64,000 nucleotides of DNA, taken from positions 6,303,501 to 6,367,500 of the forward strand of contig RHDP01000001.1 of assembly GCA_003725745.1 (NCBI GenBank). Reading direction: 5' to 3'. This document shows, piece by piece, positions 1 to 64,000 of this stretch. A program made the position numbers and the translations under genes. A model generated the notes under the pieces. It was not told the DNA's origin. It made no database searches and worked only from the letters and a program-made list of their open reading frames with translations. Positions within the stretch are counted from its first letter, which is position 1, and the number at the start of each line of letters is the position of its first letter. This DNA is from Streptomyces sp. I6. Its GTDB lineage: Bacteria; Actinomycetota; Actinomycetes; Streptomycetales; Streptomycetaceae.

Positions 1-2
1 TC

Positions 3-218
3 AAGGACCTGCCTGCAAAGGACGGTGTCGGCATGTACGGCTTCCGGCACTACTTCGCCTCGAACGCGCTCGGGAACGGGATACCGATCACCGACGTGGC
101 GGAATGGATGGGCCACAAGTCGATCGAGGAGACGTACCGCACCTACCGGCATCTGATGCCGGGGAGCATCACCAAGGCCGCCCGCATCCTGGACGCCGGC
201 CTGTGGGACGCGGCCTGA
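3..218 (+). CDS. tyrosine recombinase/phage-type integrase, C-terminal fragment (5' end outside window)
   Basis: The frame is open from the first bases of the window to TGA at 216-218, so only about 71 C-terminal residues are present. They carry the end of the tyrosine recombinase catalytic domain. An RH pair sits in FRHYFAS, followed by the GHKS box, and the likely nucleophile Tyr lies in RTYRHLMP near the C terminus. The family performs site-specific DNA strand exchange for phages and integrative elements. It reads toward the insertion sequence and the cluster, so it may mark a former integration edge. No att site can be assigned from this end alone. Confidence 0.8.
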   Translation, partial: KDLPAKDGVGMYGFRHYFASNALGNGIPITDVAEWMGHKSIEETYRTYRHLMPGSITKAARILDAGLWDAA

Positions 219-678
219 GGCCGCAGCAAAGCCTGTCGGGGCTGCCCTCCGGTTTGGGCTGCAGCGGCACCACATGGCACAGGTTGTAAAGACCCTCCAG
301 GGGCGTCTATGCCGGTCCAACGCGGGCATGGAATTGCAGGGCAGAGCCACTTGGTCCGGGAACGTCTGCCCAGTTGGTGATGGCTGTGTGATACGCGGGT
401 GATACGGAGAGGCTCCCCTCGAGGTCCGTCCTGGCGGGATCTCTGCGCGGATCAGTGAGACGGCGAAGCCGCACCGGAGCACTCCGGTGCGGCTTCGCCG
501 TGTGATCGAACGCGCTGGCGCGCACGACGCGGTCGGTGACTCGTGCGGTCCGTGTGACTGTGGCTCTTTCGTGTGCCTGATTTGCGAACACATCCGCTCA
601 TCCGTCCGTACGAGGGGAGCGCGCCCCTTCCAGCGCGACCGGATCGTGTGAGCGCAGGAGCGGGAATGGCCGGATCGA
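219..678. other. intergenic region without a recognised gene
   Basis: I see no convincing coding sequence between the integrase stop and the insertion sequence. The only strong structure is the perfect inverted repeat at 461-500, annotated separately. Confidence 0.5.
461..500. terminator. perfect 19-bp inverted repeat, probable terminator
   Basis: Bases 461-479 and 482-500 are exact reverse complements with a 2-base loop. The stem is very GC-rich. It lies about 240 bp past the integrase stop and could end transcription from either side. No T-tract follows, so it would be a T-less actinomycete terminator or a cruciform. Confidence 0.6.
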
Positions 679-681
679 CTA

Positions 682-1595
682 GGTTCTGTCTCTTTGGTCA
701 GCGTCGGGTCCAGATGAGGATGCCCGCGAGGTGGAGTGCGGCCTGGTAGGCGATCGCGAGCTTGTCGGTTCGTGTGGCCAGGCCGCGCCACTGCTTGAGA
801 CGGTTGATGCACCGCTCGACGCTGTTCCGCTGCTTGTATGCCTCGTTGCCGAAGCCGGGCGGACGGCCACCGAGTCGGCCTCGCCGCAGGCGGTGGCCGA
901 CTTGGTCGGACGGTTGCGGGATGACCGCACGGATGCCCCGGCGCCGCAGGTGGGCGCGGATGGCACGGGAGGAATACGCGCGGTCGGCGAGAACGGCCAG
1001 GGGCCGGGTCCGGGGCCTGCCCGGGCCGGTGCGGGGCACGCGGATGCGGGACATCACCGTCTCGAAGGCGGGCGCGTCACCTGCCTGGCCTGCGGTGACG
1101 GTGAAGGCGAGGGGCCGTGCGCGGCCGTCCGCGGCCAGGTGGACCTTGGTGCTCAGCCCGCTGCGGGAGCGTCCGAGCGCGTGATCGGCGGGCTCGCCGC
1201 AGTGAGCCGCCCCCTTTTGAGTGCTCCGGCGGCGTGCTGGTGGGCCCGGACGACCGTGGAGTCCACCGACACCGTCCAGTCGATGTCGTCGTCGGCGTCC
1301 GCCGCCGCCAGGACGGCGGCGAGGATCATCTCCCAGGTGCCGTCGACGGCCCATCTGATCAGCCGCTTGTGAGCGGTCTGAAATGAGCCGAGCTCGTCGG
1401 GCAGGTCCCGCCAGGGCGAGTTGGTGCGGTACTTCCACGCGATGGCCTCGAGCGTGCGGCGGTGGTCGTCCCACCGCCGTCCGCGGACCGGATCGGCCGG
1501 CATCAGCGGCTCGATCCGGTCCCACATCGCATCACTGATCACTAATCGGACAGACACATCCGATCAACTGACCAACCCATCAAAGAGACGCGCGC
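682..1595 (-). mobile_element. IS5-family (IS427-type) insertion sequence, about 0.91 kb
   Basis: The transposase at 698-1557 is bounded by imperfect terminal inverted repeats. The left end is near 683 and contains GTCTCTTTG. The right end is near 1594 and contains the reverse complement CAAAGAGAC at 1581-1589. The tetranucleotide CTAG occurs directly outside both ends (679-682 and 1595-1598), as expected for IS427-group elements that insert at a TA-centred site. The size fits the group. The element abuts a PaiB-like gene remnant on the right. Confidence 0.8.
698..1557 (-). CDS. IS5-family transposase, two overlapping frames joined by -1 frameshifting
   Basis: Frame A starts at ATG 1557 and encodes the N-terminal helix-turn-helix region and the first catalytic Asp (VSVDSTVVRAHQH). 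It overlaps a second frame ending at 698 that carries the second Asp (VLADRAY) and the DDE-type Glu (RNSVERCINRLKQW). The frames meet at an A4G5 run (plus strand CCCCCTTTT, about 1210-1218). A -1 slip there would give one protein of about 286 residues, the usual IS427-group arrangement. Unlike the other frame breaks in this window, this one looks programmed, because the whole group uses such a slip site. Function: DDE transposition of the element. Confidence 0.8.
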
Positions 1596-1601
1596 TAGCC
1601 C

Positions 1602-2129
1602 TACGGCAAGCTGCGCGGGCATCTCTCGCGGGGCAACCCGATCTGTGAGGCGCTGGCCTGCACGTCGAGGTGGTGGTGGCTTTCCTGGGCCCCAGCGCCT
1701 ACATCTCGCCCGACCACTACGCCTCCCAGCCGCACTTCCCGACCTGGGCGTACGCGGCCGTGCACGTCACGGGTCGGCCGCGGCTGCTGGACGAGGTGCG
1801 CCCATGCGCCGGCTGGACGACCTGATCGAGGACCAGGAGAGCCGGCTCGCACCGAAGCAGCCCTGGTCGCTGCCGCGCCGGGCGAGCGCGCTGTTCGACG
1901 AGTACCTGCGGCTCATCCAGGGTTCGAGATCCCGATCGGGCACATCGACGGCGTGTACAAGCTTGGCCAGAACAAGTCCCCGGCCGACATGGCCTCCCAG
2001 GCACGGGCCTTCCGGGAGCGCGGCACGGACAGCATGAACCGGCTGGCCGACTACATCGAGCGGCACAACAACCTGCCCAGGCAGGAGCCCGGCCATGGCC
2101 CGGATCACCCGGCGGACGCGGCCGGCTGA
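1602..2129 (+). pseudogene. decayed PaiB-like FMN-binding regulator, 5' end lost at the insertion sequence
   Basis: PaiB-family signatures run in order but in different frames: YGKLRGHLSRGNP (from 1602), FLGPSAYISPDHYAS with FPTWAYAAVHV (from about 1664), LIEDQESRLAPKQPW (about 1816-1863), then FEIPIGHIDGVYKLGQNK (from 1923) to TGA at 2127-2129. At least three frame changes are needed. The N-terminal third is missing exactly where the insertion sequence ends at CTAG 1595-1598, and no matching piece is visible left of the element. The family are small FMN-binding repressor-like proteins. Several breaks plus truncation make this a true pseudogene. Confidence 0.75.
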
Positions 2130-2155
2130 TCCGGCGTACGTCGTCATCGGCGGTT

Positions 2156-2800
2156 TCACTTCTGGGCGGCTGCCCCCGCCAGGCCCTGGCGCAGCAGGGC
2201 GTAGGCGTGGTCGGCGTCGGCCACCGCCTCGGGGTAGACCTCGTCAGCGGACCGGCCGGCGACGATGCGCTGCCAGTTCACCGACGCCAGGATGCGCTCG
2301 GTGGCGATGACCTGGCCGGCCAGCAGGGCGGCCGTGATCTCGCGGTCGGAGTCCAGCGCGTCGACCAGGGCCTGGGCGAGCGCCTCCTCGGCCTGGGCCA
2401 GGTACTGGCTGACGCGTGCCACCAGGCTCGGCGTGGAGTACACGAGGTGGTGGAAGGCGAGGACGTCCTCGTCGTCGTTGAGCCCCGTGATGGGGTCCCG
2501 GGCCGCCAGCCCGTCCAGGAAGTGCTGGTGCAGGGCGTCGATCGCGGACACCCCGGGCGGCCGCTCCGCGACGACGGTGCTGCTCACCGTCTGGTGGTCG
2601 GCGAAGCGGTGGACGACCAGGTCTTCCTTGGTGGGGAAGTACTTGAACAGCGTGGGTTTGGAGACCTCGGCGACGGCCGCGATGTCGACGACCGAGACCT
2701 GGTCGAACCCGTGCTCAAGGAAGAGCGTGATCGCCGTGTCGGAGATCGTCTCTCGCGTTCGCTGTTTCTTGCGCTCCCGCAAGCCCATCGGCGCATTCAC
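2156..2800 (-). CDS. trdK: TetR-family transcriptional regulator (TrdK-type)
   Basis: This is a 214-residue one-domain repressor. The N-terminal helix-turn-helix spans about residues 15-60 (TLFLEHGFDQVSVVDIAA, then SKPTLFKYFPTKEDL), followed by a helical ligand domain. I use GTG 2800, which has AGGA seven bases upstream. An internal ATG at 2788 (MGLRERKKQ) is also possible. It is divergent from an MFS pump, and the 148-bp gap between them holds the pump promoter, so the simplest reading is a local repressor of export that may sense the antibiotic. In tirandamycin clusters the equivalent gene is trdK, recalled as a negative regulator. Confidence 0.85.
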   Translation of the reverse strand: MNAPMGLRERKKQRTRETISDTAITLFLEHGFDQVSVVDIAAVAEVSKPTLFKYFPTKEDLVVHRFADHQTVSSTVVAERPPGVSAIDALHQHFLDGLAARDPITGLNDDEDVLAFHHLVYSTPSLVARVSQYLAQAEEALAQALVDALDSDREITAALLAGQVIATERILASVNWQRIVAGRSADEVYPEAVADADHAYALLRQGLAGAAAQK

Positions 2801-2854
2801 CAGGCCATCCTAGCACATCCCTTACCCGGGCAATCAGGTGACCGAGTCTGTGAA

Positions 2855-2884
2855 TTGACTTGGTTAAGGAATCTGCTCTAGTGT
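2855..2884 (+). promoter_or_regulatory. probable promoter of the MFS pump gene with TetR-operator candidate
   Basis: TTGACT (2855-2860) and TAGTGT (2879-2884) are separated by 18 bases and resemble a sigma-70 promoter. The start codon lies 65 bases downstream. Bases 2855-2867 form an imperfect dyad (TTnACnnnGTnAA) over the -35 box, a natural place for the divergent TetR protein to bind. Confidence 0.5.
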
Positions 2885-2948
2885 CCGCCAGCGGAAGACG
2901 GACGGGCCGGACTGAGCGCCGCCCGCGGTGAGGGAAGGACATCAGGAC

Positions 2949-4445
2949 ATGGCACAGGCAACAGCGGCCTCCACCGAGAGGTCGGTGCGCTACCGGTGGT
3001 GGGGGCTGGGGGTGATCGCCCTGGCTCAGCTGATGGTCATGCTGGACATGACCATCGTGAACATCGCCCTCCCGTGGGCCCAGCAGGACACCGGGATGTC
3101 GGACGCGAGCCGGCAGTGGGTGGTCACCGCCTACACCCTCGCCTTCGGTGCCCTGCTGCTGCTCGGCGGACGGGTCGGCGATCTCGTGGGCCGCAGGCGC
3201 GCCTTCGTGGCCGGCGCCGTCGGCTTCGCCGTCGCCTCGGTGGCGGGCGGCGCCGCGCCGAACGCCGAGGTGCTCGTCGGCGCCCGCGCGGCGCAGGGCG
3301 TGTTCGCCGCGCTGCTCGTGCCCTCGACCCTGGCCATGCTCGCCACCACGTTCACCGAACCGCGCGAACGCGCCAAGGCGTTCGGTGTCTTCAGCTCGGT
3401 CGCCAGCGCCGGCGGCGCCATCGGCCTGCTGGGCGGCGGCGTGATCACCGAGTACCTCGACTGGCGCTGGTGCTTCTACGTCAACGTGCCGATCGGCGCG
3501 GCCGTGGTGGCCGGGGCCTTGCTGCTGCTGCCGGCGATGCCCGCCAACCGCCAGCGCGTGGACGTCCCCGGCGCGGTGCTCTCCGCGTGCGGCATGCTCG
3601 CCCTCGTCTACGCCTTCGACCAGGCGGCGACCCACAGCTGGACCTCGCCCCGCGTCCTCGGCTGCCTCGCGGCCGCCGTGGTCCTGCTCGCCGCGTTCGG
3701 CCTCACCCAGGCCAGGGGGTCGGCTCCGCTGCTCCCACTGCGGCTGGTCGCCGACCGCAACCGGGCGGGAGCGAGCCTGACCATCGCCCTGGCCATGGTC
3801 AGCCTGTTCGGCCTGTTCCTGATCCTCACCTACCAGTTGCAGGTGGTGATGGACTTCTCGCCGCTGCGCACGGGCCTGGCGATCCTGCCGGCGACCGTGG
3901 CGACGGTGCTCACCTCCACCCAGATCGCCGCCCGGCTGGTGCCCCGCGTCCCGCTGCGCCTGCTGGTCGTGCCGGGCCTGCTCATCGCCATGCTGGGCCT
4001 GCTCAACCTCGGCCGGCTCACCCCCGACAGCTCCTACGCCTCGACGCTGATGCCCACCCAGATCCTGCTCGGCATCGGTGTCGGACTGGTGATCTCGCCG
4101 TGCATCAGCGCCGCCACCTACCGCGTGCCGCCGCAGGAGGTGGGCGTGGTGTCGGCCTTCGTCTCCACCTCTCAGCAGCTGGGCGGCTCCATCGGCACGG
4201 CCCTGCTCAACGCCATCGCCACCAGCGTGACCGCCGACCGGATCGCGGGCGGCGGCCGCGCTGAACGGGCCGTGACCGAGGCGACCGTCCACGGCTACGC
4301 CGTCGCGAGCCTGTGGGCCGCGGGCATCACCGCCCTCGCCGCCGTACTCGCCGGCCTGCTGATCACCATCGACCTGCGCAAGCCCGCCCAGGCTCCCCCG
4401 GAGCAGGCGCGGGCCACGGAAGGCGACCTGGCGCCCAGCAACTGA
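2949..4445 (+). CDS. MFS drug efflux transporter, DHA2 (14-TM) family
   Basis: The protein is 498 residues and strongly hydrophobic, a membrane proton/drug antiporter. Near the N terminus LDMTIVNIALP is the DHA2 signature. GGRVGDLVGRRRAF is the loop 2-3 motif A. GGAIGLLGGGVITEYLDWRW matches antiporter motif C followed by the conserved YVNVPIG. ATG 2949 is preferred over GTG 2928 because GGGAAGGA precedes it at good spacing. It is divergent from the TetR gene and most likely exports the cluster product. Its place in a tirandamycin cluster corresponds to trdJ. The gene is uninterrupted. Confidence 0.88.
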   Translation: MAQATAASTERSVRYRWWGLGVIALAQLMVMLDMTIVNIALPWAQQDTGMSDASRQWVVTAYTLAFGALLLLGGRVGDLVGRRRAFVAGAVGFAVASVAGGAAPNAEVLVGARAAQGVFAALLVPSTLAMLATTFTEPRERAKAFGVFSSVASAGGAIGLLGGGVITEYLDWRWCFYVNVPIGAAVVAGALLLLPAMPANRQRVDVPGAVLSACGMLALVYAFDQAATHSWTSPRVLGCLAAAVVLLAAFGLTQARGSAPLLPLRLVADRNRAGASLTIALAMVSLFGLFLILTYQLQVVMDFSPLRTGLAILPATVATVLTSTQIAARLVPRVPLRLLVVPGLLIAMLGLLNLGRLTPDSSYASTLMPTQILLGIGVGLVISPCISAATYRVPPQEVGVVSAFVSTSQQLGGSIGTALLNAIATSVTADRIAGGGRAERAVTEATVHGYAVASLWAAGITALAAVLAGLLITIDLRKPAQAPPEQARATEGDLAPSN

Positions 4446-4460
4446 CCGCGCCCCCACCGG

Positions 4461-4600
4461 ACCAGCAGCTGCCGGGCGACCTCCCCCGGCCTGGTGGCTG
4501 CGCCCCGACCAGCAGCTGCCGGGTGACCTCCCCCGGCCTGGTGGCTGCGCCCGACCAGCAGTCGCCGGGTGACCTCCCCCGGCCCGGAGGCTGCTCCGGC
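4461..4600. repeat. three tandem 46-47 bp repeats, each a hairpin
   Basis: Units start at 4461, 4508 and 4554. The first two are nearly identical and the third is more diverged. Within a unit GCAGC pairs with GCTGC and GCCGGG with CCCGGC, so each copy can fold into a stem-loop. They lie just after the MFS stop and before a perfect terminator hairpin. Confidence 0.8.
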
Positions 4601-4639
4601 CGCCCGCCGGAACCCACTGAACGGACCCGGCGGGCGGCC
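4598..4639. terminator. perfect 13-bp stem, terminator after the MFS gene
   Basis: Bases 4598-4610 are exactly complementary to 4627-4639, with a 16-base loop. Together with the hairpin repeats upstream it should separate the transporter transcript from the P450 gene starting at 4758. Confidence 0.7.
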
Positions 4640-4757
4640 CCTATCAGGCCCCTACACCCCCTCATCTCGCCGCAGATCAGGCCCGGCCACCAGAGGCGTA
4701 CATAGGCTCAGCGCCACCCGCGAACGGCCCGGAGCCCTCACTTTCGAGGATGTGCCC

Positions 4758-5993
4758 ATGCTTCAGGATTCAGTCCCTCTGGAACTCGACGACGCGTTCA
4801 TGCAGGACCCGCACTCCGTGTACGCACGGCTCAACGCCGAAGGCTCGGCGCACCGGGTGATGATGCCTCCCGGGGTCCCCGTGTGCGGCGGACTACCGGT
4901 CTGGCTGATCACCGGCTACGAGGAGGTGCGGTCGGCGCTGGCGGACCCCCGGCTGAGCACCGACCTCAACCGGACGGATCGGCTGTTCGCGCAGAACGAG
5001 CCGGACCGCAACAAGCGTGGCGCCTTCTCCTCCGCCCTCGCCACCCACATGCTGCACTCCGACCCGCCGGACCACACCCGGCTGCGCAAGCTGGTGAACA
5101 AGGCGTTCACCAGCCGCGCCATCGAAAAGCTTCGGCCGGAGATCGAGCAGATCACCGGCGAACTGCTCGCCGCCCTGCCGGACGAGGACCCGGTGGACCT
5201 GCTGGACGCGTTCGCGTTCCCGCTGCCGATCCGGGTGATCTGCCTGCTGCTGGGCGTGCCGCTGGAGGAGCAGGAGAACTTCAAGTCCTGGTCCAAGGCG
5301 CTCGTCTCCGGCGACTCGCCTGCGGCGACCGCCGCCGCGGCGACCGCGATGATCGAGTACCTCGGCGACCTCATCGAGCGCAAGCGCCGTACGCCCACCG
5401 ACGATGTGCTCGCCGCGCTGGTCTCGGCCCGTGACGTCGACGACCGGCTCACCGAGACCGAACTGGTTTCGATGGCCTTCCTGCTGTTCATCGGGGGCCA
5501 CGAGACCACCGTCAACACCCTCGGCAACGGCACGCTGCACCTGATGCGGAACCTGGACCAGTGGGAGGCGCTGTGCCAGGACCGCTCCCTCCTGCCCGGC
5601 GCGGTCGAGGAGTTCCTGCGGTTGGAGAGCCCGCTGAAACACGCCACCTTCCGCTGCGCCACCGAGGACCTGCGCATCGGTGACACCGCGATCCCGGCTG
5701 GCGACTTCGTACTGCTGGCACTGGCCTCCGCCAACCGGGACCCCGAGCGCTTCGGGGATCCGCACACACTGGACGTCCGCAGGCCCACCGGCGGCCATGT
5801 CGCCTTCGGGCACGGCATCCACTACTGCCTCGGGGCGCCGCTGGCCAGGATGGAGGCGCAGGTGGCGTTCGGCGTGCTGCTCGACACCTTCCCCGCCATG
5901 CGGCTCGCGGTCGATCCCGAGGACATGCGGTGGCGCACCAGCACCCTCATCCGCGGGCTGCACTCACTGCCGGTGCGGCTGAACCGCCCATAG
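4758..5993 (+). CDS. trdI: cytochrome P450, multifunctional tirandamycin oxygenase (TrdI/TamI-type)
   Basis: The protein has 411 residues, the normal length for a soluble bacterial P450. It shows the I-helix oxygen-activation motif GGHETT at residues 246-251, the K-helix ExxR in EEFLRLE, and the heme-ligand loop FGHGIHYCLG with axial Cys357. ATG 4758 has CGAGGA seven bases upstream. TamI/TrdI is known to carry out iterative C10 hydroxylation, C11-C12 epoxidation and C18 hydroxylation on tirandamycin, partly alternating with the FAD oxidase TamL. Its 3' end overlaps the convergent LAL regulator gene by 47 bp. An external ferredoxin/reductase must supply electrons; none is encoded here. Confidence 0.9.
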   Translation: MLQDSVPLELDDAFMQDPHSVYARLNAEGSAHRVMMPPGVPVCGGLPVWLITGYEEVRSALADPRLSTDLNRTDRLFAQNEPDRNKRGAFSSALATHMLHSDPPDHTRLRKLVNKAFTSRAIEKLRPEIEQITGELLAALPDEDPVDLLDAFAFPLPIRVICLLLGVPLEEQENFKSWSKALVSGDSPAATAAAATAMIEYLGDLIERKRRTPTDDVLAALVSARDVDDRLTETELVSMAFLLFIGGHETTVNTLGNGTLHLMRNLDQWEALCQDRSLLPGAVEEFLRLESPLKHATFRCATEDLRIGDTAIPAGDFVLLALASANRDPERFGDPHTLDVRRPTGGHVAFGHGIHYCLGAPLARMEAQVAFGVLLDTFPAMRLAVDPEDMRWRTSTLIRGLHSLPVRLNRP

Positions 5994-8760
5994 TGTCCAG
6001 GCCCTGCGGCAGTTCGTCACGGCGGGACAGGTTGAGCTTGCGCAGGACACGTGTCATGTGCTGCTCGACCGTGCTGACCGTGATGAACAGCCGGCGGGCG
6101 ATCTCCCGGTTGGTGTGGCCCTCCGCCGCGAGGGCGGCCACCCGCAGCTCGGCCTCGGACAACACGTCATGCACCTGCTCCGAGACCTCATGCCCGGCAG
6201 CGCAGCGCCGTCCCTCGGCCGCCCGCTCCGCGTCCGGCAGCAGGTTCTGGCTGAGCGGCTCGGCATGGCACTTCTTCGCCATCCGGTAGGCACGCCGGAC
6301 GATCACCCGGGCCCGGTTGGACTGCCCGAGCAGATGGTAGACACGGCCCAGATCACCCAGGGCGTGCGCCAGCAGCCAGTCGCTGCCGGAGGCCTGGAGT
6401 TCGTCCACGGCCTCCTGCAGCGCCTGCAGCCGCTGCCGGGGCTTCATCGTCGAGGCCAGCAGGCGCAGGGCGTTGCCGTGCACCCGGGGACTGCTCTTGT
6501 GCCGGGCCAGTTCCTCCTGCAGGTAAGTGACGGCCTGGTCCGGCTCGCCCAGGCGCAGCCGGGCTTCAGCCACCCCGGTGCGCCACGGGATAAGCGTGGT
6601 GTCGCCCACTCCCCAGCTCTCCAGGGCCTTGCCGCATGCCAGGAGATCTCCGAGGGCGGCCTGAAGACGCCCGGTAGCCAGATGGAACTGGCCTCGGGAG
6701 TACAGGTAGTGCTGGCCGAAAACGGTCTGGAAGACCGCCCTGGGCACCGGGCGGCAGAGCCGGGCCCGCGCCTCGTCATACCGGCCCATGGCGGTCAGCG
6801 CGTACACCGAACTCGCCAGCGGTAGGGCGATGCTCAGCCCCCAGCCCTGCGACGACATCCGCGACAGGGCCAGGTCGCTGTGGGTCTCCGCCTCCAGCAG
6901 CCGGCCCTGCCGGATGAGGTTCGCAGCCCGTAGGGAGGACAGCAGTGCGATGTTCCGCTCGCGGGCCGCGTCCAGCAGCGTGGTGCACCACGCGTCGACC
7001 TGTTCCGTGCGGTCGGCATAGAACAGGGTCATCAGCGCCAGCGGGATGGTTTCCAGGGTCGGCGTCAGACTGGACATCTCCAATACGTGGGCGGCGCCGA
7101 CCACTGCCTCCTCCGCCTCACCGCCCCGTAGTACGACGGACAGAGCGGCGGCTGCTTGAAGGCGCGGCTGCGCTGCGATGGCCGCAGGAGTGAGCTCCTC
7201 GGTGATGTCGGGGGTCACCTCACCGAACATGCGCCGGTGGAACGGCGGGCACAGCACGGACAGCCACTGCTGCAGCGCGCGGGCCTCGGCAAGGCCCTGC
7301 TCGTCCGGCTCGTCGGCCAGTTGCCGGTCGACCAGCTGCAGCATCTCCGCCGCCTCGTCGACGTAGCCGTGCCAGACCAGATTCTTGATCAGGGACATCG
7401 CGCCGGACAGGGCCGTGAGGTGCCCGGCTTGGAGGGCCTCCTTCAGCTCCGGGAGCCGGCGCATGGCCTTGGCCGGGTCGACCTGCCAGGCGGACAGGGT
7501 GTGCTGGAACAGGATGGACGCCCGCAGAGGCCCGTCCGGGCAGATGGCGTGGGCCAGATCGAACAGCCGCATCGCCTTGGGGAACTCGTCCTGCGCGAGC
7601 GCCTCGATCGCGGCTTCCCGGAGCAGTGGGGGAGCCCAGGATTCCGCGATACCTCCCGCCGCCACGATGTGTTCGGCCACCGTGGCCGGATGCGCGCCGT
7701 TGTCGTGCAGCAGTACGGCGACCCGCCCGTGAAGCCGCGCCCGCTCCTCGGCGGAGACCTCACCTCCCAGCACGGTGTGCATCCTCGGGTGACGGAAGTC
7801 CGGTCCCGCCAGCAGGCCGGCCTGGGTCAGCTCCTGAAGGTGCCGGGTGGGCGGGTTCGTGCTGTCGCGGTCGAGCAGCACCGACAGCGCGTCCGGCCCC
7901 AGCACCGCCAGGTGCCGGGCGAGATCGGCCGCGGGCACGCTGACCCGGTGGACGCAGTCGACCACCGCGGAGTCGAACATCTCCCCGGCGACCGGCCGTA
8001 ACGCGGCCGCGCTCGTGTACGTGCCCTGCAGGGCGTTGCAGGTGTCCTCGACCAGCGCCCGCGTCAGCAGCGGGCTGCCCCCGCTCGCCGCGTGGAACTC
8101 CGCGGCGCCGGCCTCGTCGACGGGCACGCCCAGCCGCTCGGTGAGCAGCAGCCGGATGTCGCCGACGGTCAGCGGGCCGACCCGCAGCTGATGGAACCCG
8201 GGCTGCCGGGCGAACTCGGCCCGGGCGGCGGCGTACGGGGGCAGGGCCTGCGGCCGGTCTGTGAACACCGCCAGGACCCGGGAGGCGACCATACGGCGGG
8301 CGAGGTGCCCGAGGCAGCCCAGCGACTCGGGGTCGGCCTCGTGGATGTCGTCGACGGCGAGGACGAGGGGATGGTCGTCGGCCAATTCCATGACGGCCGC
8401 GCAGAATTCGTCCATGGCCTTGTCGCGTTCACCTTCCGGCGCCCGGGTGACCGCCGCAAGGCTGCGGCCGACGGCTGCGAGCGTGTCACTCGTACGCTGT
8501 GAAGCTCCTTTGAATCGCCCTGTACGCCACAGGAGTTGATGGACCACGCCCCAGGAGTTGGCGCGCTCTCGCGGGGAACAGGCCGCTCTCAGGACGAGGG
8601 AACCGGATTTCGCCGCGCTCTGGGTGAATTCGTGGAGGAGGGCGGTCTTACCGATCCCCACAGGGCCACTGACCAGGGCGATCGGACCCGCTCCGCGGTC
8701 GCGTGCGGTCAGCAGGTCATGCAATTGGGTGAGTTGTATGTCCCGTCCGACGATGGGCAT
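5947..8760 (-). CDS. trdH: LAL-type LuxR-family pathway regulator (TrdH-type)
   Basis: This is a 937-residue regulator. The N-terminal AAA-like ATPase has Walker A GPVGIGKT at residues 32-39 and Walker B LVLAVDDIHEAD. A long helical middle region follows, then a C-terminal LuxR DNA-binding domain (LSEAELRVAALAAEGHTNREIA). ATG 8760 has AGGAGC upstream. Proteins of this architecture usually activate modular PKS clusters, and trdH is recalled as a positive regulator of tirandamycin. Codon 254 (plus-strand TAA at 7999-8001) is the rare Leu codon TTA, so translation should depend on the bldA tRNA. The 3' end overlaps the P450 gene tail to tail. Confidence 0.88.
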   Translation of the reverse strand: MPIVGRDIQLTQLHDLLTARDRGAGPIALVSGPVGIGKTALLHEFTQSAAKSGSLVLRAACSPRERANSWGVVHQLLWRTGRFKGASQRTSDTLAAVGRSLAAVTRAPEGERDKAMDEFCAAVMELADDHPLVLAVDDIHEADPESLGCLGHLARRMVASRVLAVFTDRPQALPPYAAARAEFARQPGFHQLRVGPLTVGDIRLLLTERLGVPVDEAGAAEFHAASGGSPLLTRALVEDTCNALQGTYTSAAALRPVAGEMFDSAVVDCVHRVSVPAADLARHLAVLGPDALSVLLDRDSTNPPTRHLQELTQAGLLAGPDFRHPRMHTVLGGEVSAEERARLHGRVAVLLHDNGAHPATVAEHIVAAGGIAESWAPPLLREAAIEALAQDEFPKAMRLFDLAHAICPDGPLRASILFQHTLSAWQVDPAKAMRRLPELKEALQAGHLTALSGAMSLIKNLVWHGYVDEAAEMLQLVDRQLADEPDEQGLAEARALQQWLSVLCPPFHRRMFGEVTPDITEELTPAAIAAQPRLQAAAALSVVLRGGEAEEAVVGAAHVLEMSSLTPTLETIPLALMTLFYADRTEQVDAWCTTLLDAARERNIALLSSLRAANLIRQGRLLEAETHSDLALSRMSSQGWGLSIALPLASSVYALTAMGRYDEARARLCRPVPRAVFQTVFGQHYLYSRGQFHLATGRLQAALGDLLACGKALESWGVGDTTLIPWRTGVAEARLRLGEPDQAVTYLQEELARHKSSPRVHGNALRLLASTMKPRQRLQALQEAVDELQASGSDWLLAHALGDLGRVYHLLGQSNRARVIVRRAYRMAKKCHAEPLSQNLLPDAERAAEGRRCAAGHEVSEQVHDVLSEAELRVAALAAEGHTNREIARRLFITVSTVEQHMTRVLRKLNLSRRDELPQGLDTMGGSAAPAVSAARG
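7999..8001 (-). promoter_or_regulatory. TTA leucine codon in the LAL regulator (bldA control point)
   Basis: The codon reads TTA in frame within AAALRPVAG, at codon 254 counted from the start at 8760. In Streptomyces TTA is decoded only by the developmentally regulated bldA tRNA, and it is often found in cluster-situated activators. Confidence 0.75.
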
Positions 8761-8956
8761 CCGCAGGTGCTCCTATGGTGCCGAGGCTTCGGTATGTCTT
8801 CAGCCATCCTGCAACTTCAGACAGCCTGCGGGGCCTTCAGTGATCATCGCCACAGGGATTTGGCGCAAGTGCGACCGTCGGCAACGGCAATTCGGCCAAC
8901 TTCGAAAGGCAGGGCAATTTTCCGCCTTCGGGTTCTTCAAAGAGGCGTAAAGAAAA

Positions 8957-8983
8957 TGCGGCCCGGGGGAGTCCCGGGCCGCA
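8957..8983 (-). terminator. intrinsic terminator of the HelD-like gene
   Basis: An 11-bp perfect stem (8957-8967 with 8973-8983) and 5-base loop lies 41 bp past the stop at 9025. On the minus strand it is followed by TTTTCTTT, a classical rho-independent terminator and an unusually T-rich one for this DNA. The remaining sequence up to 8760 holds the LAL gene's upstream region and no gene. Confidence 0.85.
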
Positions 8984-9024
8984 CCTCTCGGACAGGTCTC
9001 GACCGTTCTCGGACGGTGCGCGCC

Positions 9025-11118
9025 TCAGGCGGCGAGCGGCTCCGGCAGCGGCCGGGCGTGCAGGACGTCGAGACGGGACACCGCACGCGTCACCACGACG
9101 TACAGCCGGTGCAGTCCGCGCGGCTCGGACTCGACGATCGCGGCCGGCTCCACCACGACGACATGGTCGTACTCCAGGCCCTTGACGACCGTCGCGGGCA
9201 GCACGGTCACCCGGGCGGCCGTGCCGACCTCCTCGGCCGTCGCCGTCTCGATGCCCGCCCGGCGCAGCGCCGCCGAGGTGGCGGCGACCGCGTCGTCGGC
9301 GGCGATGACGGCGACCGACCCCTCGCGGTCGAGGGCCGCGCGGACGGCGGACACGGTGGCGGACGCCAGGTCGTCGACGGCGCTGACCGTCAACTCGCCG
9401 TCGTGGCGCAGGGAGCGGGCCGGCGGCACGTCCACGCCCAGGGCGCCCACCAGCCGGTTGGCCAGCTCCATCACCGCGGCGGGCACACGGAAGCCGGTGG
9501 TCAGCGGGACGACCGTGGCCTGCGCCTTGCCCAGGTGCGTCAGCTGCTCCTGCCAGGTCCGCGCCGACCACGGCGCCGTCGCCTGGGCCAGGTCGCCCAG
9601 CACCGTGATGGAGCCGAACGCGCTGCGCCGGGCGATCGCCCGACACTGCATCGGCGACAGGTCCTGGGCCTCGTCCACGACCACATGGCCGTAGCCCTCG
9701 GGGCGTTCGATGAGCCCCGCGACCTCGTCGAGCAGCAGCATGTCCTCGACCGACCAGGTGGCGCTCTTCTCCGACCGCGGAGGCTTCGCCCACAGCAGGG
9801 CCCGCTGCTCGGCGGCGTCGAACACCCCGTCCGCCGCAGCCTCCATCACCGCCGGATCGCTCAGCAGCGTGGCCACGACCTCCTCCGGCCGCGCGACCGG
9901 CCACGCCGCCTCCAGCAGCGCGGCGACCGGCTTCGAACGGCCGATCTTGCGCGCCCAGGTCACGCTTTTCGGGCCGGCCCGCCGCTCGGCCTGCTGCTGG
10001 ATCAGCGTGACCACCCGCGAACGCACATGCTCGCGGCCGATCCCGTACGGCGCCCCCATGCCCCGCACCTCGTCGATGACCCGTGCCAGGTCGTACGAGT
10101 CCACCCGCCAGCGGTACGAGCCGTCGGTGACCGCGATGGACTCCTCCGGGTGCCTCACCCGGGCGTACAGCGCGCGCTCAAGGACGGTGGCCATACGGTC
10201 GCCGTGCTTCAGGACGCTGACGTCCTCGGAGTCCGCCCGCCGCACTGGGTGCCGTGCGACGACGTCCTCCACCGTCAGCTGTGCGATGTCGATCTCGCCC
10301 AGCGACGGCAGCACCTCGGAGATGTAGCGCAGGAAGGTGCGGTTCGGGCCGATGATCAGCAGACCGCTGCGCTGCAACCGCTCGGGGAACGTGTAGAGGA
10401 GATATGCGGCGCGGTGCAGGCCGACGGCGGTCTTGCCGCTGCCCGGGGCGCCCTGCACACAGACCGACTCGTTCAGCTCGCTGCGGACCAGGTTGTCCTG
10501 TTCCGGCTGGATGGTGGCGACGATGTCGCGCATCGGGCCGAGGCGGGGCCGCTCGATCTCGGCGGCGACGATCGCGCTCGCCGCGTCGCCGCCGTCGTCG
10601 CCGCGGGCGTGGTCGAGGTGCTCGTCCTCAAATCCGGTGAGGTCCTCGGGAGCGCCGTGGCTCCACGGCGCCCACCCGAAGCGCCGCCGCACCGCGACGC
10701 CGCGCGGCTCCAGGGTGCTCGCCTGGTAGTAGGTGCGGGAGACCGGCGCACGCCAGTCGATCACCAGGGGCGGTGCGGCCGGGTGTTCCGAGACCCGCCT
10801 GCGGCCGATGTAGTACCGCTGCCGCCGGTGGTCCCCCGCCTCCTCGGAGTCCTCGAAGTCGAGCCGGCCGAAGAACAGCGGGCTGTCGGGCTCCTCCGCC
10901 ATCTGCCGTGCGCGGGTGCGCAGGTAGCGGCCGAGCGCCTCGGCACTCGCGCCGTCACCTGACACGTCCTCGCCCGCGACGACCTGGTACTGGGCATCGT
11001 CCACCTGCCGGGTCATCGCCTCGCGGCACACCGCGACGTACGCACGCTCCAGGGCCAGCTCGTCGTCGAGTCCGACGGCCTCCTGGGTGCCGTACGTGTC
11101 CTGGACGTGTGACGTCAT
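9025..11118 (-). CDS. HelD-family UvrD/Rep-like ATPase, probable RNA polymerase-protecting factor
   Basis: The protein has 697 residues and is superfamily I helicase-like. Walker A GAPGSGKTAVG places the Lys at about residue 229. The Walker B/DEAD-like box reads VVVDEAQDLSPMQ, followed by ITVLGDLAQAT and the C-terminal motif VVTRAVSRLDVLH. The long N-terminal charged helical region (about 1-190) before the ATPase is the HelD layout. HelD proteins bind RNA polymerase, insert into its channels and release it from nucleic acid; the actinobacterial relative HelR can displace rifamycin. Tirandamycin inhibits RNA polymerase, so self-protection is a reasonable inference. ATG 11118 has GGAAAGG upstream. 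Its cluster position corresponds to trdG. Confidence 0.82.
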   Translation of the reverse strand: MTSHVQDTYGTQEAVGLDDELALERAYVAVCREAMTRQVDDAQYQVVAGEDVSGDGASAEALGRYLRTRARQMAEEPDSPLFFGRLDFEDSEEAGDHRRQRYYIGRRRVSEHPAAPPLVIDWRAPVSRTYYQASTLEPRGVAVRRRFGWAPWSHGAPEDLTGFEDEHLDHARGDDGGDAASAIVAAEIERPRLGPMRDIVATIQPEQDNLVRSELNESVCVQGAPGSGKTAVGLHRAAYLLYTFPERLQRSGLLIIGPNRTFLRYISEVLPSLGEIDIAQLTVEDVVARHPVRRADSEDVSVLKHGDRMATVLERALYARVRHPEESIAVTDGSYRWRVDSYDLARVIDEVRGMGAPYGIGREHVRSRVVTLIQQQAERRAGPKSVTWARKIGRSKPVAALLEAAWPVARPEEVVATLLSDPAVMEAAADGVFDAAEQRALLWAKPPRSEKSATWSVEDMLLLDEVAGLIERPEGYGHVVVDEAQDLSPMQCRAIARRSAFGSITVLGDLAQATAPWSARTWQEQLTHLGKAQATVVPLTTGFRVPAAVMELANRLVGALGVDVPPARSLRHDGELTVSAVDDLASATVSAVRAALDREGSVAVIAADDAVAATSAALRRAGIETATAEEVGTAARVTVLPATVVKGLEYDHVVVVEPAAIVESEPRGLHRLYVVVTRAVSRLDVLHARPLPEPLAA

Positions 11119-11609
11119 CGATCGACCTTTCCGAAGCGACGGCCTTGCGCGCCGCCCGACGAGGCCGAACGGCGAATTCCGGGTCCCAGCATAACTGAAC
11201 CCGGTTAATAGACTGGCTGAGTTGTGTTATTGCTGGCCGGATAAAGACGGCCTACGCGCAGTGCTCGGAACGGGTGCGTACGGCTGGGCGCGACCAGCGC
11301 TCCGCGCGGCCGGTGTGGACCGGGCTGCGGCCGGAGATGCCGTGGGTCTGCTGCCGCCGGGTCGCGGTCACGTTCCGAGCGGCCGGTTGTCGCCGGGCGT
11401 GCCCAGTGCTCCGGGGGCTGTTTGCCGTCGGCCGCAACCAACGCTTCGCGGCGCCGGTGTCGCGGCCCGGGGCCACGCGTTTCTGGCGGCCGGTAGCCGC
11501 CGGGCGTGCCTAGTGCTTCGAGAGGCCGGGCACCGCCGGGTGGGACCAGCGATGCCGGCGCAGCCGGCGGCTGGTGACCGCCGGCCGCCGACAGCGCTTC
11601 GGTGGCCCG
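11119..11609. repeat. 490-bp gap with degenerate GC-rich repeats and the HelD-like gene's promoter region
   Basis: No gene is convincing here. The first 100 bp are comparatively AT-rich (11190-11245) and probably hold the promoter of the minus-strand HelD-like gene. The rest is built from diverged copies of a GGCCGG...CGCCGGGCGTGCC...AGTGCT.CG unit. The clearest pair is 11381-11413 and 11488-11520, 107 bp apart, with weaker copies around 11309 and 11525. Confidence 0.5.
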
Positions 11610-13147
11610 TTACCGCCTGGCCGCGATCAGTGCGCCCAGCACCGCCGCGTGGACCAGATGGCCGGGGGCGTACAGCTCCTTGCCGATCCACAGTGGGGGG
11701 TGGTGTTCGGCGTCCAGGCCCTGCTTCAGGAGGAAGGCGCAGCCTCGGTGCACGGCCTGGGTCGCCTCCTCGGAGCGGGCGTCGCCGTCGGCGGTGAGTT
11801 CCAGCAGGGTGCGTATCGCGTAGGCGGTCTCCTCCGGTGTGCCGTCCCAGCGGCCCCAGGAGCCGTCCTCGTGCTGCCGGTGCAGGAGCCAGTCGACGGA
11901 CCTGCCGAGGGCTTCGGCCGACGCCGGGCCGGCGTACCGGTGCAGGGCCAGGGCGCAGCGCATCGTCGCGAAGTAGGGCGAGGCGTGCCACTTGTCGGAC
12001 CAGCTGCCGTCCGGCCCCTGGCGGTCGCGCAGCCACGACGCGATCCGGGCGACGGCGTCCCGGTACCGGTCCCCCTCAGCAGGACCGTCGGCCAGGTGGC
12101 AGCCCAGCGCCTCCAGGATGTGCGCGTTGGTGGTCGTGGACGGCTCGTGCTCCGGGATGGTGGACATGAAGTGGCTGCCCGCGTCGTACTGCCACAGGTA
12201 CTCCGGCTCCTGCGGCGCCCCCAGGCGGGCCAGGGCCGTCAGGACGATCGCGCTGGTCTCCGCCTCGTACGCGAACCCCGGCGCGGTCGGCGCCCCGGAC
12301 CGGCCGACGTCACCCGGCAGCTCCTTCAGCAGCGGAGCGAGCACCTCGCGCTCCACCCCCGCCGTCGCCAGGTTTCCGGCGATCCACGCCCGCTCGTAGT
12401 ACACGATCGAGGTCATCGCGGCGACCGCGCCGGATCCCCGCTCCTGGGCCTGCCGCAGGAAGCGCACCGAGGGGTGCGCGGGGTCGGCCGGCTCCCGCGG
12501 GCCGAGCCAGGCGGCGGTCGCGGCAGCGGAACAGCCGACGACCCCGTCGACCGGCTCCATCTCGGCGGCGCCGACGGCCGCCGGGCCCACGATCTCCAGG
12601 TAGTGACCGGCGAGCGGGTTGCGCCAGGCACCCCCGCGCAGCCCACGCAGCGCCTCGTCGGTCAGCCCGTGCGGCAGCGCCAGCGGCTGCACCGGTCCGC
12701 CCCGAGGACGGCGAGCCGGGCGTTGATCCCCTCCACCAGAGCGGGGATGACCATGAAGAACACGACCGTCGACGGCACCGGCTCCTCGGCGCTGCACGCC
12801 ACCAGCGCGGCCGCCGCCGCGAGCCCCCGCCGCGCGGCCTCGACGAGCGCCGCGGGCGGCAGCGGCAACTCGCCGCCCTCCCGGCCCAGCACGGCCAGCA
12901 GCGCCTCCGTCGCGCTCAGCGTCGGCACGAGGGCGTACCCGCCGGGGCCGCCCCAACTGCCGTCGGACCGCTGCTCGTCGAGGAGATACCGGACCCGGGC
13001 GGCGTCCCCGTCCAGCCACGGGGCCAGCGACACCAGCCGGGCCGTCTCGTACACCGAGGGACCCAGCGCGCCGGTCGGGTCGTCCAGCACCCGCTCGACC
13101 AGCTCGGCGACGAGCCTGTCGAAGTCCACGTCCGTGGGCGCGCTCAC
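11610..13147 (-). CDS. class II terpene cyclase-like protein without the DxDD acid (one apparent frameshift)
   Basis: GTG 13147 overlaps the stop of the preceding GH16 gene (GTGA), so the two are translationally coupled. The frame breaks at a CCCC run at 12700-12703; adding one base restores 512 residues. The fold is the double alpha-barrel of class II diterpene cyclases. Evidence is DEQRSDGSWGGPGGY near the N terminus, the family hallmark STTTNAHILEALG in the centre, and QW-like repeats DGSWSDKW and DGSWGRWDGTPEETAYA toward the C terminus. At the catalytic DxDD position the protein reads YEAETSA, so the protonating Asp is missing. A TrdF-type position suggests a role on the polyketide, possibly the bicyclic ketal, but that is inference. 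Confidence 0.75.
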
Positions 13148-13974
13148 GCGGTGAGCTCTTCGGAGACGGTGATGCTGTCGACGAGCAGCGACGACGGCAG
13201 CGTCGCCGGGTCGGGGTCGCCCGGCAGGACCGGGCCGCCGGGGCTGCCGATAATGATCGCCAGACAGAAGTACACCGGCTGGTCGAACAGCCAGCCCTTC
13301 GGAGTGGTGTCCTGCGGGGTCAGCTTCAGGTACTCGCGGCCGTCCAGGTACCAGGTGATCGAGTCGGGGCCGCGCCGCCAGACCGCCGAGTAGGTGTGGA
13401 AGTCCGCGCTGAGCGGGCTGCCGTCCTCCGTGGTCGTACGGGCGCCCATGCCCAGGGACGGGATCTGGTGGCACTCGGGGGAGTGGACGGCACCCCACAC
13501 CGAGTCCGGCTCGGAGCCGAGCGCCTCCAGGACGTCGATCTCCCCGGCCCGGTACCACGCCTGCACCGGGTCCTCGTCGCCCCGGTGCCGCAACTGCGTG
13601 CCCCAGGCCCACAGCGCGCAGTCCAGGCCCGGACCCGCTGCGGTCTTCACCCGGGCGTCCAGGCGCAGCGCGCCGCCGGACCGCGGCACGAAGTCCTCGC
13701 GCCGGGTCTCCAGCCACGCCGCCCGGTACTCCCCGTCCTCGTGCGTGGCGGTGATCCGCAGGTGCCCGGCGCCGTCGAGGCCGACGTTCGCGGGGTCGTC
13801 CGTGTGGAACTCGATGCCGGCGCCGAACGGCTGCCCGGTGACGACCTGCCACAGGGCGGGGTGGGGCGGGGACCCGGCCGGGCCCTCGAACGTGTCCTGC
13901 CACAGGACCTTCCACGATGGCGGCGCGGTCGCGGCGGCCGGGGCGGTGGCGTGCTTCTGGTTCACGGTCTCCAT
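13144..13974 (-). CDS. trdE: GH16-family protein recruited for polyketide dehydration (TrdE-type)
   Basis: The 276-residue protein has a laminarinase/GH16 jelly-roll sequence. The catalytic ExDxxE signature is intact (GEIDVLEAL), followed by the WYLDGREY strand typical of the family. There is no signal peptide, so it stays in the cytosol, unusual for a GH16 enzyme. TrdE of the tirandamycin pathway is a GH16-family enzyme reported to install the delta-11,12 double bond, formally eliminating the C11 hydroxyl set by KR2. The gene lies 23 bp past the NRPS stop and overlaps the terpene-cyclase-like start by four bases. It is uninterrupted. Confidence 0.85.
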   Translation of the reverse strand: METVNQKHATAPAAATAPPSWKVLWQDTFEGPAGSPPHPALWQVVTGQPFGAGIEFHTDDPANVGLDGAGHLRITATHEDGEYRAAWLETRREDFVPRSGGALRLDARVKTAAGPGLDCALWAWGTQLRHRGDEDPVQAWYRAGEIDVLEALGSEPDSVWGAVHSPECHQIPSLGMGARTTTEDGSPLSADFHTYSAVWRRGPDSITWYLDGREYLKLTPQDTTPKGWLFDQPVYFCLAIIIGSPGGPVLPGDPDPATLPSSLLVDSITVSEELTA

Positions 13975-13997
13975 GTCTTTCTCGGGCTCCGTCTTCC

Positions 13998-16900
13998 TCA
14001 GTTGCCCGGGGCCGACGGTGCGGCGGCGTCCGGATCGAGATGCTCGGCCATGGCGAGCGGGGTGGGATGGGCGAACAGGTCGGCCAGGCGCACAGGCACA
14101 CCCAGCGTCTTCTCGATGCGCTGCACGAGCTGCGCGCCGAGCAGCGAATGCCCGCCGCTGTCGAAGAAGTTGGCGTGCGGGCCGAGGTCGGTCCGGCCGA
14201 GCGTGCTCTGCCACAGGGCGAGCAGCCGCCCGGCCGTCCCCGACTGCGCCTCGGGCGAGGCCTGCGCCGATTCCGCGGCCGCACTGCGCTCGGAGCGGCG
14301 CTGCTCGGCGAGGCGGGTCAGCGCGAGATGGTCCCGCTTCTCGTTGGCGGTGGTCGGCAGCGACTCCAGCACGACGATCTCCTGGGGTACGGTGGCGGAG
14401 GGCAGCAGGGACCGGGCATGGGCCGTCAGCCCGGCGGTGTCCACCTCGGCCGCACCGTCCCCTCCCTCCCCTTCTTCCGCGCCGTGTGCCGGTTCCACGA
14501 ACGCGACCAGGGCGGCGTCCGGCCCGCCGCGCCCCACCACGACGACGGCGACGTCCCGTACGTCCGGACGGTCGAGCAGCACCGCCTCCACCTCGCCCAG
14601 TTCGATCCGGTGGCCGCGCAGCTTGATCTGGCGGTCGGTGCGGCCCAGCAGCTCGACGCTGCCGTCGGGCCGCAGCCGGGCCAGGTCGCCGGTGCGGTAG
14701 TGGCGCCCGTACGCGGGATGGTCGCGGAAGCGGTCCGCCGTCAGTTCGGGGCGGTTGTGGTAGCCCAGCGCGACGCCCGACCCGGCGATGCACAGCTCGC
14801 CCTGCACACCGACCGGCAGCTCCCGGCCGTCCGGGTCGACGACGAACACCTGGGTGTTGGCGATCGGACGGCCCACGTCCACGCGGACCACCTCGTCCGG
14901 CACCGGCCCCGAGGTGGACCAGATGGTCGTCTCGGAGGGGCCGTACACATTGAGCAGTGAGCCGCCCGAGGCGGCCAGCGTGCGGGCCAGCGCCGGTGGC
15001 AGCGGCTCCCCGCCGCAGACCAGGCGCCGGCCGGCGAGCTGCCCGTCCGCCGCGTCGGCGACGACCCGCCAGGTCGTCGGGGTGGCCTGCACGACGCCGA
15101 CGTCGTGCGCGACGACCTCGGCGAGCAGGGCGCGGCCGTCGGTGCGGGCCTCGTCGGAGGCCACGACCAGCCGTCCGCCGCACACCAGCGGCAGGAACAG
15201 CTCCAGGGCGGAGATGTCGAAGGCGAAGGTCGTCAGCCACAGCACGGCGTCGTCCGCCGTGACCTTCAGCTCCTCGGCGAAGTGCTGGACCACGTTGGCG
15301 AGGCTGCGGTGGCCGACCAGGGTGCCCTTCGGCTTCCCCGTCGATCCGGACGTGTAGATCAGGTAGGCGCAGGAGTCCGGATCCGGGCCGCCCGCACCGG
15401 GGTCCGGCAGCGGGCCGGAGCCGTCCCGCGCGAGCGGCTCCAGCGCAAGCACACGCGCCCGGACCCCCTCGGGCAGCTCCACGCCCGGCGCCGTGAGCAC
15501 GGCCTGCGCGCCGGAGTCCTCCAGGACGTACGCCAGGCGCTGCACGGGGTGCTCCGGATCGACGGGCAGATACACCGCTCCGGCCAGCCACACCCCGAGG
15601 GCCGCGGCCGCGAGTTCGGGACCCCGGGGCGCGGCCAGCGCGACGATGTCACCGGCCCTCACCCCGGCGTCCGCCAAGACGTCCCTGGTGTCCTCGGCGG
15701 CCCGCCACAGCTCGGCGTACGTCGTGCTGCGACCGTCGCCCACGACGGCCGGCGCGGACGGCGTCAGCGCCACCCGCTCCCGCACCGCCGCGAGCACGCT
15801 GGGCGGATCCACCGGGCGCGCGGTGTCGTTGCTCGCGGCCAGCACCGCGAGGTCGGAAGGCCCGGACAGCGGCAGTTCGCCCATCGGCCGGTCCGGCCCC
15901 TCCGCGGCCGCGAGCAGCAGCGCCTCGAAGCGTTCCAGCAGCCCCTGTACGTCGGCCCGGTCCAGCACCTGCGTGTAGTACGCGGCCCGGACGGTCACCT
16001 TGTCCGCCGAGGACAGGAAGAAGAACTCCAGGTCGAACTTGCTGAAGCCGTTCTCCACCGGGAGCCTGCGGGCCGTGGTGTCGCCGAGGGGGAAGCTCGT
16101 ACGGCCGTCGTCCGGAACGTAGTTGAACAGATGGCGGAAGACGGTGTTGCGCCAGGAGGCGCCGCCGTCCCTGCGCAGTTCCGGCAGCAGGACGTCGACC
16201 GGCACATCGGCGTGGGCGACCGCCCCGAGGAACGCGACGCGGGCGGTCCGCACCAGGTCACGGAAGCCGCCGCCGAGGTCGACGGGTATGCGCAGCGGCA
16301 GGGTGTTGACGTGATAGCCGACGGCCCTGGACGCCTCGCGCGCCCGGACGTTGACCGGGGTGCCCACCACCAGGTCGGGACCCGCGCCGTGCCGGGCCAG
16401 CAGCAGGCCATACGCGGCCAGCAGCACCACCGCCTCCGGCGCGCGCAGCTCCTTCTGCAGCCGGCGCAGCACCTCGGCCGCCCGCGGGGACAGGTCGGCC
16501 GTGATCTGGTCACCGGTGAGGGTCGGCTCGGGAAGATCCTCGCTGCCACACCACAGGGCGAGGCCCGCGGCGTCGGCCCCGGCCAGCTGCCCGCGCCAGT
16601 ACTCCACGGCAGCCGCGCGGGGAGAGGGCTCCCGGTACGGCGGCTGCGCGGCCAGCAGCTCCGCGGGTGGCGCGGCACCGGCCGCGAGCGCCGTGTACCC
16701 GGCGGTGAACTCCTCCAGCAGGACCGCGCCGGAGACCGTGTCGAAGACCAGGTGGTGGACGGCGAGACAGAACGCGTCGCCGTCCGCGCACCTCACCCGC
16801 GCGGCCCGCACCAGCGGCCGCCCGTCGATGTCGAAGGGACGCGCGATGAACTCACCGACGACAGCGGCCACTTCACCCGGCTCCGCCGCCAGCTGCTCGA

Positions 16901-17162
16901 CCTCGATCCGCAGGGCGGCGGGGTCGAGCACCTCCTTGATGAGGCCCGCCTGCTCCTGCCGGAACACCGTGCGCAGCGCCTCATGCCGGCGCAGCAGCAG
17001 ATCGACCGTGCCCTGGAGCGCCGGGCCGAGCAGCGGCCCGTCGGCCTGAAGGGCGACGGAGAGGTTGTTGACCCCCTTGACGGGCACGAGCTCGTCCAGG
17101 AGCCAGAGGGCGTGCTCCTTGCTGTCGGCCGGGCGGGACCGGACTTCCGTTGCTTCTGGCAT
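13998..17162 (-). CDS. trdD: single-module NRPS, C-A-PCP, predicted glycine-loading (TrdD-type)
   Basis: The protein is 1054 residues. The condensation domain carries HHLVFDT (His136-His137; the usual Gly after Asp is Thr). The adenylation domain has YTSGSTGKPKG, VYGPSETT, YRTGDLARL and GRTDRQIKLRGHRIELGE. The carrier protein has FFDSGGHSLLG with phosphopantetheine Ser1006. My reading of the specificity residues is D-I-L-T-V-G-V-I-W, close to the glycine code DILQLGLIW. It would accept the polyketide from the last PKS carrier protein and make a beta-ketoacyl-glycyl thioester. There is no thioesterase domain, so release must be in trans, most likely by the Dieckmann cyclase gene just upstream. 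No frameshift. Confidence 0.88.
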   Translation of the reverse strand: MPEATEVRSRPADSKEHALWLLDELVPVKGVNNLSVALQADGPLLGPALQGTVDLLLRRHEALRTVFRQEQAGLIKEVLDPAALRIEVEQLAAEPGEVAAVVGEFIARPFDIDGRPLVRAARVRCADGDAFCLAVHHLVFDTVSGAVLLEEFTAGYTALAAGAAPPAELLAAQPPYREPSPRAAAVEYWRGQLAGADAAGLALWCGSEDLPEPTLTGDQITADLSPRAAEVLRRLQKELRAPEAVVLLAAYGLLLARHGAGPDLVVGTPVNVRAREASRAVGYHVNTLPLRIPVDLGGGFRDLVRTARVAFLGAVAHADVPVDVLLPELRRDGGASWRNTVFRHLFNYVPDDGRTSFPLGDTTARRLPVENGFSKFDLEFFFLSSADKVTVRAAYYTQVLDRADVQGLLERFEALLLAAAEGPDRPMGELPLSGPSDLAVLAASNDTARPVDPPSVLAAVRERVALTPSAPAVVGDGRSTTYAELWRAAEDTRDVLADAGVRAGDIVALAAPRGPELAAAALGVWLAGAVYLPVDPEHPVQRLAYVLEDSGAQAVLTAPGVELPEGVRARVLALEPLARDGSGPLPDPGAGGPDPDSCAYLIYTSGSTGKPKGTLVGHRSLANVVQHFAEELKVTADDAVLWLTTFAFDISALELFLPLVCGGRLVVASDEARTDGRALLAEVVAHDVGVVQATPTTWRVVADAADGQLAGRRLVCGGEPLPPALARTLAASGGSLLNVYGPSETTIWSTSGPVPDEVVRVDVGRPIANTQVFVVDPDGRELPVGVQGELCIAGSGVALGYHNRPELTADRFRDHPAYGRHYRTGDLARLRPDGSVELLGRTDRQIKLRGHRIELGEVEAVLLDRPDVRDVAVVVVGRGGPDAALVAFVEPAHGAEEGEGGDGAAEVDTAGLTAHARSLLPSATVPQEIVVLESLPTTANEKRDHLALTRLAEQRRSERSAAAESAQASPEAQSGTAGRLLALWQSTLGRTDLGPHANFFDSGGHSLLGAQLVQRIEKTLGVPVRLADLFAHPTPLAMAEHLDPDAAAPSAPGN

Positions 17163-17216
17163 TCCAACCGTTCCGTGGGGTCGCGGGAATTCGCGGCGGG
17201 GCGTACGTACGGGATA

Positions 17217-17263
17217 CGCGCGTACGGGACTTGTGCGTACGGGACTTGTGCGTACGGGACTTC
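17217..17263. repeat. 15-bp tandem repeat before the NRPS gene
   Basis: Three near-exact copies of a unit like GTGCGTACGGGACTT (first copy GCGCGTACGGGACTT), preceded by a diverged copy, fill part of the 101-bp gap between the Dieckmann cyclase stop and the NRPS start. Confidence 0.8.
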
Positions 17264-18094
17264 TCAGGCGGGCCTGTCCGCGCCCAGCAGCTCGGTCACC
17301 GTGCGGGTGACACCCGGGTCGCGCAGCAGGTCGACGTGCGGGACGTCGACGCGCAGTTCCCGGCCCACGGCGATGTCCTGGCCGGCCGCCCGGGAGCCGT
17401 TCAGACCGCTCGTGGGCGACGAGGACGTGACGACGACGGCCTCCCGCCACGCGGGCAGCGGGTCGATGTCTGCGGCCGCGATCAGATAGCCGACGAACGA
17501 CGCGAAGACCGCGGTGATCTCCTCCGTCCGCCTGTCGTCCAGCTCCAGCCGGTCGAAGGCGGGCTTGGCGGTACGCCGGTACACGTCGAGGAGTTCGGCG
17601 CCCAGCGCGGCCATCGTCGTGTGCTGCTCGTGCGCCCGCCGCGCCTCGTCCGCCGCCTGCGCGGTCTCCTCGGCACTCAGCAGGGCGGACATGGAGTCGA
17701 GGACCTTGTGGAACTGCGAGTACAGGGTCAGCGGGCCGGACTGCTCGGGGTCGAACAGCACCAGCGCGGGCGCCTGTTCCTGCCGGGCGGCGAGGCGCTG
17801 CGCGATCGCGCCCGCGTAGACGCCGCCGACACAGAAGCCGAACACCGCGCGGACCGGGCGGCCGTCGGCCGCCACCTCCTCCAGCCACCGCTCGACGGGA
17901 TCGGCATCGCCGGCACCGGTCCCGGCCTCCTGGGGAATCGTCTCCCAGATCGAGCAGGGCAGCAGGTCACCCAGACCCGAGGCCAGATCGGTGAAGCGGC
18001 CCTCGGCCCGGCCGGTGGCGTCGAAGTCCACGGCGAGCACGAGCTCCTGCGCGTCCGCGTTGCCGAGAACCCGCCACGTCTGCGGATCGGTCAT
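17264..18094 (-). CDS. trdC: Dieckmann cyclase, alpha/beta-hydrolase fold with Cys triad (TrdC-type)
   Basis: The 276-residue protein has an alpha/beta-hydrolase nucleophile elbow that reads GFCVGG, with Cys88 in place of the usual Ser. A candidate acid is Asp115 (LVLFDPEQ), 27 residues later, and a candidate base is His253 (VDVPHVDLLRDPGV) near the C terminus. TrdC/NcmC-type Dieckmann cyclases are a Cys-His-Asp hydrolase-like family that release tetramate and pyridone polyketides from the NRPS carrier by C-C bond formation. I chose ATG 18094. An in-frame start at 18256 would add a low-complexity Ser/Pro/Asn leader encoded by tandem repeats and is unlikely. It sits directly before the NRPS gene, its partner. 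Confidence 0.85.
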   Translation of the reverse strand: MTDPQTWRVLGNADAQELVLAVDFDATGRAEGRFTDLASGLGDLLPCSIWETIPQEAGTGAGDADPVERWLEEVAADGRPVRAVFGFCVGGVYAGAIAQRLAARQEQAPALVLFDPEQSGPLTLYSQFHKVLDSMSALLSAEETAQAADEARRAHEQHTTMAALGAELLDVYRRTAKPAFDRLELDDRRTEEITAVFASFVGYLIAAADIDPLPAWREAVVVTSSSPTSGLNGSRAAGQDIAVGRELRVDVPHVDLLRDPGVTRTVTELLGADRPA

Positions 18095-18117
18095 GGTTCG
18101 GGATCCCCCATGGTCTG

Positions 18118-18257
18118 TGGAAAACACTGCGTTCGGTTCGGTGGAAAACGGTGGACTCGCGTTCGTGGAGAACGGTGAATGCACGTCCGAGGACGGTGGA
18201 TTCGTGTTCGGGGACGGTGAATTCGCGTCCGTGGAATACGGAGAATGCGCGGTCACG
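18118..18257. repeat. degenerate 21-24 bp tandem repeats upstream of the Dieckmann cyclase gene
   Basis: At least five units resembling GCGTTCGTGGAGAACGGTGAATGC run through the 192-bp gap between the type II thioesterase stop and the cyclase start. All units are multiples of three long and leave a minus-strand frame open, which creates an artificial N-terminal extension. Confidence 0.7.
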
Positions 18258-18286
18258 CTAACTTCGCCTCCTGGCTCGGATAACCC

Positions 18287-19063
18287 CTAGCCGACCCCTG
18301 CGACCCCCAGCCGCGTGGCCAGCACCTCGGCGACCGCGTCGGTCTGCTCCGAGACGTAGAAGTGACCGCCGCCGAAGACCCGCAGGTCGAACGGTCCGGT
18401 GGTGTGCTCCTGCCAGGCCCGGGCCTCCTCCACGGTGGTCTTCGGGTCGTTGTCGCCGGTCAGCGCGACGACGGGGCAGCCGACGGCCGCGCCCGGCGCG
18501 CTGCGGTAGCGCTCGATCGCCTTGTAGTCGGCCCGCAGGGACGGCAGGAACATCCGGACGATGTCCTCGTCGTCCAGCGCCGCCTGCGCGGTGCCGTCCA
18601 GGGCGCGGATCTCCCGCAGCAGCGCGTCGTCGCCCTTGCGGTGCAGGTCCTCGCTGCGATGCCGGGAGGGGGCCCGGCGCCCCGACACGAACAGGGACAC
18701 GGGCGTCACGCCCGCCCGCTGCTCCAGCCGCGCGGCCACCTCGAAGGCGACGGACGCGCCCATGCTGTGCCCGAACAGGGCGAGCGGGCGGTCGGTGCCG
18801 ACAGCCTCGACGACCGCGTCGAACGCGGCGTCGGCCAGTTCGTCCAGATCCTCGAAGGCGGGCTCCCGGTGCCGGTCCTGACGGCCGGGATACTGCACGG
18901 CCACCACGTCCAGCCGCCCGGCGAGCGCCCGGGACAGCGCGTGGAAGGACGTGGCCGAGCCGCCGGCGTGCGGGAAGCACACCAGGGTGACACCGTCGGC
19001 GGGCGCCGGCTGGTAGCGGCGGATCCAGGGGCTCTCGACGGGTGCGGTACGTGTGGGGGTCAT
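18287..19063 (-). CDS. type II thioesterase (RifR/GrsT family)
   Basis: The 258-residue stand-alone thioesterase has the lead-in LVCFPHAGGSA, the nucleophile elbow FGHSMGAS and the catalytic His in GGGHFYVSEQ. Such proteins remove stalled or wrongly primed acyl groups from PKS and NRPS carrier proteins rather than releasing the final product. Its ATG (19063) overlaps the stop of the last PKS gene as ATGA, with AGAGGA upstream, so it is translated together with the PKS. It occupies the trdB position. Confidence 0.9.
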   Translation of the reverse strand: MTPTRTAPVESPWIRRYQPAPADGVTLVCFPHAGGSATSFHALSRALAGRLDVVAVQYPGRQDRHREPAFEDLDELADAAFDAVVEAVGTDRPLALFGHSMGASVAFEVAARLEQRAGVTPVSLFVSGRRAPSRHRSEDLHRKGDDALLREIRALDGTAQAALDDEDIVRMFLPSLRADYKAIERYRSAPGAAVGCPVVALTGDNDPKTTVEEARAWQEHTTGPFDLRVFGGGHFYVSEQTDAVAEVLATRLGVAGVG

Positions 19064-22000
19064 GACGCGGTCCTCTTCGTTTCCTCGTGCAGGTGCGCGG
19101 CGAGCTCCGCCGGCGTGGGGTGGTCGTAGATCAGCGTGGGCGGCAGGTCGAGGCCCGTGACCTTGGTGAGCCGGGCGCTCAGCTCGACGGCCGTCAGTGA
19201 GGCGAACCCGGCGTCCAGGAAGTCCTGTTCGGTCGGCAGAGCGTGCGGGTCGGCGTGCCCGAGCACCGCGGACGCGGCCGACCGCACCGCCTCCAGCAGC
19301 AGCGCCGGCCGCTCGTCCTCGGACGCCTCGGCCAGGGCCCGCGCCAGGTCCCCGTCTTCCCCGGACGGCTGGGTGTCCTCCGGCGCCTGCGTGGCGGCGG
19401 GGGCGCGGCTGTGGTCCCACGCCGACAGCAGCGACAGCACCGTGTTCAGGGAGTCGGCCTCACGGGCGGAGTCGACGTCGAGCAGCGCGGCCAGAGCACC
19501 GACGTCCCGGCTGTCGACAGCGCGCCAGAACCGCCGCTCCAGGTCGCTGCCGCCGGCCGGCGCCTGCTGCGGCCCCGACGGCAGCCAGTACGCCGTGCGC
19601 TGGAAGGCGTACGTCGGCAGCTCCACCGTACGGGCGCCGGTCGGGGCGAACACCGCCGCCCAGTCCGGGGACACACCGTGGACGTGCAGTTCGGCGACGG
19701 CCGTGGCCAGCGCCCGGGCGTCGGCGCGGTCGCGCCGCTGGACGGGCACCACCAGCGCCTGACCGCCGAGGCACTCCCGGGCCATCGCGGCCAGCACCGA
19801 GTCCGGGCCGACCTCGACGTACGCGGTGACGCCCTCCTTCTCCAGATGCGTCAGCTGATCGGCGAAACGCACCGCCTCCCGCGCGTGCCGCACCCAGTAG
19901 CCGGGATCCTGGAGCAGCCCGTCCGACGCCGTCTCCCCGGTGACGTCGGAGACGACCGGGATACGCGGCGCCCGGTACGACACCTCGCGCGCGACCGCCG
20001 CGAACTCGTCGAGCACCGGATTAAGCAGCGGCGAGTGGAAGGCGTGACTGACCCGCAGCCGCCGGGTCCTGCGGCCCAGACCCTTGAAGTGCGCGGCGAT
20101 CTCCTCGACCGCGCCCTCACGGCCCGACACGACCACGGCCGACGGCCCGTTGACCGCGGCCACCTCCACCTCGTGCGTCCGCCCGGACAGCAGCGGCAGC
20201 ACCTCACCCTCGGCCGCCTGCAGCGAGGCCATGGCCCCGTTCGCGGGCAGCGACTGCATCAGCCGGCCACGGGCCGCCACGAGCCGCGCCGCGTCGGGCA
20301 GGTCGAAGACCCCGGCGACATGGGCCGCCGCCAGCTCACCGATCGAGTGCCCCGCCAGCAGCTCGGGTCGCAGCCCCCACGCCTCAAGCAGCCGGAACAG
20401 CGCCACCTCGACGGCGAACAGGGCGGGCTGTGCGTACTCGGTGCGGTCCAGCAGCTCCGCCTCCGGGGAGCCGGTCTCCGCGAACACCACCTTGGCCAGG
20501 GGCCGTTCCAGCAGCGGTCCGAACTGCGCGCAGACCTCGTCGAACGCCGCCGCGAACACCTCGGACGAGGCGTACAGCTCCCGGCACATCCCGGGTCGCT
20601 GGGTGCCCTGCCCCGAGAACAGGAAGGCGACCTTGTGACCGCCCGCGGCGGCACCCGTCACCACGGACGGCGAACCCTCGCCCTGGGCCAGCGCCTCAAG
20701 CGCCGCGAGCCGCTCCGCCGGGTCGTCGCCGAGCACCGCACCCCGGTACGCGAACGGGGACCGGGTCGTGGCCAGCGACAGCCCGACCTGCGCGGCAGTC
20801 AGCTCCGGCCGCTCCTGTACGAAGTCCCGCAGCCGGGCGGCCTGGGCGCGAAGGGCCTGCGGACTTCTGCCGGACAGCACCCACGGCAGAGCGACGACCT
20901 TGCCCGGCTCGCCCTCCTCGGTCCCGGTCTCGTCCGGCGCGGCCTGCTCCAGGACGACATGGGCGTTGGTCCCGCTGATCCCGAACGACGACACGGCCGC
21001 CCGCCGGGCACGGCCGGTCTCCGGCCACTCGGTGGTCTCCGACAGCAGCGAGACGGCTCCGCAGTCCCAGTCGACGTGGGTGGAGGGGGTGTCGACGTGG
21101 AGAGTCCGGGGGAGGAGACCGTGGCGCATGGCCATGACCATCTTGATGACGCCGCCGACACCGGCGGCGGCCTGGGTGTGACCGATGTTGGACTTCAACG
21201 AGCCCAGCCACAGCGGCTGTTCGTCGGTGTGCTCCTGCCCGTACGTCGCCAGCAGCGCCTGGGCCTCGATGGGGTCGCCGAGGCTGGTGCCGGTGCCGTG
21301 GGCCTCGACCGCGTCGACGTCCGCTCCGGTCAGCCCCGCACTGGACAGCGCCTGGCGGATCACCCGCTGCTGCGCGGGACCGTTGGGGGCGGTGAGACCG
21401 TTGCTCGCGCCGTCCTGGTTCACCGCGCTGCCCCGCACCACCGCCAGCACCGGGTGGCCGTTGCGGCGCGCGTCCGACAGCCGCTCCAGCAGCACGACAC
21501 CCGCGCCCTCGCCCCAGCCCGTGCCGTCCGCGGAGTCCGCGAACGCCTTGCACCGCCCGTCGCGGGCCAGCCCCCGCTGCCGGCTGAACCCGATGAACGT
21601 ACCGGGCGTGGTCATCACGGTCACGCCGCCCGCGAGCGCCAGCGAGCACTCGCCGTTGCGCAGCGACTGCGCGGCCAGATGAAGGGCCACCAGCGAGGAG
21701 GAACAGGCCGTGTCGACCGTGATGGCCGGGCCTTCCAGACCCAGGTGGTACGCCACCCGGCCGGAGGCGATGCTGCCGGAACTGCCGTTGCCGAGGAACG
21801 CCTCCAGCCCCTCCGGCACCTCGGTGACCTGCGTGCCGTAGTCGTGGTACATGACGCCGGCGAAGACGCCCGTACGGCTGCCCCGCAGGGTCCGCGGGTC
21901 GATGCCGGCCCGCTCCACGGCCTCCCAGGAGGTCTCCAGGAGCAGGCGCTGCTGCGGGTCCATGGCGAGCGCCTCACGGGGCGAGATCCCGAAGAACCCC

Positions 22001-22220
22001 GCGTCGAACTCGGCGGCGTCGTACAGGAATCCGCCTGACACCGCGTACGTCGTGCCGGGGTGGTCGGGGTTCGGGTGGTACAACGCCTCCGTGTCCCAGC
22101 CGCGGCCGGCCGGGAACCCGGAGATCGCGTCGCCACCGGAGCGCACCAGCCGCCACAGGTCCTCCGGAGTGCGCACCCCGCCCGGATAACGGCAGGCCAT
22201 GGCCACGACGGCCACCGCGT
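19060..22220 (-). other. PKS module 7: KS-AT(malonyl)-ACP
   Basis: The KS active site is [13 protein letters not shown]. The AT has GHSIGE and HAFH. The ACP ([11 protein letters not shown], about 19180-19215) ends the protein. Without reductive domains it leaves the C1 ketone that becomes the acyl group of the tetramic acid. Confidence 0.85.
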
Positions 22221-25200
22221 CCTCGTCCGGGTCCTGGTCGCTGCGCCGAGCCGGGCCGGCCGCGGTGCCGGGCTCGTCACCGAGGGCCTCGGTGAGCAGA
22301 TACCGGGCCAGTTCGACCGGGCTCGGGTGGTCGAACACCAGCGTGGCGGGCAGCCGCAGCCCGGTGGCCGTGTTGAGCCGGTTGCGCAGCTCGATGCCCG
22401 TCAGCGAGTCGAACCCCAGGTCCCTGAAGCTGAGTTCCGCCTCGACACCCCCGGCGCCGGCATACCCCAGGATCCCTGCGGTGTGCTCCCGCACCAGGCC
22501 GAGCACGAACGCCATCCGCTCGGCAGGCTCCAACTCGATCAGCCGGGCGGCCAGGGAACGGCCCTGCGGTTCGGCTCCCTCCCGGGCGGCGGCGCGGCGC
22601 ACCTGGCGGCGGACCAGCCCGCGCAGCAGCGCCGGCACGGGCTCCTCCGCGCCGAGGGAACGCCGCAGCGCCGCCACGTCGAGCCGGATCGGCAGCAGGT
22701 GCGGCTCGCCCGACGCACACGCGGTGTCGAACAGCGCCAGCCCCTCGGCCGCGGAGAGCCCGGACACTCCGTGGCGGGTCATGCGGTGGAGGTCGGTGTG
22801 GGTGAGGTTGCCGGTCATGGTGGAGCGGTCTTCCCACAGGCCCCAGCCGAGGGAGAGGGCGGGTTGGCCGTGGGTGTGACGGTGGTGGGCGAGGGTGTCG
22901 AGGAAGGTGTTGGCGGCGGCGTAGGCGGCTTGTCCGGGTCCGCCGAAGGTGGCGGCGGCGGAGGAGAAGAGGATGAAGGCTTCGAGGTGGGGGGTGTGTT
23001 GGGTGGTGAGTTCGTGCAGGAGGAGGGCGCCGTCGAGTTTGGGGTTGAGGACGGTGTCGAGGTGGTGGGTGGTGAGGGTGTCGAGGGTGGCGTCGTGGAG
23101 GGTGGCGGCGGTGTGGATGACGGCGGTGATGGGGTGGTGGGTGAGGGTGTGGGTGAGGGTGTCGGGGTCGGTGACGTCGCCGGTGACGATGGTGGTGTGG
23201 GCGCCGAGTTCGTCGAGTGTGGTGGCGAGGGTGTGGGCGGGGCGTCGGGAGAGGAGGATGAGGTTTTGGACGTGGTGGTGGGTGACGAGGTGGTGGGCGA
23301 GGAGTCCGGCGAGGGTGCCGGTGGCGCCGGTGATCAGGACGGTGCTGTCGGGTGGAAGGCGGGGGTCGACTCCGGGGCGGGGTGGAGGGTGGTGCGGGCG
23401 AGGCGCGGTACGAGGTACTTGCTGTCGCGGATGGCGATTTGGGGTTCGCCGGTGGTGAGGGCGGTGGGTAGGTCGGGGGTGTGGTGGTCGGTGTCGATGA
23501 GGACGAGTCGGTCGGGGTGTTCGGACTGGGCGGAGCGGATCAGGCCCCAGATGGCGGCGTGTTCGAGGTCGGGTGTGTCGTCGGGTGAGGTGACGACGGC
23601 GTTGCGGGTGAGCAGGACCAGTCGGGAGTCGGCGAACCGCTCCTCCGCCAACCAGCCCTTGACCAGGTCCAACGCCCAATACAGTGACGCCCGTTCACCT
23701 GGTGGGCAAGGAGCGACCACGACCTTGGGAGCCGACAGGCCGTCGAGGCCCTCACCGGCGGACAGCCAGACCGGTTCCGGCCCCTCCGGCCGCGCGGCCT
23801 CGACGGGTACCCACTCCACGCGGAACAGCGCGTCGCGCAGGGTCGCCGCGGCTGCGGCCTCCGCCGCTCGGCCGGACAGCGGCCGCAGCGCGAGCGAGTC
23901 GACGGTCAGGACCGGACTGCCCAGGGCGTCCGCCGCGTCGAGCCGTACCTCCTCCTGACCGGTCACGGTCAGCCGAACCCGCAGTACGGTCGCGCCCGTG
24001 GCGTGCAGGCGTACACCCCGCCAGGAGAACGGCATCAGTGCCGGAGCGCCGTCCTCGGCCAGGCTGCCGAGGCCGACCGTCTGCAGCGCCGCGTCGAACA
24101 GGGCGGGGTGCAGCTCGAAGTCCGCCGCGTTCTCCGCCAGGTCCGCCGGCAGGGTGACCTCGGCGAACACCTCGTCACCGCGCCGCCACGCCGCCCGCAG
24201 GCCCTGGAACTCCGGGCCGTACTCGAAGCCGCTCTCCCGGAACCGCTCGTAGCGGCCCTCGATGTCCAGCGGCTCGGCCCCGGCCGGCGGCCAGGCCCCG
24301 CTGAGGTCCTGCCCGGCGTCGGCGCGGTCCGGGCTCAGGGTGCCGCTCGCGTGGCGCTTCCACGGCAGGCCGTCCTGCGCCGTGTCCCCGTCGGGCCGCG
24401 CGTGCACGGTCAGCGTGCGCCGACCCGACGCGTCGGCAGCACCGACCCGTACCCGGAGTCGTAGGCCACCGTCCTCGGGCAGCACCAGCGGCGCCTCCAG
24501 AGTCAGTTCCTCCAGCAGCGGGCAACCCGCCCTGTCCCCGGCCCGTACGGCCAGCTCGGCCAGCGCGGTGCCGGGCAGCAGGGCCGCGCCCTCGACCCGG
24601 TGACCGCGGATCCACGGCTGGGCGGCGAGCGAGACCCAGCTGGTGAACAGCAGCTCGTCGCCGTCGGCGCTCTCCAGTACGGCACCCAGCAGCGGATGGT
24701 CCACCGACTCCAGGCCGAGCGAGCGTACGTCCCCGGCCGCACCGGAGGAGGCCTTCGGCCAGTAGCGCTGCCGCTGGAAGGGGTAGGTCGGCAGATCCAC
24801 CCGCCGGGCACCGCTGCCGGCGAACAACGCCGCCCAGTCGACCCGGGCGCCGCGGGCGAACACCGTCGCCACCGCCTCCACCACGGACTCCGGCTCGGCG
24901 CGGTCCCGCCGCAGCGCGGCGGCGAACGCCACGGCTTCGCCGGGCAGGCAGTCCTGGCCCATGCCGGAGAGCACCCCGCCGGGACCGAGTTCCAGGCAGC
25001 TGCCGACGCCCAGTTCGCCCAGCGTCCGCACGCCGTCGGCGAACCGCACGGCCTGCCGCACATGGCGCACCCAGTAGTCCGGGTCGGTCAGCTCCTCCGC
25101 GGTCGCCGTACGGCCGGTCACATCGGAGACGACCGGGATCAGCGGATCGCTGTACCGCAGCGAGCGCGCGACGGTCCGGAAGTCGTCGAGCATGGCGTCC

Positions 25201-27464
25201 ATGCGGGGCGAGTGGAAGGCATGGCTGACGTTGAGCCGCTTGGTGCGTCGGCCGCGCTCGGCGAGTTCGGCGGCCACCGCGAGCACCGTCTCTTCGTCGC
25301 CCGACACGACGACGGACCGCGGCCCGTTGACGGCGGCGACGGACACCCGGTCCGTGTGTCCGGCCAGCACCTCCATGACCTCGTCCTCGGTCGCGCGTAC
25401 GGACACCATCGCCCCGCCCGTCGGCAGCTCCTGCATCAGCCGGCCGCGCGCGGCCACCAGCGCGCAGGCGTCCGGCAGGCTCAGCACCCCCGCCACATGG
25501 GCCGCCGCCAGCTCGCCGACGGAGTGGCCCAGCAGCGCGGCGGGACGCAGGCCCCATGCCTCTACCAGCCGGAACAGCGCGACCTCGACGGCGAACAGCC
25601 CTGCCTGGGTGTACCGCGTCCGGTCCAGGAGCTCCGCCTCGGCCGTGCCCGGCTCGGCGAACACCACCTCACGCAGCGGACGGTCCAGGTGCGGGTCCAG
25701 GGCGGCGCAGACCTCGTCGAAGGCGGCGGCGAACACCGGGTAGGCAGCGTGGAGTTCACGTCCCATGCCCGGGTACTGGCTGCCCTGCCCGGTGAAGAGG
25801 AAGGCCGTCCGGGCCGCGCGGTGACCCGCGCCCGTCACCAGCCCCGGAGCCGCGTCCCTGCCCTCGGCGAGCGCGGCCAGCGCCGTGTCGAGCCCGCCGG
25901 GACCGCTGTTGTGCAGCACCGCGCGGTGCTCGAAGACCGAACGCCCCGTGGCCAGCGAGAAGCCGACATCGGCGGGATCCGTCTGGACGAACTCCCCCAG
26001 CCGTGCCGCCTGTTCGCGCAACGCGTCCGCCGACCGCGCGGACAGCACCCACGGCACGACCGGCATCCCGGCCCCGCGCTCCGGCACGTCCTCGGTGGAC
26101 ACGTTCCCCGGGGCCTCTTCCAGGACGGCGTGCGTGTTCGTGCCGCTCACGCCGAAGGACGACACGGCCGCACGGCGCGGCCGGTCGGCGGCCGGCCAGG
26201 GCCGCTCCTCGGTCAGCAGCGAGACGGCTCCGGAGTCCCAGTCGACGTGGCTGGAGGGGGTGTCGACATGGAGGGTCCGGGGGAGCACACCATGGCGCAT
26301 GGCCATGACCATCTTGATGACGCCGCCGACGCCGGCGGCGGCCTGGGTGTGGCCGATGTTGGACTTCAACGAGCCGAGCCACAGAGGCTGTTCGTCGGTG
26401 TGGTCCTGGCCGTAGGTGGCAAGGAGGGCCTGGGCCTCGATGGGGTCGCCGAGAGTGGTGCCGGTGCCGTGGGCCTCGACGACGTCCACGTCCGCACCGG
26501 TCAGCCCGGCGGCGACCAGCGCGTCCCGGATCACCCGCTCCTGGGCGGGACCGTTGGGGGCGGTCAGGCCGTTGCTGGCGCCGTCCTGGTTGGCCGCCGT
26601 GGAGCGGACCACCGCGAGCACCGGGTGGCCGTTGCGGCGCGCGTCCGACAGCCGCTCCAGCAGCAGCAGACCCACGCCCTCCGACAGGCTGGTCCCGTCG
26701 GCGCTGTCCGCGAACGCCTTGCAGCGTCCGTCCGGGGCCAGTCCGTGCCCCTGCCCCCGGCTGAACTCGTCGAACAGCGTCGGCGTCGACATCACCGCCA
26801 CGCCCCCGGCGAGCGCCAGCGAGCACTCCCCGTTGCGCAGCGACTGCACCGCCAGATGCAGCGCGATCAACGAGGACGAGCAGGCGGTGTCGACCGTCAC
26901 CGCGGGCCCCTCCAGGCCGAGCGTGTAGGCCACCCGGCCGGAGGCGACGCTGCCCGCGCTGCCGTTGTAGACATAGCCCTCGACGGCGTCCGGCGACGCG
27001 TCGACCAGCGTGCCGTAGTCGTGGTACATCACACCGGCGAAGACGCCCGTACGGCTGCCCCGCAGGGACTGGGGGTTGATGCCGGCCCGCTCGAAGGCCT
27101 CCCAGGAGGTCTCCAGGAGCAGGCGCTGCTGCGGGTCCATGGCGAGCGCCTCACGGGGCGAGATCCCGAAGAACGCCGGGTCGAAGTCGGCGGCGTCGTA
27201 CAGGAATCCGCCGTGGTCGTAGAGCCCGTCCAGCTCCCAGCCGCGATCGGTCGGGAATTCGGACACCGCGTCCTCGCCCGCGGCCACCAGCCGCCACAGG
27301 TCCTGCGGCGTGCGTACGCCGCCCGGGTAGCGGCAGCTCATCGCGACGATCGCGATCGGCTCCCGGCCGCGCTCGGTGAGCTCACGGTTGTGCTGCCGCA
27401 GCCGCTCGGTCTCCTTCAGGGACGCCCGCAGGGCGGCGACGACCTTGTCGTTGGGGTTGCTCAT
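19060..27464 (-). CDS. trdAIII: type I polyketide synthase, modules 6-7 (one apparent frameshift)
   Basis: ATG 27464 lies four bases after the stop of the previous PKS gene. The N terminus ([22 protein letters not shown]) is a coiled-coil docking helix. Domain order is KS-AT-DH-KR-ACP (module 6) then KS-AT-ACP (module 7). A one-base loss in the G-run at 23350-23352, at the start of KR6, breaks the frame; restored, the product is 2801 residues. Both ATs have GHS and HAFH and should take malonyl-CoA. Module 7 has no ketoreductase and no thioesterase, so it hands a beta-keto thioester to the NRPS. The final ACP reads AGFASL, with the phosphopantetheine Ser kept. It ends in an ATGA overlap with the type II thioesterase. 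Confidence 0.88.
22221..27464 (-). other. PKS module 6: KS-AT(malonyl)-DH-KR-ACP
   Basis: The AT has GHSVGE and HAFH. DH motifs [10 protein letters not shown] and DAALQ are intact. The KR has GATGTLAG, Tyr in [11 protein letters not shown] and a B-type-like LHD. The ACP Ser is in DLGFDSLTG near 22410. It predicts the C2=C3 double bond of the dienoyl arm. Confidence 0.85.
22661..23671 (-). repeat. 1.01-kb near-identical block, copy in module 6 (KR region)
   Basis: It matches 28007-29017 in module 5 at a constant offset of 5346 bp, with only a few differences that I could find. It covers the end of the pre-KR structural region, the KR and part of the KR-ACP linker. Confidence 0.85.
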
Positions 27465-27468
27465 GGGG

Positions 27469-30400
27469 TCACTCACGCTCCGCGTCGGATCCGGCGCTGT
27501 CGCCGTCGAAAGCAAGGTTGATGAGGAGGTCGACGTCCATCTCGTCGATGGCGTCGATGGCTCCGGTCTCGTGGCCGGAGTCCGGCGCGGCCGCGGGCGC
27601 CGGTGCGGTCTGCGCGGTCTCCTGCGGGAACAGCTTCCGCTCCACGAAGCGGGCGATCGCCTGCGGAGTCGGCTGGTCGAAGACCAGCGTGGCGGGCAGC
27701 CGCAGCCCGGTGGCCGTGTTGAGCCGGTTGCGCAGCTCGATGCCCGTCAGCGAGTCGAAGCCGATGTCCTTGAAGGCGCGGTCCGGTTCGACCGCGGCCG
27801 TCGACGCGTAGCCCAGCACGGCAGCCACCTGCGCGACGACCAGGTCCTCCAGCGCCTGCGCCCGCTGCTCCCCGGACACCCGGGCGAGCCGCTCGGCGAG
27901 CGACAACTCCGCGGGCCGTCGCATGCCGGCCTCCGCGGTGTGACGACGCACCCGACGCTGGGCCAGACCCCGCAGCAGCGCCGGAAGACTGTCGTCGTCG
28001 GCCCGCCGCCGCAGCGCCGCCACGTCGAGCCGGATCGGCAGCAGGTGCGGCTCGCCCGACGCACACGCGGTGTCGAACAGCGCCAGCCCCTCGGCCGCGG
28101 AGAGCCCGGACACTCCGTGGCGGGTCATGCGGTGGAGGTCGGTGTGGGTGAGGTTGCCGGTCATGGTGGAGCGGTCTTCCCACAGGCCCCAGCCGAGGGA
28201 GAGGGCGGGTTGGCCGTGGGTGTGACGGTGGTGGGCGAGGGTGTCGAGGAAGGTGTTGGCGGCGGCGTAGGCGGCTTGTCCGGGTCCGCCGAAGGTGGCG
28301 GCGGCGGAGGAGAAGAGGATGAAGGCTTCGAGGTGGGGGGTGTGTTGGGTGGTGAGTTCGTGCAGGAGGAGGGCGCCGTCGAGTTTGGGGTTGAGGACGG
28401 TGTCGAGGTGGTGGGTGGTGAGGGTGTCGAGGGTGGCGTCGTGGAGGGTGGCGGCGGTGTGGATGACGGCGGTGATGGGGTGGTGGGTGAGGGTGTGGGT
28501 GAGGGTGTCGGGGTCGGTGACGTCGCCGGTGACGATGGTGGTGTGGGCGCCGAGTTCGTCGAGTGTGGTGGCGAGGGTGTGGGCGGGGCGTCGGGAGAGG
28601 AGGATGAGGTTTTGGACGTGGTGGTGGGTGACGAGGTGGTGGGCGAGGAGTCCGGCGAGGGTGCCGGTGGCGCCGGTGATCAGGACGGTGCTGTCGGGGT
28701 GGAAGGCGGGGTCGACTCCGGGGCGGGGTGGAGGGTGGTGCGGGCGAGGCGCGGTACGAGGTACTTGCTGTCGCGGATGGCGATTTGGGGTTCGCCGGTG
28801 GTGAGGGCGGTGGGTAGGTCGGGGGTGTGGTGGTCGGTGTCGATGAGGACGAGTCGGTCGGGGTGTTCGGACTGGGCGGAGCGGATCAGGCCCCAGATGG
28901 CGGCGTGTTCGAGATCGGGTGTGTCGTCGGGTGAGGTGACGACGGCGTTGCGGGTGAGCAGGACCAGTCGGGAGTCGGCGAACCGCTCCTCCGCCAACCA
29001 GCCCTTGACCAGGTCCAGCACCCCGTACAGCACCTCATGGACCCGCGCGGCGAGCTTGTCGGTGCCGTCCTGCTGAGGCGCGTACGGCACGACCACCACG
29101 TCCGGGACGACGTCCAGTGTGGCCACGGAGTCCAGGTCGTCGGCTGCGAAGACCGTCGCACCGGTCTCCTCCAGCGTCCGTCCCACCCGCAGCGGGTCCG
29201 GCCCGACGATCGCCCAGCGCCGCGCCGCGACGGGGGAGAGCCCCGCGGAGGCCGGCACCCAGTCCATGCGGAACAGGCTGTCGTTCACGGAGGAACCGGC
29301 CGCCTCCAACTGCGCGGTGACCACCGGCCGTACGACCAGCGACTCGGCCGTGGCGACCGGCATGCCGGCCGGGTCGGCCACGGTGACCGACACGGTGTCC
29401 TCGGCGTCCCCGAGCGGAGCCACGCGCACCCGCAGCGCGGCGGCGCCCGCCGCGTGCAGGGTCACCCCGCTCCACGAGAACGGCAGCCGCGCCCGGCCCT
29501 CGCCCGCCGCGGCCAGCACGCCCAGACCCAGCGCGTGCAGGGCCGCGTCCATCAGCGCCGGGTGGATGCCGTACCCCGTGGCCTCGGCGGACTCCTCCTC
29601 CGGCAGGGCGACCTCGGCGAAGACCTCGTCACCGCGCCGCCACGCGGCCCGCAGGCCGTGGAAGGCAGGGCCGTACCCGTAGCCCTGCTCGGCCAGCCTG
29701 TCGTAGTAGCCCTCGGTCTCCACCGGCTCGGCCCCGGCGGGCGGCCATGCGGTCAGGTCGGCGTCCGGCCTCGGGGACTCCGCTGCGGGAGTCAGGGTAC
29801 CGGTGGCGTGCCGGGTCCACGGCTCGTCGCTGCCGGCGTCCTGCGCGCGTGAGTGGAGAGTCATCTCGCGCCGCCCGAGTCGTCAGGTGCGCCCACGTTC
29901 AACTGCACGTCCAACCCGCCCCGTTCGGGAAGGATCAGGGGTGCTTCGAGGGTGAGTTCCTCCACGGTGCCGCAGCCGACGTGGTGGCCGGCCTGGAGGG
30001 CGAGTTCCAGGAACCCGGTGCCGGGGAGCAGCACGGTTCCGGACACGGCGTGGTCGGCCAGCCAGGGATGGCTCTGCAACGACAGCCGCCCGGTGAACAG
30101 GTGCGCGTCCGTGCCGGCCAGCTCCACGGCAGCCCCCAGCAGCGGGTGGCCGGCGGCTGCCAGGCCCGCGCCGGAGAGGTTCGTCCGGTTGTCGGGGTGG
30201 GGTTGATCCAGTAGTGCTGGTGCTGGAAGGGGTAGGTGGGCAGGTCGACGTGCTGACCGCCCTTGCCGATGGGCCAGTTGACGGGGTGGCCGTGGGTGTG
30301 GAGGTGTGCTGCTGAGGTGAGGAGGCGGGTGAGGGTGCCTTCGCGTCGGCGGAGGGTGCCGGTGATCGTCTGGGCGCCTTCGGTTTCCTCGATGCTGTAG

Positions 30401-33400
30401 GTGAGGACGGGGTGGGCGCTGGACTCGATGTAGGTGGTGTGGCCGGCCTCGGTGAGCTGCTGGATGGCGGTGTGGAAGTGGACGGTCTGGCGGAGGTTTC
30501 GGTACCAGTAGCCGGCGTCGAGCGTCTCGGTGTTCAGGAAGCCGGGGTCGACGGTGGAGAAGAAGGGGATGTCGGCCGGGTGGGGCTGGATTCCCGCGAG
30601 TGCATCGGCCAGTTGGGCTTTGATGGTTTCGACGTGTGCGGAGTGTGAGGCGTAGTCGACGGGGATGAGCCGGGCCCGGATGTCCTGGCCTTGAAGGTCC
30701 GCGACCAGGGTTTCGACGGCGTCCTTGTCGCCCGAAATGACGGTGGTGTTGGGGCCGTTGGCGGCGGCGATGCTGACGCCGCTGGTCAGGTGTTCTTCGA
30801 CCGTCTGGACAGGCTGGGGGATGGAGGCCATGGCGCCCCGGCCGGCGAGGTGTTCGCCGATGATTCGTGCGCGTACGGCGACGACCTTGGCCGCGTCCTC
30901 GAGCGACAGCGCACCCGCCACAGCCGCGGCGGCGATCTCGCCCTGGGAGTGGCCGACGACCGCATCCGGACGGACACCGAGTTCCTGCCAGGCCGCGGCG
31001 AGAGACACCATCACCGCCCAGGTCACAGGCTGGATGACGTCGACCCGGTCCAAGTCGGCGCCGGAGCGCAGCACCTCGGTCAGCGACCAGTCGACGTAAG
31101 GCGCGAGCGCTTCCTCACAGCGGGCAATGGACTCCGCGAACACAGGCATGGAGTCGAGGAGTTCGGCACCCATACCGGCCCACTGCGTCCCTGCCCCGGG
31201 AACACCAACACGGTCTTGCCGACGGCCTTGGCCTGGCCCGAACGAGATGGGTGTGAGGCTGCCCAGCGGCCAGCGCATCGAGCGCGGCGGCGACGGCATC
31301 AGGAGCTTCGGCGAGGACGACCGCCCGATGCTCGAACAGGGCGCGCCCGTTGACGAGCGTGTCGGCGACGGCTGCGGTGTCCAACCCGGGCCGCTGCTCG
31401 ACGTATTCGCGGAGCTGCCGTGCCTGAGCGCGCAGCGCGTCGGCGGTCCGGGCCGAGATCACCCACGGCACGACGCCCGGAGACTCCGACACCGACACCG
31501 GCTCGTCATCGGGAGCCTGCTCCAGCACAGCGTGCGTATTGGTGCCGCTGATGCCGAACGACGAGACACCGGCCCGGCGCGGCTGTCCCGTGCTGGGCCA
31601 GGCCGTCTCCTCGGTCAGCAGGGCGACGGCTCCGGCCGACCAGTCGACCTTCGGCGTGGGCTCGCCGACGTGCAGCGTCTTCGGCAGCACGCCGTGTTGC
31701 AGTGCCATGACCATCTTGATGAGGCCCGCGACACCCGAAGCGGCCTGGGTGTGGCCGATGTTGGACTTCACCGAGCCCAGCCACAGGGCCGGTCGGCCGG
31801 GCGGTCCTGGCCGTACGTGGCGATCAGTGCCTGGGCCTCGATGGGGTCGCCCAGCTTGGTGCCGGTGCCGTGCGCCTCGACGGCGTCGACCTGGTCGGGG
31901 GCGAGACCCGCGTTGGCGAGGGCCTGCCGGATGACCCGCTGCTGCGAGGGGCCGTTGGGGGCGGTGAGGCCGTTGCTGGCGCCGTCCTGGTTCATCGCCG
32001 TACCGCGGACGACGGCAAGGACTCGGTGGCCGTTGCGGCGTGCGTCCGACAGCCGCTCCAGAAGCAGCATGCCCACGCCCTCGGACATGCCCATGCCGTC
32101 GGCGTCGACCGAGAAGGCCCTGCACCGGCCGTCCACGGACAGGCCGCGCTGCCGGCTGAACTCGGTGAAGGAGGTGGGCACCGCCATCACGGACACACCG
32201 CCGGCCAGCGCCAGCGTGGACTCGCCCTGCCGCAGCGACTGCGCCGCGAGATGGAGGGCGACCAGCGACGACGAGCAGCCCGTGTCCAGGGTGACCGCGG
32301 CGCCCTCCAGGCCGAGGACGTACGAGACGCGGCCCGAGGCGATGCTCGCCGTGTTGCCCGTACCGAGGTAGCCCTCGATCTCCTCCGGGGTCTCGCCGAG
32401 GCGCGAGCCGTAGTCGTGGTAGCTGACGCCCGCGAACACGGACGTACGACTGCCCCGCAGGGACTGGGGGTTGATGCCGGCCCGCTCGAAGGCCTCCCAG
32501 GAGGTCTCAAGCAGCAGGCGCTGCTGCGGGTCCATCGCCAGGGCCTCACGCGGCGAGATGCCGAAGAACGCGGGGTCGAAGTCGGCGGCGTCGTACAGGA
32601 ATCCGCCGTGCCGGGTGTAGGACTTGCCGCGCTGCTCCGGGTCCGGGTCATAGAGCGCGTCGAGGTCCCAGCCGCGGTCGGTCGGCAGGCCCGAGATCAC
32701 GTCGCCGCCGCGCAGCAGGAGTTCCCACAGCTCCTCGGGCGAGCGCACGCCGCCCGGGAAGCGGCACCCCATGCCGATGATGACGATCGGGTCGTCGTCG
32801 TCGGCGGCCGGCAGGGTCGGCGGCGCCGCGGCGGTCCCGGCCGGCGCGGTGTCCGGCAGCGCTCCGAAGAACTCGTCCCGCAGATGGGCGGCGAGCACAT
32901 CGGGGGAGGGGTAGTCGAAGACGAGGGTCGCCGGCAGCCGCAGCCCGGTGGCCGTGTTGAGCCGGTTGCGCAGCTCAACCGCGGTCAGCGAGTCGAAGCC
33001 CAGATCACGGAACGCCCGCCCCGGCTCGACCGCCTCACCGGAGGCATGACCGAGGACCGAGGACGCCTGGTCGCGCACCAGCTCCAGCAGCACCCGGTCC
33101 CGCTCCTCGGCCGCGAGACCCTCCAGCCGGTCGCGCAGCGGCGACGACGGAGCGCTCGGCGCGTCCGCGCCCGACGCGGTTCCGGGGGACGACGTGGCCG
33201 CCTCGATCTCGCGCTGCGCCTCGGGAACACCCGCGAGCAGCGGGCGAGGTCCCGCCGAGGTGAAGACAGGTACGAAGCGCTCCCAGTCCACCTCGGCCAC
33301 GGCCACGAAGGTCTCGTCGTGCGCGAGGATCTGGCGCATCGCGGCGAAGGCCGTGTCCGGGTCGAGGAACGGCAGTCCCCGCGCCTGCAGCTGCTCCGGC

Positions 33401-36400
33401 TTGACGCCCTCCGGCAGCCGCTCCGGGTCCCAGACGTTCCACACGCCCCATGCGATGGAACTGGCCTTCAGACCGCGGGCACGGCGCTGCTCCGCGAGCG
33501 CGTCCAGATAGGCGTTGGCGGCGGCGTAGGCACCGTGGTCACCGCTGCCCCAGACACCGGCGATGGAGGAGAACAGCACGAACGCGTCAAGGTCGTCGCC
33601 GCCCAGCAGCTCGTCCAGGTGAGCGGCGCCCGCCACCTTCGCGGCCAGCACGTCCGCGAACTCGTCGAGCCCCGACTCCGCCAGCGATGCCAACTCGATG
33701 TACGCCGCCGCGTGTACGACCGTACGCAGGGACTCCCCGTCGGCCTTCAGCTGCTCCAGCACGCCCGCGAGGGCCTCGCGGTCGGCGGCGTCGCACGCGG
33801 CCACCGTGAGACGGACCCCCTCGGCGGCCAGTTCCGTCGCCAGCTCGGCCATGCCCGGAGCGGACGGGCCGCGCCTGCTGGTCAGCACCACATGCTCGGC
33901 GCCGTTCGAGGCGAGCCACCGCGCGATGTGCGGGCCGAGCGCTCCCGTCCCGCCGGTCACCAGCGCCGTGCCACTGGTGCGCCAGCCGGGCGCCGTCTGC
34001 TCGGGCGTCCGCACGTCCAGCGGGTTGCGCACCAGGCGCCGGGCGAAGACGCCCGAGCTGCGGACCGCCACCTGCTCCTCGCCCGCCAGCCCGGCCAGCA
34101 CCGCGCACAGGCGCGCCCGGGCCCGGTCGTCCAGCTCGCGCGGCAGATCGACGAGGCCGCCCCAGCGCTCGGGCTGCTCCAGCGCGACGACCCGGCCCAG
34201 ACCCCAGACCTGCGCCTGCGCCGGACTGGTCACGGCGTCGGACGCCCCGACCGCCACCGCCCCGCACGTGCCGAACCACACCGGAACCTCAAGGCGCGCG
34301 TCACCGAGCGCCTGCACAAGAGCGAGCGTCCCTGCCACACCGGCCGTCATGGCGGGATGCATGGGGTGAGGGCTCTCGTCGAGCGCCAGGAAGGAGAGCA
34401 CGCCGGCCGGCGGAGAGTCCTGCGCGGACAGCTTCTCGCCGATGAGATCGACGTACGTCCCCCGGGCGGCCTCGGAGGCGTTCAGCTCCAGCGGCACGAC
34501 CTGCGCGCCGTGCCGGGCGAGCCCTCCGCCGCCGTACGGACGACGTCGTCGGTGGCCCGCCCCTCCGGGAACACCACGAGCCAGGTCCCCCGAGCCTGGT
34601 CGTGGCGCCCCCGTCGGCCACCGGCTTCCAGCTGATCCCGTACCGCCAGTCGTTCACCGTGGCCTCGCGCCTGCGCTCCTGCCGCCAGGACGCGAGCGCG
34701 GGCAGCACCGTGCTGAGCGAGGCGTCGTCGGGAACGGCGAGTGTGTCGGCGAGCGACTCCCAGTCCTCGTTCTCCACGGCCTCCCAGAAACGCGTGTCGA
34801 CGATGTCGGTCGCCGGGACCGGGGCGGGCGCCGCCGTGGTGTCCGGTACGTCGATCCAGTAACGCTGGTGCTGGAAGGGGTAGGTGGGCAGGTCGACGTG
34901 CCGACCGCCCTTGCCGATGGGCCAGTTGACGGGGTGGCCGTGGGTGTGGAGGTGTGCTGCTGAGGTGAGGAGGCGGGTGAGGGTGCCTTCGCGTCGGCGG
35001 AGGGTGCCGGTGATCGTCTGGGCGCCTTCGGTTTCCTCGATGCTGTAGGTGAGGACGGGGTGGGCGCTGGACTCGATGTAGGTGGTGTGGCCGGCCTCGG
35101 TGAGCTGCTGGATGGCGGTGTGGAAGTGGACGGTCTGGCGGAGGTTTCGGTACCAGTAGCCGGCGTCGAGCGTCTCGGTGTTCAGGAAGCCGGGGTCGAC
35201 GGTGGAGAAGAAGGGGATGTCGGCCGGGTGGGGCTGGATTCCCGCGAGCGCATCGGCCAGTTGGGCTTTGATGGTTTCGACGTGTGCGGAGTGTGAGGCG
35301 TAGTCGACGGGGATGAGCCGGGCCCGTACGTCCTGCTCCTGGAGTTGGGCTACTAGGGCTTCGACGGCGTCCTTGTCGCCCGAAATGACGGTGGTGTTGG
35401 GGCCGTTGGCGGCGGCGATGCTGACGCCGCTGGTCAGGTGTTCTTCGACCGTCTGGACAGGCTGGGGGATGGAGGCCATGGCGCCCCGGCCGGCGAGGTG
35501 TTCGCCGATGATTCGTGCGCGTACGGCGACGACCTTGGCCGCGTCCTCCAGGGTGAGGGCGCCTGCCACAGCGGCGGCGGCGATCTCGCCCTGGGAGTGG
35601 CCGACGACTGCGTCAGGACGGACACCGAGTTCCTGCCAGGCGGCGGCGAGGGACACCATGACGGCCCAGGTGAGGGGCTGGATGACGTTGACCCGGTCCA
35701 AGTCGGTGCCGGAGCGCAGTACCTCGGTCAGCGACCAGTCGACGTAAGGCGCGAGTGCCTCCTCGCAGCGGGCGATGGACTCGGCGAACGCGGGCACAGC
35801 ATCGAGGAGTTCGGCGCCCATGCCGGCCCACTGCGTCCCCTGCCCCGGGAACACCAACACGGTCCTCCCGGTCTCGTCCGGCGCGACGCCCTGCACGACG
35901 TGCGGCGAGGGTTCGCCATGGGCGAGGGCGTCGAGGGCCTTGAGGAGTTCGCCGGTGCTGCCGCCCAGGGCGACCGCGCGGTGCTCGAACGCGGAGCGGG
36001 TCGTGGCCAGCGCGTGGGCGACCGCCGCGGTGTCCAGGTCCGGCCGCTGACCGACGTATTCACGCAGCTGTCGTGCTTGGGCGCGCAGCGCCTCCGCGGT
36101 CCGGGCGGAGATCACCCACGGGACGACGCCCGCCGGTGTGGCGTCGTCCCGGTCCTCGTTCTCCTCGTCCGCCTCGACGGGCGGAGCCTCCTCCAGTACG
36201 GCATGGGCGTTGGTGCCGCTGATGCCGAAGGAGGAGATGCCGACACGGCGCGGCCGGTCGAGCGCCGGCCACCGCACGTCCTCCGTGAGCAGCGAGACGG
36301 CCCCGGCCTCCCAGTCGATACGGGAGGACGGCTCGTCCACGTGCAGGGTGCGGGGCAGCAGGCCCTGGTCGAGGGCCATGACCATCTTGATGATCGAGGC

Positions 36401-37600
36401 GGCGCCGGCGGCGGCCTGGGTGTGGCCGATGTTGGACTTCACCGAGCCCAGCCACAGCGGCCGGTCGGCCGGGCGGTCCTGGCCGTAGGTGGCGATCAGC
36501 GCCTGGGCCTCGATGGGGTCGCCCAGCTTGGTGCCCGTGCCGTGCGCCTCGACCGCGTCGACCTGGTCGGGCGTCAGACGGGCGGCGGCCAGCGCCTGGC
36601 GGATGACCCGCTCCTGGGAGGGGCCGTTGGGGGCGGTGAGGCCGTTGCTGGCGCCGTCCTGGTTGATGGCGCTGCCGCGGATCACGGAGAGCACCCGGTG
36701 CCCGTTGTGGCGCGCGTCCGACAGCCGCTCCACCAGCAGCATGCCGATGCCCTCGGACAGCGCCGTGCCGTCCGCGCCCGACGCGAAGGCCTTGACGCGG
36801 GCGTCCGGCGCCAGCCCCCGCTGTCGGCTGAACTCGATGAACGAGGCCGGCGAGGACATCACGGAGATGCCCCCGGCCAGCGCCATCGAGCAGTCGCCCT
36901 GCCGCAGCGCGTGGCAGGCCAGATGCAGGGCGACCAGGGACGATGAGCAGGCGGTGTCGACGGTGACGGCCGGGCCCTCCAGACCGAGGGTGTACGCCAC
37001 CCGGCCGGACACCACGCTCGGCGTGTTGCCGATACCGAGGTGCCCCTCCAGCTCGGCGGGCACCTCGGGCAACCGGTTCGCGTAGTCCTGGTAGTTGCTG
37101 CCGACGAAGACGCCGGCCTTGCTGCCGCGCAGGGACTGCGGGTCGATGCCGGCCCGTTCGAAGGCCTCCCAGGAGGTCTCAAGCAGCAGGCGCTGCTGCG
37201 GGTCCATGGCGAGGGCCTCGCGCGGCGAGATGCCGAAGAACGCCGGGTCGAAGTCGGCGGCGTCGTACAGGAACCCCCCCTCCCGCACATAGGACGTGCC
37301 GGAGCGGTCCGGGTCGGCGTCGTAGAGCGCCTCCAGGTCCCAGCCGCGGTTGTCGGGGAACGCGGAGATCGCGTCGCGGCCCTCGGCGACGACCTGCCAG
37401 AGGTCCTCCGGGGAACGGACGTCACCCGGGAAACGGCAGCTCATACCGATGATGGCGATCGGCTCGTGGTCCTTGGCCTCGGCCTCGCCCAGCCGACGGC
37501 GGGTCTGGCGCAGGTCGTTGACGACTCGCTTCAGGTAGTCGCGGAGCTTGTCCTCGGTCATGTTCTGGGCAGCGTCGGAGGAACGGGCGGGCTTTGACAT
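27469..37600 (-). CDS. trdAII: type I polyketide synthase, modules 4-5 (eight apparent frameshifts)
   Basis: I use ATG 37600 ([12 protein letters not shown]). A second ATG at 37561 begins the docking helix [17 protein letters not shown]. Domain order is KS-AT-KR-ACP, then KS-AT-DH-KR-ACP. The reading frame is broken near 34587, 34522, 31786, 31237, 31189, 30194-30202, 29874 and 28708. Each break is repaired by one extra G/C in a homopolymer, and several runs are intact in sister modules. Repair gives 3379 residues. Both ATs have GHSQGE and YASH, so methylmalonyl-CoA. KR4 is A-type (Trp in [11 protein letters not shown], with His three before Tyr). The C terminus ([16 protein letters not shown]) looks like a docking tail for the next PKS protein. 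Confidence 0.85.
28007..29017 (-). repeat. 1.01-kb near-identical block, copy in module 5 (KR region)
   Basis: This is the partner of 22661-23671. Differences noticed are one G more at 28700s (GGGG against GGG), one G fewer in the next run, and a G/A change near 28913. Confidence 0.85.
30210..31180 (-). repeat. methylmalonyl-AT block, copy 1 (module 5)
   Basis: It is one of four long near-identical DNA segments encoding most of the methylmalonyl AT. The others are 34866-35830, 40531-41540 and 49531-50520. Differences cluster in short patches. Confidence 0.8.
32795..37600 (-). other. PKS module 4: KS-AT(methylmalonyl)-KR-ACP
   Basis: The KS has [13 protein letters not shown]. The AT has YASH. 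The KR has GGTGALG, no LDD motif, and Trp eight and His three residues before the catalytic Tyr, the pattern of an A2-type KR. The ACP Ser is in [12 protein letters not shown] near 32990. It predicts C6-methyl and C7-hydroxyl, one of the ketal oxygens. Confidence 0.83.
34866..35830 (-). repeat. methylmalonyl-AT block, copy 2 (module 4)
   Basis: It is nearly identical to the AT segments of modules 1, 3 and 5, including the post-AT sequence [13 protein letters not shown]. Confidence 0.8.
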
Positions 37601-37700
37601 CAGGTCACGTCCTAGAACGGCCGGGAAGGGCCAGTGGTCAGGTGGCACGGTGGGGAGAGAGAGGGCGGCGCCGCCGGCGAGGGGCGGAGCGGAGACGGGA

Positions 37701-40700
37701 TCAGAGCTGGCCCAGCTCCTTGTCGATGAGGTCGAACATCTCGTCGTCGCTGACGGGGTCGAACTCCCCGTCCTCCGCGGGCCCTTCGGCTTCGTTCGCG
37801 GTGCCGCGGGTGTCGTCCCACTTCCAGAGCAGGGCCTGCAGCCGCGCCGCGATCTTGCCTCGCGCGTGGTCGTCCAGGGCGGATTCGAGGAACGCGGCCT
37901 CCAGCCGCTCCAACTCCGCCGAGAGAGGCGGTCCGTCCCCCTGCGCCTGCGGTACGAGATCGTCCAGCAGCCGCTGTGCGAGGGCGGCCGGGTTCGGATA
38001 GTCGAAGACCAGGGTCGGCGTCAGCCGCAGCCCGGTCGCCGACCGGAGCCGGTTGCGCAGCTCGACGGAGGTCAGCGAATCGAACCCGAGATCCTTGAAG
38101 GCCCGGTTCGCCCGTACCTCCTCGGGCGAGGCATGCCCGAGCACGGCCGTGACCTGCTCCCGTACGAGATCCAGCAGCATCCGCTCCTGATCGGCCCGGG
38201 CCAGCCCGGCCAGCCGGCCGGCGATCCCGGACGCGGCTTCCTCGGTACGGCCCCCGGACGCGGCCGCCGTACGCCGGACGGCCGAGGTGCGGACGACACC
38301 GCGGAACAGGGGCGCCATGACACCGGCCGCCGCCTGCGCGCGCAGCTCCGCCAGATCCAGCCGGGCCGGCACGACCACGGCGTCGCCCAGCGCGGTGGCG
38401 GCGTCGAACAGGGCCAGGCCCTCGTCCGCGGACATCGGCGCCGCACCGACCCGGGACATCCGGGCCAGGTCCACGTCGCTCAGCCGCCCGGCCATACCGC
38501 TGCGCTGCTCCCACAGTCCCCAGGCCAGCGACACGGTGGGCAGCCCGCGCTCGTGCCGGTGGCGGGCGAGGGCGTCGAGGAAGGCGTTGGCTGCCGAGTA
38601 GTTGGCCAGCCCCGCCCCGCCGAGGGTGCCCGACAGGGAGGAGAAGAGCACGAACGCCGACAGGTCCAGATCCTCCGTCAGCGCATGGAGGTTCAGCGCG
38701 CCGTCGACCTTCGGCCGCAGCACCCGGTCGACCCGCTCCGGCGTCAGCGCCTCGGCCACCCCGTCGTCCAGGACGGCCGCGGTGTGCACCACGGCGGTGA
38801 GCGGACGCTCCGCCGGTACGGAGGCCAGCAGCCCGGCCAGCGCCTCCCGGTCGGCGACGTCGCAGGCGGCCACCTCGACCGTGGCACCGAGCCCGGTCAG
38901 CTCGGCCACCAGCTCCGGCATCCCGTCGGCGGCGGCCCCGCGGCGGCTGGTGAGCAGCAGGTTCCGCACCCCGCGCTCGGCCACCAGATGCCGGGCGAGC
39001 AGCCGGGCGAGCCCACCAGAGGCACCGGTCAGCAGGACCGTGCCCTCGGGCGCGAACCCGGACTCCACCTCCTCGGGGCGCTCGGCACGAGCCAGCCGCG
39101 GTGCGCCGACCTCGGTGCCGTGCAGCCGCAGCTGCGGCTCGTCGCCGGCCGCAGCGGCCGCCAGCGTCTCCCAGTCAGGCTCGCCGCCGCCGTCCGTCTC
39201 CACCAGCACGAACCGGCCCGGATTCTCCACCTGCGCCGACCTGACCAGACCCCAGACCGGTGCACCGGTCAGGCCCTGCCCGGCCAGGATCACCAGCCGC
39301 GACGCGGCGAACCGGTCGTCGGCCAGCCACGCCTGTACGAGGTCCAGGGCGCGGTGCGTGACCTGGCGTACGGCGTCTGCGGTGCCGGCGTCCGCCGTGG
39401 TGCCGTCGGTGGTGTCCGGGAAGGGGGCGAAGACCAGCTCGGGGACGGGCGCGGCTGCGGCGGCGAGGCTGCCGAGGTCGTCGTACACATCCATGGTGCT
39501 GTCACCACTGCCGCTGCCGACGACGGCCCAGCGTCCGGCCGACGCGCCGGACCGCGACACCGCGACCGGCACCCACTCCACCCGGAACAGCGAGTCGCCC
39601 CGCGCCTCCCGCGCTCCAGCCAGCTGCTCGGTGCCGACCTGCCGCAGCGTCAGTACGTCGACCGAGGCGACAGGACGGCCCACCGAATCGGCCACCGCGA
39701 CGGACACGGCGTCCTCACCGGCCAGGGCGATCCGTACCCGGACCGCGTTAGCGCCCTGGGCGTGGAGGGTCACCCCACTCCATGCGAACGGGCGCCGGGT
39801 GAGTCCCTCGCCGGGCTCGGCCAGCAGCACACCCAGCCCCAGCGGCTGGAGCGCCGCGTCGAGCAGCGCCGGGTGAAGGCCGTACTCCTTGGCCTCGGCG
39901 GACTCCTCGTCCGGCAGGGCGACCTCGGCGAAGACCTCGTCACCGCGCCGCCAGGCGGCCCGCAGCCCCTGGAAGGCAGGGCCGTACTCGACACCCTGCG
40001 CGGCCAGCCGCTCGTAGGCGTCCGCCACCGTGATCGCCTCCGCCCCGGCGGGCGGCCAGGCGGCCAGATCGGCATCGGGCTCCGGCGACTGCTGCGCACC
40101 GGCGGGAGCCACCGTGGCGGTGGCATGCAGCGTCCACGGCTCGTCGTCCCCGGCGTCCTGCGCCCGCGAGTGCAGGTTCAGCTCCCGCCGACCCGAGTCG
40201 TCGGTCTCCCCGAGCCCGAGCTGGATCCGTACGCCACCCTTCTCGGGCAGTACCAGGGGTGCCTCCAGGGTGAGTTCCTCCACGGTGCCGCAGCCGACGT
40301 GGTGGCCGGCCTGGAGGGCGAGTTCGAGGAAGCCGGTGCCGGGCAGCAGGACGGTGCCGGCTACGGCGTGGTCGGCCAGCCAGGGGTGGCTCTGCAACGA
40401 CAGCAGCCCGGTGAACAGGTGCGTGTCCGTGCCCGCCAGCTCAACCGCCGCGCCGAGCAGCGGGTGTCCGGCGATGCCGAGCCCGATGGATTCGGCGTCG
40501 ACGGACCGCGCGGCGGCCGACGCGGGCCAGTAGCGCTGGTGCTGGAAGGGGTAGGTGGGCAGGTCGACGTGCCGACCGCCCTTGCCGATGGGCCAGTTGA
40601 CGGGGTGGCCGTGGGTGTGGAGGTGTGCTGCTGAGGTGAGGAGGCGGGTGAGGGTGCCTTCGCGTCGGCGGAGGGTGCCGGTGATCGTCTGGGCGCCTTC

Positions 40701-43118
40701 GGTTTCCTCGATGCTGTAGGTGAGGACGGGGTGGGCGCTGGACTCGATGTAGGTGGTGTGGCCGGCCTCGGTGAGCTGCTGGATGGCGGTGTGGAAGTGG
40801 ACGGTCTGGCGGAGGTTTCGGTACCAGTAGCCGGCGTCGAGCGTCTCGGTGTTCAGGAAGCCGGGGTCGACGGTGGAGAAGAAGGGGATGTCGGCCGGGC
40901 GCGGCTGGATTCCCGCGAGCGCATCGGCCAGTTGGGCCTTGATGGTTTCGACGTGTGCGGAGTGTGAGGCGTAGTCGACGGGGATGAGCCGGGCCCGTAC
41001 GTCCTGCTCCTGGAGTTGGGCTACTAGGGCTTCGACGGCGTCCTTGTCGCCCGAAATGACGGTGGTGTTGGGGCCGTTGACTGCGGCGATGCCCACACCG
41101 GTGGTCAGGGTTTCCTCGACCGCCTGGACAGGCTGGGGGATGGAGGCCATGGCGCCCCGGCCGGCGAGGTGTTCGCCGATGATTCGTGCGCGTACGGCGA
41201 CGACCTTGGCCGCGTCCTCCAGGGTGAGGGCGCCTGCCACAGCCGCGGCGGCGATCTCGCCCTGGGAGTGGCCGACGACTGCGTCAGGACGGACACCGAG
41301 TTCCTGCCAGGCGGCGGCGAGGGACACCATGACGGCCCAGGTGAGGGGCTGGATGACGTTGACCCGGTCCAAGTCGGTGCCGGAGCGCAGTACCTCGGTC
41401 AGCGACCAGTCGACGTAAGGCGCGAGTGCCTCCTCGCAGCGGGCGATGGACTCGGCGAACGCGGGCACAGCATCGAGGAGTTCGGCGCCCATGCCGGCCC
41501 ACTGCGTCCCCTGCCCCGGGAACACCAACACGGTCCTCCCGGTCTCGTCCGGCGCGACGCCCTGCACGACGTGCGGCGAGGGCTCCCCCTGAGCGAGGGC
41601 GTCGAGCGCGGCGGTGAGAGCGTCGGGGGTCTCGGCGACCACCACGGCGCGGTGCTCGAACAGGGCGCGGCCGTTGACGAGCGTGTCGGCGACGGCCGCG
41701 GTGTCCAACTCGGGCCGCTGCTTGACGTATTCGCGGAGCTGTCGTGCCTGAGCGCGCAACGCCTCCGCGGTCCGCGCCGAGATCACCCACGGCACGACGC
41801 CCGAGTGGGCGGGCCGGCCCTGGTCGAGGGCGATGGGGGCTCTTCGATGATGGCGTGCGCGTTGGTGCCGCTGACGCCGAAGGAGGAGACGCCGGCCCGG
41901 CGGGGCCGGTCGGTCCCGGGCCAGGGCTGTTCCTCGGTGAGGAGGGTGACGGCTCCGGCGTCCCAGTCGACATGGGTGGTGGGCTCATCGACGTGGAGGG
42001 TGCGAGGTAGCAGGCCGTGGCGCATGGCCATGACCATCTTGATGACACCGGCGACACCGGCGGCTGCCTGCGTGTGCCCGATGTTGGACTTGACCGAGCC
42101 CAGCCACAGGGGCCGGTCGGCAGGCCGGTCCTGGCCGTAGGTGGCGATCAGCGCCTGCGCCTCGATCGGGTCACCCAGGATCGTACCCGTGCCGTGTGCC
42201 TCGACCGCGTCGACCTGGTCAGGGGTGAGACCGGCGTTGGCGAGGGCCTGCCGGATCACCCGCTGCTGCGAGGGGCCGTTCGGCGCGGTCAGCCCATTGC
42301 TGGCGCCGTCCTGGTTGACGGCCGTGCCCCGCACGATGCCCAGAACCGGGTGTCCATGCCGTTCGGCATCGGAGAGCCGCTCCAGCAGCAGCATGCCGAC
42401 GCCCTCGCCCCAGCCGGTGCCGTCGGCGGCCTCGGCGAAGGCCTTGACCCGGGCGTCGGGGGCGAGCCCCCGCTGACGGCTGAACTCCACGAAGACCTCG
42501 GGAGTCGACATGACCGTCACACCGCCCGCGAGGGCGAGCGAGCACTCGCCGGAGCGCAGTGACTGCGCGGCCATGTGCAGGGCGACCAGGGACGATGAGC
42601 AGGCGGTGTCGACGGTGACGGCCGGGCCCTCCAGGCCCAGGGTGTATGCCACGCGGCCCGACGCGACGCTGCCCGCGATACCCGTACCGAGGTAGCCCTC
42701 GACGGTTTCCGGCACCTGCCGGAGCAGGGTGGCGTAGTCCTGCCCGTTGCTGCCGACGAAGACGCCGGCCTTGCTGCCGCGCAGGGACTTCGGGTCGATG
42801 CCGGCCCGCTCGAAGGCCTCCCAGGAGGTCTCAAGGAGCAGCCGCTGCTGCGGGTCCATGGCCAGGGCCTCGCGCGGGTTGATGCCGAAGAAGGCCGCGT
42901 CGAACTCGCTCACGCCCTGGAGGAAGGCCCCTTCGCGCACATACGACGTGCCGGAGCGCTCCGGGTCGGCGTCGTAGAGCGCCTCCAGGTCCCAGCCGCG
43001 GTCGGCGGGGAAGGGCGCGACCGCGTCACCACCCGCCGCCAGCAGCGCCCACAGCTGCTCGGGCGTCCGGATCCCGCCCGGGAAGCGGCAGCTCATGGCC
43101 ACGATCGCGATCGGGTCG
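37701..43118 (-). other. PKS module 3: KS-AT(methylmalonyl)-DH-KR-ACP
   Basis: The AT has YASH. DH motifs [10 protein letters not shown] and [10 protein letters not shown] are both intact. The KR has LDDGV and Tyr in [11 protein letters not shown]. The ACP Ser is in [12 protein letters not shown] near 38075. A C-terminal docking segment spans about 37701-37950. It predicts C8-methyl; C9 keeps oxygen in tirandamycin, so this DH seems unnecessary. Confidence 0.83.
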
Positions 43119-46100
43119 TCGTCGGCCACCGGCGCACCGCGAGCGGCCACCTGCGCGGCCGCGGCGGTGTCGCCTCCGAGGCCGGGGAACTCGCCCAGCA
43201 CATGGCGGGCGAGCTCGGTCGCCGTCGGGTAGTCGAAGATCACGCTGGTGGTCAGCCGCAGCCCGGTGGCCGCGTTGAGCCGGTTGCGCAGCTGGACCGC
43301 GCCGAGCGAGTCGAAGCCGAGCTCCTTGAACGCGCGGTTCGGAGCCACCGACTGCGGCCCGGCGTGTCCGAGCACCAACGCCGCCTGGGTGCGCACCAGT
43401 TCCAGCACCAGCTCCTCCCGCTGCGGCACCGTCAGCGCGGCCAGCTGCCCGGCCGGCGACGACTCCTCGGCGCGTTGCGCTCCGCCGGACCCGGCCGGCC
43501 CGGCCGTCGCCCGCAGCTCCCGTACGTCAGCCAGGTCGGAGATCAGCGGGCTGGGACGGGCGGCGGTGTACGCCGGTACGAAGCGGCCCCAGTCGATGTC
43601 GGCGACCGTCACGGCCGGAGTGCCGTGGCCGACGGCCTGGGCCAGCGCGGTGAGCGCGAGGTCCGGGGACATCGGGGGGAACCCGCTGCGGTGCAACTGC
43701 TCCGCCGCCGCGTGCCCCGTCGCCATACCGGAGTCCGCCCAGGCCCCCACGCCACGGAGGTGGCGGGTAGCCCCAGCGCCTGCCGCTGCTGTGCGAGTGC
43801 GTCCAAGTGGGCGTTCGCGGCAGCGTAGTTGGCCTGGCCCTCGTTGCCGAAGGTGGCGGCCGCCGAGGAGAATAGGACGAACGCGTCGAGGTCGAGGTGA
43901 CGCGTGCACCGGTCGAGCAGCGCCGCGGCGGTGACCTTCGGACGCAGGACATGGTCGAGGCGGTCGGCGGTGAGGTGGTCCAGTACGCCGTCGTCGAGGC
44001 TGCCGGCGGTGTGCACGACCGCCGTGAGGCGCGGGTGCTCGGCGACCAGGGAGCGCACCGACTCGGGGTCGCTCACATCACAGGCCGCGAAGGTTGCTGT
44101 GACGCCGAGTGCGGCGAGTTCGTCGCCCAGGGCGGCGGCCCCGGGGGCGGCCTCGCCGCCCCGCCTGCTGGCGAGGACGAGGTGGTCGGCGCCGTTCTCG
44201 GCGGCCCAGCGCGCGACGTGTGCGCCGAGCGCGCCGGTGCCGCCGGTGATCAGGACCGTGCCGCGCGGCTGCCAGCCCGTACCGCTGCTGCCTGCCGCCC
44301 GGGTCAGTCGGCGCGCGAGGACACCGGCCGCGCGGATGGCCACCTGGTCCTCGCCGCCATGCGCCGCGGCCAGTACGGCACGCAGGTGTGCGGCGCCGCG
44401 TTCGTCGAGCTGTTCGGGCAGGTCGACGAGCCCGCCCCAACGGTCGGGGTGTTCGAGAGCCGCGACCTGCCCCAGGCCCCAGACCTGCGCCTGGGCGGGG
44501 TGGGCGAGCGGGTCGGAGCCGCCGGTGGTGACCGCACCCTGGGTGGCGCACCAGAGGGGAGCCTCGACGCCCGCGTCGCCGAGAGCCTGGACGAGCGCCA
44601 GGGTCGGGGCGACCGTACCGGTTTTCTCCTCGCTGTCGGCGTCCGCGAGCGCGAGCAGCGACAGCACGCCGGTCACCGGGGCGTCGAACTCCGCGCGCGC
44701 ATCCCGCAGTTGCTCGGCGAAACGCCCCCGGTCGGCCACGGCGGTGTCGAGCGCGACCTGCCGTACGGTACCGTGCCCGCTCTCCAGAGCCCGGACGGCG
44801 TCACGTACGAGAGGCCGGCTCTCGTGACCGGCAGGCAGCAACAGCAGCCAGTCGCCGCTGAGTTCAGCCGTGTCGGACTCATCCGGCATCGGCCGCCACA
44901 CCACCCGGTAGCGCCAGCCGTCCACCGGTGAACCACCGGTCTGCTCCCTGCGCCCGGACCTCGCGTCGAGCCAGTACCGGCGGCGCTGGAAGGCGTACGT
45001 CGGCAGGTCGACCCGGCGCGGTGTGTTCCCCCGGCCGGTGAAGAAGGCCTGCCAGGCGATCTCCGCCCCCGAGACGTGGAGTTCGGCTGCGGCGCGGGTG
45101 AGGGCGTGGGTCTCGTCGAGGTTCTTGACCAGGCTGGGCAGGAGGAGGGTGTCGGTGCGGGTGAGGGTGTCCTGGGCGAGGGCGGTGAGGACGCCGCCGG
45201 GGCCGATTTCCAGGTAGCGGGTGGTGTCGTGCTGTTCGAGCCAGGTGATCTGGTCGGCGAAGCGGACGGCGTCGCGGATGTGGCGGACCCAGTACTCGGG
45301 GTCGCGCACCGCCTGTCCGGCGGGCAGCGCCAGCCGCGTCGGGTGGAACTCCACACTGTCCAGGGCCTGCCGGAACTGGTCGAGCATGGGGTCCATGTGG
45401 GGGAGTGGAAGGCGTGGCTGACCTTCAGACGCCTGGTGCGGTGGCCGCCTGCGGAGAGCTGGGCGGCGATGTCCTCGGCGATGTGCTCGGTGCCGCTGAT
45501 GACGGTGGCGCGGGGTCCGTTGACGGCGGCGATCGCCACGTGCTCTTCGTGTCCGGCGAGCAGGGGCAGGACGTCGGTCTCGGGTGCTTCGATGGCGATC
45601 ATGGTGCCGCCGGGCGGGAGTTGTTGCATGAGCCGGCCGCGGGCGGCGACGACGGTGCAGGCGTCGGTGAGGGTCCACAGGCCTGCGGTGTGGGCGGCGG
45701 CGAGTTCGCCGATGGAGTGTCCGGTGACGAGGTCGGGGTGGATGCCCCAGGACTCCAGCAGCCGGAAGAGGGCGACTTCGAGGGCGAACAGGGCGGGCTG
45801 GGTGTAGGCGGTGTGGTCCAGCAGAGCCTGCTCACCGGTCTCGACGAACATCACCTCACGCAGAGGGCGCTCCAACTCCCGGTCGAAGTGCGCACAGATC
45901 TCGTCCAGCGCGGCGGCGAACACGGGGAAAGCCTTGTACAGTTCGCGTCCCATGCCGGCCCGCTGACTGCCCTGCCCCGAGAACAGGAACGCCAACCGCC
46001 CCTGCGCAGGGTCCACGGACCCGGTCAGGACCCGGCTGTCCACCTCGCCGCGCGCGAGCGCGCCCAGCGCGTCGAGGAAGTCGGACCGGTCCTCCGCGAC

Positions 46101-49100
46101 CACGGCGGCCCGGTCGTCCAGCGCGGCCCGTGTGGTGCCGAGCGAGAACGCCAGGTCGGCCATGGGGAGTTCGGGCCGGTCCGCGACGAACGACCGCAGC
46201 CGCTCGGCCTGCGCCCGCAGAGCGTCCGTGCCCTGGCCGGAGAGGACCCACGGCAGCGGCCCCGACACGGCGTCGGACGCGTCGGCGACGGCCGGCTCCT
46301 CCTCGAACTGCTCGACGATCGCGTGGGCGTTGGTGCCGCTCACACCGAACGACGACACGCCGGCTCGGCGGGGCCGTCCGGTCTCCGGCCACTCGACCGC
46401 GTCCCGCAGCAGCGTCACCGCACCGGCGGACCAGTCGACGTGCGGCGTCGGCTCGTCCACATGCAGCGTCCTCGGCAGCACACCGTGGCGCATCGCCATC
46501 ACCATCTTGATGACCCCGCCCACGCCCGCCGCGGCCTGCGTGTGCCCGATGTTCGACTTCAGGGAGCCGAGCAGCAGCGGCTGTCCGTCCGGCCGGTCCT
46601 GGCCGTACGTGGCGATCAGCGCCTGCGCCTCGATCGGGTCGCCGAGCCGGGTGCCGGTGCCGTGCGCCTCGACGGCGTCGACCTCGGCGGCGGTCAGCCG
46701 GGCCCGGCCGAGCGCCTGGCGCATGACCCGCTCCTGGGAGGGGCCGTTGGGGGCGGTGAGGCCGTTGCTGGCGCCGTCCTGGTTGACCGCCGTACCGCGC
46801 ACCAGGCCCAGGACCGGATGCCCGTTGCGCCGGGCGTCCGACAGCCGCTCCAGGAGCAGGACACCGGCGCCCTCGCCCCAGCTGGTGCCGTCGGCCGCCG
46901 CGGAGAACGACTTGCTGCGGCCGTCGGGAGCGAGCCCCCGCTGCCGGCTGAACTCCACGAACGTCCCCGGCGAGGCCATCACGGTGACGCCGCCCGCGAG
47001 CGCGAGCGTGCACTCGCCGTCGCGCAGCGCCTGGACGGCCATGTGCAGGACGACCAGCGAGGACGAGCAGGCCGTGTCGACCGTGACGGCCGGGCCCTCC
47101 AGACCGAGGGTGTACGCCACCCGGCCGGAGATCACGCTCGCCGCGGTGCCGGTGAGCAGGTACCCCTCGAACCCTTCGGGTGCCTCGCTCATGCGCGGCC
47201 CGTACTCGTCCTGCGACGCCACACCGACGAAGACGCCCGCCTGGCTGCCGGCCACCGACCGCGGATCCATCCCGGCCCGCTCGAACACCTCCCAGGACGT
47301 CTCCAGCAGAAGGCGCTGCTGCGGGTCCATCGCCTGCGCCTCACGCGGCGAGATCCCGAAGAACTCGGCGTCGAACTCGGCGGCGTCGTACAGGAATCCG
47401 CCCTCGCGGACGTACGACGTGCCCGTACGCTCCGGGTCGGGGTGGTAGAGCGCGTCGATGTCCCAGCCGCGGTCCGTGGGGAACACGGACACCGCGTCCC
47501 GGCCGTCGGCGAGCAGCTGCCAGAGGTCCTCCGGCGAGCGCACCCCGCCGGGATAGCGGCAGGCCATGGACACGATCGCGATCGGGTCGTCCTCGGCCGC
47601 GGCACCCACCGGGACCGGTTCCGGGCGCACGGAGGCGGACTCCGGCGTGCCGGTCGCCTGCGTGTGCAGGAAGCGGGCCAGCGCCTGCGGCGTCGGATGG
47701 TTGAACACCAGCGTCGGCGGCAGCTTCAGGCCGGTGACGGCGACGAGCCGGTTGCGCAGCTCGACCGCGGTCAGCGAGTCGACACCGATGTCCTTGAATG
47801 CGTGCGAGGCGTTCACCGCGTCCGCGGAGGCGTGCCCGAGCACGGCTGCCGCCTGCGTCCGCACCAGGTCCAGCAGCAGCCGCTCGGCCTCGGCGTCGGA
47901 GAGGCCCGACAGATTCTGCGCCGTCCACGTGGCGTCGTCGCCGACTCGCTGGGCGCCGGACTCGGCCCGCAGCTCCCGTACGTCCGCCAGGTCGGAGATC
48001 AGCGCGCTGGGACGGGCGGCGGTGTACGCCGGCACGAACCGCGCCCAGTCGATGTCGGCGACGGTCACCGTCGCCTCGCCGCGCCCGACGGCCTCTCCCA
48101 GCGCGGTGAGCGCCAGGTCGGGCGCCAGGGCCGGCAGCCCGCGCCGCCGCAGTTGCTCGGCGACCTCGCCTGCCGCCATGCCGTCCGCGTCCCAGGGGCC
48201 CCATGCCACGGAGGTGGCGGGCAGCCCGAGCGCGTGCCGCTGCTCGGCGAGCGCGTCCAAGTGGGCGTTGGCCGCACCGAAGTTCCCCTGCCCTGCCCGG
48301 CCCAGCGTGCCGACCACCGACGAGAACAGGACGAACGCGTCGAGGTCGAGGTGACGCGTGCACCGGTCGAGAAGCGCGGCGGCGGTGGCCTTCGGACGCA
48401 GGACGTCGTCGAGGCGCTCGGTGGTGAGCCGGTCGAGCACCGCGTCGGCGAGAACACCCGCGGTGTGGACCACGGCGGTCAAGCCGGGGTGCGCGGAGAC
48501 GAGAGCACGTACGGCGTCCGGATCGGTGACGTCGCAGGCGGTGAGGGTCACGGTGACGCCCAGCGCGGTGAGGTCGTCGTGCAGGGCGGTGGCCCCGGGG
48601 GCCTCGCCGCCGCGCCGGCTGGCGAGGACGAGGTGCTCGGCGCCGTTCTCGGCGGCCCAGCGCGCCACGTGTGCGCCGAGCGCGCCGGTACCGCCGGTGA
48701 TCAGGACGGTGCCGCGCGGCTGCCAGGACCTACCGCTGCCGGCTCCCGCCCGGGTCAGTCGGCGCGCGAGGACACCGGCCGCGCGGATGGCCACCTGGTC
48801 CTCAGCGCCGGACGGAGCGGCCAGTACGGCACGCAGGCGTGCGGCGCCGCGCTCGTCGAGCTGTTCGGGCAGGTCGACGAGCCCACCCCAGCGGTCGGGG
48901 TGCTCCAGCGCGGCGACCCGGCCCAGGCCCCAGACCTGCGCCTGGGCGGGCCGGGTGAGCGGATCGGAGCTGCCCGTGCTGACCGCGCCCTGGGTGACAC
49001 ACCAGAGGGGGGCCTGCACACCGGCGTCCCCCAGCGCCTGGAAGAGAGCGAGCGCCGGCGCCGCCGGGGCCACGTGGTCGCCGCCCAGCGCGAGAAGGGA

Positions 49101-52100
49101 CAGCACGCCGGTCACGGCAGCGTTGTCATCACCCGAGCCCAAAGCGTCGGAGGCTTGCTCGGCGTAGCGCGCGCGGTCCGCCTCGGACGGGTCCAGCACG
49201 ACCTGCCGCCCCCGTACAGCGCGGGTGACAGCACCCACCAGCGCGTCGTCCTCCTGGCCGACGGGAACCACGACCAGCCAGGTACCGACCGGTCCGGCCT
49301 GCGGATCGGCGATCGGCCTCCATGCCGCCCGGTAGCGCCAGTTGTCCACCGCCGACACACGATCCAGGCTCTTCCGCCAGGACGCCAGCGCCGCCAGCAC
49401 CGTACTCAGCGGGGCATCGCCCTCCACCGAGAGCGTGCGGCCGAGCGACTCCCAGTCCTCGTTCTCGACCGCCTCCCAGAAGCGGGTGTCGGCGGTGTCC
49501 GGGGAACCGGTCGTGGTCGGGTTGATCCAGTAGCGCTGGTGCTGGAAGGGGTAGGTGGGCAGGTCGACGTGCCGACCGCCCTTGCCGATGGGCCAGTTGA
49601 CGGGGTGGCCGTGGGTGTGGAGGTGTGCTGCTGAGGTGAGGAGGCGGGTGAGGGTGCCTTCGCGTCGGCGGAGGGTGCCGGTGATCGTCTGGGCGCCTTC
49701 GGTTTCCTCGATGCTGTAGGTGAGGACGGGGTGGGCGCTGGACTCGATGTAGGTGGTGTGGCCGGCCTCGGTGAGCTGCTGGATGGCGGTGTGGAAGTGG
49801 ACGGTCTGGCGGAGGTTTCGGTACCAGTAGCCGGCGTCGAGCGTCTCGGTGTTCAGGAAGCCGGGGTCGACGGTGGAGAAGAAGGGGATGTCGGCCGGGC
49901 GCGGCTGGATTCCCGCGAGCGCATCGGCCAGTTGGGCCTTGATGGTTTCGACGTGTGCGGAGTGTGAGGCGTAGTCGACGGGGATGAGCCGGGCCCGTAC
50001 GTCCTGCTCCTGGAGTTGGGCTACGAGGGCTTCGACGGCGTCCTTGTCGCCCGAAATGACGGTGGTGTTGGGGCCGTTGACTGCGGCGATGCCCACACCG
50101 GTGGTCAGGTGTTCTTCGACCGTCTGGACAGGCTGGGGGATGGAGGCCATGGCGCCCCGGCCGGCGAGGTGTTCGCCGATGATTCGTGCGCGTACGGCGA
50201 CGACCTTGGCCGCGTCCTCGAGCGACAGCGCACCCGCCACAGCCGCGGCGGCGATCTCGCCCTGGGAGTGGCCGACGACCGCGTCAGGACGGACACCGAG
50301 TTCCTGCCAGGTCGCGGCGAGAGACACCATCACCGCCCAGGTCACAGGCTGGATGACGTTGACCCGGTCCAAGTCGGTGCCGGAGCGCAGTACCTCGGTC
50401 AGCGACCAGTCGACGTAAGGCGCGAGTGCCTCCTCACAGCGGGCGATGGACTCGGCGAACGCGGGCACAGCATCGAGGAGTTCGGCACCCATACCGGCCC
50501 ACTGCGTCCCCTGCCCCGGGAACACGAACACGGTCTTGCCGACGGCCTTGGCCTGGCCCCGAACGAGATGGGTGTGAGGCTGCCCAGCGGCCAGCGCATC
50601 GAGCGCGGCGGCGACGGCATCAGGAGCTTCGGCGAGGACGACCGCCCGATGCTCGAACAGGGCGCGCCCGTTGACGAGCGTGTCGGCGACGGCTGCGGTG
50701 TCCAACTCGGGCCGCTGCTCGACGTATTCGCGGAGCTGCCGTGCCTGAGCGCGCAGCGCGTCGGCGGTCCGGGCCGAGATCACCCACGGCACGACGCCCG
50801 AGTCGGCGGGCCGACCCTGGTCGAGGGCGATGGGGGGCTCTTCGATGATGGCGTGCGCGTTGGTGCCGCTGACGCCGAAGGAGGAGACGCCGGCCCGGCG
50901 GGGCCGGTCGGTCCCGGGCCAGGGCTGTTCCTCGGTGAGGAGGGTGACGGCTCCGGCGCCCCAGTCGACATGGCTGGTCGGCTGGTCGACATGCAGTGTC
51001 ATCGGCAGGACGCCGTGACGCATGGCCATGACCATCTTGATGACACCGGCGACACCGGCGGCGGCCTGCGTGTGCCCGATGTTGGACTTCACCGAGCCCA
51101 GCCACAGGGGCCGGTCGGCCGGGCGGTCCTGGCCGTACGTGGCGAGGAGCGCCTGCGCCTCGATCGGGTCACCCAGAGTGGTACCCGTGCCGTGCGCCTC
51201 GACCGCGTCGACCTGGTCAGGGGTGAGACCGGCGTTGGCGAGGGCCTGCCGGATCACCCGCTGCTGGGAAAGACCGTTCGGCGCGGTGAGACCGTTACTG
51301 GCGCCGTCCTGGTTGACGGCCGTGGCCCGGACCACGGCCAGGACCGGATGCCCGTTGCGCCGAGCGTCCGACAGCCGCTCCAGCAGCAGCATGCCGACGC
51401 CCTCGCCCCAGCCGGTGCCGTCGGCGGCCTCGGCGAAGGCCTTGACCCGGGCGTCGGGGGCGAGCCCCCGCTGCCGGCTGAACTCCACGAACATGCCGGG
51501 GTTGGACATGACGGTCGCCCCGCCCGCGAGGGCGAGCGAGCATTCGCCGGAGCGCAGGGACTGGGCGGCCATGTGCAGGGCGACCAGCGAGGACGAGCAG
51601 GCGGTGTCGACGGTGACGGCCGGGCCCTCCAGACCCAGGGTGTACGCCACGCGGCCCGACGCCACGCTGGGCGTCGTCCCGGTCAGCACATAGCCTTCGA
51701 TCTCCTCGGGCGCCTCGTGTAGCCGGGGGCCGTAGTCCTGAGCCGTGGCACCGACGAAGACGCCGGCCTTGCTGCCACGCAGCGACTTCGGGTTGATCCC
51801 GGCGCGTTCGAGGGCCTCCCAGGAGGTCTCCAGCAGCAGCCGCTGCTGCGGGTCCATGGCCAGGGCCTCACGCGGCGAGATCCCGAAGAACGCCGGGTCG
51901 AAGTCGGCGGCGTCATGGAGGAACCCGCCCTCCCGCGCATGCGACGTGCCGGAGCGCTCCGGGTCGGCGTCGTAGAGCGCCTCCAGGTCCCAGCCGCGGT
52001 CGGCGGGGAACGGCGACACCGCGTCACCGCCCGCCGCCAGCAGCGCCCACAGCTGCTCGGGCGTCCGGATCCCGCCCGGGAGCCGGCAGCTCATGCCGAC

Positions 52101-55100
52101 GATGACGATCGGGTCGGAGGCGGCGCCGGAGTCCGGGGCAGCCATTGCCTCCGCCTCCTCGCCCCGCGTGCCCACGAGTTCGCCGCGTACGTGTCGTGCC
52201 AGCAGCTCCGGGGTGGGGTGGTCGTAGAGCGTGGACGACGGCAGCCGTACGCCGACCGCGCGGCCGAGCGCGGCACAGAACTCCACCGACATCAGCGAGT
52301 CGAAGCCGAGCTGCTTGAACGGCGCGTCCACCGGGACCTGTTCGGGGCTGTCGTGTTCGAGCACGGCTGCGATGTGCCGCCGTACGAGATCCAGCAGCTC
52401 CCGGTCCGTCTCCTCCTCCGACATCCAGGCGAAGGAGGCCGCAGGACCGGCCGCCTGCGTCACGGACTCCTCGTCCGCTTCCGCATCGGCTACGTCCCCA
52501 GGGAGCCCAGCCGACACGCCGACCGTCTCCTTGAGCCAGTACCGGCGGCGCTGGAAGGCGTACGTCGGCAGGTCGACCCGGCGCGGCGTGTTCCCCCGGC
52601 CGGTGAAGAAGGACTGCCAGTCGACGGGTGTGCTGTTGACGTGGAGTTCGGCTGCGGCGCGGGTGAGGGCGTGGGTCTCGTCGAGGTTCTTGACCAGGCT
52701 GGGCAGGAGGAGGGTGTCGGTGCGGGTGAGGGTGTCCTGGGCGAGGGCGGTGAGGACGCCGCCGGGGCCGATTTCCAGGTAGCGGGTGGTGCCGTGCTGT
52801 TCGAGCCAGGTGATCTGGTCGGCGAAGCGGACGGCGTCGCGGATGTGGCGGACCCAGTACTCGGGGTCGCGCACCGCCTGTCCGGCGGGCAGTACCAGCC
52901 GCGTCGGGTGGAACTCCACACTGTCCAGGGCCTGCCGGAACTGGTCGAGCATGGGGTCCATGTGGGGGGAGTGGAAGGCGTGGCTGACCTTCAGACGCCT
53001 GGTGCGGTGGCCGCCTGCGGAGAGCTGGGCGGCGATGTCCTCGGCGATGTGCTCGGTGCCGCTGATGACGGTGGCGCGGGGTCCGTTGACGGCGGCGATC
53101 GCCACGTGCTCTTCGTGTCCGGCGAGCAGGGGCAGGACGTCGGTCTCGGGTGCTTCGATGGCGATCATGGTGCCGCCGGGCGGGAGTTGTTGCATGAGCC
53201 GGCCGCGGGCGGCGACGACGGTGCAGGCGTCGGTGAGGGTCCACAGGCCTGCGGTGTGGGCGGCGGCGAGTTCGCCGATGGAGTGTCCGGTGACGAGGTC
53301 GGGGTGGATGCCCCAGGACTCCAGCAGCCGGAAGAGGGCGACTTCGAGGGCGAACAGGGCGGGCTGGGTGTAGGCGGTGTGGTCCAGCAGAGCCTGCTCA
53401 CCGGTCTCGACGAACATCACCTCACGCAGAGGGCGCTCCAACTCCCGGTCGAAGTGCGCACAGATCTCGTCCAGCGCGGCGGCGAACACGGGGAAGGCCT
53501 TGTACAGTTCGCGTCCCATGCCGGCCCGCTGACTGCCCTGCCCCGAGAACAGGAACGCCAACCGCCCCTGCGCAGGGTCCACGGACCCCCGGCTCCGTAC
53601 GACCCGCGACGCAGGCTCTCCCGCGGCCAGTGCCGCGAGCCCGTTCAGCAGGCTCTCCCGGTCCGAGCCGAGGACGACTGCCCGGTTCTCGTGGGCGTCG
53701 CGGGAGGTCACCAGGGACTGCGCCACGGCGTCCACACCCAGTTCGGGCCGGTCCGCGACGAACGACCGCAGCTGCTCGGCCTGCGCCCGCAGGGCGTCCT
53801 CCCCCCGGCCGGAGAGGACCCACGGCACCACACCGGCCCGACGCTCAGCCCGGCCGCCGTCACGGGTCGCGGGCTCGGCCGCCGGCACCCCTTGCAGGAC
53901 CAGGTGGCAATTGGTGCCGCCCATCCCGAAGGAGCTGACGCCCGCGAGCGCCGGCCGGGACTCCGGCTCCGGCCAGTCCGTCAGCGACTGCTGCACGCGC
54001 AGGTTGAGTTCGTCCAGCGGGATCCGCGGGTTCGGTGTCTCGTAGTGGAGGCTGGCCGGGATCTGGCGCCTATGGAGGGACAGGGCGGTCTTGAGGAGAC
54101 CGACCATTCCGGCGGCACCCTCCAGGTGTCCCACGTTCGTCTTGGCCGAGCCGACCGTGAGGGGCAGTCGGCGGCCGGGGGCCGTGCCCAGGACGGCGCC
54201 CAGGGCCGAGGCCTCGATGGGGTCGCCGAGGGCGGTGCCCGTGCCGTGCAGCTCCACGTAGTGGACGTCCGCCGGGTCGACGCCCGCCCGGTCGTAGGCC
54301 AGGCGCAGCACCTCGCTCTGCGCGGCCGTGCTCGGCACCGTGAGTCCGTCCGTGGCGCCGTCGTTGTTGACCGCGCCGCCGCGGATCACGCAGTAGACCG
54401 AGTCACCGTCGGCCAGGGCCCGGGCGAGGGGCTTGAGGAGGACGGCCCCGCCGCCCTCACCGCGGACATAGCCGTTGGCGCGGGCGTCGAAGGTGTAGCA
54501 GCGGCCGTCCGGTGACAGCCCGCCGAACCGGTCGGCGGCGAGGGCGCTCTCCGGCACGATGTTGAGGTTCACGCCACCCGCCACGGCGAGTTCGCAACCG
54601 CCCGAGCGCAGGGCCTCGCAGGCCTGGTGGACGGCGACGAGGCCGGAGGACTGCGCGGTGTCCACGGTGAGGCTGGGACCGCGCAGCCCGAGGGTGTACG
54701 ACACCCGGTTCGCGATGATGGCGCGCTGGGTCCCGGTCAGCGAGTGCTGGGTGACGGCGGACAGCCCCTGCCGGTTCAGCAGCACCGCGTAGTCGTTCGC
54801 GATCGCACCGACGAAGACCCCGGTACGGCTGCCGCGCACCTGCCGCAAGGGGATGCTGGCGTCCTCGAAAGCCTCCCAGGAGAGTTCCAGCATGAGCCGC
54901 TGCTGGGGGTCCATCATCGAGGCTTCGCGCGGCGATATGCCGAAGAATGCGGGATCGAATGTGTCCACCCGGTCGAGAAAGGCGCCGTGCCGTGCGGCGG
55001 GGGGAAGTTCCTCGGCGTTCCACCGGTCCTGCGGCACTTCCCCGATCGCATGCCGCGCGTCGCGGAGCAGCTCCCAGAACGCGCTCTTGTCGGGGGCCTC

Positions 55101-55184
55101 GGGGAGTCTGCAGGAGAGCCCCACTATGGCGATTGCGTCGTCCGGTATCCCGACCTCGGTGAAGCCGTCGCGGAATTGAGACAT
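37701..55184 (-). CDS. trdAI: type I polyketide synthase, loading module and modules 1-3 (three apparent frameshifts)
   Basis: ATG 55184 follows GGGGGA at good spacing. Domains are KSQ-AT-ACP, KS-AT-KR-ACP, KS-AT-KR-ACP, KS-AT-DH-KR-ACP. The frame breaks at G-runs near 45399-45403 (in AT2), 43742-43748 (in KR2) and 41835-41839 (KS3-AT3 linker). The first and third runs are one base longer in sister modules. Repaired, the product is 5828 residues. It starts the chain with acetate from decarboxylated malonyl and adds mmal, mal, mmal. KR1 has Phe instead of catalytic Tyr; KR2 and KR3 look active and B-type (LDD). The C-terminal tail after ACP3 is a docking region for the next PKS, whose start is 100 bp downstream. 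Confidence 0.88.
40531..41540 (-). repeat. methylmalonyl-AT block, copy 3 (module 3)
   Basis: It is nearly identical to the AT segments of modules 1, 4 and 5. Confidence 0.8.
43119..47591 (-). other. PKS module 2: KS-AT(malonyl)-KR-ACP
   Basis: The AT has GHSIGE and HAFH. The KR has [14 protein letters not shown] and Tyr in [11 protein letters not shown], so it is active and B-type. The ACP Ser is in [12 protein letters not shown] near 43310. It predicts the C11 hydroxyl that the TrdE-type enzyme eliminates. Confidence 0.83.
44970..46010 (-). repeat. malonyl-AT block, copy in module 2
   Basis: It is nearly identical at DNA level to 52530-53590 in the loading module, from the AT start through the post-AT sequence [13 protein letters not shown]. 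The main difference seen is a one-base shorter G-run at 45399-45403. Confidence 0.8.
47592..52119 (-). other. PKS module 1: KS-AT(methylmalonyl)-KR(Tyr to Phe)-ACP
   Basis: The KS has [13 protein letters not shown]. The AT has GHSQGE and YASH. The KR keeps the cofactor motif GGTGALG and the Ser of LFSSVVG, but the catalytic Tyr codon is TTC (Phe, 48279-48281, in [11 protein letters not shown]) and LDD reads LAD. The ACP Ser is in [12 protein letters not shown] near 47785. A silent KR leaves the C13 ketone. Confidence 0.85.
49531..50520 (-). repeat. methylmalonyl-AT block, copy 4 (module 1)
   Basis: It is nearly identical to the AT segments of modules 3, 4 and 5. Confidence 0.8.
52120..55184 (-). 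other. PKS loading module: KSQ-AT(malonyl)-ACP
   Basis: The KS active site reads [13 protein letters not shown]: Cys is replaced by Gln178 (codon at 54651-54653), the hallmark of a decarboxylating KSQ. The AT has GHSIGE and HAFH, so malonyl-CoA, giving an acetyl starter. The ACP Ser is in [12 protein letters not shown] near 52300. Confidence 0.88.
52530..53590 (-). repeat. malonyl-AT block, copy in loading module
   Basis: This is the partner of 44970-46010. The G6 run in the [10 protein letters not shown] region here is intact. Confidence 0.8.
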
Positions 55185-55337
55185 GCGACCGTGATCCCCC
55201 AGTAAGTGAAATGCATGAGAAACGCCCCCTGCGGCACACGCAAAGGCAATTGCCGACTGTAATCAAACGATCGTTGGCCCCTACACCCCTATCGATCCCC
55301 TAGTGACCGCTGAACTCGCGGGCGGGCAGGGGCGGAA

Positions 55338-55385
55338 GCACCGAGGGGTACGGGTCCCCGCGCGGGAATCCGTACCCCTCGGTGC
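55338..55385 (-). terminator. 16-bp perfect stem directly after the FAD oxidase gene
   Basis: Bases 55338-55353 pair exactly with 55370-55385 around a 16-base loop, starting five bases past the stop of the FAD oxidase gene (55390). It should end that transcript before the first PKS gene. The stretch 55186-55337 must hold the promoter of the PKS gene. Confidence 0.75.
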
Positions 55386-55389
55386 CGTC

Positions 55390-56892
55390 TCAGGCCGGCG
55401 GAACCCGCACGGAGAGTGCGTGCCGGAACACGTTCCGCGGATCCCAGCGCGCCTTGACCGCCTGGAGGCGCGGGTAGGCGTCCTTGTAGTACAGCTCGGA
55501 CCACGGCACCCCGGAGGTGTTCCACTCCTCGTCCGCGAGGTCGACGTCCGGGTAGTTGACGTACGCGCCGTCGGCGGCGCCACCGGGTACCGGTACGCCG
55601 CCGGTGTCCGCGTACACGTCCCGGTACAGCTCGCGGATCCACCGCACGTGGACCGGGTCCTGCGCGGGGTCCTCCCAGGTCGTGACGTACACGATCTTGA
55701 GGATGGAGTCGCGCTGCGCCACCGCGGTCCGGTCCGCCGGGACGGCGTTGACCTTGCCGCCGTAGGCGATGAGCGCGACGACCCCGGCCGGATTGTCGTA
55801 GTCGGTGCTGGTCAGGCGTGTGTACAGGGTGCCGATCTGCCGGTCGTCGAAGCTCCGGCGCGCATACGCCGCCTTGATCTTGGCCCGTCCGGTCATGTCG
55901 CCGTCCCCGGCGATCCCGGGCCAGCGCGTCGAGTGCAGCCACGGCAGCCGCCACGTGTCGCTGTGCGGCTGCACGCCCACACCCTCGGAGACCGCTGCGA
56001 GATATGTCTCCAGCCGCTTCTCCGCGTCCGGGCCGGTCGCGTCGAGCTGCGTGGTCATCGCGAGGGCACCGGACTGGCTGCGGGTGAGGGCCAGCACGCT
56101 GTAGAGGTCGCACCAGGGGGAGTCGGGGCCGCTGTTCTGCTCGAACCACCTGCCGTGGTTCCGTACGAGCCGCGCGAAGGCCGCTTCGTCCAGCCCCTCC
56201 CACGGCCACACCGTCGTGTTGAGCAGCACCTCGGCCGGCGGCCGCGGCAGCAGCCGGCCGGGCTCCGGCGGTACGTCGGCCTCGGCGGTCCGCAGCCAGT
56301 ACCTGACGACCACGCCGAAGTTCCCGCCGCCGCCCCCGGTGTGCGCCCACCACAGATCATGGTTCGGATCGCTCGGCTCGCGCGTCGCGATCACGGTCCG
56401 CGCGTCGCCCGACGCGTCGACCACGACGACCTCGACCGCGTGCAGATAGTCGACGATCGAGCCGTGCATCCGGGACAGCGGGCCGTAGCCCCCACCGAGG
56501 ATGTGCCCGCCCGCCCCCACATCGGGGCACGCCCCGCCGGGCAGCGTCACGCCCCACACCCGGAACAGCGTCTTGTAGACCGCGCCCAGAGTGGCACCGG
56601 CCTCGACGGCGAACGCGCCGCGCTCCTCATCGAATCCGACCGCCGACAGCCGCGACATGTCCATCACCACACGGACGTCTGAATTGGCTACGAAGTCCTC
56701 GTAGCAGTGCCCTCCACTGCGCACGGCCACCCGCTTGCCCGACCGCACGGCACGCGAAAGAACCTGCTCGATCTCAGCGGCGGATCCCACCAGATGTATC
56801 TCTTCCGGATCGCCGACGAAGCGGAGGTTCTCGCCCCGGCGTAAGTCCTCGTACCTGATATCGCCGGGAGCCACGGAATCGATGTGCTTCAT
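55390..56892 (-). CDS. trdL: bicovalent FAD-dependent oxidase, BBE/VAO family (TrdL/TamL-type)
   Basis: The 500-residue flavoprotein has both covalent FAD anchors. His62 sits in VRSGGHCYED and Cys122 in PGGACPDVGAGG, followed by the FAD-binding loop GHILGGGYG. The C terminus ends with the berberine-bridge motif YVNYPDVDL and YYKDAYPRLQAVKARWDP. TamL, the tirandamycin enzyme, uses bicovalent FAD at these positions and oxidises the C10 alcohol to the ketone between P450 steps. No Tat or Sec signal is evident. ATG 56892 is preceded by GGAGAACC. It is transcribed toward the first PKS gene but separated by a strong hairpin. The gene is intact. Confidence 0.92.
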   Translation of the reverse strand: MKHIDSVAPGDIRYEDLRRGENLRFVGDPEEIHLVGSAAEIEQVLSRAVRSGKRVAVRSGGHCYEDFVANSDVRVVMDMSRLSAVGFDEERGAFAVEAGATLGAVYKTLFRVWGVTLPGGACPDVGAGGHILGGGYGPLSRMHGSIVDYLHAVEVVVVDASGDARTVIATREPSDPNHDLWWAHTGGGGGNFGVVVRYWLRTAEADVPPEPGRLLPRPPAEVLLNTTVWPWEGLDEAAFARLVRNHGRWFEQNSGPDSPWCDLYSVLALTRSQSGALAMTTQLDATGPDAEKRLETYLAAVSEGVGVQPHSDTWRLPWLHSTRWPGIAGDGDMTGRAKIKAAYARRSFDDRQIGTLYTRLTSTDYDNPAGVVALIAYGGKVNAVPADRTAVAQRDSILKIVYVTTWEDPAQDPVHVRWIRELYRDVYADTGGVPVPGGAADGAYVNYPDVDLADEEWNTSGVPWSELYYKDAYPRLQAVKARWDPRNVFRHALSVRVPPA

Positions 56893-56969
56893 GCTGGTTC
56901 TCCTGCCTTCGACACGGAAGTCAAGCTGTACTGTTGCCGTCGGATCCTAATTCACCTGTCACGCAAAGG

Positions 56970-56988
56970 TTTTGGAGCGCTCCGAAAA
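56970..56988. promoter_or_regulatory. palindromic operator candidate GGAGCGCTCC between divergent genes
   Basis: A perfect 10-bp dyad (56974-56983) is flanked by TTTT and GAAAA. The core matches the actinomycete LacI-family operator consensus TGGGAGCGCTCCCA used by sugar regulators such as CebR. It lies 15 bp before the PPTase start and 78 bp from the FAD oxidase start. Confidence 0.5.
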
Positions 56989-56998
56989 GTAGGGACGG

Positions 56999-57661
56999 TT
57001 GGTCGCGGGCCTGATCGCCGGTCTGGTGCCGGCGGGGGTGTGTACTGCGGAGGTGTTCGGTGACGTGGCGGACGTCTCACTGTTCCCGGAGGAAGAGATT
57101 GCGATCGCAAGTGCGGTGGACGCGCGGAGGCGGGAGTTCGCCACGGGACGCCACTGCGCCCGTGCGGCACTGTCAGCGCTGGGCCGACCGGCCGTTCCCC
57201 TGCCGCCGGACGAGCACGGTGTGCCGTCGTGGCCTGATGGAGTGGTGGGATCCCTGACCCACTGCCATGGTTATCGCGCTGCCGCGGTGGCCGGCCGCGA
57301 GGATGTCATGTCGCTCGGCATCGATGCCGAGCCACACCGCCCGCTTCCACAAGGGGTGTTGGAGGCAGTGACGATCGCCCCGGAGCGTGCCGCGCTGGCT
57401 GTGCTGGCGGACTCGTACCCTTCGGTGCACTGGGACCGTCTGCTGTTCAGCGCCAAGGAGTCGGTCTTCAAGAGCTGGTTCTCCATGACGGGGGACCGCC
57501 TCGGCTTCGACGACGCCGAGGTGGAGTTCGAAGCCGAGATACCGTTCTTCCGCGCCAGGGTCCTGCGCCAGCGGCCCGGCTGGGCCGGCAAGGCGCCCAT
57601 GGCGGTCGGCGGCCGGTGGCTGGTGTGCCGTGGTCTCGTGCTGGCGGCGGTCTCGCTGTAG
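56999..57661 (+). CDS. Sfp-type 4'-phosphopantetheinyl transferase
   Basis: The 220-residue enzyme has the motifs RRREFATGRHCAR, GVVGSLTHCHGYRAAAVA, the Mg-binding SLGIDAEPH and the catalytic FSAKESVFKSWF. It transfers phosphopantetheine from CoA to carrier-protein serines, so it would activate the eight PKS carrier proteins and the NRPS carrier. The start is TTG 56999 with AGGGA just upstream, at short spacing. GTG 57026 is an alternative but would cut into the conserved N terminus. It is divergent from the FAD oxidase gene and sits at the trdM position. Confidence 0.88.
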   Translation: MVAGLIAGLVPAGVCTAEVFGDVADVSLFPEEEIAIASAVDARRREFATGRHCARAALSALGRPAVPLPPDEHGVPSWPDGVVGSLTHCHGYRAAAVAGREDVMSLGIDAEPHRPLPQGVLEAVTIAPERAALAVLADSYPSVHWDRLLFSAKESVFKSWFSMTGDRLGFDDAEVEFEAEIPFFRARVLRQRPGWAGKAPMAVGGRWLVCRGLVLAAVSL

Positions 57662-57949
57662 CCGGAGGACCTGGGGACGCATCAGCCCCGATGTGCGTCC
57701 ATGGGCTCAGCCGGTCGGCAGGGTGGGAGGAGGTGGAGTGTCCCGGACGCGGCGCTTGCCGATGCCTGATGGCGTGCTGGGAGAGTCAACACTGGGCCAG
57801 TGTGAGTCCTGAAACACTCTGGGACATCTGACCGCAGATGCGAATCGTTGTAGGCTCCGGAGGCCGCCCTTTACCTGCAGGAAGCAGACGGGGGCCAGCC
57901 CCACCAGCCTCGATCCCTCCCTGGAATCCCTGCGGCAGTGATGGGAGGA

Positions 57950-58775
57950 AGGCGAGCACATCGCGCCGACTACGAGGCTGGCGCCCGCTACATCTGCCCG
58001 GGCGGCCGGGCGACCTACTCCGCCCTGGAACCGGCCGGCCTGCGCTACCTCCACCTGGCGGCGCACGCTCCCGACGGCGCCGAGGTGACCCTCGTGGACG
58101 CGGCCGTTCACGAGCACGTGTACCCACGTCGCGGGCCTCGCGCCGCGTGAGCGGTGGCGGGCGATCGCGGCGGCGATGATCGACCGCTCTGCCGTCGTCA
58201 CCCGCTCCTGGATCGGCGGCGACGGCGGCTACGACATCCAGAAGGAGGAGGACCAGCGGCGCGGCATCCAGCGCATCGACTGGGACGTCGACCACGAGAT
58301 CGTACGTGCCCAGCCCTTCTTCAGCTACGTCGTGCACGACGCCGTGGCCCGCGCGGGTCACGGCGTCCGGCTCGCCGACCTGGTCCGCGACTGGTCGGTG
58401 TTCCTGTGCGAGGGCTACGACACCTTCGGCGAGTGCTGGGGTTGGGGCACGCCCGTGCACTGTTGGTCCAGCACTCCGTCCCGCGACCTGATCGTGCACG
58501 TGCTGGGCCTCTCGCCGGATCTGCCCGGGTTCGAGCGGGTGCGGATCGCCCCGCGGCCGGGCCCGCTGGGCGAGGTGGCCGGCGTGGCGCCGACTCCGTA
58601 CGGACTGGTTGAGGTCGAGATCTCCGGCGAGCAGGCTGTAGTGTCAAGTCCGGTCCCGGTCCACTTCGTTGACCCCACCGGCCGGAGCCACCGCCTGGCC
58701 GCCGGGAAACACCGGGTGCCGATGCGTCGCGCGCAGACCCTGACCGAACGCACCCCGGGGAACCCGTGTGCTTGA
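57950..58775 (+). pseudogene. remnant of a GH78-like (alpha-L-rhamnosidase-type) glycoside hydrolase
   Basis: Two pieces of one gene remain. The first (about 57950-58120) encodes YEAGARYICPGGRATYSALE and LRYLHLAAHA, matching a middle beta domain. The second, in another frame (about 58120-58775), encodes the end of the catalytic helical domain and the C-terminal domain: WGWGTPVHCWSSTPSRDL, LSPDLPGFERVRIAPRPG and PTPYGLVEVEI. The body of the (alpha/alpha)6 barrel between them is gone, so this is an internal deletion rather than a sequencing slip. The preceding 57662-57949 shows no gene. Confidence 0.6.
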
Positions 58776-58950
58776 CCACGGCGTGCTTCCCCAACCGATC
58801 GGAAGTCGCGGTGGCGCAGACAAATCACGGGCCGTGGAGCGTGCTCGGCGACTCGCATCCCGCCGATCCGACGGGCACGTCCTTCCGGTCCAGACCAGCT
58901 CGGTGTTCCGGCATCCGGGCAAGGAGGACTTGTAATCGCTCTCCCAGGGC
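58770..58950 (-). pseudogene. possible decayed DUF397-type small protein
   Basis: The minus strand reads YKSSLPGC then, in a shifted frame, DVPVGSAG...STLHGP, stop, FVCATATSD. That resembles the order KSS, VPVRDS, GP.L.F...W of DUF397 proteins. Frame breaks and an internal stop indicate decay. This is a weak call based on pattern only. Confidence 0.25.
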
Positions 58951-58984
58951 GAAGCCGTGTGCGTCGCGCTTCGACCGGCGTCGT

Positions 58985-59300
58985 CAGCACGGCCCGGACA
59001 GCCTTGCCGCCAGGCGGGTGGGGGACGCAGTGCCAGTGGTCGGCGAGGGCGGCAAGAAGCGCCAGGCCACGGTCCCTGGTCTGGAGCCGTCGGGTTCGGT
59101 GTTCGCTAGGAGGCGGGCGCGGGTGGAAGTCCAAGCAGGCGTTCTGACGTTGATGCGGAGGCGGTGGGCAGTCGGGTTGAGGACGCCGTGAGCCGGAAGC
59201 AGCGACCGTGCACGCGGCCGTGCAGGACGACGGTGGCAGCCAGCCCCACGACGATGAGTTTGGTACTTCATGGACGAGTTGGAGGCCGATGGGCCACGGA
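58985..59300 (-). pseudogene. possible decayed GHKL/anti-sigma-like ATP-binding protein
   Basis: The minus strand contains RDRGLALLAALADHWHCVP then PPGGKAVRAVL. This resembles the C-terminal end (GRGLLLV.ALAD.WG...GGKTVWA.L) of the small RsbW-like ATPases common in Streptomyces, and upstream pieces continue in other frames. Such genes usually neighbour DUF397 genes, which fits the piece next to it. Confidence 0.35.
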
Positions 59301-59745
59301 AAACAGGTGAACATCATTCGCGCCCCTAACCGTTGTCCTCCGACACGGTCATGCGCCTTGGGCGTGACGTAGAGGGGGAAATGACGAGGAAGCGTTCGAT
59401 CGTGTGGTGGGGAAGCGTGCTGGTCGGCTCTCCCGTCCCGCTCTCGCACTCGCCTGCGAGCCGTGATCCGATTACCCCGAGCAGGCTCGATGCTGCCGAC
59501 TTGCCTGATGAGACGTCAGGTAAGTCAGCACCCACTCAGCATCAGTCCCGAACGGTTCCTCGCGCGTGCGCCTGGTCGGTGGCTTCGCGACACCTGACTG
59601 GCGCAGAAGTGCGCAGGCGGGAGACCTGGTCACAACAACGCACGATTTTCCTGGAGGTCTTCGAGTCGAAGACATGTCGATGTACAGTGAAGGACGCCCC
59701 TGACCTGCAGAAAGCTGGCGGGGAGCCGTCTTCTAGGAGTCCAAA
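59301..59745. other. 445-bp gap without a recognised gene
   Basis: No supported coding sequence is present. An imperfect inverted repeat (59499-59508 with 59516-59525, one mismatch) could be an operator or weak hairpin. The sequence is less GC-rich toward 59640-59745 and probably holds the panD promoter. Confidence 0.45.
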
Positions 59746-60180
59746 GTGCTGAGAACTTTGATCAAGTCCAAGATCCACCGGGCCACCGTGACCCAGGCCG
59801 ACCTGCACTACGTCGGTTCCGTCACCATCGACGCCGAGTTGATGGAAGCGGCCGACCTCCTTCCCGGTGAACTCGTGCACATCGTCGACATCGACAATGG
59901 CGCCCGACTCGAGACGTACGTCATCGAGGGGGAGCGGGGATCCGGCGTCATCGGCATCAACGGCGCCGCGGCCCATCTCGTGCACCCCGGCGACCTGGTC
60001 ATCCTCATCAGCTACGCGCAGGTCGACGACGCCGAGGCGCGGGAACTGGTGCCCCGGGTCGTCCACGTCGACGGCCGGAACCGCATCGTGAAGCTGGGCT
60101 CGGACCCCTCCGCGCCGGTCCCCGGGAGCGGCACGGAGAGCAGCCCGCACGCCGTGCCTGCTCCCTCGGCCCGACACTGA
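59746..60180 (+). CDS. panD: aspartate 1-decarboxylase proenzyme
   Basis: The 144-residue protein is the pyruvoyl enzyme that makes beta-alanine from aspartate for pantothenate and CoA synthesis. The self-cleavage site is Gly24-Ser25 in HYVGSVTID, and Lys9 (KSKIHRATV) and the core [13 protein letters not shown] are present. The start is GTG with AGGAG six bases upstream. The C-terminal tail of about 25 residues beyond the usual end is low-complexity. The next gene begins 17 bp later, probably the same transcript. Confidence 0.93.
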
Positions 60181-60196
60181 GCGGTCGGCGGGGCTC

Positions 60197-61086
60197 GTGC
60201 TGGCACTGCTGCACACCTCCCCCGTCCATGTTCCCGTCTTCGACGCCCTGCGGGACCGCCACCATCCGGGGCTGCGGCTGCGGCACGCCGTCGACGAGGA
60301 ACTGCTGGCCGGTGCCGGGGCGCACGGCCCGCAGGCGGTCGCGGGCGCCGTGCGCGCGGCTCTGGAGGGTGCGGTCGCCGGGGGCGCGGGCGCGGTCCTG
60401 TGCACCTGTTCCACCATCGGGGCGGTGGCGGAGCGGTGTGCGGCGGACGTCGGCGCACCCGTCCTGCGGGTCGACCGGCCCATGGCCGCGGCTGCCGCCG
60501 CCCACCGGCGGAGATCGCGGTCGTCGCGACGCTCGCGAGCACTCTGGCGCCCACGGTGGCGCTGATCGGGGAGGAGCTCTCTCGAGGCGAACCGGGCCGA
60601 GGAGGGCGAGGGGGACCGGACCGGGTGGAACCGGGCCGCGAGCCGGAACGACGGGAGCCAGGCCGAGGGGCCGGGTCGCAACCGGAACCGGATCGAGGGA
60701 CCGCGGTGCGCGCGGGACGGCCGCGGGGAGTCCTCGGCCCGGCGGACGGTGAGGAGGCGGCGGACCGCGCCGAGCCGGGCGGCTCCGGAAGGGTGCGCAC
60801 CCATCTCGTCGAGGGGGCCTGGAAGCGTTTCGAGTCCGGCGACCTCGACGGCTACCTGGACGCGGTCGCCGCCGCCGTCGACGCGGTTCGGGATGCCGAT
60901 GTGATCGTGCTGGCCCAGGCGTCCATGGTGGCTGCGGCTGCCCGGGTCACGACCTCCGTCCCCGTGCTCTCCGGTCCTCGCCCCGGCCTCGCGGCGGCGG
61001 CACGGGCGATGGCGGCACGGGCGATGGCGGTACGGGCGGTGGCGGTACGGGCGGTGGCGGGAGGGACAGCGGCGACCAAGGAGTGA
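60197..61086 (+). CDS. Asp/Glu racemase-superfamily protein (one apparent frameshift)
   Basis: The N-terminal half (LALLHTSPVHVPVFDAL, then AVLCTCSTIGAVAE, with one likely catalytic Cys) and the C-terminal half (EIAVVATLASTLAPTVALI, then RDADVIVLAQASMVAAA) are in different frames that meet near 60510. One added G (CGGCGGGAGATC) joins them as HRREIAVVAT, giving 296 residues. A low-complexity Arg/Gly/Pro insert sits between the halves, and the C terminus is four 15-bp tandem repeats (AMAAR/AVAVR). The substrate is unknown. Proximity to panD may be incidental. Confidence 0.6.
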
Positions 61087-61152
61087 TCAGGGAGGCGGTC
61101 AAGAGCGGGCGCGCCGTCGAAAGCCCCCGCTGAGCCCGCGGGGCGACCGTCC

Positions 61153-61194
61153 GCCGAAAGCCGAAAGCCGAAAGCCGAAAGCCGAAAGCCGAAA
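61153..61194. repeat. 7-bp microsatellite GCCGAAA x6
   Basis: Six exact copies lie in tandem, followed by a 15-bp GAGGAGCCGGGGGCC-type duplication to about 61235. They are located after the racemase-like gene. The rest of 61087-61530 shows no gene. Confidence 0.85.
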
Positions 61195-61542
61195 GCCGAG
61201 GAGCCGGGGGCCGAGGAGCCGGGGGCCGAGGGGCCCGGGGCCCGCGGTGGCCCCTGTGGTCGCGGGCACGGACGGCGCGCCTGCGCGTGAGCGCCCTCGG
61301 TGGGTCGTCCACGCGGGTGGGCGCCCTCGGCCGGCGCGAGCCGAGCGCGGGCCTCCGGTGGCGCGGGCCCCTTGGTCCCCGGGCCTCGTCGCCAACCCCC
61401 GGCGCGGTCGCGCGGCCCTCAACCCGCCGCGCGCCCGTGCCGATGACTGGACCGGGCATGTCTGGGAAGCCGCAGGCATGGAACCCCGACGCGTCGTCGG
61501 CCGCCCCGACGCCCGGCACGACCGAATCCCCGGGAGACAGCC

Positions 61543-61808
61543 ATGACCCAGCCGCCGCCCGACCCCGCACCCCCACTCCGCCGCCCGGCCCGGTGCCGGA
61601 CCCCGGACCACCGGCGCCGCCACCCGACCCGGTGCCCCCGGCTCCCACGCCGCCGCCGGAACCCGGCCCGGGACCGGCGCCGGGGCCCCCGCCCGGACCC
61701 GTACCCCCGCCGCAACCGCCGCCCGGCCCCGCGCCGGACCCGATCCCGAAACCTCCGGGACCGGATCCGGTACCGGGGCCGGACCCCCAGCCCGGCCCAC
61801 TGAGCTGA
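61543..61808 (+). CDS. small proline-rich protein (one apparent frameshift)
   Basis: ATG 61543 has GGGAGA seven bases upstream. The sequence starts MTQPPPDPAPP and, if one C is added to the C5 run at 61570-61574, continues PTPPPGPVPDPGPPAPPP and so on to TGA at 61806-61808. That gives 88 residues that are nearly all Pro, Gly, Asp, Glu and Ala. There is no signal peptide or domain. It may be a surface or spacer-like protein. The strong Shine-Dalgarno and consistent PxPxP periodicity argue that it is real. Confidence 0.45.
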
Positions 61809-61904
61809 CGCCGGGGGAGTCGGTACCGCCCAGCAGGGGCGCGCCGGGTGCCCGGCGTGGCGCAAGTCGACACTGCGCCGCGCGAGCCGAAACGCCGCAG
61901 CGCC

Positions 61905-61946
61905 ACGGGGCGCCGCAGCGCCGCGCACGGCGCTGCGGCGCCCCGT
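61905..61946. terminator. 18-bp perfect stem between convergent genes
   Basis: Bases 61905-61922 and 61929-61946 are exact complements with a 6-base loop. It lies between the small Pro-rich gene and the convergent gnd stop at 61984, so it can serve as a bidirectional terminator. Confidence 0.8.
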
Positions 61947-61983
61947 GCCGCATGGGACACGACGCGGCACGCCCGCCCACGGC

Positions 61984-64000
<2,017 letters not shown>

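Follow-up and report, generated by a model that had tools for sequence, protein, structure and literature searches.

A TetR-linked HelD gene in a tirandamycin-type cluster of Streptomyces sp. I6 as a candidate RNA polymerase protection factor

The helD gene lies at 9025–11118 on the minus strand of the window, a 64-kb stretch of DNA from Streptomyces sp. I6 ('own genome' hereafter means that of this strain), where an ORF check found an open frame of 697 aa. Frame, profiles, tree and motifs place its product in a TetR-linked subfamily of HelD motor proteins without a primary-channel (PCh) loop. The preliminary description had placed helD beside a regulator, and the next gene downstream is indeed of the LuxR/LAL type, with AAA_16, TPR and GerE domains (5947–8760, minus strand). 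Further along are a cytochrome P450 gene (4569–5993, plus strand), the gene of an EmrB/DHA2-type MFS drug exporter (2928–4445, plus strand) and, divergent from it, the gene of a TrdK/NcmK-like TetR regulator (2156–2800, minus strand), the module partner of helD. On the other side, all on the minus strand, come genes for a TamF/TrdF-like protein with a weak squalene-hopene cyclase match (11610–13019) and a TamE/TrdE-type GH16 protein, our marker for this type of cluster (13144–13974), an NRPS frame with C-A-PCP domains (13998–17888), a frame with a thioesterase domain (18287–19420) and a FAD-dependent BBE oxidoreductase gene, which we take to be of the TamL/TrdL type (55390–56892); a 4'-phosphopantetheinyl transferase gene (56999–57661) is on the plus strand. 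By gene order, helD presumably stands at the TrdG/TamG position. The gene names reportedly come from Mo 2011, which is reported to list TrdG as unknown.

The tirandamycin gene set (TamE/TrdE-type protein, NRPS, P450, LuxR, TetR, exporter, FAD oxidase and PPTase) is present, and over the stretch compared (the genes on L091) the cluster genes share 92.6–99.0% identity with their counterparts in S. composti SBST2-5, a strain from which the isolation of tirandamycin B is described (PMC10038987). Judged by its genes, the cluster is tirandamycin-type.

The assignment of the protein to the HelD family, with a UvrD-like ATPase, has been upheld. By sequence it matches HelD of Mycobacterium smegmatis (PDB 6yxu) at E 5.5e-75 and that of Bacillus subtilis (6wvk) at E 6.7e-31, Pfam finds UvrD_N, and four HelD/HelR models of NCBIfam match, although all four under their cut-offs. 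The motor motifs are intact: Walker A GAPGSGKT at residue 223, DEAQD at 482, GDLAQ at 508 and VKGLEYD at 645. These are the UvrD-like SF1 motifs of class II of the HelD superfamily, and the class II arrangement of an N-terminal arm region followed by DWRAP (residues 121–125, aligning with 6yxu) is present as well. An AlphaFold model, built from six close sequences, had a mean pLDDT of 43 and was set aside. A strong hairpin (8957–8983, minus strand; folding energy −33.3 kcal/mol, z −4.3) lies 41 nt past the helD stop and is followed by TTTTCTTT, and the claim that the gene has its own intrinsic terminator therefore holds. A generic terminator scan missed this hairpin; a near copy of it is also found 3' of helD in genome G157.

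A likeness to HelR as the mechanism, also proposed in the preliminary description, did not survive comparison. Between the flanking anchors of the PCh loop the cluster protein has 35 aa, as against 111–114 in the large HelR-like type from the same genomes, and there is a gap of ~64 residues relative to 6yxu. The acidic loop tip of HelR is absent with the loop. The NCBIfam HelR models score 336.4 against a cut-off of 1100 (NF041258, HelR_2) and 282.9 against 750 (NF041254), although the large paralogue in the own genome (L003), at 669.2, is also under the NCBIfam HelR score. Membership of HelR was rejected on the missing loop and the low scores: HelR expels rifamycin by means of its primary-channel loop, and a protein that has none is not a HelR.

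The own genome has further HelD genes elsewhere, the best being 49% identical to the cluster HelD. In the tree of 52 sequences that the preliminary description had called for, the cluster HelD falls in a separate clade with support of 100/100, and conserved HelD paralogues coexist with it in genomes carrying the clade. Since other copies exist and the clade is separate from the conserved ones, the gene is neither the sole HelD of its genome nor the housekeeping orthologue, a candidate identity that was rejected. Two features expected of a self-resistance gene were sought and found: distinctness from the housekeeping copy and conservation across the clusters for this class of drug. As to the latter, TamE at ≥59% identity occurs in four of 392 Streptomyces genomes, and all four have a clade HelD (≥74%) inside the cluster; six of the remaining 388 have a clade HelD at that level without an intact TamE. 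The chance of such co-occurrence is 2e-7 if the genomes are treated as independent, which they are not. In a scan of named genomes, HelD was inside the cluster in six of seven with TamE, this set and the genus sample overlapping by two genomes; in S. lacrimifluminis the 13-kb contig with TamE, TetR and exporter carries no HelD. At E 1e-30 TamE matches 249 of the 392 genomes, but the listed matches beyond the four are at most 41% identical and were regarded as GH16 proteins of other kinds. A TamE search for the Bu-2313/nocamycin cluster in one other actinomycete family, run without a positive control, gave 0/341. The gene accompanies tetramate clusters of both the tirandamycin and the streptolydigin type, and 176 of the 392 Streptomyces genomes have a match to the HelD subfamily at E ≤1e-200.

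Of the 27 best-matching Streptomyces loci, 26 have a gene for a TrdK-like TetR no more than 1.5 kb from helD. The 27 are L012–L038, with one streptolydigin-type cluster (L017) and three remnant loci among them; the tirandamycin-type L010 and L011, where tetR is ~6 kb from helD, were left out of this count. In 23 held-out loci TetR is within 1.5 kb in 21, and the same 21 have an operator scoring 25–41 bit; L190 and L192 have a clade HelD with neither. L035 has the operator with no TetR nearby. Each search contributed its best matches, 30 loci at most, and the TetR counts accordingly apply to the closest homologues and not to all 176 genomes. No TetR was found within 1.5 kb of other HelD paralogues in 18 loci, some with short flanks, nor in the 13 of them refetched with flanks of 4.6–7.6 kb. 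Twelve of these 13 have no site scoring above 5.5, and the exception, L208 from S. lydicus, carries one of 18.8 bit at a distance of 2.1 kb; the small L002-type paralogue has neither TetR nor operator. The remaining genes around tetR–helD pairs are mostly unrelated between loci, and the pair also occurs away from tirandamycin-type clusters. On this evidence from gene neighbourhood, the helD clade behaves as a two-gene module with TetR.

Matrix searches predict a double palindromic operator in the helD promoter (11197–11224, 79–106 nt 5' of the ATG), adjoined by a −10-like TATGCT picked out by eye (11188–11193, minus strand), and a double operator in two overlapping copies between tetR and the exporter gene (2822–2866). 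The consensus from which the search began was drawn up by eye, with the window sequences already known. Of 21 loci, L023 and L026 were dropped for more than three mismatches; the first matrix comprised the remaining 19 sites, those of L021 and L024 not lying directly before helD. With this matrix, trained on non-cluster loci, the top two sites in the window are the tetR/exporter promoter (23.2) and the helD promoter (13.1), and the best score of the first matrix on 40 random 64-kb sequences was 8.5. A second matrix, from sites picked by the first in 21 of the 23 held-out loci (L190 and L192 were dropped), gave the helD site 15.2 against 14.8 for the best of 60 random sequences, a thin margin. 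In tirandamycin-type clusters the helD operator is the weaker one, with three mismatches to the consensus. An IUPAC operator scan of the own genome at ≤2 mismatches gave 2 + 2 matches, which are two overlapping registers of one place on both strands, against 3 + 3 for the reversed control. A promoter scan at helD found nothing and a repeat search upstream of it nothing useful. helD and the exporter gene are predicted to share a TetR operator.

Decayed clusters show which genes are kept. In G157 full-length tetR and helD stand beside fragments of the NRPS, TamE, TamF and LuxR genes, and in G274 and G092 both are full length while only a piece of the exporter gene is left of the cluster. It is helD, and not the exporter gene, that is kept intact with tetR. 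The dN/dS of helD is 0.14–0.16 in the remnant loci and 0.12–0.16 for intact tirandamycin-type clusters; against the window, solo copies give 0.22–0.27 and streptolydigin-type copies 0.31–0.32. The gene is under purifying selection where the cluster has been lost.

In the RNA polymerase of the producers, the STL1 core of RpoB has the common form GFEV in all five tirandamycin-type genomes, the residues concerned being presumably F545/E546 in E. coli numbering, and the bridge-helix D occurs in 23/23 sequences compared. Within the segments compared, these five genomes have no change in the STL1 core, bridge helix or trigger loop, and the differences they do have are conservative and also found in non-producers; modification of RpoB at these three places was rejected as the producers' route. 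The own genome and S. composti have in common an S-to-T change just past STL2, so 'unmodified' applies only to the core. The two streptolydigin-type genomes have STL1 GLDV and a Q-to-L change in the trigger loop; we take NRRL ISP-5461 to be the streptolydigin strain. No second rpoB was found in the own genome, and an odd VPDRD stretch in its RpoB, at the junction of two reading frames in a broken assembly, was set aside as an artefact.

The reading we favour, and think probably correct, is that helD encodes the effector of a module under TetR control, which protects RNA polymerase and so confers self-immunity in the tirandamycin cluster. The TrdK-like TetR would bind the double palindromes, located by sequence, in the helD and tetR/exporter promoters, and tirandamycin or a late intermediate would release it, so that exporter and HelD would be made together. 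By analogy with the HelD family, the protein would grip the polymerase with its N-terminal secondary-channel arm and clamp-opening ATPase body, break up the drug-stalled elongation complex and open the bridge-helix/trigger-loop pocket, letting the drug leave. The primary-channel loop by which HelR counters rifamycin would have no part in this, the protein having none. Away from the cluster, the pair would act as a self-contained, inducible resistance unit. Target protection rather than DNA repair, as the preliminary description had it, thus gains from the comparative evidence (cluster linkage, operator, remnants and RpoB) and loses its HelR mechanism. Occupancy of the secondary channel would be insufficient, because GreA and GreB, which also enter there, are reported to raise inhibition by streptolydigin (PMC10274647). 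Class II arms are described in one account as too short to clear nucleic acids, a task performed by the PCh loop (PMC8655204). That the cluster HelD lacks this loop and has an N-terminal region only moderately longer is an observation against the favoured reading. Also against it count the S. lacrimifluminis contig without HelD, the S-to-T change past STL2, the weaker helD operator of tirandamycin-type clusters, the own-genome operator scan that did not exceed its control, the paralogue site at L208, and the loci with a clade HelD but no TetR or operator (L190, L192) or with an operator but no TetR (L035). No report of this role for HelD was found in the open-access literature searched.

Among the nearest known parallels is HelR (S. 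venezuelae SVEN_6029, M. abscessus MAB_3189c), a rifamycin-displacing class II protein of the same sequence family, also actinobacterial and tied to an antibiotic that inhibits RNA polymerase, the target expected here. The cluster HelD differs in the drug concerned and the site of that drug, and in having no PCh loop and a predicted TetR operator upstream. M. smegmatis HelD, of class II, is the best solved relative, with matched stretches in the same order, but positions ~452–515 of the 6yxu chain have no counterpart; its loop tip is given as E484/D485 (PMC10719064), which falls in the missing stretch provided that chain and residue numbering coincide. B. subtilis HelD, of class I, also has no PCh loop, and its N-terminal arm is reported to protect the polymerase from rifampicin (PMC12802891). 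Arm and clamp opening are, by this analogy, a plausible route of protection common to both, although the cluster HelD is closer in sequence to class II, has a shorter region before DWRAP than class I as aligned, and is linked to TetR rather than to the two-promoter system of B. subtilis. The small class II Streptomyces isoforms SCO4195, SCO4316, SVEN_3939 and SVEN_4127, given as 665–681 aa (PMC8655204, section 3.5), are of the same size class, and some may belong to the TetR–HelD module. In the nocamycin cluster, a third tetramate cluster, the 713-aa 'AAA family ATPase' NcmJ (KY287782) is listed beside NcmK, a TrdK-like TetR (PMC5466765, Table 3). Likened by description, size and kind of partner, NcmJ–NcmK is probably the same pair.

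HelD could instead be a general recycling factor for stalled polymerase, serving genome maintenance with an incidental tie to TetR and no action on the drug. Such recycling is described as an established role of the family (PMC10719064, PMC8655204), the missing PCh loop is the best known drug-expelling part, and recycling alone would help because streptolydigin is reported to prolong pauses (PMC10274647). However, the same genomes already have conserved HelD paralogues, which lack the TetR link, and survival beside dead cluster genes together with a predicted operator in common with the exporter point to drug defence; we regard pure recycling as unlikely.

Polymerase mutations and efflux might provide the self-resistance, leaving HelD a minor or redundant passenger. 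In S. lydicus rpoB is reported to carry resistance (Sanchez-Hidalgo 2010), the exporter stands under the same predicted operator, and the streptolydigin-type changes in RpoB and the S-to-T change past STL2 fit this explanation; because the streptolydigin-type genomes have HelD as well as a changed RpoB, HelD may be auxiliary. The unchanged pocket segments of the five tirandamycin-type genomes, and remnant loci that hold on to helD and not the exporter, make it quite improbable. That HelD regulates production through polymerase availability at cluster promoters, the TetR–HelD pair being a production switch, would suit its position next to a LuxR-type regulator and the rise in tirandamycin titre on loss of TrdK (PMC6521150, citing Mo 2011), but the pair is also found outside tirandamycin-type clusters, and selection on it persists where the cluster has gone, which leaves this very improbable.

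Returning to the protection module, a wider proposal can be put forward only tentatively: that TetR–HelD is a mobile module, widely distributed, which senses and confers resistance to bridge-helix/trigger-loop inhibitors, a second HelD resistance line beside HelR without the PCh loop. Close to half of the Streptomyces genomes sampled would have it (176/392 by HelD score, the TetR link having been examined for the best-matching loci); tirandamycin- and streptolydigin-type clusters would have captured it, and on cluster decay it would stay behind as an immunity gene. Tirandamycin producers keep the common STL1 core in their polymerase, and the favoured reading offers a mechanism by which they could protect themselves; it also assigns a candidate function to a HelD subfamily of that breadth. 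It predicts an operator and regulon, and sets a loop-independent HelD line apart from HelR. On the wider proposal, finding TetR–HelD in a cluster would point to a product that inhibits the polymerase. The favoured reading would itself supply a resistance-gene marker for mining new RNA polymerase inhibitors, and it suggests that resistance to this class of drug may already be common in soil actinomycetes.

The helD gene (9025-11118, minus strand) is an open frame of 697 aa. The nearest solved relatives of its product in sequence comparison are HelD of M. smegmatis (pdb:6yxu; E 5.5e-75) and of B. subtilis (pdb:6wvk; E 6.7e-31), and with all motor motifs intact its assignment to the HelD family stands. 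So does the separate terminator claimed for it, a hairpin with a T-tract 3' of the stop codon (8957-8983; folding z -4.3). The cluster contains genes for a TetR regulator, an EmrB-type exporter, a P450, a LuxR/LAL regulator, a TamF-like protein, a TamE-like GH16 protein, an NRPS, a thioesterase, a BBE oxidase and a PPTase, as well as PKS frames. Because S. composti SBST2-5, reported as a source of tirandamycin B (PMC10038987), has the same genes, with identities of 92.6-99.0% across the compared stretch, the window cluster is by gene content of the tirandamycin type. A piece of an IS4/5-type transposase (DUF4096; 1153-1557) lies at its left edge near tetR. Against three other loci (L069, L090 and L091) the TamF-like frame (11610-13019) aligns as two pieces, offset by one base where they join near residue 107; either this frame or theirs is therefore shifted.

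The genome has six other places matching HelD: a full-length HelD 49% identical to the window protein (L002), two more distant HelD genes at 33-36% (L003/L007 and L004/L006), and three lesser matches, of which L005 is a partial frame of 340 aa, L008 a short fragment and L009 a weak match to a helicase. Four named relatives also have several HelD genes apiece. When 52 HelD proteins are placed in a tree, the copies from tirandamycin-type and streptolydigin-type clusters, from remnant loci and from solo tetR-helD pairs away from clusters form one clade of 13 (100/100), nested in a clade of 34 (100/100). Outside the latter fall the L002-type small paralogue, present in 5/5 genomes sampled, the large HelR-like proteins (L003) and two other types. 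Among the distant types the tree program flagged long-branch joins, one of them between the L004 type and the 39 small proteins; the split between the helD clade and the other types is untouched by this. The preliminary description had asked whether helD groups apart from the housekeeping copy or is that copy, alone in its genome; the paralogues and the separate, fully supported clades reject the second reading and bear out the first. Three HelD fragments, L008 (G000:C1:6286499-6286609), L005 (G000:C1:1366834-1367667) and L105 (S. composti), listed as a 49-aa frame, a 340-aa partial and a 282-aa piece at 62-64% identity, are likely remnants of lost copies; neither a TrdK-like TetR nor an operator occurs in the stretches fetched around them. 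Near full-length relatives (62-63%) occur in Embleya on NZ_CP108777.1 and NZ_CP108785.1, multi-megabase replicons listed as plasmids; no gene is listed at these places, where the gene table is incomplete.

The association of this clade with tetramate clusters is visible in the genome sequences. Of 392 Streptomyces genomes, four have the marker TamE at an identity of at least 59%, and in all four a clade HelD (74-100%) lies inside the cluster. Six of the remaining 388 have a clade HelD but no intact TamE; G157, one of the six, preserves 64 residues of TamE. Among named genomes, scanning gave TamE alignments at eight loci in seven genomes. The cluster includes a HelD, at 74-99% identity, in six of the seven: S. 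griseoflavus, Streptomyces sp. NBRC 110035 (TP-A0873), S. composti, S. violaceorubidus, S. actuosus and S. lydicus NRRL ISP-5461. The two samples overlap, L090 and L092 agreeing with G316 and G283 in identity values. In the remaining genome, that of S. lacrimifluminis, a 13-kb contig carries TamE, TetR and exporter without HelD, and a 67% HelD adjoins a TetR elsewhere. The nocamycin cluster is a lead toward what may be the same pair: NcmJ, a 713-aa 'AAA family ATPase', is listed beside a TrdK-like TetR (PMC5466765, Table 3). In the streptolydigin-type clusters (L077/L078 of G137; L095/L096 of S. lydicus), the resistance genes lie between two TamE-like genes, at identities of about 73-76% and 59-62%.

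By gene order, tetR (2156-2800, minus strand, in the window) and helD form a two-gene module. In 26 of the 27 best-matching loci (L012-L038), helD has a gene for a TrdK-like TetR no more than 1.5 kb away, a count that a profile reproduces; the exception, L035, has an operator of 31.1 bits and no such TetR within 6 kb. A class-wide scan, matching 26/394 genomes and 5/137 genera, supplied a held-out set in which TetR is near helD at 21 of 23 newly fetched loci, six of the 21 outside Streptomyces. The other two (L190 and L192, from one non-Streptomyces genus) encode full-length homologues at 61% identity with neither TetR nor operator nearby, reflecting either other regulation or the basal state. 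Near other HelD paralogues the TetR was found at 0/18 loci and, since some of these were short, 13 were re-examined with flanks of 4.6-7.6 kb per side, again finding none. In a gene-by-gene comparison of fourteen 20-kb stretches, the recurrent genes are tetR and helD (L078, which continues L077, holds neither), and the remaining flanks are largely unrelated except in related pairs such as L080/L081 and for a few genes common to L072 and L079.

The module also shares a predicted operator, two palindromic boxes 17 bp apart 5' of helD with a consensus near TAACTcGGTTAAAatTTTAACCgAGTTA, present too in streptolydigin-type, remnant and solo loci. A matrix from 19 sites in 21 non-cluster loci places its best match in the 64-kb window at the tetR/exporter promoter (2839-2866, 23.2 bits; overlapping copy at 2822) and its second at the helD promoter (11197-11224, 13.1 bits), against a top score of 8.5 among 40 random 64-kb sequences. 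A second matrix, from 21 held-out loci, finds the same places, scoring 18.6 and 15.2 where the maximum over 60 random sequences is 14.8. Operator scores are 25-41 bits at the 21 held-out loci with TetR and at most 2.2 near 18 HelD paralogues. Of wider stretches around 13 paralogues, 12 score no more than 5.5; the other holds an 18.8-bit site (L208:10810; S. lydicus, G392:C12) 2.1 kb from another HelD paralogue, either chance or a further regulon member. Counting against the operator, the helD site is weak in tirandamycin-type clusters, and an IUPAC scan of the genome with two mismatches found only the tetR/exporter site, not above the reversed control. In locus L025 four boxes stand in tandem, by eye, at about 17-bp spacing between tetR and helD. 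A rise in tirandamycin titre upon trdK inactivation is reported (PMC6521150, citing Mo 2011), consistent with TrdK as a repressor, which would bind these boxes and may sense the drug.

The target polymerase of tirandamycin-type producers looks ordinary. The core of RpoB segment STL1, at the streptolydigin site, is GFEV in 5/5 tirandamycin-type genomes (21/23 overall); the two streptolydigin-type genomes, S. lydicus and G137, have GLDV there and in common a trigger-loop Q-to-L change; the bridge-helix aspartate, described as marking sensitive polymerases (PMC3957892), is present in 23/23. An S-to-T change just past STL2 is confined, among the 23, to the genome of the window (L148) and S. composti (L137), being absent from the other three tirandamycin-type genomes. 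The single rpoB locus of the former (G000:C1:4010705-4014011) is broken into frames, and the S. composti sequence therefore gives the more secure reading. Such splitting of an essential gene indicates indel errors in the assembly, and the broken PKS frames (13998-55184) are probably of the same kind.

How HelD might act on this target is constrained by its sequence. About 64 residues of M. smegmatis HelD have no counterpart in the window protein; between two conserved anchors the latter, like the TetR-linked clade members and the small paralogue compared, has 35 residues, whereas the large HelR-like type has 111-114, including an acidic stretch. The missing segment is the primary-channel loop, the tip of which is reported as needed for rifamycin resistance (PMC10719064). 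As this loop is absent, a HelR-type mechanism is unlikely, and the parallel drawn with HelR finds no support at the level of mechanism. B. subtilis HelD, which also lacks the loop, is reported to protect polymerase from rifampicin via its N-terminal arm (PMC12802891). Clade members partly conserve the presumed arm tip of the window protein (around GEDVSGDGASAEALG), at least 90% of the 30 sequences compared fitting VS..GA.AE.LG; the AlphaFold model is too poor for arm placement. Since the streptolydigin site is described as unreachable through the channels of the elongation complex (PMC10274647), a direct route would be for HelD to bind polymerase, open the clamp and dismantle the stalled complex, so releasing the drug. 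Against this route, Gre factors, acting through the same channel, are reported to strengthen streptolydigin (PMC10274647), and the arms of class II proteins are reported to lack the length for nucleic-acid clearance (PMC8655204).

The module outlives its cluster. What G157 keeps of the cluster is fragments of NRPS (113 residues), TamE (64), TamF (183) and LuxR (72), beside full-length tetR and helD. G274 and G092 also retain both genes at full length, with a piece of the exporter gene as the sole cluster trace, so we infer a cluster origin for these two loci; the G274 helD falls among intact-cluster copies in the tree (100/99 and 99/89). Both genes at the three loci are 91-96% identical to the window copies, and helD dN/dS, measured against the window copy, comes to 0.14, 0.16 and 0.16, compared with 0.12-0.16 for intact tirandamycin-type clusters. 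A gene serving production only would be expected to decay with its cluster, and a protective gene would not. Self-protection by polymerase rescue is, on balance, the probable role of HelD.
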